Origin: an uncultured bacterium
GTDB lineage: Bacteria; Bacillota; Clostridia; Lachnospirales; Lachnospiraceae
Direction: 5' to 3'
Assembly (NCBI GenBank): GCA_947383005.1
Contig: CANDBT010000042.1
Coordinates: 1-38,730 of the forward strand
DNA: 38,730 nucleotides
Numbering within the stretch: position 1 is the stretch's first letter; each line of letters begins with the position of its first letter. Both the position numbers and the translations under genes were made by a program. The notes beneath the pieces were generated by a model. That model was not told where the DNA came from, did no database searches, and saw only the letters and a list, made by a program, of their open reading frames with translations. Positions 1 to 38,730 of the stretch are shown here, in pieces.

Positions 1-319
1 AACAAAAAATCAAAAAAATCGACAGCAAAATCTTACATATCGAACTCTTATCAGGAAAACTCAAATTTCCATAGACACAGAATTCTTTACATCCTCCTCT
101 AAATTCCTTTTTTCTTCTCTTTCGAAAATGATTTTCCAGGGAGGCTACAGCCCATATAGGCCACGGCCTCCCCTATTATTCTGTCAATTATCCTCCCCGT
201 ACCAATCCGTCTGCCATCAGCCCGGCATTAACCCTGTTGCCTGCGGCCAATGCCGCATAGGCATCCGCACCGGGCAATTTCCCATCCAGGGCGGCTCCGT
301 CCTATTTCCTCTATTTCTT
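1..319. other. Non-coding stretch downstream of the S8 protease
   Basis: I see no credible gene here. The short plus-strand frames lack ribosome sites and overlap the protease tail. A hairpin with seven-base arms GGGAGGC/GCCTCCC at 139-172 lies about 150 bases beyond the protease stop and could be a weak transcription end for that minus-strand gene. It is not followed by a good T run on that strand, so the terminator call is tentative. Confidence 0.4.
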
Positions 320-1894
320 CTATTTCCCATAAGTCATCGCTGCATAAGCATCTACCATACCACCAGATATCAATTTTCCCTCCAGACCCTCCAGCTTCCT
401 GGCAGAATTTATCAAAACAGTCTTTACATCTTGAAGATTTAAATCTGTTCGATAAGAATACAAAAGCGCTGCCACCCCGGTTACCATAGGAGCCGACATG
501 GAGGTTCCACTCATAAATGCATAAGAATCATTGGTTATCGTACTGACAATGTAAGTACCCGGCGCCGCAATATGAATCAAATTGGGACTGTAATTAGAAC
601 TTTTGGCCAGGCTTCCATCAAACATCAAATTTGCCACAGAAATGACATTTTCCAGGTTATAAGCCGCCGGATAATCCGGATATTCATCGACATTGCAGCC
701 TACTCCCTGTTTATTGCCATTCCCTGCCGCAACAATAAACAGCATTTTCGATTCTCTCATCACCTGCTCCAAACGTGGATAATAAGTCTCCGTTCCAAAA
801 CTCAAATTGCAAATGGAAGCACCGTTGGCCTCTGCATATCGAATGGCATTGATCACCGCTTCCTCCTCACCGATCCCCAATACGGTTCCCAATGCTTTTA
901 AAGGCATAATCTTAACGTAACGATTGTCGGCAATTCCGGCAATTCCCATGGACTTGCGGGTAGCTGCAATTGTCCCGGCAGCATGGGTGCCATGGTTATC
1001 CTCCTCCCCCACATACACCTGATTACTATCGCTAAAAAAATTCCAGCCGTTTACATCATCAATGTATCCATTCCCATCATTATCTATCCCATCACCAGGA
1101 ATTTCGTCTTCATTAACCCAAATTGCATCTTTCAGCTCCGAATGGTTGATATCAATTCCCGTGTCAATAACTGCCACCACAACGGCACGATGTTCTTCCG
1201 TACTGGCATCATACAACTCCCAAGCCGGACGGATATTGATATCCATTCCTTTTATAGAAGTAATCGTATCCAGTTCATAAGCGCTCGGGCCTTCAACCGG
1301 TGCCGGAATCCCCAAAGCATTGGCTAAATCAATCGTAGTAGCTAGTACAGGATCACTGTCACGAAAACGGTTTACTACTTCCTGGTACTGCAACTCTCCG
1401 TCATTTTTCAGCCCCCACTGATATCGGGCATAGGGATCGCCCAGCGATAAATTGGCTTCTCCCGGTCCATAAACATAAGATGAGAACTGTCCGGGTCTCC
1501 CTGCCGCATCCTGCGCTGCCAAATCCGTTGCCAGATTCCCTGCCATCACTTCCTGTGCCTGCGCCATTTCTGAAAGCCCTGCCGGTGTTCCCTGCATTGC
1601 TGCCACAAAAAAACTTGTTGTTGGCTCTTGTATTGCTGCTGAAAGCTCTGTGGTTTCCTCCTGTATTGCTACCGCGGAAAACGCTATTGTTTCTAGTGTT
1701 GCCACTGTTTCCTGTCTGGCTGCTATTTCCTGTCCCGCCGCTGTTTCCTGTCCTGCTGCTATTTCCTGTCCCGCTGTTATATCCTGTGTCATCTTCGCCT
1801 CTCGTGTTGCTGCTGTTCCTTGTGGTACTGCAAATAACAGGCCCATAACAAAAATTCCGCTAAGAAGGCCAAATCCCGTTTTATACAATGTCAT
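320..1894 (-). CDS. Secreted S8 family (subtilisin-like) serine protease
   Basis: A 524-residue subtilase. Residues 1-29 form a signal peptide (basic start, hydrophobic core, Ala-rich end), so it is probably exported. Residues 38-62 are an imperfect AAGQE(I/T) repeat inside a low-complexity, Gln/Glu/Ala/Thr-rich segment running to about residue 130. The catalytic triad is visible: Asp244 in VIDTGID, His301 in NHGTHAAG and Ser465 in GTSMSAP, with the oxyanion Asn392 in AAGNGN. The segment between Asp and His has the DGIDNDGNGYIDD-type insert seen in many clostridial and cyanobacterial subtilases, which could bind calcium. The catalytic domain ends close to the C-terminus and there is no cell-wall anchor. 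The gene stands alone. Its substrate is unknown; the low-complexity region may be a propeptide or spacer. Confidence 0.93.
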   Translation of the reverse strand: MTLYKTGFGLLSGIFVMGLLFAVPQGTAATREAKMTQDITAGQEIAAGQETAAGQEIAARQETVATLETIAFSAVAIQEETTELSAAIQEPTTSFFVAAMQGTPAGLSEMAQAQEVMAGNLATDLAAQDAAGRPGQFSSYVYGPGEANLSLGDPYARYQWGLKNDGELQYQEVVNRFRDSDPVLATTIDLANALGIPAPVEGPSAYELDTITSIKGMDINIRPAWELYDASTEEHRAVVVAVIDTGIDINHSELKDAIWVNEDEIPGDGIDNDGNGYIDDVNGWNFFSDSNQVYVGEEDNHGTHAAGTIAATRKSMGIAGIADNRYVKIMPLKALGTVLGIGEEEAVINAIRYAEANGASICNLSFGTETYYPRLEQVMRESKMLFIVAAGNGNKQGVGCNVDEYPDYPAAYNLENVISVANLMFDGSLAKSSNYSPNLIHIAAPGTYIVSTITNDSYAFMSGTSMSAPMVTGVAALLYSYRTDLNLQDVKTVLINSARKLEGLEGKLISGGMVDAYAAMTYGK

Positions 1895-2031
1895 CTTCCA
1901 AACTCCTTACGCTGCATACCTGAGTGCCATCTGTTTTTCTCAACTTTATTCTCTGGCCGGACAAAAATCAACTCTGGAATCATCTGCGCGGGATTATACC
2001 ATATCCTTCGAACGCCTTTCCCACTCCGAGA

Positions 2032-2229
2032 GATGCGCACAGTTCGCTTACGTATTTGTCCTCCCTCTGGGCGGACGCGAACTGGCGCGGGTATAATCTC
2101 TGTCGAGATTATATCATGTCCTCCGGACATGCTCCCTCCGGGGGGATGCGCACAGTTCGCTTACGTATTTGTCCTCCCTTTGGTCGGACGCGAACTGGCG
2201 CAGGTATAATCTCTGTCGAGATTATACCA
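2032..2229. repeat. Two-unit intergenic direct repeat with internal hairpins
   Basis: Two 85-bp units, 2032-2116 and 2145-2229, start 113 bp apart and differ at only a few bases. Each holds two dyads: an outer pair built on CAGTTCGC/GCGAACTG, and TATAATCTC/GAGATTATA with a four-base loop. A partial third copy of the TATAATC-type end lies just upstream near 1991. The unit resembles a REP- or MITE-like intergenic element. It sits upstream of the S8 protease and downstream of no plus-strand gene, and long open frames through it are artefacts. Confidence 0.75.
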
Positions 2230-2290
2230 TAAATTTTATCATGACTGTATGAAAAATATGTGAAGTTTGCTTGATTAATCATTTAAAACT

Positions 2291-2650
2291 TTATGACAAA
2301 AGCTTCTCTGCCCACTCTGTTTCCTTAAAACCCACAAGTATCTTTTTATCATCTACAATCAGTGGGCGTTTTACAAGCATTCCGTTGGTTGCAAGAAGCT
2401 TTAACTGTTCTTCCTCGCTCATAACCGGCAGCTTGTCCTTTAACTGCATATTTTTATACAACAATCCGCTTGTGTTAAAAAATTTCTTAAGCGGCAAACC
2501 GCTTTTCTCATACCACTGTTTTAGCTCACCATATGATGGATTTTCGTCCGCAATATGGCGGTCTGTATAAGCAATCTTGTGAGCTTCTAACCACTTTTTT
2601 GCTTTTTGGCAAGTGGAACATTTGGGGTATTGTATAAATAACATATTCAT
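2291..2650 (-). CDS. ArsC/Spx-family thioredoxin-fold protein
   Basis: A 119-residue protein with the ArsC-family fold. The N-terminal IQYPKCSTCQKAKKWL places a CxxC-type redox motif at the start of the first helix, and the C-terminal half has the RPLIVDD and VGF strand typical of the family. The length matches the 110-130 residues of Spx, MgsR and YffB-type proteins. Members either reduce arsenate or disulfides with glutathione/thioredoxin or bind RNA polymerase (Spx). No arsenic genes lie nearby, so an arsenate reductase call would be an over-reading. A generic ArsC-family oxidoreductase is the safe name. The start has a usable purine-rich site upstream and the gene appears monocistronic. 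Confidence 0.9.
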   Translation of the reverse strand: MNMLFIQYPKCSTCQKAKKWLEAHKIAYTDRHIADENPSYGELKQWYEKSGLPLKKFFNTSGLLYKNMQLKDKLPVMSEEEQLKLLATNGMLVKRPLIVDDKKILVGFKETEWAEKLLS

Positions 2651-2698
2651 TCTCCTTGTACCTATCCATAACTATACCATTAGTTCTTCAATTTATTT

Positions 2699-4039
2699 CT
2701 ATTTTCTCTTCACATCTATCCACCCATAACTTCGCATTTCCTGACGAAACGCACTTCTCCGGGAATACTTGTCCTTGTATGATGTCATAAGCCTCTGCTT
2801 TGCGCCTTTCTCCCCCAAAGATTCCTGCACCCCGCCTAATGCGGCAATATATGCGGCACATTCCCCATAATAGTTTCTGCGGTTTGCGTCCATGATTCCC
2901 TCCACCCTTCTCTCAAGCAAACCTGCTATTTTTTTCATTGCACAGGCTTTGGTATCTGGATCCATCCGCACCACGGATTTCCATTTCAAAAACAATTCAT
3001 AAAACAAAACGTTTTCATTAGCGCCTTTTTGGTCATATGTACTCTTTAAATATTCTTCCGCCGAGAAATCCACCGCAGATTTTATCATACAAGCCATGGC
3101 AGTTATTCCCTTGCCCATCTGCTGGCCCTCATAAAGATACCACAAATACAATGCGATTCCCTGCTTCATAAAAGTTCCTGACCATCCGAGCGCCTTCGGC
3201 TTATTCAGGCCATCAGCCAACACCCCGGCAAACTGCCCGTCCAGAAATCTGAGCAATAAAATCATATTGCTGTCTGGTCTGTTTTCCTCCCTCTCAGAAT
3301 GCGTGCGCTCTCTTCTGGGCATATCACAGAAACCATCACTTTTGTACGAAGGTAATGTCATAAATATTTTCTGAATCTCTCTTCTTTTCTTTTCACTTTC
3401 ATCCCCATTTAACCGGGCACGGAGATAATTCAATGCAGATGTATCCGATTCATACGCGGCAAAATAGCACTTTTCCAACAGAGAAGAATCTTCATTTGCC
3501 TCAACAATATATTCTGCTGTCTTCAAAGCCACCCTGCTCCTCATAATATATTTCTTTGGTATCATCTCCATTGCCTTCGTCCCTATGGATATCCTGTCCC
3601 TTGCATCCACACACTGCCCATTTTCTAATATGTTCAGATATAATCCTGGATGGGCAACAACATATTTCTCTGCATACCGGCCAGCCGCGGAGACATCATT
3701 CAACAAATTGACTGCTTCCTGGATTAGGCGGTCAGCCTCGCGCCCTGTTTTTGTACCGAGACAGTCAATCCAGTGCACCAGAAAATCCTGAAAATCAGGC
3801 AGATCTTCCTCTCCATGCTGCATAATGGCTTCCAGGGTGATTTCTTTTCCGGCATTTACAATAATCCCATACAGTGCTTCAGGCCGCTTTTCTAAAGATA
3901 CCGCATGGTATGCGCAATATACCGTGTCAAAAATTACCTCCTGCAGATCGCATGGCAGAAGTTCACGATCCGCCATATCTTTCAGTGAAAGTTCCTCGTC
4001 GCCAAAATCATCGCAGCACAGAATCTCCATAGAAAACAA
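2699..4039 (-). CDS. Uncharacterised protein, 3' part of a gene split by an in-frame TAG
   Basis: A 446-codon open frame of unknown function. It starts on the codon directly after the stop of the 142-residue frame at 4040-4468 and is in the same reading frame. The first possible start is TTG at 4039, and the first ATG is at 4030 (SMEILCCDD). No good ribosome site precedes either. The simplest reading is that this is the bulk of a single protein of about 589 residues, interrupted by one nonsense codon. The protein looks soluble and largely alpha-helical, with evenly spaced amphipathic helices that suggest a TPR- or HEAT-like repeat scaffold (inference). No catalytic motif is recognised. It follows the flavodoxin gene in one transcription unit. 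Confidence 0.6.
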   Translation of the reverse strand: MFSMEILCCDDFGDEELSLKDMADRELLPCDLQEVIFDTVYCAYHAVSLEKRPEALYGIIVNAGKEITLEAIMQHGEEDLPDFQDFLVHWIDCLGTKTGREADRLIQEAVNLLNDVSAAGRYAEKYVVAHPGLYLNILENGQCVDARDRISIGTKAMEMIPKKYIMRSRVALKTAEYIVEANEDSSLLEKCYFAAYESDTSALNYLRARLNGDESEKKRREIQKIFMTLPSYKSDGFCDMPRRERTHSEREENRPDSNMILLLRFLDGQFAGVLADGLNKPKALGWSGTFMKQGIALYLWYLYEGQQMGKGITAMACMIKSAVDFSAEEYLKSTYDQKGANENVLFYELFLKWKSVVRMDPDTKACAMKKIAGLLERRVEGIMDANRRNYYGECAAYIAALGGVQESLGEKGAKQRLMTSYKDKYSRRSAFRQEMRSYGWIDVKRK

Positions 4040-4468
4040 CTAATTTCCGATTTCGAAGCCTTCCTGATACCTTTCCCTGTCCATGCAGATATGAACAAAA
4101 CCACAGGCTTCCGCCAGCATGTCCGAAATACCGCTCTCGTCCTCATAATAGTATTCCTCATTGCTGTCATCATACCAATCGTCATATTCTTCATTTACTA
4201 TAGCGCTGATTGCAACTTCCTGGGAATCGATGATCTCTAAATTATTTTTGACAGATTTGTACATCTCATCAAACTCAGGTTCTTTTTCCCAAACTTTGGC
4301 TGGTTCTTTTTCCCTTTCTCCCCCCGCCGCCTTCAGCCTGTTCAGGAACCCCTCCCTGCTGTGCTCTGGCAGGACACGCCCGATATCGTGAATAAATGAC
4401 ACAAGCTGTTCCTTTGAGTATTTCGCTGTAATAGCGTCCGTCTGCTTTAAAAAATTAGTCAGGTTCAT
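4040..4468 (-). CDS. Uncharacterised protein, 5' part of the TAG-interrupted gene
   Basis: 142 residues, starting MNLTNFLKQTDAIT. The start overlaps the flavodoxin stop as ATGA, so translation is coupled. The last third is very acidic and Tyr-rich (EEYDDWYDDSNEEYYYEDE), followed by a helix that runs into IGN and then TAG at 4040-4042. The same frame stays open for another 446 codons beyond the stop. Either the gene is a recent nonsense pseudogene, or the two parts are made separately by reinitiation, or the TAG is a sequencing error. I do not recognise the family. Confidence 0.6.
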   Translation of the reverse strand: MNLTNFLKQTDAITAKYSKEQLVSFIHDIGRVLPEHSREGFLNRLKAAGGEREKEPAKVWEKEPEFDEMYKSVKNNLEIIDSQEVAISAIVNEEYDDWYDDSNEEYYYEDESGISDMLAEACGFVHICMDRERYQEGFEIGN

Positions 4469-4935
4469 AAGCCTACCTCTGTTTTGTGAGGATTGTTCAT
4501 CTGTATTTTATTGTAAAACGCCACAGCTCCGGCAATGTCCTCTTTTGTCGGATGTCCTTTGGCAATACCACCCACCAGCTTAAACGGGCCATAAGTGTCA
4601 TAACCTTTGCAGCCATAATTTCCCAACACTTTCGCCCCCTTTGCTTCCAGCGTTCTGGTAATATTCTTCACATACCCGCCGGCCGGACTCCCGCAAGTAT
4701 AAAGAAGAAACACCTGGGCGCCGGCTGGAATTTTTTCAGCAAATTTCTCCATACGTTTGTAAAACTTTCCAAAAGCAATCCCCGAAGCAAGACCGATCCT
4801 GTCATAACCTGACAGCTCTAAGGAACCCGCATTTTCAATGCTGACAGTTTCCACATTATCCTTCACCGCAATTGCCTCTACAAGCCTTTTCGTATTCCCA
4901 TGATGAGTGGATTCATAAATGATAATGGATTTCAT
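4465..4935 (-). CDS. Flavodoxin family protein
   Basis: 156 residues with a flavodoxin-like fold. The FMN phosphate-binding loop is at the N-terminus (IIIYESTHHGNTKRLVEAI, residues 4-22), matching the T/S-x-T-G-x-T pattern with His-Gly-Asn in place of Thr-Gly-Asn. The middle holds the YTCGSPAGG loop and the later GNYGCKGYDTYGPFKL loop expected near the isoalloxazine ring. The length is that of short-chain flavodoxins. It probably carries electrons in the cytoplasm; the partner is unknown. It is the first gene of a coupled unit, its stop overlapping the next start (ATGA). The ribosome site GAGGACTG lies just upstream of its ATG. Confidence 0.88.
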   Translation of the reverse strand: MKSIIIYESTHHGNTKRLVEAIAVKDNVETVSIENAGSLELSGYDRIGLASGIAFGKFYKRMEKFAEKIPAGAQVFLLYTCGSPAGGYVKNITRTLEAKGAKVLGNYGCKGYDTYGPFKLVGGIAKGHPTKEDIAGAVAFYNKIQMNNPHKTEVGL

Positions 4936-4971
4936 AAAACAGTCCTCCTCATATCTCCAAAACTGCGCTTT

Positions 4972-5481
4972 TTATCTCCGTGATCTAAACCCATACTCTT
5001 TCTTTAACCTCTCAAAAATTTCAAAAGCTACCGGGCATATTCTTATCGTATCCAACATGCCCAGCAAACTTGATAATCTTTCCGGCTGATCCGTATACGG
5101 ATATTTTTTGCAGCTTTCTGGTTTACAATCCCGCAGTTTACAGTTACCATCCTCCTGCAAAAAATCGCACGGCTTATGCCTGGTCTGATAATCCATGCCA
5201 TACTCTCCTTTTTCCAAATAGGCATCAATAAACTGTTCGGGTGTGATTCCTAAATACTTCGCATCCTTGTCAACATCTTCTGCCGGAATACTTCCTTTGT
5301 ACATTTTGCAGCAGTTTCTGCATTTACTGCAATCATACTCTGCAAATAACTCTCTATGTAATCGTAAAAACTGCCTGTCCAACTCATCCTCGTCTGCATG
5401 ACATTTCAGGAAGCTACGAAATTTAAAATTTTCGTTTTCCTTTTTCTTGGCTTCTGCTCTTATTTTGTTTGGTTGAATCAC
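4972..5481 (-). CDS. YkgJ-family cysteine cluster protein
   Basis: 169 residues with the cysteine spacing of the YkgJ family (zinc- or iron-chelating): CSKCRNCC at about residues 55-62, then CDFL, CKLRDC and ESCKKYPY further on, and a last Cys near residue 149. The charged N-terminus (KIRAEAKKKENENFKF) is common in longer Clostridia members. The family is thought to bind metal, and its biochemical role is not settled. It lies 36 bases upstream of the flavodoxin gene on the same strand, so a shared transcript and a redox link are possible but unproven. Confidence 0.88.
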   Translation of the reverse strand: MIQPNKIRAEAKKKENENFKFRSFLKCHADEDELDRQFLRLHRELFAEYDCSKCRNCCKMYKGSIPAEDVDKDAKYLGITPEQFIDAYLEKGEYGMDYQTRHKPCDFLQEDGNCKLRDCKPESCKKYPYTDQPERLSSLLGMLDTIRICPVAFEIFERLKKEYGFRSRR

Positions 5482-5544
5482 TTATCCCCTGTTCCTTTCT
5501 TCATTCTTCTCCGCTATGTTATTTCTTACTTTACAATCATCTAT

Positions 5545-6311
5545 TCATAAATCATAGTGTAAACGGCCAGTTTTCTTTGCTGCCAAATAAATCTGTTTGG
5601 ACTGTTCTGACATATTTCTTCCCAAACACACACCAGATGGGACAACAATTCCATTATAAATAATAGCATTCCCGAATGGTATCAATGTTGCTTCTATAAT
5701 CTGCGGCATGGGATAACCTTCCTGCATTTCTCTCCACGAAGAATAAATCCCTTTCACAATGTATACCTCATTGTTATCAGCAGAAATTAAAACAGAGCCA
5801 TTTCTCAAATGTCTGTCCACAATAAATTTCTTTTCTTCAACTTCAATAACTGTTCCATTTAAAGAATGCGCTAATCTACTTAAAAAATTTTGACTTTTTA
5901 TTGAATTCCTAAATCCTTCTGTTGACAGTTTTATAACTTCAAACAAAAAATTTTTGTAGATAAGATATTTTTTTATTTCCTCCGACATCTCTGTTGTTAA
6001 AGTCCCCGAAAGCGTTGGCGTTGCACTATCAAACAATGTTTTAACATCAATATAAACAGTAATTACATCTTTATTTCCCTTCATGTCAGCAATTGACTTT
6101 TGAAATATTGTTGACTTTCCAGTTCCTTTTCTTCCTTTTAATATTGATGTTCTCGGTAAATTTACCTGTTGTAATATCCCTTCATTTGGATGCAAATCTG
6201 TATAAATTTCATCTATAATATTTTTGCCCTCATGTTCTATCTCAGCTCACCTCACCTGATTAATTTCAAAGAATTGGCAAACATTAAAAAAGCATTTTGT
6301 ATCTCCATCAT
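5545..6311 (-). pseudogene. Remnant of a P-loop ATPase, chimeric and frameshifted
   Basis: The longest frame (216 codons, 5545-6195) has a Walker A motif, LKGRKGTGKSTIF, within 30 residues of its apparent TTG start. That is too close to the end for a normal ATPase. Reading upstream in the same frame gives another 16 or so sensible codons (EHEGKNIIDEIYTD) back to a TGA near 6246. A plausible real start, ATG at 6306-6311 (MEIQNAFLMFANSLKL), lies in another frame across a TGAGGTGA tract. Beyond about residue 110 the sequence changes character to a small beta-rich domain ending AAKKTGRLHYDL, with no Walker B. I read this as the head of an ORC/AAA-type ATPase fused by deletion to the tail of an unrelated protein. 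Loss of function is likely. Confidence 0.6.
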
Positions 6312-6388
6312 ATAAAATCTTCCTCTTGTTCTTTGAAAACATTATCGCCCAATATATATCAAAAAATTAAATTACTTTCATCATTTTA

Positions 6389-6688
6389 TTAATTAGGGCT
6401 GTTTGTGGCTTTCCCATTATCTTCTACCAACGCAGCATTGCGAAAGTGATGTAATGCCTGCTTACGAAAAGTCTCCCTGCTGTTTTCCGCATACGTCGAA
6501 CCATAATATGTATTGGCAAACTGGATAATATCATGAATACGAATCCACTCATTTCCGGCATCTTTCCATAATGCATCCTGTTTGATCCCTGCCATTGCCA
6601 ATATCACATAACAGCAAATATCCGCTTGCTGTGCTTTAGGCATTCCGAGCATTTTCAGAAGTTCTCTTGCCTCATCAATTTTACCCAC
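6389..6688 (-). pseudogene. Truncated BsuBI/PstI-type restriction endonuclease remnant
   Basis: 99 codons match the N-terminal 99 residues of the intact endonuclease at 32750-33667 with only seven differences (92 of 99 identical by eye). The match ends at KATNSPN, where a stop follows directly and the intact gene continues RYRLTEE. The catalytic C-terminal two thirds are missing. As in the intact locus, the GTG start overlaps the end of the methyltransferase frame. It is a dead duplicate or relic of the same restriction-modification family, cut by a deletion that joins it to the ATPase remnant. Confidence 0.9.
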
Positions 6689-8146
6689 AGTATCCCTCCA
6701 ATATCATATTACAGTTATTTTCTGACATATCCTTGCTTTTCATCAGTTTCCTGCCCATTTCTTGTATGCTTTCTAAATCAAGCACAGGCATTGCATTAAT
6801 TTCTGTTGAATTTACCTGCGTTGAGCCATTCAAAATTCTATAGTATTCATCATAAAGAGTAGAATTAAAAATCACATATAATCCGTACACAAGGCATTCT
6901 GACATTTCCGTCATCAATCCATCTACAAAATTTATCTTGTTCTGTGTACTGATTTTTTTATACTGCGGATACTTCTTCGATAAATATACCCCACACTGCA
7001 GTCTGCGTCTTTCTTCTTTTGCAGTAAATCGTTTGACAAACAAATAATTTCGATTGTCCTGCATCGAACCCTTTTGATCTGTCACCACATACTCGTGTTC
7101 TTTCTGAATAGGAAACTGCACTTCTCCCTGCTTGATATGCTGCGAATAAAAGAGTGGAATTGCTCCATCCTCTGCATCATCACGAAGTATCTCACGATTG
7201 CGAAAGTCAACTGTCAATCCTGTTTTCATTTTCAGCCCAATGTCCGGCAATGTTTTATCGAATCTATGTAGTCGTTCCAACACAGAAACTTCTTTTTCAT
7301 CTGTTACTAAATAAACATAATAATCATCTCCCGAAACTACAAGGCTATACGGTACAGTCAGCGAAGTCAGATTATCAAAATCATTATTTGACTGTGAAGA
7401 AGTAATTGTAACATTTTCCGGCGTTTGATATGTCTTTTTTACTTTTATTATGATTGTTTCCTGTAAGACATCTTCTTTATCAAACACCTTATTCCTGCTT
7501 ATAAATAAATGAATATGCTCTAATTTCCCTTCTGTAAGAAAATACTGTCTAAAACGCTTAAAATAAGCCCCTGAGGTCCATGAACGAGGGATAATATACA
7601 CCATTTCGCTACCATTGCAGCAAAAATGAAATATAAATTAGGTGATCCATAACATACGTCCGGCATCGCCGCCGCTTCCGGCGCATCTTTAGATATCTTC
7701 ATATATGGAGGGTTTCCAATCACAAAATCATACTCCTTAGGTTCGGGATTACCGCCTAACATATGATTAAAGTCCAAATACTGACTTGTAATATAGTTAT
7801 CTGTAATAATGTTAATCTGAAGGTCTTTTTCTGAATTTGCCTGACAAGTGCGCAGATTTTCTCTTAGCAATCCCAAAATATTGTCATCATTCTCATAACA
7901 GGTCAATTCTATCGACCGAACAGAAGCCACCCGCTCCAATCGTTCTAAAAGTGCACACGACAATATGCCTGAACCTGCTCCTGCATCTAAAATGCGAACC
8001 TTAGACAAGCTTTGAGGAATTGTATATAGTTCAGCCATAAAATGTGCTGTTTCTTTACTTGTAAAAAACTGACCATATTTTTTTCGCTCTTTTTTAGGCA
8101 TACCATCAATATATCTAATTGTACGTTCAATAATACAATCTAACAT
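6681..8146 (-). pseudogene. Frameshifted N6-adenine DNA methyltransferase (BsuBI/PstI-type) remnant
   Basis: Two frames, 7520-8146 and 6681-7604, together align with the intact 495-residue methyltransferase at 33660-35147. The first part keeps KYGQFFTSKETA, motif I (LDAGAGSGIL) and the NPPYMKI motif. The second keeps the target-recognition region through the shared end ILEGYCG. Between them, the 30 bases that separate two ATG codons in the intact gene (encoding GLFNLDSEGE) are replaced by eight, GTAGCGAA. This 22-base net loss shifts the frame. Catalytic motifs survive upstream of the shift, but the target-recognition half is lost in frame, so activity is unlikely. Confidence 0.92.
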
Positions 8147-8328
8147 CCTATTCCTCTGCTTTCATGCAATATATCCTTTAAGACGCTCTGCTGCCAGTCT
8201 TTATATCTCATTATATGTTTTTTCCAATGAAGGCTTTGCCTTTTCAATCGCTTTAATTTTAGCACATCTGCATACACTTTTCTACTGATTTCAAAAGAAT
8301 AGGCGACTTTACCTATTTTCGCTCTCAT
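8140..8328 (-). CDS. Small uncharacterised frame abutting the methyltransferase relic
   Basis: 62 codons, rich in Lys and Arg, with a stop that overlaps the relic methyltransferase start as ATGTTAG. I do not recognise it. The intact locus has the retron-type RT at this position, and this frame does not resemble that RT's C-terminus. It may be a fragment of an older upstream gene or not a gene at all. Confidence 0.25.
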   Translation of the reverse strand: MRAKIGKVAYSFEISRKVYADVLKLKRLKRQSLHWKKHIMRYKDWQQSVLKDILHESRGIGC

Positions 8329-8442
8329 GAATATTAACTACTCTATTATCTGATTCAAATTTTTTCTTTCCATATTTGGGATATCCGTCAAAGCACATAT
8401 ATCTTCATAATGCCAATCATCACATTCATCAAAGCACACCTG

Positions 8443-8960
8443 TTATTTCCGTTTCTTAAATATCCGAAAAGGTCTGCTGGTAGAATTGTCATATATATGG
8501 CAAATATCGCAAACTTTGACTACATCCTTAACCAAAGCCAATGCCTTATCATATCGTGCAACTATCTTCTCTTCCGGCACATCATGTCCACTAGATTCCG
8601 CCCTTGCCTTTACGCGCCATACATTAATCATGGAATCCGCTGTCAAAATATAATAGCAGCGTATAAAATATACCTTTTCCCTTGCTCTTTTTAATAGCTT
8701 CAAGTTTCGTTTTGTTGACAGCACTGTTTCAAAACAAAATTCTGCATCTGTTTCAAGTGTTCTTCCCGCTGCTTTTTTGCTAATTGTGCTGCTTCTAAAT
8801 CAGAACATTTCAAATATTTTTTTATTTCATCTGCATTAATATAGTCCATTGGCGGTTTTAATAATTGTGTAAACGTACTTTTTCCGGAACCGTTTGGGCC
8901 GGCAAAGACAACAATTTCAGGCTTTTTTGAAATTCGCTCACTATAGCGCTCCTTTCTCAT
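8443..8960 (-). pseudogene. Zeta-toxin-like P-loop kinase, frameshifted
   Basis: Frame one (to 8700) starts MRKERYSERISKKPEIV and has Walker A in VVFAGPNGSGKSTFT, then YINADEI, the usual acidic/Asn stretch of zeta-like UDP-sugar kinases. It runs out after QMQNF. Frame two (8443-8724) continues the fold with ETVLSTKRNLKLL, the substrate-side motif and the C-terminal helices (YDKALALVKD, IYDNS). One missing base in the T-rich run near 8725-8735 separates the two: the bases still read EFCFETVLSTKRN in the second frame. The complete product would be about 170 residues, normal for this short zeta-like family. The known family role is phosphorylating UDP-N-acetylsugars in toxin-antitoxin systems. 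The partner upstream is also broken. Confidence 0.8.
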
Positions 8961-9029
8961 CCTTCTTCCCACTTCTTTTCGTGTTCCATCATCATTCTCC
9001 TGATATATAATCTGACTTTCCCTATCATA

Positions 9030-9137
9030 TTAAACCACCGGAACCCCTAACGCCTTGTTTTTCTCTAATTCAATTCTTACTGCCTCATTCGCGCGCTTAA
9101 TAACTGCTTCATCTGAAATATAATCTTCTCTTTTCAT
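9030..9137 (-). pseudogene. Zeta-toxin partner (antitoxin-like) gene cut by an in-frame TAA
   Basis: ATG at 9135-9137 follows a good site (GAAGGGAGCAG). It encodes 35 residues, MKREDYISDEAV to KALGVPVV, then TAA at 9030-9032. The same frame stays open after the stop (YDRESQIIYQENDDGTRKEVGRRM) and runs into the toxin start. The natural product was probably about 70 residues with the stop codon newly arisen. Position directly ahead of a zeta-like kinase suggests an antitoxin; this is inference. Confidence 0.6.
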
Positions 9138-9234
9138 AGACTGCTCCCTTCTTTTCGTCAAATTGAAGAATAGTGTATATATTTATCTTTATTAATAAAC
9201 TATGCACTTTTTAGTTCTTTTTCAATTTTAGCAC

Positions 9235-9261
9235 AATTTGTCCACAAACTGTGGACAAATT
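9235..9261. promoter_or_regulatory. 27-bp perfect palindrome ahead of the zeta-like pair (likely operator)
   Basis: Arms of twelve bases, AATTTGTCCACA and TGTGGACAAATT, flank a three-base centre. It lies about 100 bp upstream of the antitoxin-like ATG in an AT-rich promoter-like stretch. Toxin-antitoxin operons commonly have such operators. It is seen directly; the function is inferred. Confidence 0.6.
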
Positions 9262-9292
9262 TGACTATATAGATCTGCCTGTTCTTTCCACA

Positions 9293-9336
9293 GTAAGTGT
9301 CCTGCAATCCCAAAAAATCAAATATATAAGGGCTCT
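9293..9336 (-). pseudogene. Short scrap of a DUF1016 nuclease gene
   Basis: About 14 codons read SPYIFDFLGLQDTY, matching RDPCILDFLGLQDTY in the intact DUF1016 gene at 23336-24382. DNA similarity extends over about 50 bp (compare 23787-23840). Neither side continues the gene. It abuts the 3' side of the group II intron, so the intron or an associated deletion may have landed in an older DUF1016 copy. Confidence 0.65.
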
Positions 9337-9375
9337 ATGAATAGTTCTTCTGCACATACAGGCGCAAATCTGGTA

Positions 9376-11189
9376 TTGAATCAAGTAGGAGGTAGGCGAT
9401 TATTCCTCCTACCGACCTCTCACACCACTGTACGTACCGTTCGGTATACGGCGGTTCAATCAACTTAACAAGTAACAAGCCTTTCGGCGTAGTAGCCCTC
9501 CATGGATACAAGACCAAACTTAGCCAGTCTCTCTTTGCTGATACCAATGTGGAGATTCCAGCTTCTGCACACTCTGGCATATCCTTTGGCATATGAGATG
9601 CCATGTGCCGCATATGGTGGTAGACCAAGTTTGATAAGATTCTTTTCCCTGTTCTTTGGCGTTTTCCAGTGTTTCCATATGCACAGGCGGTATCAGATCT
9701 GTCCGTCCATTTTTGCACACAGCCCTTTCATGCTTCCGATTTTGAAATAATTTATCCATCCTCGGATAAGCTGGTTGAGTTTCCCAATCTTATAACCATT
9801 GCTCACTCCCCAACTCCTGCTTGTATATTTCTTCATCTGCGCCTTGAACTTTGCTACCGCTTTCGGGTGTGGTCTGGCTTTGTACCCTTTGGCAAATGAG
9901 TCATAGTAAAATCCAAATCCAAGATACTTAATGCCCTTTGGCTTATCAACCTTGCTCTTTTCTGCGTTCACTTTCAGACCAAACTTTTCCTCTATAGAAT
10001 CGGGTCACACTCTTCATCACGCGTTCTGCCGCCCGTCTGCTCCCGACCATTATAATAAGGTCATCTGCATACCGGACGAAATCCAGCCCTCTTGCCGCTA
10101 GTTCTTTGTCCAACTCGTTTAGCATGACGTTCGCTAACAGCGGCAAGATATTTCCGCCCTGCGGTGTGCCGACTATCGTATCTTCATACTCATCGTCAAT
10201 CTTCACGCCGCTGGCCAAAAACTTTCTTACCACCGATATGACATCTCCATCCTTTATTGTCCGTCCGAAGATTGTCATCAGCTTATCCTGGTCTACTGTG
10301 TCAAAGAATTTAGCAAGATCGATGTCCACTATCCAGTTGTGTCCATCATTCATTATTTCTAATGCTTTTAGGACTGCCTGCTGTGCACACCGGTTAGATC
10401 CGAATCCATAGCTGTGGTCGTGAAACTGTTCCTCAAATATCGGGGTGAGTACCTGTAATACCGCCTGTTGTACAAAGCGGTCTGTTACTGTCGGCACTCC
10501 AAGATTTCTTGTACCACCATCGGGTTTGAGTATCTCCACCCTGCGAACTGGCTACGGCTTATATTTTCTCGTCCGCAGCTGTTCCCTGATGCTTTCGCCG
10601 TTTTCCGAAAGGTATGCGTCAAGCTCTTCCACGGTCATCCCGTCCACTCCTGCCGCCCCTTTGTTCCTTACGACTTGCAGGTACGCTGCATTGAGGTTAT
10701 CTTTGCTCAATATCTGCTCCATAAGACTACTTGTGTCCATGCGTTGTTTCCTTTCTGCCCCTTTTGCCTTTGCCGCCTTTGATGTCATCGACAGGCGTAT
10801 GCTCCGGCTACGAAGTGGAACGTACTTCAACTGATTGATTATTCAGCCCTTCGCTCCATCCCCATTACAGGAACTTCCTCACTACTATGGCTTCTGCTGA
10901 CTTCTCACAGTTCGTTGTTACTACGGCTGATGAGACCGCCTGTGAGACCTCCCCAGTTAAGGTGCACACTCTTTCCCTCCATGCACCTGCCACATTTACT
11001 CGTACTTCCGGCAACCTTTTGGACTTCAGTGCCTTTTGCCACCTTATCCGTATTTCCGAGCCTTATATGTGGTTCCTGTCCGTCAGGTCAGAGGTTTGCT
11101 TACAGCTTCTTTCAGATTCCGTCTCACGGCGGACACCCTTGCTATTCGGCTATGTGCTTCGTCGTTGCCTACGTGCACTCGGGACTTTC
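9376..11189 (-). mobile_element. Group II intron, 5'-truncated, with dead maturase
   Basis: On the minus strand, 11189 to 10800 is non-coding and has the purine-rich GGGTGTCCGCC and CGGAATCTGAAAGAAGC style of intron domain I-IV RNA. The reverse transcriptase/maturase follows. After its stop come a domain V-like stretch at about 9415-9460 (GAACCGCCGTATACC, GGTACGTACAGTGGTG) and a domain VI-like hairpin ending near 9376. The true 5' end is missing because the IS66 end begins at 11190. The 3' boundary is approximate. Splicing and mobility are not expected. Confidence 0.85.
9465..10740 (-). pseudogene. ltrA: Group II intron reverse transcriptase/maturase (LtrA-type), multiply disrupted
   Basis: The start is taken as ATG 10740 (MDTSSLMEQILSKDN) behind the site AGAAAGGAAACAACGC. 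RT motifs are present: GAAGVDGMTV, GTPQGGNILPLL and the catalytic FVRYADDLII. The GIIM-type tail (WKTPKNREKNLIKLG) precedes the TAA at 9465. Three lesions are visible. One is an in-frame TAG at 10552-10554 between KYKP and PVRRVEI, where the family usually has Gln. The second is an extra T near 9996, after which the frame resumes as IEEKFGLKVNAEKSK. The third is an in-frame TGA at 9693-9695 between MDGQI and YRL. The whole would be about 420 residues. It cannot make a full protein. Confidence 0.9.
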
Positions 11190-11212
11190 GTAAACGTCAA
11201 ACCATCCGCCTA

Positions 11213-12561
11213 GTGCCTTGTAAAGTTTAAAAGTTTATCAAAATATTTTCCAGGTGCTTGTACTGCAGCACTCGGAAATAAATTCAATCGTCGAATAAAG
11301 GTGTTGGATATAAGCGCTTTAGTTTTACTCTTGCATCTTTTGTCGTGAATTGCCATTTTACGCCTTTTTGACGCTGATTTCGGTTACGCTCCCAGTCTGC
11401 AAGCCTTTCGTTTAGTTCCTTGATTTTAGGGATCCTTAGATTTCCCAGGCACTGTATTGACATGGAGCTGAGTTCAGTTTCCGCTATATTCAGCCAGCTC
11501 CCATGCTTTGGCGTGTAATGGAACTCAAACTTCTGCATCAGACTGCATGCAATTTCTGGCGGAAACGCCGCATAGAATGATGCGCAGCAATGGGTATTCA
11601 GGTTATCTGCTACAAGGATGATTTTGGAAACATCTGGATAATAAGTTTCAGATATTTTCCTCATCATTTTTGCAAAGTCGCCCATTTTCCGGTGTTCCAG
11701 CGCTTCTGTATGCCCCCATCCGCTGAGCGGCTCTGTAAACATGAATATGCTGGATGTCCCCATGCGGGCATACTCAGAATCAATTTTCTGAACCGTCCCA
11801 GGGCGGGACAATTCCGTTTCAGGATCGGTTTCCATAGGCATGGCACTGACCCGCTCCCTGATCTCATCAAGCAGCTGCACCGGCTTTTCATCCATGCAGA
11901 CCACAGGGCAGCAGGGGGCGTATGGCTTCTGGTATATGGTAAGGATGTCTTCCATATTTGCAATAAAATGCGGGTCGTTTTCCATTGGGATACACCAGTA
12001 TTTGCTTAAATGGGGTTTTAACTGGTTGGTATTCAGAATTGTCCCAACAGCCATGTGCGATATAGATACAATATAATTTTTTTCTACGCAGTGTTCTGCA
12101 AGGAGGCGCAGGTTCCACCTGGCATACCCTTTTGGCGGCGGACTTAATGCTGACGCGATTACATGGTCTTCAAAATCACCCGTAATTTTTGCCATAGTTT
12201 CCGGTGTTATCCTGGTTTTTCGGTTCAAAGCGGCATCCAGCCCTTCCTCGCAGTATGTTTTTCGTATTTTATTAATAGTAGGAAGTGACACCCCGAATAT
12301 TTCAGATAGTTCCCGATTGCTTTTTTTCTTATCGGGGAAAGCGTCATTTGTGTTTAACAGGATATTTGCGTGCATAATCGTTTTTGCAGATGAATGCCCA
12401 TTTTTACGGATATGGTTTAGAGCCTCAATATCCTTTTCCGTTAATCGTACCTGATAATTTTTCTTTGGCATAAAATACACTCACTCCTTTTTATTTGAGT
12501 ATATCATGCCATAGTGAAGATGGATGCTGGTTTTGATAAACTTTTAAACTTTACAGGGCAC
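11213..12561 (-). mobile_element. IS630-family insertion sequence, intact
   Basis: Terminal inverted repeats of about 31 bp, starting GTGCC at 11213 and ending GGCAC at 12561, differ at one base. The inner part TGTAAAGTTTAAAAG and its complement is perfect. TA is duplicated at 11211-11212 and 12562-12563, each within CTAG, the target favoured by IS630-type elements. The single transposase frame is complete, so this insertion into the IS66 left end looks recent. Confidence 0.92.
11284..12480 (-). CDS. tnpA: IS630-family DDE transposase
   Basis: 398 residues. The N-terminal 110 residues hold a helix-turn-helix (LSEIFGVSLPTINKIRKTY, about residues 62-80) that should bind the inverted repeats. 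The catalytic core has the three acidic residues of the Tc1/mariner-IS630 DDE fold: Asp in VVCMDEKPVQL, Asp in ILVADNLNTH and Glu after HGSWLNIAETEL. The frame is uninterrupted and within the 330-400 range of the family. It lies between well-preserved inverted repeats, so it is probably functional. It is transcribed opposite to the surrounding IS66 genes. Confidence 0.95.
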   Translation of the reverse strand: MYFMPKKNYQVRLTEKDIEALNHIRKNGHSSAKTIMHANILLNTNDAFPDKKKSNRELSEIFGVSLPTINKIRKTYCEEGLDAALNRKTRITPETMAKITGDFEDHVIASALSPPPKGYARWNLRLLAEHCVEKNYIVSISHMAVGTILNTNQLKPHLSKYWCIPMENDPHFIANMEDILTIYQKPYAPCCPVVCMDEKPVQLLDEIRERVSAMPMETDPETELSRPGTVQKIDSEYARMGTSSIFMFTEPLSGWGHTEALEHRKMGDFAKMMRKISETYYPDVSKIILVADNLNTHCCASFYAAFPPEIACSLMQKFEFHYTPKHGSWLNIAETELSSMSIQCLGNLRIPKIKELNERLADWERNRNQRQKGVKWQFTTKDARVKLKRLYPTPLFDD

Positions 12562-12637
12562 TAGTATTTTCTACAATCCTGTGTCATACTTGAAGAAACC
12601 CAAAAAACTACTTAGTTTTTTCAAGGAGGTCTGTGTA

Positions 12638-13018
12638 ATGGATAAAAGTACACATGAGATCCGGCTTGCGCATTGGAAACAGATCATCGAACAATGTCAG
12701 AGCCGTCCAAAAGCACAAACAGCGAAACAATGGCTGGCGGAACATGATATCAGTGATAAAGCCTACTACTACTGGCTGCGAAAAATCCGAAGAACGATTT
12801 ATGACCAATCTGTTGCCGGTGGTACACTTTTTGTGGTATCACAGGAACAGGAACTCTCCTTTGCACAGATGCCAGACAGCTATTTAAAGGAATATCCGTC
12901 TTCCTTTTCCTTTGCACCTGTGGCAGTCATAAAAACTCCCGCCGTAACACTGGCTGTTTCCAATGAAATATCGGACCAGCTCCTAAACCGGCTTATGAAG
13001 GCGGTTTCCCATGCTTAA
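12638..13018 (+). CDS. tnpA: IS66 accessory protein TnpA
   Basis: 126 residues. The start is ATG 12638, behind the strong site AAGGAGGT, rather than the in-frame ATG at 12581, which lies close to the IS630 insertion. The N-terminal half has the IS66 OrfA helix-turn-helix pattern (TAKQWLAEHDISDKAYYYWLRKIR), and the rest is a less conserved tail. Its stop overlaps the tnpB start by 8 bases, as usual in IS66. The product is needed for transposition in studied IS66 members, but its exact role is unclear. Confidence 0.85.
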   Translation: MDKSTHEIRLAHWKQIIEQCQSRPKAQTAKQWLAEHDISDKAYYYWLRKIRRTIYDQSVAGGTLFVVSQEQELSFAQMPDSYLKEYPSSFSFAPVAVIKTPAVTLAVSNEISDQLLNRLMKAVSHA

Positions 13019-13367
13019 GGATGCTGCGGGTATCCGGCGGGTTGTAATTGCGTGCGGCTTTGTTGATCTGAGGAAAGGAATTGATGGACTTGCGCAGATC
13101 ATCCGCTCCCGATACAGCCAGAATCCTTTCGAAAAAGGAACTTTATTTCTCTTCTGCGGCAGGCGGTCCGACCGCATGAAAGGACTGTTATGGATGGGAA
13201 ACGGATTCCTTCTTCTATATAAACGATTTGAGGATGGAAACCTTACCTGGCCCCGTACTACAAAAGAAGCGGCAGAACTGACAGAAGAACAATTCCATTA
13301 CCTGATGCTGGGCCTTAATCCATTAGATCCGAAGATCAAGGAAGTCCATCCCACAAAGATCAGTTGA
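13011..13367 (+). CDS. tnpB: IS66 accessory protein TnpB
   Basis: 118 residues, a complete IS66 Orf2-type protein. Characteristic segments are the N-terminal CGFVDLRKGIDGLA, the central FLFCGRRSDRMKGLLW and the following LLYKRFEDG and WPR. The length is normal. It overlaps tnpA and is followed by a 276-base gap before tnpC. The family is required for IS66 transposition; the molecular function is not established. Confidence 0.93.
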   Translation: MLKDAAGIRRVVIACGFVDLRKGIDGLAQIIRSRYSQNPFEKGTLFLFCGRRSDRMKGLLWMGNGFLLLYKRFEDGNLTWPRTTKEAAELTEEQFHYLMLGLNPLDPKIKEVHPTKIS

Positions 13368-13643
13368 AAACCATTGTGCAGAATAGAGAAATTTCCTGCC
13401 TGTGTCCTCTTTCCGGCGGGGATTGTCTTCCTCTCAGTTTTCAGTTCCCCAAAATCTGCCATCCCTTCCTAAAAGAACCTTTATCCCCTGTTTTACTTTC
13501 TTTTGCTTCTTCACCGTTATGACTGTTCAGGCGGCACGAGAGAGACCTTCTGACCATAGGCATAATGACGAAGAGAAATCCTGTACGCATTCGCGTTTTT
13601 CTTATTTTTATGGTATCATGAGGAAAGAGAGGGGGAAGGAGCC

Positions 13644-15265
13644 ATGGGGAAAACGTATACGGCTGAGGAACTGGAGAAATGCAGCAAGGAGGAACGGATG
13701 CTCATGCTCCTGTCCATGCAGGAACAAATGGAGCGGATGAACGGAAATCTGGAAAACCTGATCGAGCAGATCCGGGCCGCAAACCAGCAGAAATTCGGCC
13801 GCCATACGGAAAAGCTGGAGGCTATGGAAGGCCAGCTGTCTTTTTTCAACGAGGCGGAATATCTGTCGGAAGAGGCCGTGGAAGAAGAACCGGCGGATAT
13901 CCTTCCAAAGAAGCCGCGCAGTAAAAAGCAGAGAGGAAAGCGGGAGGCGGATTTAAAGGATTTCCCCCAAGAGCCCCACGACCATGATATCTCCCATGAA
14001 GAGCTGACAGCCTGTTTGGGAAAGGCTGCTGGAGGGAGCTGCCCGCGGAGGAATACAGAAGGCTGAGATATGAACCGGCCTCCTGGACCGTAGAAACACA
14101 TAAGGTTCATGTATATGTAGGGACAGACGGGGAACACCAGGATGAATTCTTAAGAGGGGACCGCCCAAAGGATCTTCTGAGGAACAGCATCCTGACGCCA
14201 TCCCTGGGGGCAGCGATGATGAACGCGAAATATGTAAACTCGCTGCCGCTGTACCGGATCGAGGAGGAATTCAGCCGGAATGGGGTGAATATTTCCCGTC
14301 AGGTCATGGCCGGATGGATCATCCGGTGCTGCGAAAAATACCTGGCCCCGATGGATGACTGCCTGAAGGAAAGGCTGCTGGAATACCCGGTCACCCAGTC
14401 GGACGAGACCCCGGTGGAAGTAATCCGGGACGGACGTGGGGCGGGAAGCACGAGTTATATGTGGGTACACCGGAGCGGGGAGTTATACCGGGAGAAGCCA
14501 GTGGTGCTGTATGAATACCAGAAGACCCGCAACAGCAGCCATCCGAAGGAATTCTATAAAGACTATAAAGGGATTCTGGTGACGGACAGTCTGGAGCAGT
14601 ACCACAAAATAGAAAGAGAACTGCCGGGGCTGAGGAACGCGAACGGCTGGGCCCATGCCAGGCGGGATTACGCGGATGCGGTGAAGGCTCTTGGAAAAAG
14701 CAGCCCGGAAGCAGTGCGCCAGTCGGTAGCATACCAGGCGCTGGCAAGGATCAGCACAATCTATAAGCTGGAAGGGACGCTAAAGGAGCTTTCGGGAGAA
14801 GAAAGGCTAAAAGAAAGGAAGACCTCGATCAAGCCGCTGGTGGAGGAATATTTCGCATGGGTAAAGGAACGGCTGGAAGACGAAAGCTGCCTGCCGAAAG
14901 GGAAAACGGCCCAGGGACTGAAGTACAGCGTAAACCAGGAGTCATATCTGAAAGTTTTTCTGGAAAACGGGGATGTACCGATGGATAATTCAGCATCGGA
15001 GAGGAGTATCCGGACGTTCTGTGTGGGAAAGAAAAACTGGGTACTGATCAACTCCGTAAAGGGAGCGCAGACAAGCGCGATGATCTATAGTATCACAGAG
15101 ACGGCGAAGTTAAATGAGCTGAATCCGTACTATTATTTAAAATATCTTTTGGAACGGATCCCGGAGCTAATGAATGCCGAGGGGGCCATAGCAGCAAAGG
15201 ACCTGGATCCTCTGCTGCCATGGTCAGAGAGCCTTCCAGCCAAATGTCATAGAATACGCCGCTGA
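13644..15265 (+). pseudogene. tnpC: IS66 transposase TnpC, frameshifted
   Basis: Frame one, 13644-14066, gives the N-terminal coiled coil and the leucine-rich region through HDISHEELTAC. It then leaves the family sequence. The correct continuation (FGKGCWRELPAEEYRRL) is read in another frame from about 14015 and runs to 15265. That part contains the DDE core (QSDETPVEV, VTDSLEQYHK, DNSASERSIR with the family Glu) and the C-terminal YYLKYLLERIP. One lost or gained base in the GTTTGGGAAAGG tract near 14015-14022 explains the split. A programmed shift is not excluded, but IS66 does not usually use one here. Confidence 0.85.
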
Positions 15266-15333
15266 AAAGCGGCGCTTTTTATAGTGGGGGCGGATGGTTT
15301 TACGTTTACTAAACTTTAAGGTGTGGAGTTGAC

Positions 15334-15438
15334 CTAAAGGTTTCGCCTAAAAGGCGAGGGTTTTAACCCCAGTATACAGACAACAAAATCTTCAAAAGTT
15401 GCTATGAGGGTGGTATAATCATCTTGAAGCTTCAGCAT
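15334..15438 (-). CDS. Possible small frame (34 residues) beside the IS66 right end
   Basis: ATG 15438 follows an excellent ribosome site (AAAGGAGG, eight bases upstream). The frame, MLKLQDDYTTLIATFEDFVV onward, ends at TAG 15334. It may be the surviving start of a longer gene cut by rearrangement at the IS66 end. A CGCCT/AGGCG hairpin lies within its tail. The family is not recognised. Confidence 0.35.
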   Translation of the reverse strand: MLKLQDDYTTLIATFEDFVVCILGLKPSPFRRNL

Positions 15439-15549
15439 AATGTGCCTCCTTTCATAGTCGTAGTGGTGTACAACTATAGAATAGCACATTTTGCTGAAGT
15501 TTTTCTATGTCAACTAGCACAACAGGTTAAATTATTGGCTCTAAAAAAG

Positions 15550-15605
15550 ATTACTCAATAATAGAAACACCCCTACCAGACCCAACAGTCCTACCACCCT
15601 CACGG
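15550..15605. repeat. Direct repeat, tuf 3'-end-like attachment remnant (left copy)
   Basis: 56 bp, matching 29858-29913 at 53 positions in the same orientation. Read on the minus strand, it encodes REGGRTVGSGRGVSIIE followed by TAA, the conserved C-terminus of EF-Tu. The codons further upstream are not tuf. A 17-bp sequence GTAGCTATTTTGTAGCC at 15708-15724 is also shared with 29757-29773. It is best explained as an integration-site remnant. Confidence 0.75.
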
Positions 15606-15832
15606 ATTAGGTTGGTAGAACCTTGGGTGACAAGTGGCATGTTTTCGGGATTTTCTGCCATCATACTTTCTGAAAATATTGATTTTCTCTGTAGTTTCAA
15701 AATTTTTGTAGCTATTTTGTAGCCAAAGACATTAGGTAACCACACACATCTCGTTGAACAAAGTTTGTATTAAGGAAAATATAAAGTATTATATCGGAAT
15801 ATTTTTGGTATGATGACGTCATTTTTTACTAA

Positions 15833-16738
15833 TTAGTCCACACTCTCTTTCCAGTCTTTCAATAATATAAGCAATTGCTCTTCTGAGCGGTATGGATCTT
15901 CCTGTGATAATTCTATAGCTTTCCTTTTCAGGTTTCCTAATTCTTTTCCTGGAATCAATCCAAATTCTTCCATTATCCGTTTCCCACCCAATGGACAGAT
16001 ATTAATATCTTTAGAAAAAAGAATCTGTTCTATCAATAATCCTATTTTTTCTTTATGCTCTTCTGGCGAAAGCGAGCTAAACAATTTCATTTTATTGCGT
16101 ATATTCTTTCCATATGTTTTTGTAAGCACATGTGCATCTGCTTTTACCTCCAGCGTTGTCATTATCTCTTTAAATTGACTTTCAATATAGAAATCAGGGC
16201 AATAACTATCCTTTGCCATAAGCATTTCATGAATCATTTGTTCTTTTCTGCTATCCCTCCCTATTTGTTCTATACAATATAACATCGCATCAAGAATATT
16301 TTTCGCCAAATCAATCAATTCATTCGAACAAACCAGATAATCTCCATCGCCAATCCTTTTGCTCCCTATCAATCTAAAATGCCATTTTTCAACTCGTTCA
16401 ATCACACTGTTATCATGCACTTTTGCTTTATCTAGCGTATGACTCTTATATGTTCTGAGATCATGTATAAGTGTTAATGAAGATTTCACCTTTTCATACT
16501 CTAAATTAAATAACAATATCTTCTGCATAATAAATTCTCTATAAATATCACATCGTTCAAAAAACAAGCCATAAAAATAATCAATATTAACATAATATGC
16601 TGCTTCATTCTCAATATCCGAACGCAATTTTTGATGTGTCTCGGAAAAGAATAGAATATTGCTTTCCATTTTTTTAGTCACATCATTTATCTGTTTTATC
16701 ATTTCGGATATTATCAGCAATTTATTTCTATTATCCAT
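15833..16738 (-). CDS. HEPN-motif protein with CCA-enzyme-like C-terminal domain
   Basis: 301 residues, helical throughout, no signal or membrane segment. Residues 90-101 read LIHDLRTYKSHT. R95-x4-H100 fits the RX4-6H active-site pattern of HEPN ribonucleases, and the preceding helices fit the four-helix arrangement. Residues 250-275 (GGKRIMEEFGLIPGKELGNL) resemble the C-terminal helical segment of tRNA nucleotidyltransferases (GxxLMxxxGxxPGxxxGxxL), a region that contacts tRNA in those enzymes. A tRNA-directed RNase effector is therefore a reasonable inference but not shown. It lies 14 bases after the large NTPase gene, so the pair is very likely co-translated. It is the last gene of the type I R-M transcription unit. 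Confidence 0.6.
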   Translation of the reverse strand: MDNRNKLLIISEMIKQINDVTKKMESNILFFSETHQKLRSDIENEAAYYVNIDYFYGLFFERCDIYREFIMQKILLFNLEYEKVKSSLTLIHDLRTYKSHTLDKAKVHDNSVIERVEKWHFRLIGSKRIGDGDYLVCSNELIDLAKNILDAMLYCIEQIGRDSRKEQMIHEMLMAKDSYCPDFYIESQFKEIMTTLEVKADAHVLTKTYGKNIRNKMKLFSSLSPEEHKEKIGLLIEQILFSKDINICPLGGKRIMEEFGLIPGKELGNLKRKAIELSQEDPYRSEEQLLILLKDWKESVD

Positions 16739-16752
16739 TTGTCAATTCCCCT

Positions 16753-19700
16753 TTACTCAATATCCGAAATTCTAATTCCCATAAAACTGAAGCCAATGTG
16801 TATACCACCATATTCTATATTCTCTTCTAAATCTCTAGACACAAAATCATAATTATAATAGAACAAGGTCTTTCTTATTGTAGGTATATAGAATTTTGCA
16901 CGTCCTTTTTCTTTTTCAACTTTTTTTAACTGCCCTGAGAACCCCCTTACCTTACCACCTTCATCAACCTTAGAAGCAATATAATACAGAATTGGCCTCC
17001 TTGCTCCAAAATAATAATTGTTTCTTATCTCCTCAAAATGATTGAAACAATCATTTACTTTTCCTAAATGAAATTCACATACTCCTTTCAAATATTTATT
17101 CTGTGGTGATACTTCTTCAACCAATTCCTCAATACGCTCTAGTAAAAAATACAATTTTTCCCATGTTTTTCTATCAAAAGGCAAAACCTTTTTCTCTACA
17201 AAAAATAATGGTTCTTTCGCCATCACAAGCCAGTAAAGCTTTAGCAGCAAGGACAAACATTTTGTACTTTCAGTCACAACTGATTGGAATTTTTCTGTTT
17301 CTAAATACTTTATTGTTTCTTTCACTCTACCTATATCTGCATTAGCTATCTTTTGAGTAATATCTATCCCTCGTAACTTGTTCCTTGCTCTAAGATATAT
17401 ACCGGAATCCGATTTAATCGCAAGCAAACGTTCAAATGCCTCATCTGTAATTTTTTCGTCACTCTCAAATGAATCTACCATAAGAATACGTTTATTATAA
17501 TCTTCTCTATATTTGATTTCCGGATTCTCTGCAACGACATTTTCAAATAATGATACCAATTTCCCCACTATATTAGTCTTTTCATCATTTGCAATATCAG
17601 TTCGGAGAACATTACCTGCGGACCATGCCCAGATATCTACTGGATAGTATGGGTCTGGAGAATAAATCAATGCTTCTTCCAAATAGCATTCTAATTTGTG
17701 ATACACTCCTAATATTCTATTCAGGTTACTTCCTATTTCGCAATAAAATGTCAATTCTGCTCCTATATTTGATGATAGTTCAATCAACAATTGTCCATAC
17801 GAATTTCTGAGAGTAAAATCATCTTTCTTTCCCTCTATATTATTAAGCTCTCTAAGTAACAACTCTTGAGTTTCTATAAGAACTTGTATATCACACTCTT
17901 TTTCATCACTATTTTTAAAATATTCTCGTATATATGATGCTTCTTGTAAAATAGTACTTGCATTGTATATCCCACAATTATTACGTAATTCCCCAACTGT
18001 TTCAGCTATGTCTTTATAGTAACTTTTAAATTCTCCATCTCCTACAGTTCCATTAGGTCCTATCGCTTTCAAAAGGGTTACTAAAAAATTTAATTCTTTC
18101 TCTGTTATGTTTTCTACAACCTCTTTGATTATCTCCACCTGTTCACTAATCTGAACTAGCGAAGAATTTGCAACAATCTGTGCTTCTAAACTACTTCTTG
18201 GAAATACATTTATATTACCATTCATATCTGTCTCAACATGAAGGAAGTCTATTTTCTCTAACAAGCTACCAACAAAATATGACACATCTCCACTCAGCAT
18301 TCTAAAAATAACATCAAACGGAATAGCAATTCCATATTGCCCAATCATTGAAACTATTTTTATTATCTTTCCTATGCTAACTTTATTAGAAATTTTTTGT
18401 TCCTCATCCGAAGAAATTGGTATACCACACTTTTGTAATAACGCCATCATAGGCGTATTCTTATCCTCAAGTGTCACTAACTCACTCAATTCAATAGTAT
18501 CCACATCTATTTCTCTTAAAATTCCTTTTCTAATACTATAGTTTGTTCCCGGAAGCATACGATATAATGCCACCAAAAAATTGTTATCATATTTCGATGT
18601 CCACATATCATCTAGGTTTTTCCCCGCAAACTTTTCATAATTTTGTTTAAAATTATTAATTTCTGCCCTCGAAACAATGTCAATGGGTGCTTCCACATAT
18701 AATGCATTATATGAGTTTCTTATATCTTCATCCAAATTATATGATGTTCCAATTATAACTGCTTTCTTTCCTTTTGATGCCAAATAATTATTCAAATCAA
18801 AGTATTTGCTTATATCATTTCCATGCGTGGATGCATCCCAAAAAATAGCAACATTCACATCATCACACCACGAACAAAATTGTTCTATATCTTCACGATG
18901 TGGCTCTGTGGTTTTCCCGTCTATAAATAATACAGGATATTTTTTTTGCACTTTAATCCTATAAGCCAGACTCGCTAATGCTACCGATTTTCCAGTTCCC
19001 GTTTGTCCATAGAGAATAATCGGCTTCTTAAATAATGAGTCACTATTTAAAATACCTATAATATCATTAAACGCAATATTCTCATATTCTCTAACTATAT
19101 TCATCCCATAATAAAACGCTTCCCATACCGGTTCCATTGATGATCTATATAAAAAATCCCTAAATAGTTCTTTTTCTTCCGACGATGAAATAGCATCAAA
19201 TTCAAACCGAAAATCATCTAATACTTTACAAGTTCTTGAAATATTTCTCAATTTCTTTCTAGGAAATACCCTTCGTTCTCCTGCAATCGAAATAATTAAA
19301 TCATTCGTGTTTATATTTTCCACATAGTTTTCTAGCAATCCGGCTGTTTCTGCTTCTTCTAAAATAGATATTAATGAATCTTTTATTGGTACAATAATTC
19401 CATCTTTGACTAATTTTTCGATGTATTTGCTCTGTAGATATTCATCTTTAAATCCAAAATAGAAAACCTGTTCTTTTGCAAGTTTTTTACACACAGCAAA
19501 CAGAACATCATCCTTCATCCAATCCTTATCATAGTCATAGCCGTCTATTACAAACATTCCCATAGGAGATAAAAACTCTCTATCTATCTGATTTAAAAGA
19601 AGTGACGCATTTGCTGTATATGTTGAAAAATCAAAAATAGAGCATGGCGGTTTTATTTCATCCATACTTTGATTTAAGCAGCCATACAAATATGAAATGT

Positions 19701-20100
19701 GAAGAATCTGTTTGCTTTTAAAATTGTATGGCAAGCCTTTTCCATACTGATAAATTGGTTGTATCTCTCTCATTTCAAGCCGCAACATTTTTTCAACGAA
19801 ATAGTCTACAGAAGTTGTAATGATTCCATTCCACTGTATTTTTGAAAGATATTTACCCCAATCAGGTAATGTAACATAATCTGCCTCTGTTTGTAGCCAC
19901 TGAAGTGCATCTTCAACATTGTTTGAAAGTTCATCCAATTCTAAAAAAATATTGCAATCTTTTTTATTGCTTCCCAATCGTTCTGACACAACTTCGTAAA
20001 ATTTATCAGTAATGGTTTCTGCTAAATATTGTTGTCCCAGCAATAAATACGATTGTCCAAAATTTAAACGCTCTATAAAACTTCTCATTCTCTCATCCAT
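16753..20100 (-). CDS. Large SIR2-like / P-loop NTPase defence protein
   Basis: 1115 residues. Residues 10-240 look like a diverged SIR2-type fold: LLLGQ (19-23) where GAGxS is expected, IITTSVDY (93-100) for TTNYD, HISYLYG (134-140) for the LHG strand, and FVIDGYD (183-189) for the FIGYS strand. The catalytic Asn and His of SIR2 NADases appear to be Ser97 and Tyr139. A P-loop NTPase follows: Walker A GQTGTGKS at 365-372 and Walker B VAIFWDAS at 417-424. The remaining 600 residues are helical and repeat-like, as in the sensor arms of STAND-type proteins. There is no membrane segment. Gene order after HsdR and before the HEPN gene suggests sensor and switch for that effector. It is distinct from known Avs families as far as I can tell by eye. 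Confidence 0.65.
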   Translation of the reverse strand: MDERMRSFIERLNFGQSYLLLGQQYLAETITDKFYEVVSERLGSNKKDCNIFLELDELSNNVEDALQWLQTEADYVTLPDWGKYLSKIQWNGIITTSVDYFVEKMLRLEMREIQPIYQYGKGLPYNFKSKQILHISYLYGCLNQSMDEIKPPCSIFDFSTYTANASLLLNQIDREFLSPMGMFVIDGYDYDKDWMKDDVLFAVCKKLAKEQVFYFGFKDEYLQSKYIEKLVKDGIIVPIKDSLISILEEAETAGLLENYVENINTNDLIISIAGERRVFPRKKLRNISRTCKVLDDFRFEFDAISSSEEKELFRDFLYRSSMEPVWEAFYYGMNIVREYENIAFNDIIGILNSDSLFKKPIILYGQTGTGKSVALASLAYRIKVQKKYPVLFIDGKTTEPHREDIEQFCSWCDDVNVAIFWDASTHGNDISKYFDLNNYLASKGKKAVIIGTSYNLDEDIRNSYNALYVEAPIDIVSRAEINNFKQNYEKFAGKNLDDMWTSKYDNNFLVALYRMLPGTNYSIRKGILREIDVDTIELSELVTLEDKNTPMMALLQKCGIPISSDEEQKISNKVSIGKIIKIVSMIGQYGIAIPFDVIFRMLSGDVSYFVGSLLEKIDFLHVETDMNGNINVFPRSSLEAQIVANSSLVQISEQVEIIKEVVENITEKELNFLVTLLKAIGPNGTVGDGEFKSYYKDIAETVGELRNNCGIYNASTILQEASYIREYFKNSDEKECDIQVLIETQELLLRELNNIEGKKDDFTLRNSYGQLLIELSSNIGAELTFYCEIGSNLNRILGVYHKLECYLEEALIYSPDPYYPVDIWAWSAGNVLRTDIANDEKTNIVGKLVSLFENVVAENPEIKYREDYNKRILMVDSFESDEKITDEAFERLLAIKSDSGIYLRARNKLRGIDITQKIANADIGRVKETIKYLETEKFQSVVTESTKCLSLLLKLYWLVMAKEPLFFVEKKVLPFDRKTWEKLYFLLERIEELVEEVSPQNKYLKGVCEFHLGKVNDCFNHFEEIRNNYYFGARRPILYYIASKVDEGGKVRGFSGQLKKVEKEKGRAKFYIPTIRKTLFYYNYDFVSRDLEENIEYGGIHIGFSFMGIRISDIE

Positions 20101-20196
20101 TATCTTTTAGCCTCTCCCTATTCCTTTTATTAATTAATCTCATATCTGCATTATTTATGTTTATATAACACTATTATTCCTCGTACTTTACTTACA

Positions 20197-23100
20197 TTAT
20201 TCCTGTTTGTCTTCTTCCTTTCTCCCATATGGTATTGCCCCTTCTGCCACCATAGACAAATTCTGCGGCATCTCATATATATAAGCGCCCGTCTCATCCA
20301 AAGCCTTTATGTCCTTCTTCCTCATCTCCCGATACACAACCTCCGCCAACGCACTCATAATCGCATTATACTTAGCCGTATCCTCAAACAAACTTTGATA
20401 CGACTCTTGTGCCTCCATATATCCATCCTGTGCTGCCGTACCAAACGCTTTGGGGAAAATACTTTCCACAAAAATCTGCGGGTCAGAAGATTGCGCCATC
20501 TTTTTCAACTTCTTATCAGAAAGCAACTTATCCCTCAGTGCTGACAGAATAACTTTATCCCCCTCCGTAAAATTGCCCTTAAATTTCTCATTAATCTTTG
20601 CAATCACCTCATCCAAAGGTGTTTTTTCATCCATTCCCTTGACGCCTTTGTGCTTTGCTGGAACATACATTGTCTTTGCTTCTTCTAAAGCAATTTCACC
20701 TTGGAATGTCTTTTGCAATTTGTAATATTCCAGTTTCAGCTTACCTTCCAAGTCAATCAGTTCTACAGGGTCTTTCGGCAATAAACCAATTAGGTATGAG
20801 CAAAATACATATTCCTTCTGCAACTCTTTATCAAACATTCTCAATATCTGCGATATGTAACTATACCACTTAATCAAATTCCGTACCTGTCTTCGAAATT
20901 GGTATCTTTCATTTTGAGTCTTTTTGTTATAACGATTGGAAACAGGAAGTAAAATACTACTCATTCGCCCCATTGCTCTATTGTCCTGCTTGCCTTTTTT
21001 GTAATACTCATCTGTAAAAGCTTTAATATCCTCATCCGAGTATATACCATACGCCCGCAATTCTCTCTGTGTCTGATACAATAAGTCTGCGTTTACTTCT
21101 TCCTGCAAGAATGTTTCCTGATAGAATGGCTGAAATGCGTCCTTGATATCCTCCGCCTTATTTACGAAATCCAGCACAAAGGTATCTGTCTTACCCTCGC
21201 AAGTACGGTTCAATCGGGACAAAGTCTGCACTGCTTTCACATTCTTTAATTTCTTATCCACAATCATCGTATGTAAAAGCGGTTCATCAAACCCCGTCTG
21301 GTATTTTTCCGCCACAATCAGCACATTAAAATTGTCATGGAACTCCGCTTTCGTCTGATTTTCCGAAATATGGGAACCATCTTTGCGTACATTCAGCTTT
21401 GATTCCGTATATTCCTCGCCCTTATCGTCAATGGCACCGGAAAAAGCCACCAGAATATCCACGTCATCATACTTCTTTTCCTCAATATAACGTTTGATTT
21501 CGTGGTAATAGCGAACAGCAGCCAGTCTTGACGATGTGATTATCATCATCTTTCCTTTACCATCAATCTTATGCCTTGTGGTATCCCTGAATGTCTCCAC
21601 AATAATCTGTGATTTCTGACTGATATTATATGGGTGCAATTCCTGATATTTACGGATCACCTTTGCCGCCCTGCTGGACGGAACATCCGGATTATCTGTC
21701 ATAGTTTTTGCAATTCGGAAACAGGTATTATAGGTCATATAATTCTGAAGGACATCCAGAATAAATTTCTCCTCAATCGCCTGTCTCATGCTATACACAT
21801 GGAATGGATGGAAAGAACCATCCTCCTGCTCTTGCCCAAACATTTCCAGCGTAGTCGCCTTTGGCGTTGCAGTAAAGGAAAAAAAGGATAAATTCTTATG
21901 CTTGCCTTGCGCAATCATTTCTTTTACAAGCCTGTCTTCCAGATCAACTTCTTCCTCCGCTAATCCCTCTCGCTCCGCATACTCTCTTAGGGCTTCTTCT
22001 GTATCTGCCAGCGCAGTCTTCAATTTAAGTGCCGAACTGCCCGTCTGAGAAGAATGTGCTTCATCTACAATAACAGCAAAGCATCTGCCATTTGCCTTAT
22101 CAATTTCCGTATAAATCACTGGAAACTTTTGTAGAGTCGTAACAATAATGCGCACACCGTCATTAATTGCATTTTTCAAATGTTGAGAAGTTTTATCCTC
22201 TCCTATGGTTTCTATGGCACCTAACTTATGGTCAAATCCCGCAATTGTTTCTTGAAGCTGCGCATCTAAAACAGTGCGGTCCGTCACGACGATCACACAG
22301 GAAAATACCGGCTTATTGTTTTCATTAAAAAGCGATGCAAGGCGATATGCTGTCCACGCAATCGAATTAGATTTGCCAGAACCTGCGCTATGCTGAATCA
22401 GGTAATTCTTTCCTGCTCCGTTTATCCGTACATCTGCAATCAGTTTCCGAACAACATCTAACTGATGATAGCGCGGAAATATCAATGTCTTCTTTTTCTG
22501 CAAATTAATAAACTTTTGGATAATATCCAACATACTGTCTTTCTGAAATACATTTTCCCAAAGATATGCTGTAGGATACCCGTTCGGATTAGGCGGATTG
22601 CCCGCACCGCCATCAGCGCCTGCTCCATTAGAGCCTTGATTAAAAGGTAAGAAATAGGTGTCTTTCCCTGCCAGTTTTGTTGTCATCCAAACTTCCGTAT
22701 GGTCTACGCAAAAATACGCCAAAATTCTCTTATTAAACTGAAAACATATCTCGCGTGGGTCTCTGTCATACATCCATTGAGTTTTAGCATTATCTACATT
22801 CTGCCCTGTGTACTGATTTTTTAATTCAAAAGCAAACACCGGAATCCCATTTACCACAAGCACCATATCCACCGACTTTTTGGTATCCGCAGAATAATAC
22901 CATTGTCTGTAGCACTCTACTTCATTTTCCGCATACTGAATCCCTGCTGTATCGTTCAACGCAGATTCGGGTTTAAAATAACAGACTTTAAAGGTAGTAC
23001 CCCGATGCTTAAATCCATTTCGCAAGACATGCAGCACGCCATCCATATCACAAGCATTATGAAAGACAACACAGAATTTGCGTACTGGGTCTATGTCGTT

Positions 23101-23286
23101 CTGCCGTTCAAATGCCGCCCACTCTCTCGGTTGGGTACGCTGGATAAAAGAAATCAGTTTATCCGGATATAAACCCAACTTCGGATTATACGTTCCGTTT
23201 CCCTTTGTATATCCGCCTTCGGCCGATATGAGAAAAGCCTCAATATCTGATTCAAACTGCTTTTCTGTGGTAACTGTTATGCCCAT
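20197..23286 (-). CDS. hsdR: Type I restriction enzyme R subunit (HsdR)
   Basis: 1029 residues. The N-terminal nuclease domain has the PD-(D/E)xK signature: Asp140 in SVDMVLV and Glu154/Lys156 in FAFELKNQ. The translocase has Walker [10 protein letters not shown] (299-307) and the DEAH box at 408-411 (VIVDEAHSS). Motif III lies at FFSFTATP and later motifs at [12 protein letters not shown] and TLSRLNRT. The C-terminal part is a helical coupling domain. The length is typical. HsdR joins HsdM and HsdS to cut unmethylated DNA after ATP-driven translocation. Two genes (DUF4062 and DUF1016) separate it from hsdS. It is complete and looks functional. Confidence 0.95.
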
Positions 23287-23335
23287 GATTCTTCCTCCGC
23301 AAATCTATTAAAAAAATTGCTACATGTAGCGACTT

Positions 23336-24382
23336 TTACTCTTTTCGCTGCTCTAATTGTATTTTTGCTCTTTGAATTGCCAAACGCAGCTTTTCTTCCA
23401 GTTCTTCCTTGGGTGGCATGGCTGTTAAGTATTGAGCCACTCTAATATCTCCCTTATCCAATTCAAGTAATTCAATTACTTCATCTGACTTCTCTGCACA
23501 TAATATTAATGCAATTGGCGCTTCTTCGTTTTCCATTCGCTCATATTTATTAAGCCATCGCAGATAAAGTTCTACCTGTGCTTTATACTCTGGTTCAAAT
23601 TCTCCAATTTTTAATTCCACAACAACAAGCCTTTTCAATTTTCTATGAAAGAACAACAAATCTATCTTGTAATCTTTTCCATCTATAGTAACCTTTTTCT
23701 GTCTCGCCATAAAAGCAAAATCCGTTCCCATTTCCAAAATAAATTTTTCCAGCTCTGCCAAAATTGCGTTTTCTAAGTCTTTTTCACTGTAAGTATCCTG
23801 TAATCCCAAGAAATCTAATATACAAGGGTCTCTATAAAACATATCTACCGTCATCATATCTTTTTCTTCTAAAAGCTGAATATCATTCCTAATTGTTTCT
23901 TCAGGACGCTTGGAAATAGCAGTTCTCTCATATAACATTGATTTTTTCCGTTCTCTTAATACTCTTACACTCCATCCTTCATTTTTACATAAAACAGCGT
24001 AAAATTCTCTTTTTAATTCGTCATTAACCGGCAATAACTCTTTAAAATGAGACCACGTCAATTGTTGCGACAGTGTAGCAACTTTTTCAAAATCAGGAAA
24101 TTCTTCATAGAATTGTATCATCCGGAAAACAGAACTCTTTTCATAAGACCGTCCATATTGAAACTCTAAATCCTTGCTCATATTTTTCACAATAGATTTA
24201 CCATATTCTGCCTTCTGTCCATTCAAAATATTATCTTTTAGTTCTTGTCCTATATGCCAAAACAAATATACGGTCTGAAAATTAGCAGTCTCAAATACTT
24301 TATGTTTAGCTGTTTCAATCATCTTCACAATCTTGTTATATGTCTGTTTATAATTTTCCGGCAAAATCAATTTGTTTTCCAT
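23336..24382 (-). CDS. DUF1016 (YhcG-type) PD-(D/E)xK nuclease-fold protein
   Basis: 348 residues in the usual two-domain form. The N-terminal DUF1016 domain (about 1-160) starts with YNKIVKMIETAK and has LSQQLTWSHFKELL. The C-terminal domain has the restriction-endonuclease-like core YKIDLLFFHRKLKRLVVVEL, where Asp and the ELK segment supply the D-ExK residues. YhcG-type proteins are common within type I R-M operons, where their role is unsettled (accessory nuclease or recombination). The gene starts 13 bases after the DUF4062 stop and ends 49 bases before hsdR. A scrap of a second copy survives at 9293-9336. Confidence 0.92.
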   Translation of the reverse strand: MENKLILPENYKQTYNKIVKMIETAKHKVFETANFQTVYLFWHIGQELKDNILNGQKAEYGKSIVKNMSKDLEFQYGRSYEKSSVFRMIQFYEEFPDFEKVATLSQQLTWSHFKELLPVNDELKREFYAVLCKNEGWSVRVLRERKKSMLYERTAISKRPEETIRNDIQLLEEKDMMTVDMFYRDPCILDFLGLQDTYSEKDLENAILAELEKFILEMGTDFAFMARQKKVTIDGKDYKIDLLFFHRKLKRLVVVELKIGEFEPEYKAQVELYLRWLNKYERMENEEAPIALILCAEKSDEVIELLELDKGDIRVAQYLTAMPPKEELEEKLRLAIQRAKIQLEQRKE

Positions 24383-24395
24383 TGAAGTCTCCCTT

Positions 24396-25373
24396 TTAAT
24401 TCCTAATTAAAATTAAATCATCTCTTACTTTACATCCTTTGGATGTTAATCCCCAAAACAATTTTTTATTTTCTTTACTCCATGAAGAATTTATTAAATT
24501 TAATGCCCGAAACTGATTCAATATTTTTTTAACAAATTGGCTATCATTCAAATACACCGAATAATCACCCGAATAAAATTTTGTTTTTATTGTCTCTTCA
24601 ATACTATTTTCAGTGATTGACACATCCATCATTTCCGTAGCAATTACCTTAAAAATTTCCTTCAAATTCGTTGCAACACTTCCATATCGCGTTCTGTGAT
24701 TTTCATAATAATGATATTCTATTTTTATCTCCTGATCTTCAAACGCAATATGGGTTTGCTCCGTTAAAGAAGAAATCTCTTCTCTCGCAGCCTTTAAATC
24801 ATTTGCCAAGTGTTCATTTTCACTCTTCAATGTCATAATTTCCCGTCGGAGAGACGCCTCATCAAAATCAACTGCCCTCTGCCACCCCGGACGTTTTATT
24901 TCCGTTTTTGCCTTCATAATTGAAATTGCCAATTTACCGGTTAAGTCCTCTGTTGAAGCCCATATACTTGCTAATCTATTCGTCATTGCTTTTGTGCGAA
25001 ACTTCTCTAATTTATCTTTCTTATCCTCATCCGCTTCTATTTTATCTGACGCAAGCTTCACATTGTCATCAATAGCAAATACCAAAACAGGAATGCCTTG
25101 CTCTATTGCATAATCATATTCCATTTCAGTATAACTCTTTCCAGTATCCGGATGAACTGAACCATAACGCTTACCGATTATCAACACATAGTAATCACAT
25201 AAATCTATAACTTTCTTTATCACTTCAAATTGCTCTGTATCTGCCGCCACAAATGCTTCCATTCCTGCCGGAATACAATCTGCCATAAAAAGAACATCAA
25301 GAATCTTTTTACGTTCTTCGGCTAGGTCAGTATATGTTGAACTGATAAACACCTGATATTTCTTATCATTCAT
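24396..25373 (-). CDS. DUF4062 (TIR-like) protein in the type I R-M operon
   Basis: 325 residues. The N-terminal 100 residues match DUF4062: KYQVFISSTYTDLAEERKKI, then YYVLIIGKRYGSV and SYTEMEYDYAIEQGIPVLVF. The fold is flavodoxin/TIR-like. The order of strand, Glu-rich helix and IGxRYGS is the family mark. A coiled coil spans about 175-205, and the C-terminal third is a winged-helix-like domain ending LTSKGCKVRDDL. Such proteins turn up in defence islands, some as sensors or effectors, with no fixed reaction known. It sits between hsdS and the DUF1016 gene on the same strand with short gaps, which makes it part of this operon. Confidence 0.88.
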   Translation of the reverse strand: MNDKKYQVFISSTYTDLAEERKKILDVLFMADCIPAGMEAFVAADTEQFEVIKKVIDLCDYYVLIIGKRYGSVHPDTGKSYTEMEYDYAIEQGIPVLVFAIDDNVKLASDKIEADEDKKDKLEKFRTKAMTNRLASIWASTEDLTGKLAISIMKAKTEIKRPGWQRAVDFDEASLRREIMTLKSENEHLANDLKAAREEISSLTEQTHIAFEDQEIKIEYHYYENHRTRYGSVATNLKEIFKVIATEMMDVSITENSIEETIKTKFYSGDYSVYLNDSQFVKKILNQFRALNLINSSWSKENKKLFWGLTSKGCKVRDDLILIRN

Positions 25374-25431
25374 GTATTTTTATCTCCTTTTTTATCCAAT
25401 TACCTAAACACTGTTTCGGCACTCTTTCATT

Positions 25432-26772
25432 TTATGCCTGATACTTCTGTGGAACTTCTTTTTTCCCTGTCACATATTCATAAATTAAAGATTTTTTGTA
25501 ATTTTCTATTTCGGAGAGGTATTGCTCTTTCTTTGCAATAAGGTTATCTATTGCTAAACACTTTTTCTTAAGATAATTCACTATCTCCCTCTGCTCTTTC
25601 ACTGGTGGAACCGGTATTATAATACTTTTTAAATCTTCCTTCGACACCTTTAGTCTACAAGTATTTACCCGGTCATCTCCCCGAACAATCGCATATATAC
25701 CCTTTCCCAGACTATATAACACTCTCAACATAGTTTTACTTCTAAATATATACTCACAATATTTTGCTGTCACATGATCTTCTAATTCATCATAAAAAGT
25801 ATAGTATACCGGACTTACACATCCAAAATAATCAGATACCCCTGTTGCACCTACAATCATATTCATACTATTCATTACCAAATCGCCCTCATAGGCTAAT
25901 TTATACTGTTCAAAATCATCTTTAAATCTATCCAAATTTGTGGTTTTCTCCGCATAAAGCGTCACTCCCAAATTAATAGATAAAGATAATCGCTCCTCTG
26001 ATTTTATAGGACTATTTTTTTCTTGGCGTTCCTTAAGTACATGGCGAAACGGAATAAGTTTCCACCCAATAGGTATGCTCCCAATCCACTCAACACCGCT
26101 ATCCTTCATTTCTCTGTTACCTCTTATTCCTTTGGTAACAGTCTGTGTAATCACAGCTTGCTTTAACTTTTTGTATTCCTCTATACTTGTGTGAGTTTTT
26201 TCAAGCACATTATCAAGTTCTGTACAAACATCCTTCAAAAAACTGACAATACGCATTTGTTCTCCTTTTGTTTCTGGCAACACAATAGGAAGATTTACAT
26301 ATTTATCCGCACTGATGTTTTGAATTGTTGATTGAATAAAAATCCCATTTCTCCAAATATCATACCCTGTTGAACATGTATAATAATAAACATACTCTGG
26401 TACAATTTTTTCCTTCAATCGCGCTCTAATTAAATACCCTGCAAAAGCAGCCTTCCCATACTCTGTATAATAAATAAAACTCTTTCCAACTGTAGCCCCG
26501 CTTCTAGCAAATAATATATCCCCATCTTCTAATAGATAAGGACTTGCATCTTCTAATTCTATAGATAATGCACCATCATTTTTTAATCTTCCATCTGTTG
26601 TAATATCTGTAATTCTAATATATCTTGGCAAATTATTCGAATATTCTATTCCGCTAGAATTTGCGCCATAATCCAAAGGCTTTCTTAATAAATGTTTTAG
26701 TCTAAAAACTCTATATTCTTTCGGTATCTCCCCAATCCACTCAATCCCGCTACCCTTCATCTCTCTAGCCAT
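25432..26772 (-). CDS. hsdS: Type I restriction specificity subunit (HsdS)
   Basis: 446 residues with the two-fold repeat of HsdS. Each half opens with the same phrase: GSGIEWIGEIPKEYRVFRLK (near 7) and DSGVEWIGSIPIGWKLIPFR (near 223). These start the two target-recognition domains. Conserved helices follow each (LKDVCTELDNVLEKTHTSIE, LKKKCLAIDNLIAKKEQYL) and act as rulers between half-sites. The two TRDs differ, so the target should be bipartite and asymmetric. The start lies two bases after the hsdM stop. No inverted repeats for TRD shuffling and no second hsdS copy are visible nearby. Confidence 0.95.
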   Translation of the reverse strand: MAREMKGSGIEWIGEIPKEYRVFRLKHLLRKPLDYGANSSGIEYSNNLPRYIRITDITTDGRLKNDGALSIELEDASPYLLEDGDILFARSGATVGKSFIYYTEYGKAAFAGYLIRARLKEKIVPEYVYYYTCSTGYDIWRNGIFIQSTIQNISADKYVNLPIVLPETKGEQMRIVSFLKDVCTELDNVLEKTHTSIEEYKKLKQAVITQTVTKGIRGNREMKDSGVEWIGSIPIGWKLIPFRHVLKERQEKNSPIKSEERLSLSINLGVTLYAEKTTNLDRFKDDFEQYKLAYEGDLVMNSMNMIVGATGVSDYFGCVSPVYYTFYDELEDHVTAKYCEYIFRSKTMLRVLYSLGKGIYAIVRGDDRVNTCRLKVSKEDLKSIIIPVPPVKEQREIVNYLKKKCLAIDNLIAKKEQYLSEIENYKKSLIYEYVTGKKEVPQKYQA

Positions 26773-26774
26773 AC

Positions 26775-28532
26775 CTATTTCTCCTCCGCAAACAACTTAT
26801 CCAAAGAAGCAGAAATATCAGCCTCCAGCACATGAATCCGCGCCACGATATCCTCCACTTTTTCCGGTGCCTGATACTCATAGAAATATCTTGTCATAGG
26901 TATCTCATACCCCACCTTCGTCTTTTTCTTATCAATCCACGCATCATCCGCATATGGCAGCACTTCCCTCTCAAAATACCTGTCAATATCCTGTATAAGC
27001 GGTACATTCTCTGTATCACGCAGGCTTGCATCGGCAACCGGTTTTCCTTTTTTCAGGACAATTTCACCGTTCTCATCCCGCTGTGGTCTTTCCACCACAA
27101 TTTTGTTATATCCAAACTCTACCGTTTCAAATATTTTACTCTCACAATAGATTCCACTCTTATCTCCATACACAACACAGTTTTCAAAAGAACCATAAGT
27201 CTTTACAATCAGTTCCCGACACTGATCTGTAATATCGTTTCTTTTCGTTCCAATACTCTTTCTCCTTGCCTCATAACAATGAGAAGCATCTATAAGCTGT
27301 ACTTTTCCTTCCCGATATGCCGGTTTATTCTTGGAGCAAATCCAAATGTATGTACTGATGCCCGTATTCATAAACATATCCGTAGAAAGCTGCACAATAC
27401 AATCCAGCCAGTCGTTTTCCAAAATATATCTTCTAATCTCCGAAGAACCGCTTCCGGCATCTCCCGAAAATAACGGAGAACCGTTTTGTATGATCGCCAT
27501 CTTCCCATTCGGCGCAAGCTTAGAAAGCCCATTTAATACAAACAACTGCTGTCCGTCACTGATTTTAGGCAGTCCGGGTGCAAATCTGCCCTGTTCGCCT
27601 TTCGCTGCTTCTTCTTCCACCTTTTTCTGCTCACGTTTCCAGTCGATTCCAAAAGGCGGATTAGAAATACAATAATCAAAGGTAAATCCTGCAAACTGAT
27701 CGTCTGACAAGGTATCTCCAAACCGCATATTATCCGGATCTCCACCACGAATCATCATATCTGCTTTTGCTATTGCATAAGTAGACGGATTAAACTCCTG
27801 TCCAAAACAGGTGACTTCTATATCGCTGTTCAAATCATGGATTCTCTCTTCCATGCAGGAAAGCATCTGGGATGTTCCCATCGTCATATCATAGACTGTC
27901 ATTCCGCCTGCGTCTAAATTCGCATCCGCAAGCAGCAAATCCGTCATAAGATAGATAATATCCCTACTGGTAAAATGCGCTCCTGCTTCCTCTCCAAATG
28001 ACTCTGAAAAGCGGCGCACTAAGTCTTCAAAAATATAACCGCAATCCACAGCGCTGATTTTATCAGCGCCTAAATAACCTTTTTCAGAATTAAACTCTTT
28101 GATAATCAGATACAATGTATTACTCTCCACCATTCTTTTGATAATATTATCAAAATCAAACTTTGAAAGAACATCCTGCGCATTTGCAGAAAAACCAGCT
28201 AAATAATCTTTAAAATTCGTTTCTATATTATCCGGATCAGCCAAAAGCGTCTCAAATGTAAATTTGCTTGTATTATAAAACTGGTAGCCTGATGCCCTTG
28301 TCAAAAAACCGTCAATGACTGCCAAATGCTTCACTTTTTCGTACTGCGCAAGCACGTTATCATGCGTAGGCAGTAAACAATCATGAAATCTCTTGACCAC
28401 TGTCATAGGCAAAATAATAAGACCATATTCATGCGGCTTAAACGGTCCCCGAAGCATATCTGCCACATTCCAAATGACAGTCGCTTTTTCCGCTATATTG
28501 ATTCCAACATCACTAATTTTATTATTGCTCAT
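26775..28532 (-). CDS. hsdM: Type I N6-adenine methyltransferase subunit (HsdM)
   Basis: 585 residues. The N-terminal helical HsdM domain covers about 10-160. The catalytic domain has motif I in VYDMTMGTSQML (213-224, the usual FxGxG glycine replaced by MGTSQ) and motif IV NPPF at 291-294 (CISNPPFGIDW). AHFTSRDIIYLM precedes it, as in all HsdM proteins. It methylates adenine in the HsdS target and is needed for self-protection. The ATG overlaps the XRE gene's stop by 11 bases, so the two are coupled. Confidence 0.95.
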   Translation of the reverse strand: MSNNKISDVGINIAEKATVIWNVADMLRGPFKPHEYGLIILPMTVVKRFHDCLLPTHDNVLAQYEKVKHLAVIDGFLTRASGYQFYNTSKFTFETLLADPDNIETNFKDYLAGFSANAQDVLSKFDFDNIIKRMVESNTLYLIIKEFNSEKGYLGADKISAVDCGYIFEDLVRRFSESFGEEAGAHFTSRDIIYLMTDLLLADANLDAGGMTVYDMTMGTSQMLSCMEERIHDLNSDIEVTCFGQEFNPSTYAIAKADMMIRGGDPDNMRFGDTLSDDQFAGFTFDYCISNPPFGIDWKREQKKVEEEAAKGEQGRFAPGLPKISDGQQLFVLNGLSKLAPNGKMAIIQNGSPLFSGDAGSGSSEIRRYILENDWLDCIVQLSTDMFMNTGISTYIWICSKNKPAYREGKVQLIDASHCYEARRKSIGTKRNDITDQCRELIVKTYGSFENCVVYGDKSGIYCESKIFETVEFGYNKIVVERPQRDENGEIVLKKGKPVADASLRDTENVPLIQDIDRYFEREVLPYADDAWIDKKKTKVGYEIPMTRYFYEYQAPEKVEDIVARIHVLEADISASLDKLFAEEK

Positions 28533-28752
28533 TTTTATCAGTTTCCTCCTGCGTTCTTCTATAATTTACCAAATCTGCAAAATCGCAATCAAGCTTTTCA
28601 CATATACGTTCCAAAACAGATAAATTCACAGACTCTCCATTTGTCATTTTCGCCATAGTGCTTGAACTTAACCCCGTGCTTTTACATAAGTCACCCTTTT
28701 TCATACCCTTATCGATCAATAACTTCCATAGTCCGTTATAACTGATTGCCAT
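28522..28752 (-). CDS. XRE-family HTH regulator heading the type I R-M operon
   Basis: 76 residues, a stand-alone Cro/C1-type helix-turn-helix: LLIDKGMKKGDLCKSTGLSS, then STMAKMTNGESVNLSVLERI and CEKLDCDFADLV. The length matches the short R-M controllers common in Firmicutes. The gene is the first of the operon and overlaps hsdM. The likely role is to delay or limit R-M expression by binding its own promoter in the AT-rich gap upstream (28753-28874). No clear operator is visible there, only AATTTGAATATTCAAAT, a dyad near 28828-28844. Confidence 0.9.
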   Translation of the reverse strand: MAISYNGLWKLLIDKGMKKGDLCKSTGLSSSTMAKMTNGESVNLSVLERICEKLDCDFADLVNYRRTQEETDKNEQ

Positions 28753-28874
28753 AATATAGTTCCTCTTGCTTTCTACAAATCAGAGTTTCATAATATATTT
28801 AAAATCATAGCATTAATTTTCCAAATAATCAATTTGAATATTCAAATACTGTAATTTAAAATTCAAATATTTTT

Positions 28875-29276
28875 CTACTTCAACGTCTCAATCAAAAGAT
28901 TTAATGCTACCGCTATTTCTTCATTTAATTTCTTTTCACCTTCGCTCTTAGCATGTATATCAGCTATCTCGTGCATAACATCTATAATGATATGTGCATC
29001 ATCTTTAGTCGGTTTATCTGCACTTCCATTATTTAAGACCAATTGCACAGACTTTAAGAAAATTATAGTAACCGAATATCGATTCTCGTTAACATCAAAA
29101 TTATCTTTTATAAACTTAATTAAATATTCGACTGATTTCAGCATTTGTGAAACCGTCAAATTCTCTTTTCCATTTGTAGCAAGCACAGTATTACCCTGCA
29201 ATTTTCCGTGTGGAACTATAAATAACTCTTTAATTCCTATTTTTTCTATAAGATCTTGCACATATTTTTGCATCAT
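28875..29276 (-). CDS. Uncharacterised 133-residue protein
   Basis: The start MMQKYVQDLIEKIG follows the strong site GGAGGGAAT. The product looks soluble and mostly helical, with a central KSVEYLIKFIKDNFDVNENR segment. I recognise no domain. It is upstream of the XRE gene on the same strand, with a 122-base gap, and a dyad terminator lies beyond its start on the far side. It may be an accessory or immunity-type gene of the island; this is unproven. Confidence 0.6.
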   Translation of the reverse strand: MMQKYVQDLIEKIGIKELFIVPHGKLQGNTVLATNGKENLTVSQMLKSVEYLIKFIKDNFDVNENRYSVTIIFLKSVQLVLNNGSADKPTKDDAHIIIDVMHEIADIHAKSEGEKKLNEEIAVALNLLIETLK

Positions 29277-29340
29277 ATTCCCTCCTTCAAATCATCATAA
29301 ATACATAATACGCTTTTTCCAATGATAAATCAGCATATAA

Positions 29341-29377
29341 AAGTAGCAAGAACCTTTTTATTTTGTTCCTGCTACTT
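29341..29377. terminator. Bidirectional terminator-like hairpin
   Basis: Arms AAGTAGCAAGAAC and GTTCCTGCTACTT pair over 13 positions with one mismatch. T-rich runs follow on both strands. It separates the 133-residue gene's upstream side from the decayed plus-strand HTH frame. Confidence 0.6.
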
Positions 29378-29442
29378 TTTGCTCACAAGCAATAAATAAT
29401 TTTCTTCCCTCACTATCTACTCTGCTCTCGCCCTAATGCTAT

Positions 29443-29731
29443 TTGTTCTCCGCACCCAAATGCCTGACAGTAAAACAACTTGCGCTAAAAGCAAAGATAG
29501 CACCAACAACGCTTTATTCCATCATTCAGAGGGACACCGCTATCCGTTTTGACACCGCGCTTAGAATTTCTAATATATTGGATCGTACCGCCCGCATATT
29601 AAAAAAAATTGATTGCGGATTTATATGTACTGGATGATATCACCAGACGTGATCTGTTTGAATATGCAAAAATGTTGAAGAAAAATCATACTTCTCCTGA
29701 AAGAGCCGCTGACTTGAAAGATATTAAGTAA
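29443..29731 (+). pseudogene. Decayed helix-turn-helix gene
   Basis: The first frame (to 29637) has TVKQLALKAKIAPTTLYSII and RFDTALRISNILD, clearly a Cro/C1-type DNA-binding region. It then runs out at GFICTG. The family sequence seems to resume in another frame as LDDITRRDLFEYAKMLKKN, ending at TAA 29729-29731. The start is uncertain and no good ribosome site is seen. It lies just inside the right tuf-tail repeat, where integrative elements often carry regulator or integrase genes. Confidence 0.5.
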
Positions 29732-29769
29732 AAAAATAACGCAAGAATAAAATATCGTAGCTATTTTGT

Positions 29770-29795
29770 AGCCGCTTTATCCTCATAAAGTGGCT
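29770..29795. terminator. Strong hairpin followed by TTT
   Basis: AGCCGCTTTAT and ATAAAGTGGCT form an 11-pair stem (one G-T) with loop CCTC, followed by TTTT on the plus strand. A second hairpin, AAGGCTTT/AAAGCCTT at 29807-29836, follows at once. Two terminators just before the repeat at 29858 fit the end of a mobile element. Confidence 0.6.
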
Positions 29796-29857
29796 TTTCA
29801 CGTAAAAAGGCTTTCGGAGAAATCCCCAAAAGCCTTGATTTTACTGAATAAATTGTA

Positions 29858-29913
29858 ATTACTCAATAATAGAAACAACCCTGCCAGACCCAACAGTCCT
29901 GCCACCCTCACGG
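29858..29913. repeat. Direct repeat, tuf 3'-end-like attachment remnant (right copy)
   Basis: 56 bp, 53 identical to 15550-15605 and in the same orientation. The minus strand encodes REGGRTVGSGRVVSIIE and TAA, the normal EF-Tu C-terminus. Just upstream on that strand only TN remains before unrelated sequence. The two copies bracket 14.3 kb containing the type I R-M and HEPN/NTPase genes. Confidence 0.75.
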
Positions 29914-30116
29914 TTCGTAGGGAACATAATTATAATGCTTTTTCATGCATTTTATTGGATTTTGTGCTCATATTCTCCTATTTTAGCCGTACTATTTGAG
30001 GTTTTCAAATTTTTTAGAACCAAAATAGAACCACTCTTTTTAATGTCTTGAAAACATCTATAAATTGCTCAGAATTCATTGCCATTTTCGAGTAAAACAT
30101 TTTCTCTTATAAATAC
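29914..30116. other. Non-coding spacer between islands
   Basis: About 200 AT-rich bases between the right tuf-tail repeat and the 30-bp palindrome. I see no gene, promoter of note or RNA structure here. Confidence 0.5.
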
Positions 30117-30146
30117 TATATACATGGTGTTGACACCATGTATATA
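30117..30146. promoter_or_regulatory. 30-bp perfect palindrome at the end of the Thoeris genes
   Basis: Arms TATATACATGGTGT and ACACCATGTATATA flank TG. It lies 18 bases beyond the stop of the last thsB. It could act as a transcription end by its stem, as a protein-binding site, or as a boundary mark. A related palindrome (ACATGGTG core) is at 37114-37133, beyond the other end of the cassette. Confidence 0.7.
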
Positions 30147-30164
30147 CAATAAGTAAAACAAGTT

Positions 30165-30662
30165 CTAATACGTTCCTGAAGCAGAAATAGCATCTTCAAT
30201 TAATTGCTCCAAATGTTCCTCGATATCCGCATACACGTTCTTACTTGAGCTATAGCTTGAATCAAAACACTCCACAAAATTAGACAATCTCTTATTATCA
30301 TATGTCATTATGTTGTAAAACGGATTACTGCCTTTGGTTGTCTGTTCTCCCTGATTATCCTCCAAATTATGTATATATATTCCTACTATCCCTTTATTCA
30401 ATTCATATGCCTTTTCAATCTCATACTTTACCCATTTTCTCGTTGACGTTGTACTTCCAACCAAAACCACCAAGCATGAACGCATTGCTAATTGGGAATC
30501 TATCCACTCTTTAATCTTTGCATCCGTTTTAAGTTTTACTTCTTCCCAGTCATTATCAGAAAATGTAGAGGAATCAGATACTTTCCCCATATTTCTCACT
30601 TGACCAGCCCTCCAATTATCCTTATTGTACTCGAAACTGAAAAACACTTGCCTTTTTGCCAT
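30165..30662 (-). CDS. thsB: Thoeris ThsB-type TIR protein (DUF1863 form)
   Basis: 165 residues. The opening AKRQVFFSFEYNKDNWRAGQ and VRNMG match the DUF1863/ThsB N-terminus (VFFSFHY...RxxxVRN in the Bacillus cereus protein). The STRKWVKYEIEKAYELNKG segment supplies the conserved TIR glutamate, Glu in KYEI. NPFYNIMTY follows. Known ThsB proteins sense phage and make a cyclic ADP-ribose isomer from NAD+ that activates ThsA. It starts 7 bases after thsA. It is about 25-30 residues shorter than the B. cereus ThsB at the C-terminus. A second, different ThsB lies upstream of thsA. Confidence 0.85.
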   Translation of the reverse strand: MAKRQVFFSFEYNKDNWRAGQVRNMGKVSDSSTFSDNDWEEVKLKTDAKIKEWIDSQLAMRSCLVVLVGSTTSTRKWVKYEIEKAYELNKGIVGIYIHNLEDNQGEQTTKGSNPFYNIMTYDNKRLSNFVECFDSSYSSSKNVYADIEEHLEQLIEDAISASGTY

Positions 30663-30669
30663 AAAATCA

Positions 30670-32100
30670 TTACCTCCTAATTAATTTTATAAATTTTAAT
30701 ACATTATCAATCAATGTATTATTATCCACCTTGCTATTCAACTTTTCAAAAGTTTCTTTCAAATCCGCATCAACTTTATTATAATACTTTGCCAAATCCT
30801 TATTTACTTCTTCCCAAATTTCTTGAGCCACATAGCCAGTGCAGCCAATAGGAACTATTAAATTATGTTGTTCTTTTGCAATTTGAAACTCAGACCTCAT
30901 ACCATTAGCTAATACTATATTTCCATTTTCCAATTTATTTCCAAACAGAAATATAGATATTCCAGCTCTTGATATCATATCTTCACGATACTGTTTCCAT
31001 AACTTTTGTCTTGTATCTTCATTTTCTATTCCTTGAGGAAACGGTCTCAAAAGCAATCTGCTTTCATTTATAGTTTTTCTCCTCATATAAATTTCTTGTA
31101 AAGCTCCTGTTATAACAGCACTTCCTACACCAACTCCAAATCCAGATATAATATTATATTCTTCACGGATTAATCTATTGCTTAGCTGGTGTATAAATTC
31201 CACAGCTTCTTTTTCCTCATAATCTCCATATTCAGCCGCACTTCCAGAAACAAATATATTATCATTATTTAATCGTCTACTGATCTCTTCCAACACATTC
31301 GTAATTTCATCATATTCATCTATCATTAAAGCGCGTATATTATATCTTTTTAAATCCTCAACAAAAAACTGATGTTTCCGCTCCGCATACTTATAATCTG
31401 CTCTATTTTCATATTCATTTTCTTTAATTTTGCGTATAAGGGCGTAATGCTGTCTCTTATTTTCTCCATAATCAATTCTTATTCTACTCAAAATATAATC
31501 AATATTTGGATCTGCGAAGCTAAATCCAATGAACAAAAATGTCTTTGAAATCAGATCTCCGCTTAATGCGGTTATAAACTGTGCATGTTCACGATAATAC
31601 TTCTCATAGTCATCTTTAATGAGAATTGCTTCATCTGGATTATTTTTATCACCATGCATTTTATATACAACGGCATCCCGATGCGGTTTGGTAATAGAAA
31701 ACTGTTTATTATTATATTTCACATCAACAACACGTTGTGCATCTGCTAATGCATCTTCTATCAGAGAATCATAGTTAGTCGTCCAGTATGTAAATATTGG
31801 CAGTCTTGCCAGTATCTTGTGATTCACCCCAAACTCCTTTTCCTTAGAAAATTCTTCAAAAATCACATCATTGATTATACTTCTGTTTCCATTTTTGTTA
31901 TAACAATATTGTGCTAATGAAACTAAATCATGCTCTTTATCTACATTCAACCCTAATTCTTCTGCAATATCTCTCAATAAATTTTTCCAGTCCACGTATC
32001 CTGAACTCTTTGAAAAGCCTGCCCCTGCAAAAATAGCTGCATTATTATTTCTTATTTCTTTTACATACCTTTCAACAAATGCAGAAATTTCTCTATTCAT
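30670..32100 (-). CDS. thsA: Thoeris ThsA (SIR2-SLOG NADase)
   Basis: 476 residues, the same length as Bacillus cereus ThsA as I recall it. The SIR2 domain (1-275) has the NAD-binding loop FAGAGFS (24-30), TTNYD with Asn109 and KMHGD with His149. The 40-residue spacing of these two equals that of the catalytic Asn112/His152 in B. cereus ThsA. The C-terminal SLOG domain (about 285-476) opens with IFVSGSAAEYG and has IISGFGVGVGSAVITGA, the nucleotide pocket that binds the ThsB signal. When activated it destroys NAD+ and stops the infected cell. The catalytic residues are intact. Flanked by two thsB-type genes with 11- and 7-base gaps, so the three form one unit. Confidence 0.93.
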   Translation of the reverse strand: MNREISAFVERYVKEIRNNNAAIFAGAGFSKSSGYVDWKNLLRDIAEELGLNVDKEHDLVSLAQYCYNKNGNRSIINDVIFEEFSKEKEFGVNHKILARLPIFTYWTTNYDSLIEDALADAQRVVDVKYNNKQFSITKPHRDAVVYKMHGDKNNPDEAILIKDDYEKYYREHAQFITALSGDLISKTFLFIGFSFADPNIDYILSRIRIDYGENKRQHYALIRKIKENEYENRADYKYAERKHQFFVEDLKRYNIRALMIDEYDEITNVLEEISRRLNNDNIFVSGSAAEYGDYEEKEAVEFIHQLSNRLIREEYNIISGFGVGVGSAVITGALQEIYMRRKTINESRLLLRPFPQGIENEDTRQKLWKQYREDMISRAGISIFLFGNKLENGNIVLANGMRSEFQIAKEQHNLIVPIGCTGYVAQEIWEEVNKDLAKYYNKVDADLKETFEKLNSKVDNNTLIDNVLKFIKLIRR

Positions 32101-32111
32101 AATTCAACACC

Positions 32112-32693
32112 TCATCTTCTCGAAAACCAATCTTCTAATGGCAACAATGTGCAATTGCCATCTTCATTTGTACATACATAATATCCCGCCGCTACTGATG
32201 AACCATTTTTATATCTATCTCCATACTCTTGTTTTACAATATATGGATAAATAGACATATACTCATTACCCTTGTAAAGCGAGTCACTGCCTCCTTTGGG
32301 CTTCATCGGGAAAAGCGCAATATTATCTTGAAACTTTTTTGCATCTCCAAACCCCAATTCCCAATTGCACCATTTTGATTCAACTGCCCCATTTGTTGCC
32401 AGCAATATAAACTTATTGCATTGTGTTATTTTTTCTTTTATCCTTAATGCTGTCTTACCAGAAGTATTGTTAGGCATTAGCGGATCACGACTGTCTATAT
32501 AGGCTTTGACATGATAGTTATTTTCCAAAAAGCCAATCAATCCCATTAAATCTTTTAAGTCATCGTGTTTATGGGAAATAAAAACTGTTGTTCTCCCAAC
32601 TTTTTCATAAAATTCTGTAACTGGTTTGACTGCTTCATCTAACCTAATATCCATATAATCATTAAAATCACCTTGTTCAAATATATGTTTCAT
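32112..32693 (-). CDS. thsB: Thoeris second ThsB-type TIR protein
   Basis: 193 residues. A 30-residue leader precedes a TIR domain: TTVFISHKHDDLKDLMGLIG (strand A and BB-type region), VKAYIDSRDP, CNKFILLATNGAVESKWCNW and ELGFGDAKK with the catalytic-type Glu directly after WCNW. The C-terminus carries IYPYIVKQEYGDRYKNGS. It is not close in sequence to the 165-residue ThsB downstream of thsA. Thoeris loci with several TIR proteins are known, and each is thought to detect different phages. The start follows AAAGAGGTAAGAA. It lies 56 bases after the endonuclease stop, so it may share the longer transcript. Confidence 0.88.
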   Translation of the reverse strand: MKHIFEQGDFNDYMDIRLDEAVKPVTEFYEKVGRTTVFISHKHDDLKDLMGLIGFLENNYHVKAYIDSRDPLMPNNTSGKTALRIKEKITQCNKFILLATNGAVESKWCNWELGFGDAKKFQDNIALFPMKPKGGSDSLYKGNEYMSIYPYIVKQEYGDRYKNGSSVAAGYYVCTNEDGNCTLLPLEDWFSRR

Positions 32694-32749
32694 TTCTTAC
32701 CTCTTTAGCAATTTAATACTATTCTTCAAACATATTCCTATATAGCTCC

Positions 32750-33667
32750 CTATCTCGGTCCTAAAAACTTATCCCCATTCAAATGTATCATATGCTCCGG
32801 CATCTCCGCAATCCAGACTTCCGTTTCCCATGCCAAATTTTCTGAAAATCTCTTATAAGTCTTAAAATCAAGAAATGCTGTCACAAAGATTTTCCCTGCC
32901 GCTACACTCTTTGTCATTTCAGTTATTTCCAATATTCTTTTAGCGTCCATCGGACCTACGGAAGTCACTGATTCAACAAAATATATCCAGTCTTTATCTT
33001 CTCTGTACAAAACCACATCCGGCATCTTGTCATGCAAAGTTATTTCAAATCCCAATTCTTTTAACTTATCAACATTCTTTACCAAATCTTTCTCTATGGT
33101 ATCACCAACATACAAACATTCTGAATTGGGCGCAAATCGTGGCGCAAATTCCTGAATAATAGCCTTTTGCAGTTCATTGTGTCTGCCTATAGAAAATTGA
33201 AAATCTGCTCCATTGATACGCACCGGCATCATTGTCATTTTCTTTTTTGAAGCATACATGTCTACCAGTTTTTCATGATATTCCAAAAATCGACTTACAG
33301 ACTTTTGCCATTCTGATGTTTGAAATGTCCTTACCATCTGCAATGTTTCTTCTGTAAGCCTGTACCTGTAATTAGGACTGTTTGTGGCTTTTCCATTATC
33401 CTCTACAAGTGCGGCATTGCGAAAATGATGTAATGCCTGTTTACGAAAAGTTTCCCTGCTGTTTTCCGCATAAGTTGATCCATAATATGTATTCGCAAAT
33501 TGGATAATATCATGGATACGAATCCACTCATTTCCAGCATCTTCCCATAATGTATCCGGCTTTATCCCTGCCATTGCCAACAGCACATAACAGCAAATAT
33601 CTGCCTGCTGCGTTTTCGGCATTCCAAGCATTTTCAGAAGTTCTCTTGCCTCATTAATTTTATCCAC
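32750..33667 (-). CDS. BsuBI/PstI-family type II restriction endonuclease
   Basis: 305 residues. The N-terminal helical half (1-130, with RIHDIIQFANTYYGSTYAEN and RETFRKQALHHF) and the C-terminal catalytic half match BsuBI/PstI enzymes. The core is MPDVVLYREDKDWIYFVESV with Asp217 and Glu232, followed by the family phrase TSVGPMDAKR. Characterised family members cut CTGCAG; this protein's target is inferred. The GTG start overlaps the methyltransferase stop by 8 bases, so nuclease translation depends on prior methyltransferase translation. It is intact, unlike the relic at 6389-6688. Confidence 0.93.
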   Translation of the reverse strand: MDKINEARELLKMLGMPKTQQADICCYVLLAMAGIKPDTLWEDAGNEWIRIHDIIQFANTYYGSTYAENSRETFRKQALHHFRNAALVEDNGKATNSPNYRYRLTEETLQMVRTFQTSEWQKSVSRFLEYHEKLVDMYASKKKMTMMPVRINGADFQFSIGRHNELQKAIIQEFAPRFAPNSECLYVGDTIEKDLVKNVDKLKELGFEITLHDKMPDVVLYREDKDWIYFVESVTSVGPMDAKRILEITEMTKSVAAGKIFVTAFLDFKTYKRFSENLAWETEVWIAEMPEHMIHLNGDKFLGPR

Positions 33668-35147
33668 AATATCCCTCCAATATCATATTGCAATTACTTT
33701 CTGACATATCCTTGCTTTTCATCAGTTTTCTGCCCATTTCCTGTATGCTTTCTAAATCAGGCACAGGCATTGCGTTTATTTCTGTTGAATTTACCTGCGT
33801 TGAACCATTTAGAATCCTATAATATTCATCGTAAAGTGTAGAATTAAAAATTACATATAATCCATACACAAGACATTCTGACATTTCCGTTATCAATCCA
33901 TCTACAAAATTTATCTTATTCTGTGTGCTGATTTTCTTATACTGAGGATATTTCTTTGATAAATATACCCCACACTGCAGTCTGCGCCTTTCTTCTTTTG
34001 CAGTAAAACGCTTAACAAATAAATAATTCCGATTATCCTGCATTAGTCCTTTTTGGTCAGTCACAACATACTCATGTTCTTTCTGGATAGGAAACTGCAC
34101 TTGTCCATGTTTGATATGTTGTGAGTAAAAAAGCGGAATCGCCCCTTCCTCTGCATCATCACGAAGTATCTCGCGATTGCGAAAATCAACTGTCAATCCC
34201 GTTTTCATTTTTAGTCCAATATCCGGTAATGTTTTATCAAATCTATGTAATCGTTTCAACACGGAAACTTCTTTTTCATCTGTTACTAAATAAACATAAT
34301 AATCATCTCCCGAAACTACCAGGCTATATGGCACTGTCAGCGAAGTTAGATCAGCAAAATCACTGTTTGATTGTGAAGAAGTGATCGTAACCTCTTCTGG
34401 CGTTTGGTTTGTCCTTTTTACTTTTATAATGATTGTTTCCTGCAAGACATCTTCTTTATCAAACACCTTATTTCTGCTTACAAATAAATGAATATGTTCT
34501 AATTTCCCTTCTGTTAAAAAATACTGTCTAAATCGCTTAAAATAAGCCCCAGAAGTCCATGAACGAGGGATAATATACACCATCTCCCCTTCACTATCAA
34601 GATTAAACAATCCCATTGCTGCAAAAATAAAATATAAATTGGGGGCGCCATAACATACGTCTGGCATAGCTGTTGCTTCCGGTGCATCTTTAGGTATCTT
34701 CATATATGGAGGATTGCCAATAACAAAATCATATTTCTTAGGATCGAAATTGCCGCCCAACATATGATTGAAGTCCAAATACTGACTTGTAATATAATTA
34801 TCTGTGACAACATGAATTTGTATGTCTTTTTTAGAGTTTACCTGACAAGTATGCAAGTTCTCTTTTAACAATTCCAAAATGTTGTCATCATTTTCATAGC
34901 AGGTTAACTCTATCGTCTGAATAGAATTCATCTGTTCTAATCGTTCTAAAAGCGCACACGCCAATATGCCCGAACCTGCCCCTGCATCTAAAATGCGAAT
35001 CTTGAACAAATTTTCAGGAATAGTATATAGTCCAGCCATAAAACGTGCTGTCTCTTTACTTGTAAAAAACTGACCATATTTTTTACGCTCTTTTTTCGGC
35101 ATATCATCAATATATCTGTTTGTACGTTCAATAATGCAATCTAACAT
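33660..35147 (-). CDS. BsuBI/PstI-type N6-adenine DNA methyltransferase
   Basis: 495 residues. KKYGQFFTSKETARFMAGL (23-41) is the Eco57I/TaqI-type opening, motif I is RILDAGAGSGIL (51-62) and motif IV NPPY is at 145-148 in FVIGNPPYMKI. The C-terminal half is the target-recognition domain. It should methylate adenine in the same site the paired endonuclease cuts, by family CTGCAG. It starts 18 bases after the RT stop and overlaps the endonuclease. A frameshifted copy is at 6681-8146. Confidence 0.94.
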   Translation of the reverse strand: MLDCIIERTNRYIDDMPKKERKKYGQFFTSKETARFMAGLYTIPENLFKIRILDAGAGSGILACALLERLEQMNSIQTIELTCYENDDNILELLKENLHTCQVNSKKDIQIHVVTDNYITSQYLDFNHMLGGNFDPKKYDFVIGNPPYMKIPKDAPEATAMPDVCYGAPNLYFIFAAMGLFNLDSEGEMVYIIPRSWTSGAYFKRFRQYFLTEGKLEHIHLFVSRNKVFDKEDVLQETIIIKVKRTNQTPEEVTITSSQSNSDFADLTSLTVPYSLVVSGDDYYVYLVTDEKEVSVLKRLHRFDKTLPDIGLKMKTGLTVDFRNREILRDDAEEGAIPLFYSQHIKHGQVQFPIQKEHEYVVTDQKGLMQDNRNYLFVKRFTAKEERRRLQCGVYLSKKYPQYKKISTQNKINFVDGLITEMSECLVYGLYVIFNSTLYDEYYRILNGSTQVNSTEINAMPVPDLESIQEMGRKLMKSKDMSESNCNMILEGYCG

Positions 35148-35165
35148 CGTTTACCTTCTTTTCAA

Positions 35166-36176
35166 TTAATCAAATCCTTGTTCTGTATTAATGCCAACAT
35201 TATGTATGTGCTTAGAAAGATACCTGCCTTTTTCCCTTTTAGACCTATAAAATCTGTCTCTTGATAATTTCTTTAGCTCCTGCTCATAGCTATGGACGTA
35301 CCTATATATTTCCGGAAAGATATCTGGTTCTATTTGTCTTAGCGAACATAAGGTTCCGTTAAGCTTTTCAATTTGATATATATTACTGCTTTTTTTACAT
35401 TTTGCATATAACTCTATTATTTGTTTACGCTTACTATTAAGCACAAGCTTTTTCCCCTGCTTTATTCCAACTCCGGTAACAACCTTAAAATCGTTTACCT
35501 GATAATAATGATCCTTTTTACTTTTTGCCAATAATCCGTTCTTTCTTAATACATCGGAGACCCCATCTCTCAAGATGGCTTTAATCGGAAAATCAGAAGA
35601 AAATGTCATATCATCTACGTAAAGCGAAAAATAGCAATTATATTCTTCTGCTAATTCATTTATTCTCTGAAACATGCTATGGTATGTCCAGTATATAATT
35701 AGTTGGCTAGAGGGGCTTCCTGTTGGCAATGTTCCATTATATGTTACTAACTCAGTCATAATCCATGCAATATCAGACGCCATATTAAAAGTTTGTGAAA
35801 ACATTTGATAGATTCTGCTTCGCTGCGCTGAATCATAAAATTTTGATATATCCATTGTTTTCACAAATCTATGTTCTAAATGCACCTCTGCATTTGTAAT
35901 ATAACTACATGATTTTTTACCTGACATTACCCATTCTGGCGTTATAATTCGTTTAAATAGTTTACAAATATGTCTTTGTATACCCTTTAAATCTTCTGGC
36001 GGTACAGTAAAATGTCTTTCTCCATCTCCATTGGGTTTCGGTCTTGAAAATTCATTATAACAATAGGTATGTTTTTCCTTAAAATAGTTTTTAGGCAGAT
36101 TTAAAAATTCCGCTAGCTTTCTTCTATTCCTCAACCGATACAATGGGCTGTTCTCTATTGGATAACATTTATTCAT
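35166..36176 (-). CDS. Retron-type reverse transcriptase
   Basis: 336 residues from ATG 36176, which overlaps the XRE stop (ATGAATAA) and has GGAAAG upstream. A longer frame from 36200 is possible but less likely. RT marks in order: NEFSRPKPNGDGERHF (palm entry), NAEVH (95-99), the retron-specific NAxxH, MDISKFYD with catalytic Asp109, LPTGSPSSQ (150-157), YVDDMTFSS with the catalytic Asp pair (188-189), and VVTGVGI (VTG 233-235), the retron-specific VTG region. No maturase, integrase or C-terminal nuclease domain is present. Retron RTs copy part of a structured RNA into msDNA. A structured RNA candidate lies upstream at 36720-36950. The gene is followed by the methyltransferase after 18 bases. 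Confidence 0.88.
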   Translation of the reverse strand: MNKCYPIENSPLYRLRNRRKLAEFLNLPKNYFKEKHTYCYNEFSRPKPNGDGERHFTVPPEDLKGIQRHICKLFKRIITPEWVMSGKKSCSYITNAEVHLEHRFVKTMDISKFYDSAQRSRIYQMFSQTFNMASDIAWIMTELVTYNGTLPTGSPSSQLIIYWTYHSMFQRINELAEEYNCYFSLYVDDMTFSSDFPIKAILRDGVSDVLRKNGLLAKSKKDHYYQVNDFKVVTGVGIKQGKKLVLNSKRKQIIELYAKCKKSSNIYQIEKLNGTLCSLRQIEPDIFPEIYRYVHSYEQELKKLSRDRFYRSKREKGRYLSKHIHNVGINTEQGFD

Positions 36177-36474
36177 CTTCAAACTTTCCAACTCTTTCAA
36201 GTATTTTCAATAATTTCATTCCCGCTAATGCCACTTTCTGTTTTTTATCATTTTGTACTTCAACATCATTTTCCAAAGCTTCTGCAAATAATAATAATGT
36301 TGATTTTTTCATTTCAAATACACTGGCATACTTATCTAATATATCCATTGTCGGCTGTTTCTTATTATTTTCTATCTCCGAAACATAGCTTTGAGAAATT
36401 CCAAGTTTCTCAGCTAATTCAGCAGATTTATATCCATTAAAAATCCGTAATAATCTAAGTGCTTCTCCAACCAT
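36169..36474 (-). CDS. XRE-family HTH regulator, retron companion
   Basis: 101 residues. A Cro/C1 helix-turn-helix covers 1-60: YKSAELAEKLGISQSYVSEI and ENNKKQPTMDILDKYASVFE. The C-terminal 40 residues form a charged helix ending FEDE. The start follows GAAGGGAAG. The gene overlaps the RT start by eight bases. It could control the whole downstream unit or be part of the retron's toxin control. Small Cro/C1 proteins are reported with some retron types. Confidence 0.88.
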   Translation of the reverse strand: MVGEALRLLRIFNGYKSAELAEKLGISQSYVSEIENNKKQPTMDILDKYASVFEMKKSTLLLFAEALENDVEVQNDKKQKVALAGMKLLKILERVGKFEDE

Positions 36475-36521
36475 AGATCTTCCCTTCTCTATCTATGCAT
36501 AAAAAAATAGATTAGTTGGCA

Positions 36522-36686
36522 CTAAAACAAGTTATCTAAAATCAACTCAATAATGGTTTTGCAAACATAGATAACAAATTTGCCAACCAATCTTACGATT
36601 GATTTCTTGTTATTTCTACAGAATGCCACCACCGTTTCAATGCCGGATTTGAAAAATACTTTAACTTTTCCGCAAAACCTTTTCAT
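36522..36686 (-). CDS. 54-residue basic, membrane-like peptide in the retron cassette
   Basis: ATG 36686 follows the excellent site GAAAGGGGGCG; the frame could extend to 36749 but without a comparable site. The peptide is MKRFCGKVKVFFKSGIETVV, then a basic turn (RNNKKS) and a hydrophobic helix (VRLVGKFVIYVCKTIIELIL). Two amphipathic or membrane helices and high positive charge resemble small membrane toxins. It lies between the structured RNA region and the XRE gene. I do not recognise a family. Confidence 0.6.
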   Translation of the reverse strand: MKRFCGKVKVFFKSGIETVVAFCRNNKKSIVRLVGKFVIYVCKTIIELILDNLF

Positions 36687-36719
36687 AGTTTCGCCCCCTT
36701 TCTCATCTTTATAATCAAA

Positions 36720-36950
36720 GACGCCATCCAAGAAAGGAATTCGAATCAAGGTCTTTTTTCAAATCACAAACTAATCAATCATTAAAGCGTGTTCCATCCA
36801 CACGCTTTGAGAACGCTATATACCATACTGCAGTATGTGATGTGACAATGCGCACATACCATATGGAACACGCATGATACTCGCTCCCCGGTTTAAATTT
36901 AAGGTTTCCCTTCCAAGCAATTCGCTCACGTTACATCTTCTGGATGGATA
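36720..36950 (-). ncRNA. Candidate retron msr-msd RNA
   Basis: Read on the minus strand downstream of a strong promoter. A candidate a1/a2 pair is CCATCCA (minus strand of 36941-36947) with TGGATGG (minus strand of 36724-36730), extended by GAA/TTC across a one-base bulge. Just after a1 comes GTGAGCGAATTG, which has the AGC context of a branching G, then an AAGG-GAAA-CCTT tetraloop hairpin. The msd-like long hairpin has outer arms GCGTGTTCCAT and ATGGAACACGC (36863-36873 and 36787-36797) and inner pairing GTATGTG/CACATAC. A separate hairpin, AAAGCGTGT/ACACGCTTT, occupies 36784-36808. Exact ends are not known. Confidence 0.55.
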
Positions 36951-36973
36951 TACCTATTTGTTAAAGTACTATC

Positions 36974-37001
36974 AGTATAACACATAAGCAGAAAAAGTCA
37001 A
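36974..37001 (-). promoter_or_regulatory. Strong sigma-A-type promoter for the retron cassette
   Basis: On the minus strand TTGACT (36996-37001), a 16-base spacer and TATACT (36974-36979) with TG nearby. Transcription would start near 36967, directly ahead of the candidate a1 segment. No other comparable promoter is seen before the RT, so it may drive the retron and perhaps the R-M and Thoeris genes. Confidence 0.7.
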
Positions 37002-37261
37002 GATATTTTATCGCTATTAGTGATATTTTTTTAGATACCACATTCAACGTACCGCAACCATCAACTTTAAACATCGTTTCTAAATATTATGTCACCATTA
37101 ATCCTCCCTCACTACATGGTGCTAGCACCATGTCTATATGATTTTCAATAAAAAGAAAAAATACTGTCTCTTATCTACAACGTCTAAAAAATTACCTATT
37201 CCTTATATAGAGATTAGCATCTTACGAAAGGACATAGAAATACCATTCCCTCCCTCACCTT
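37002..37261. other. Spacer between relaxase operon and retron promoter
   Basis: No gene is seen. It is AT-rich and contains the palindrome at 37114-37133. Confidence 0.45.
37114..37133. promoter_or_regulatory. 20-bp perfect palindrome upstream of the retron cassette
   Basis: ACATGGTGCTAGCACCATGT, with the same ACATGGTG/CACCATGT arms as the palindrome at 30117-30146. It could be an operator for the XRE protein, a recombination mark or a terminator stem. It is not followed by a T run. Confidence 0.65.
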
Positions 37262-37576
37262 CTACCAGATAAAATTCCGTTCCAACTTCTCTCTCTGCCC
37301 CTTTAACTCATTCTGCTTCTCATACAAACTATTACGCTCCTCATACAGTTTTTTCATACGTTCTAGCTTTTCCCCGATGCCCTCCCGACATTCCGACTCT
37401 ATCTGCTTATATTCCCCTGTCAGGCTGCGGATTTTATTGTTATTCTCTTTCATCTGCTCCGAAACGCATACCCAATCCACTAAATTCCTTACTTCCATAT
37501 CCATTTCGTAAAGTTCTGTTTCTGTCAAAATCTTCGTGCATAGCCTCACCATTACTTTTTTCTCTGTATCTGTCAT
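37262..37576 (-). CDS. Small coiled-coil protein downstream of the relaxase
   Basis: 104 residues from ATG 37576 (MTDTEKKVMVRLC) behind GAGGG. A TTG start at 37588, overlapping the previous stop, is possible. The C-terminal 60 residues are a strong coiled coil (ERMKKLYEERNSLYEKQNEL). The family is not recognised. It is the last gene of the relaxase unit and is probably a mobile-element accessory protein. Confidence 0.65.
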   Translation of the reverse strand: MTDTEKKVMVRLCTKILTETELYEMDMEVRNLVDWVCVSEQMKENNNKIRSLTGEYKQIESECREGIGEKLERMKKLYEERNSLYEKQNELKGQREKLERNFIW

Positions 37577-37584
37577 ATTATCCC

Positions 37585-37956
37585 TCAACTTTCATATCTA
37601 AAAAATTCTCTTGCCAACGCTTCTGCCATAGTTTTACTGTATCCCTGCTTCAAATATCCTTGAACAATTGTGCCAAACATACCCTTTACCATATCTGCCT
37701 CTATGTCACAATAGACTTGTAGCTCTCCCGACAACGCCATTGCAACATACTCAATCGGCTTGCTATCCAACAACTTATGCAGCTTCGCAAGCGATTGTTC
37801 TGTAGTACGCAGATTAGCTTCTATTTCTTCACATTTCAACTGCAAAATATTGCCGTCAGAATAATAAACTTCCACATAACCGTTATCCATGTTGTATTCA
37901 CAACCCATAATATTTTCCATAGAATACTGTTCGCTCCAATTTCCATTATCCATCAT
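37585..37956 (-). CDS. Small conserved-type protein of the relaxase operon (DUF6061-like)
   Basis: 123 residues from the ATG-ATG at 37956, which has AAAGGACGG at good spacing and lies 16 bases after the relaxase stop. The longer frame from 38043 overlaps the relaxase out of frame. The central NGYVEVYYSDGNILQLKCEE, then helices with EQSLAKLHKLLDSKPIEYV, resembles small proteins carried beside mobilization genes in Lachnospiraceae elements (from memory, DUF6061-like). Function unknown. Confidence 0.65.
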   Translation of the reverse strand: MMDNGNWSEQYSMENIMGCEYNMDNGYVEVYYSDGNILQLKCEEIEANLRTTEQSLAKLHKLLDSKPIEYVAMALSGELQVYCDIEADMVKGMFGTIVQGYLKQGYSKTMAEALAREFFRYES

Positions 37957-37972
37957 ATCAATCCGTCCTTTC

Positions 37973-38730
37973 TTATCTGCCCATTCCATACGCTCTGTTC
38001 TGCTGTTTTTCACTCTGTGCGATTCGTTCCAATTCCCTTGCATTTGTCACAATAATATCAATTTTGTCTACCCCGACATATTGTTTCACACGCTCAAAAT
38101 CATCCGCTTTTTCCTGCAACTGTTCTAATTTTACATACTGCTGATGTACCTTACTTTTATAGAAATCAATATCCTCTGCCTGTTTTGTGACTTTTGCCTT
38201 TAACTGCTTAATCTGCTCCATCAGATTGACACATTTTATCGTAAGGCTTTTTACAATTTCTTTCAGCCTTTCCACAAGCGGCATAGCGTTCTTTTCCCGA
38301 TAAGCCTTTGCCCCCATTAAAACAGCCGGCTCCGGCAACTGCCATTTTGCGTCTTCATCATAGGCATGTATGTTACGTTCCAATGTCGCTTTAGAATCAG
38401 CCATTTTCTCAATATCCTGCTGCAACTTTTTCTGTCGCTGTTCCAATGCTTTATTATCAGACATCAGCTTTTCTCTATTCTCTATCAATCCATCCGTCTG
38501 CTCCCTTAATAAATCATTGGCGGCGGAAAGCTCCGTTGTTTCCTGCCTGACCGCTTCATTTTCCAGCTTTATCTTCTCCATTTCGTTTTCAGCCAAGAAT
38601 TGCTGATAAATGATGTGGGATAGTTCCTCTTTATTGCTAGATACTTCCTTTTCTAATTTTTCAACTTCTTTTCCCCTCTCCTGTTTTTCAAAGTCCAACA
38701 CGGATAAATGCTTATTATGCGTTCCTAACT
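37973..38730 (-). CDS. MobV/Pre-type relaxase, C-terminal part (runs off the window)
   Basis: The frame is open to the window edge: LGTHNKHLSVLDFEKQERGK precedes the apparent GTG start, so the gene continues beyond 38730. The visible 250 residues are a long coiled coil (about 100 residues of Glu/Lys/Leu heptads), then LPEPAVLMGAKAYREKNAMP and a second coiled coil, ending AYGMGR. This tail order is typical of plasmid recombination/mobilization (Mob_Pre) proteins. The catalytic N-terminal part is outside the window, so the call rests on the tail. It implies that the neighbouring island is, or was, mobilizable. Confidence 0.75.
   Translation of the reverse strand, partial: LGTHNKHLSVLDFEKQERGKEVEKLEKEVSSNKEELSHIIYQQFLAENEMEKIKLENEAVRQETTELSAANDLLREQTDGLIENREKLMSDNKALEQRQKKLQQDIEKMADSKATLERNIHAYDEDAKWQLPEPAVLMGAKAYREKNAMPLVERLKEIVKSLTIKCVNLMEQIKQLKAKVTKQAEDIDFYKSKVHQQYVKLEQLQEKADDFERVKQYVGVDKIDIIVTNARELERIAQSEKQQNRAYGMGR

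Follow-up and report, generated by a model that had tools for sequence, protein, structure and literature searches.

The window, by which we mean the whole 38,730-nt stretch of DNA analysed here, contains a compact locus that reads on the minus strand, 5' to 3', as an inverted repeat, a promoter, a structured RNA, a 54-codon ORF, an XRE gene and a retron-type reverse transcriptase (RT) gene. A previous sequence-only reading had listed a promoter, a structured RNA, a 54-residue basic peptide, an XRE protein and a retron RT; all of these parts were recovered, all on the minus strand, with a promoter of the form TTGACT, 16-nt spacer, TATACT. The inverted repeat falls just outside the coordinates of the earlier description and is absent from it. 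The features are:

37010-37024, minus: inverted repeat ATCACT-AAT-AGCGAT resembling an operator, separated from the downstream -35 by 8 nt, probably the XRE site judging from its sequence
36974-37001, minus: promoter predicted from sequence, -35 TTGACT at 36996-37001, 16-nt spacer, -10 TATACT at 36974-36979
36784-36967, minus: retron ncRNA (msr-msd), both ends estimated, from alignment and covariation
36941-36948, minus: candidate a1, UCCAUCCA, complementary to 36793-36800
36924-36926, minus: AGC in a short stem, a possible branch context suggested by the sequence-only reading
36809-36887, minus: long variable hairpin (helices 5-8), candidate msd, the reverse-transcribed part
36784-36808, minus: conserved 9-bp hairpin at the 3' end of the ncRNA
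36793-36800, minus: candidate a2, UGGAUGGA, mostly within the loop of the conserved 9-bp hairpin
36694-36737, minus: hairpin predicted to mask the peptide ribosome site, CCTTTCT (36731-36737) against GAAAGGGGG (36694-36702)
36522-36686, minus: basic amphipathic peptide of 54 aa, net charge +8, two-helix model, candidate effector
36169-36474, minus: XRE/HTH protein of 101 aa (PADLOC HTH_VI 4e-28, Pfam HTH_3 5.3e-13)
35166-36176, minus: retron RT of 336 aa (PADLOC RT_VI 3.5e-80; also by tree and nearest solved RTs)

The promoter is aligned in all seven sequences of the upstream alignment, and the end of the XRE gene and the start of the RT gene share 8 nt. A perfect 20-bp palindrome, ACATGGTGCTAGCACCATGT (37114-37133), lies farther upstream, beyond the retron promoter; it is kept in three relatives (L003, L004 and L006), nearly kept in L005, and absent in L007 and L008.

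Retron RTs are marked by the motif set NAxxH, YxDD and VTG, and the window RT has NAEVH (residue 95), YVDD (residue 186) and VVTG (residue 232), so that both retron marks and the intact YVDD reported earlier are present; across 15 aligned RTs the first motif always keeps its N and H, the second its Y and both D residues, and the third its T and G. In profile searches the RT matched PADLOC RT_VI and the XRE matched HTH_VI, at the values given above. Fifteen solved sequences matched the RT: the best seven are named retron RTs (Ec86, Ec67, Ec78 or St85 family), the nearest being Ec86, Ec67 and Ec78, and some lower-ranked ones are named only RNA-directed DNA polymerase. The profile match and the nearest solved structures thus place the RT within the retrons. 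The earlier remark that the set of peptide, XRE and RT matched no well-known retron layout is corrected as regards XRE and RT: these same matches identify the two as the known type VI pair of PADLOC, alike to other type VI retrons in having the two genes adjacent. By profile assignment, with RT_VI and HTH_VI side by side, the locus is a type VI retron; the retron types were reportedly defined by Mestre et al. in 2020. A quick RT tree (89 rows) puts all 41 RTs of the XRE type inside one supported set of 46, whose other five members are L138 (its locus cut by a contig end), L154, L014, L015 and L016. Among named contigs bearing close RT relatives, five of seven are called Lachnospiraceae.

Two peculiarities of related RTs may be recorded here: (i) The 136-contig genome to which the window belongs (as contig C42) encodes a second, distant retron-type RT (L002, on contig C69), and the tree does not place it with the type VI set. 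(ii) On two alphaproteobacterial plasmids (L155 and L156), the type VI RT is followed on the same strand by a gene for a TIR-domain protein.

Relatives of the locus were gathered from genome contigs, plasmids, phages, E. coli and viral contigs. Neither the window RT nor the L015 RT, used as a single query, found a relative among the viral contigs; searching them with the RT alignment gave 32 loci, among which L138 (cut at the contig end) and L139 contributed no XRE-RT pair. HTH_VI proved too broad when applied over a phylum, hitting 282 of 398 genomes at 1e-12, and that search supplied only locus L082 together with 28 control XRE genes (L084-L111). Loci were kept when an XRE of the type VI family stood just before such an RT, which gave 63 loci, 41 of them with distinct XRE proteins; before counting, we dropped L001, L011, L013, L083 and L112, which duplicate the window and L042, together with 22 loci whose XRE protein was already represented. 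The named records among the loci belong to Bacillota, Pseudomonadota and one cyanobacterium.

A peptide ORF was called when it had an ATG start, 42-70 aa, a ribosome-site match of at least 3, a net charge of at least +1, a hydrophobic stretch, and an end 10-110 nt before the XRE gene, criteria that were fixed after the first examples had been seen. Such an ORF occurs in 39 of the 41 non-redundant XRE-RT loci (35 with a ribosome-site match of at least 4), always ending 31-90 nt before the XRE gene; the same criteria are satisfied in one of the 28 unrelated XRE loci and in 1.4% of 4000 single-base shuffles. It is lacking at two loci: in L071 the upstream DNA is truncated, and in L115 a 31-aa candidate can be seen by eye. 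The ORF is annotated as a hypothetical protein in some records and is absent from others; the P2-prophage version of the locus is carried by 99 of the 5426 complete genomes of E. coli, and in the four such regions inspected its peptide is annotated as a hypothetical protein. Two relatives with broken RTs (L009 and L010) have neither XRE nor peptide in front according to their ORF lists; loss of the peptide perhaps goes with loss of the RT.

Common to the peptides are an N-terminal half that is basic and an amphipathic helix, and the window peptide was modelled as two helices with a mean pLDDT of 84.3. A classical membrane span is not evident, since the best 19-residue stretch of the window peptide has a hydrophobicity of 1.58 and only 7 of the 39 peptides reach 1.6. 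Overall the peptide is under purifying selection: pooled pairwise comparison gave pN 0.089 and pS 0.287 for the six sequences of the window's group, and 0.169 and 0.462 for nine sequences of the P2-prophage group, within which the close pair L076 and L122 shows the opposite, the two peptide genes differing by seven nonsynonymous changes and by no synonymous one.

No match for the window peptide was found in PADLOC, Pfam, PHROGs or NCBIfam. Seven others of the 39, scanned against PADLOC and Pfam, likewise gave no match (one sub-threshold Pfam match, 0.085), nor did five others scanned against NCBIfam. PHROG families 15287 and 5826 match the P2-prophage peptide of L076 (6.8e-38 and 3.5e-29, the query lacking its first residue) and the peptide of an Aeromonas plasmid, L074 (1.8e-8 and 5.2e-7); both families are without a function, no retron link is given for them, and the window peptide matches neither. 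Outside the window's group, many peptides are joined by sequence similarity, and three other groups are weakly linked to one another (E 0.0004 to 0.004). Homology of the window's group to these three was looked for by profile-profile comparison and none was found, so we claim equivalence of the peptides by place and character, not by descent.

Four of the RTs in the supported tree set (L014, L015, L016 and L154) are preceded directly by a small protein, of 62, 62, 82 and 93 aa, respectively, each containing a 19-residue hydrophobic stretch with a Kyte-Doolittle value of 2.2-3.1. These loci have no XRE of the type VI family and no operator-like repeat at 10 of 12 positions; the three small proteins scanned (L014, L015 and L154) have no match in PADLOC or Pfam. 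The four count as two cases, because L014-L016 are related. When plasmids and phages were searched for further relatives without the XRE, the only close additions were Enterococcus copies, besides two distant plasmid matches. Given the hydrophobic small protein before the RT in these relatives, the constant partner of the RT looks like a small membrane-acting protein, and the XRE looks like an added regulator.

The inverted repeat suggests regulation by the XRE. Its general form, TTCGCT-N3-AGCGAA, lies upstream of the -35 in most loci, and the clade of the window has ATCRCT-N3-AGCGAT; the window repeat agrees with the clade form at 11 of 12 positions and with the general form at 9. The general form alone reaches at least 10 of 12 in 23 of 40 loci, compared to about 2% of single-base shuffles. 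With both forms allowed, 27 of the 40 loci (L071, with its upstream DNA cut off, is left out) reach that score, and 23 of these 27 have a good promoter within the search range, which ran from 2 to 25 nt past the repeat on its downstream side; the distance from repeat to -35 is 5-9 nt in 22 and 13 nt in one. The repeat is found in 26 of 29 loci whose XRE recognition helix is conserved, i.e. S-[YFH]-[LVI]-S-[DE], and in 1 of 11 whose helix has diverged, the classes having been set after the table was seen. The Fisher p of 3.4e-6 for this contrast is flattering, since ten of the eleven diverged-helix loci form one clade and there are roughly two independent cases. The exceptions are three conserved-helix loci without a repeat of 10 of 12 (L005, L007 and L070) and one diverged-helix locus with it (L128), which has no good promoter beside the repeat. 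Repeat and helix are lost together, as one would expect of an XRE that recognizes the repeat, and the XRE is probably autoregulated in this way, through the repeat beside its promoter. We also considered msDNA as a decoy for the XRE and rejected it: none of 26 loci has an operator-like repeat of at least 10 of 12 in the ncRNA, and the density of half-sites there equals that of shuffles.

Support for the RNA structure is strong in the P2-prophage group, in which 11 sequences show 12 both-side pair changes against 4.6 in shuffles (none of 500 as high) and slid versions of the alignment show 0-2. In the group of the window it is moderate. There the six aligned sequences show seven both-side pair changes against 2.9 in shuffles, with one of 500 as high, but three of six slid-column versions reach five such changes, the covariation term is only -0.3 kcal/mol, and the window RNA folded singly is unexceptional (z -1.34; equalled or bettered by 22 of 200 shuffles). 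A conserved, foldable RNA is kept at the same place in homologous loci, which largely answers the objection that no such RNA might be conserved there. No retron family of Rfam was found in the window at the gathering threshold.

Within the RNA, helices 5-8 of the candidate msd have 79-98% of cells paired although the sequence varies, and the stem holding the AGC shows one compensatory change, in L008. The candidate a1/a2 pair spans 8 bp, with an invariant 6-bp core; the P2-prophage group likewise has an invariant 6-bp pair. Since the core never varies, covariation says nothing for or against a1/a2. The closing helix ACAAAU:GUUUGU was tried as a1/a2 and rejected, being broken in L007 and L008 (alignment judged by eye).

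Just 3' of this RNA, the ribosome site of the peptide ORF is predicted to be buried. Its pairing probability in the window is 1.00, compared to 0.60 in shuffles (none of 40 as high), and the masking helix has all cells paired in six sequences and is mostly invariant. Across loci (L115 and L071, the latter with its upstream DNA cut off, are left out), the median pairing is 0.84, as against 0.60 after shuffling of the upstream part, and pairing exceeds the shuffle mean in 38 of 39, the exception being L152; taken singly, 12 of the 39 stand out, the window included, in that at most 5% of 40 shuffles are as paired. Among the P2-prophage sequences, four of the both-side changed pairs fall in the helix above the masking stem; the masking stem is invariant. 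The XRE ribosome site is partly paired too (median 0.65), which makes coupled translation a simpler alternative.

We read these parts as a four-part, self-regulated anti-phage operon, and favor, with moderate confidence, an XRE-autoregulated type VI retron whose effector would be a translationally latent, membrane-active peptide. The XRE would bind the inverted repeat beside the -35 and so tune its own promoter. A single transcript, as suggested by the spacing, shared strand and gene overlap, would carry the msr-msd RNA first and then the peptide, XRE and RT, and the RT, with its retron motifs, would copy the msd into msDNA. With the ribosome site of the peptide locked in the hairpin just 3' of the ncRNA, as computation supports, little peptide would be made at rest, a state presumably kept by RT-msDNA. 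Phage infection might then disturb the XRE or the RT-RNA-msDNA state, whereupon the peptide would be translated or released, act on the membrane, and halt the cell before the phage matures. Support for the peptide as the toxin is circumstantial, coming from its occurrence in nearly all loci, purifying selection, the buried ribosome site, and the hydrophobic proteins of the XRE-less relatives. The sequence-only reading proposed that msDNA or the XRE protein could hold the peptide off; the evidence points to XRE autoregulation together with silencing at the RNA level.

Control might also lie more fully with the RNA. In the P2-prophage alignment, column 272 is the last of the a1:a2 helix and column 273 the first of the masking helix; both helices are invariant and so gain no confirmation from covariation. 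In the window's group the masking hairpin contains a second GGATGG that could pair with a1. We entertain, tentatively, that the ncRNA is a translational switch for its own toxin: the folding or copying state of its 3' end would decide whether the masking helix forms, and the XRE would only set the transcript level. If the 3' end of the ncRNA does control the anti-ribosome-site helix, damage to the RT-RNA-msDNA complex would directly turn on the membrane-active peptide.

Basic amphipathic helices can bind nucleic acid too, and the peptides here are basic, mostly in their N-terminal half. The peptide could accordingly be a structural or nucleic-acid-binding subunit of an RT-msDNA-XRE complex, the effector lying elsewhere, e.g. 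in action of the XRE on host promoters or msDNA; we think this unlikely. That a DNA-binding partner can be structural is illustrated by the type IX retron Kva2, in which a winged-helix protein is reported to touch the msDNA stem loop within the complex (PMC13405049). A constantly needed subunit would be oddly served by a buried ribosome site, however; a small hydrophobic protein takes the place of the peptide in the XRE-less relatives, and the ncRNA, with none of 26 loci reaching 10 of 12, offers the XRE no such operator-like target in msDNA. Quite unlikely, in our view, is that the ORF is a leader with an inactive product, whose translation would open the XRE ribosome site and couple XRE and RT to the state of the RNA. 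The short distance to the XRE gene in all 39 loci and the partial pairing of the XRE ribosome site would suit a leader, but amino-acid changes are on the whole selected against, peptide length, charge and helix character persist across phyla, and a small hydrophobic protein is retained by the XRE-less relatives.

Many XRE antitoxins have an operator of their own. The XRE and peptide might then be a toxin-antitoxin pair merely beside the retron RT and working without it, as is reported for Retron-Sda1, whose defence pair works without the retron RT and ncRNA (PMC12548924), yet this is very improbable here, for RTs with such an XRE form one set in the RT tree and the XRE-RT pair recurs in 63 loci. 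Free XRE-peptide pairs would be missed by our choice of loci, which was by RT similarity and XRE-RT adjacency.

The preferred reading, a retron with a latent membrane-active peptide, can be compared to three known kinds of system. (i) The type IV retron Ec48 has a two-transmembrane effector, and the likeness is that of a proposed membrane-acting effector in a retron. Here, in contrast to the two-span membrane protein of Ec48, there is a single amphipathic peptide of 54 aa, too modest in its best hydrophobic stretch (1.58) for an effector of the two-transmembrane kind; the RT is of another type and an XRE gene is in the operon. (ii) The type I toxin-antitoxin peptides TisB, Hok and Fst resemble ours in being small and hydrophobic or amphipathic, with a buried ribosome site (here by computed folding only), whereas our peptide sits within a retron operon with XRE and RT. 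(iii) Type II toxin-antitoxin operons with XRE antitoxins such as HipB and HigA have an XRE gene and an inverted repeat at its own promoter, a likeness seen here in sequence only; the XRE gives weak profile matches to HipB and HigA, far below cut-off, and differs in having a small peptide as partner, plus an RT and ncRNA.

PADLOC models of type VI retrons comprise the RT and the DNA-binding protein only, and the peptides scanned here are unmodelled. Among the matches listed in a search of open-access literature, we found nothing on type VI retron effectors, on the operator or on the masking of the ribosome site; the small ORF may stand in Mestre et al. 2020. This suggests that the type VI retron with RT and XRE is what was already known, and that the peptide as a fourth part and the two control layers are new. 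If the peptide is the effector, the whole class gains its missing part, the XRE shifts from suspected effector to regulator, and retrons gain an RNA-locked translation of a toxin otherwise known from type I toxin-antitoxin systems.

The window holds five further features of note on the minus strand. Directly downstream of the retron is a BsuBI/PstI-type restriction-modification pair (32750-35147), and a second, apparently broken copy of the same BsuBI/PstI-type methyltransferase gene occurs as two overlapping frames at 6681-8146, judged from the ORF list only. Thoeris genes, for a SIR2-STALD ThsA and two TIR-type ThsB proteins, occupy 30165-32693. A type I restriction-modification cluster at 20197-28532 encodes a methyltransferase, a specificity subunit and a restriction subunit; two more genes separate the specificity and restriction genes. 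Group II intron parts (Rfam RF02001 and RF01998) lie at 10846-11133, near an ORF at 9946-10539 that appears RT-like by eye.
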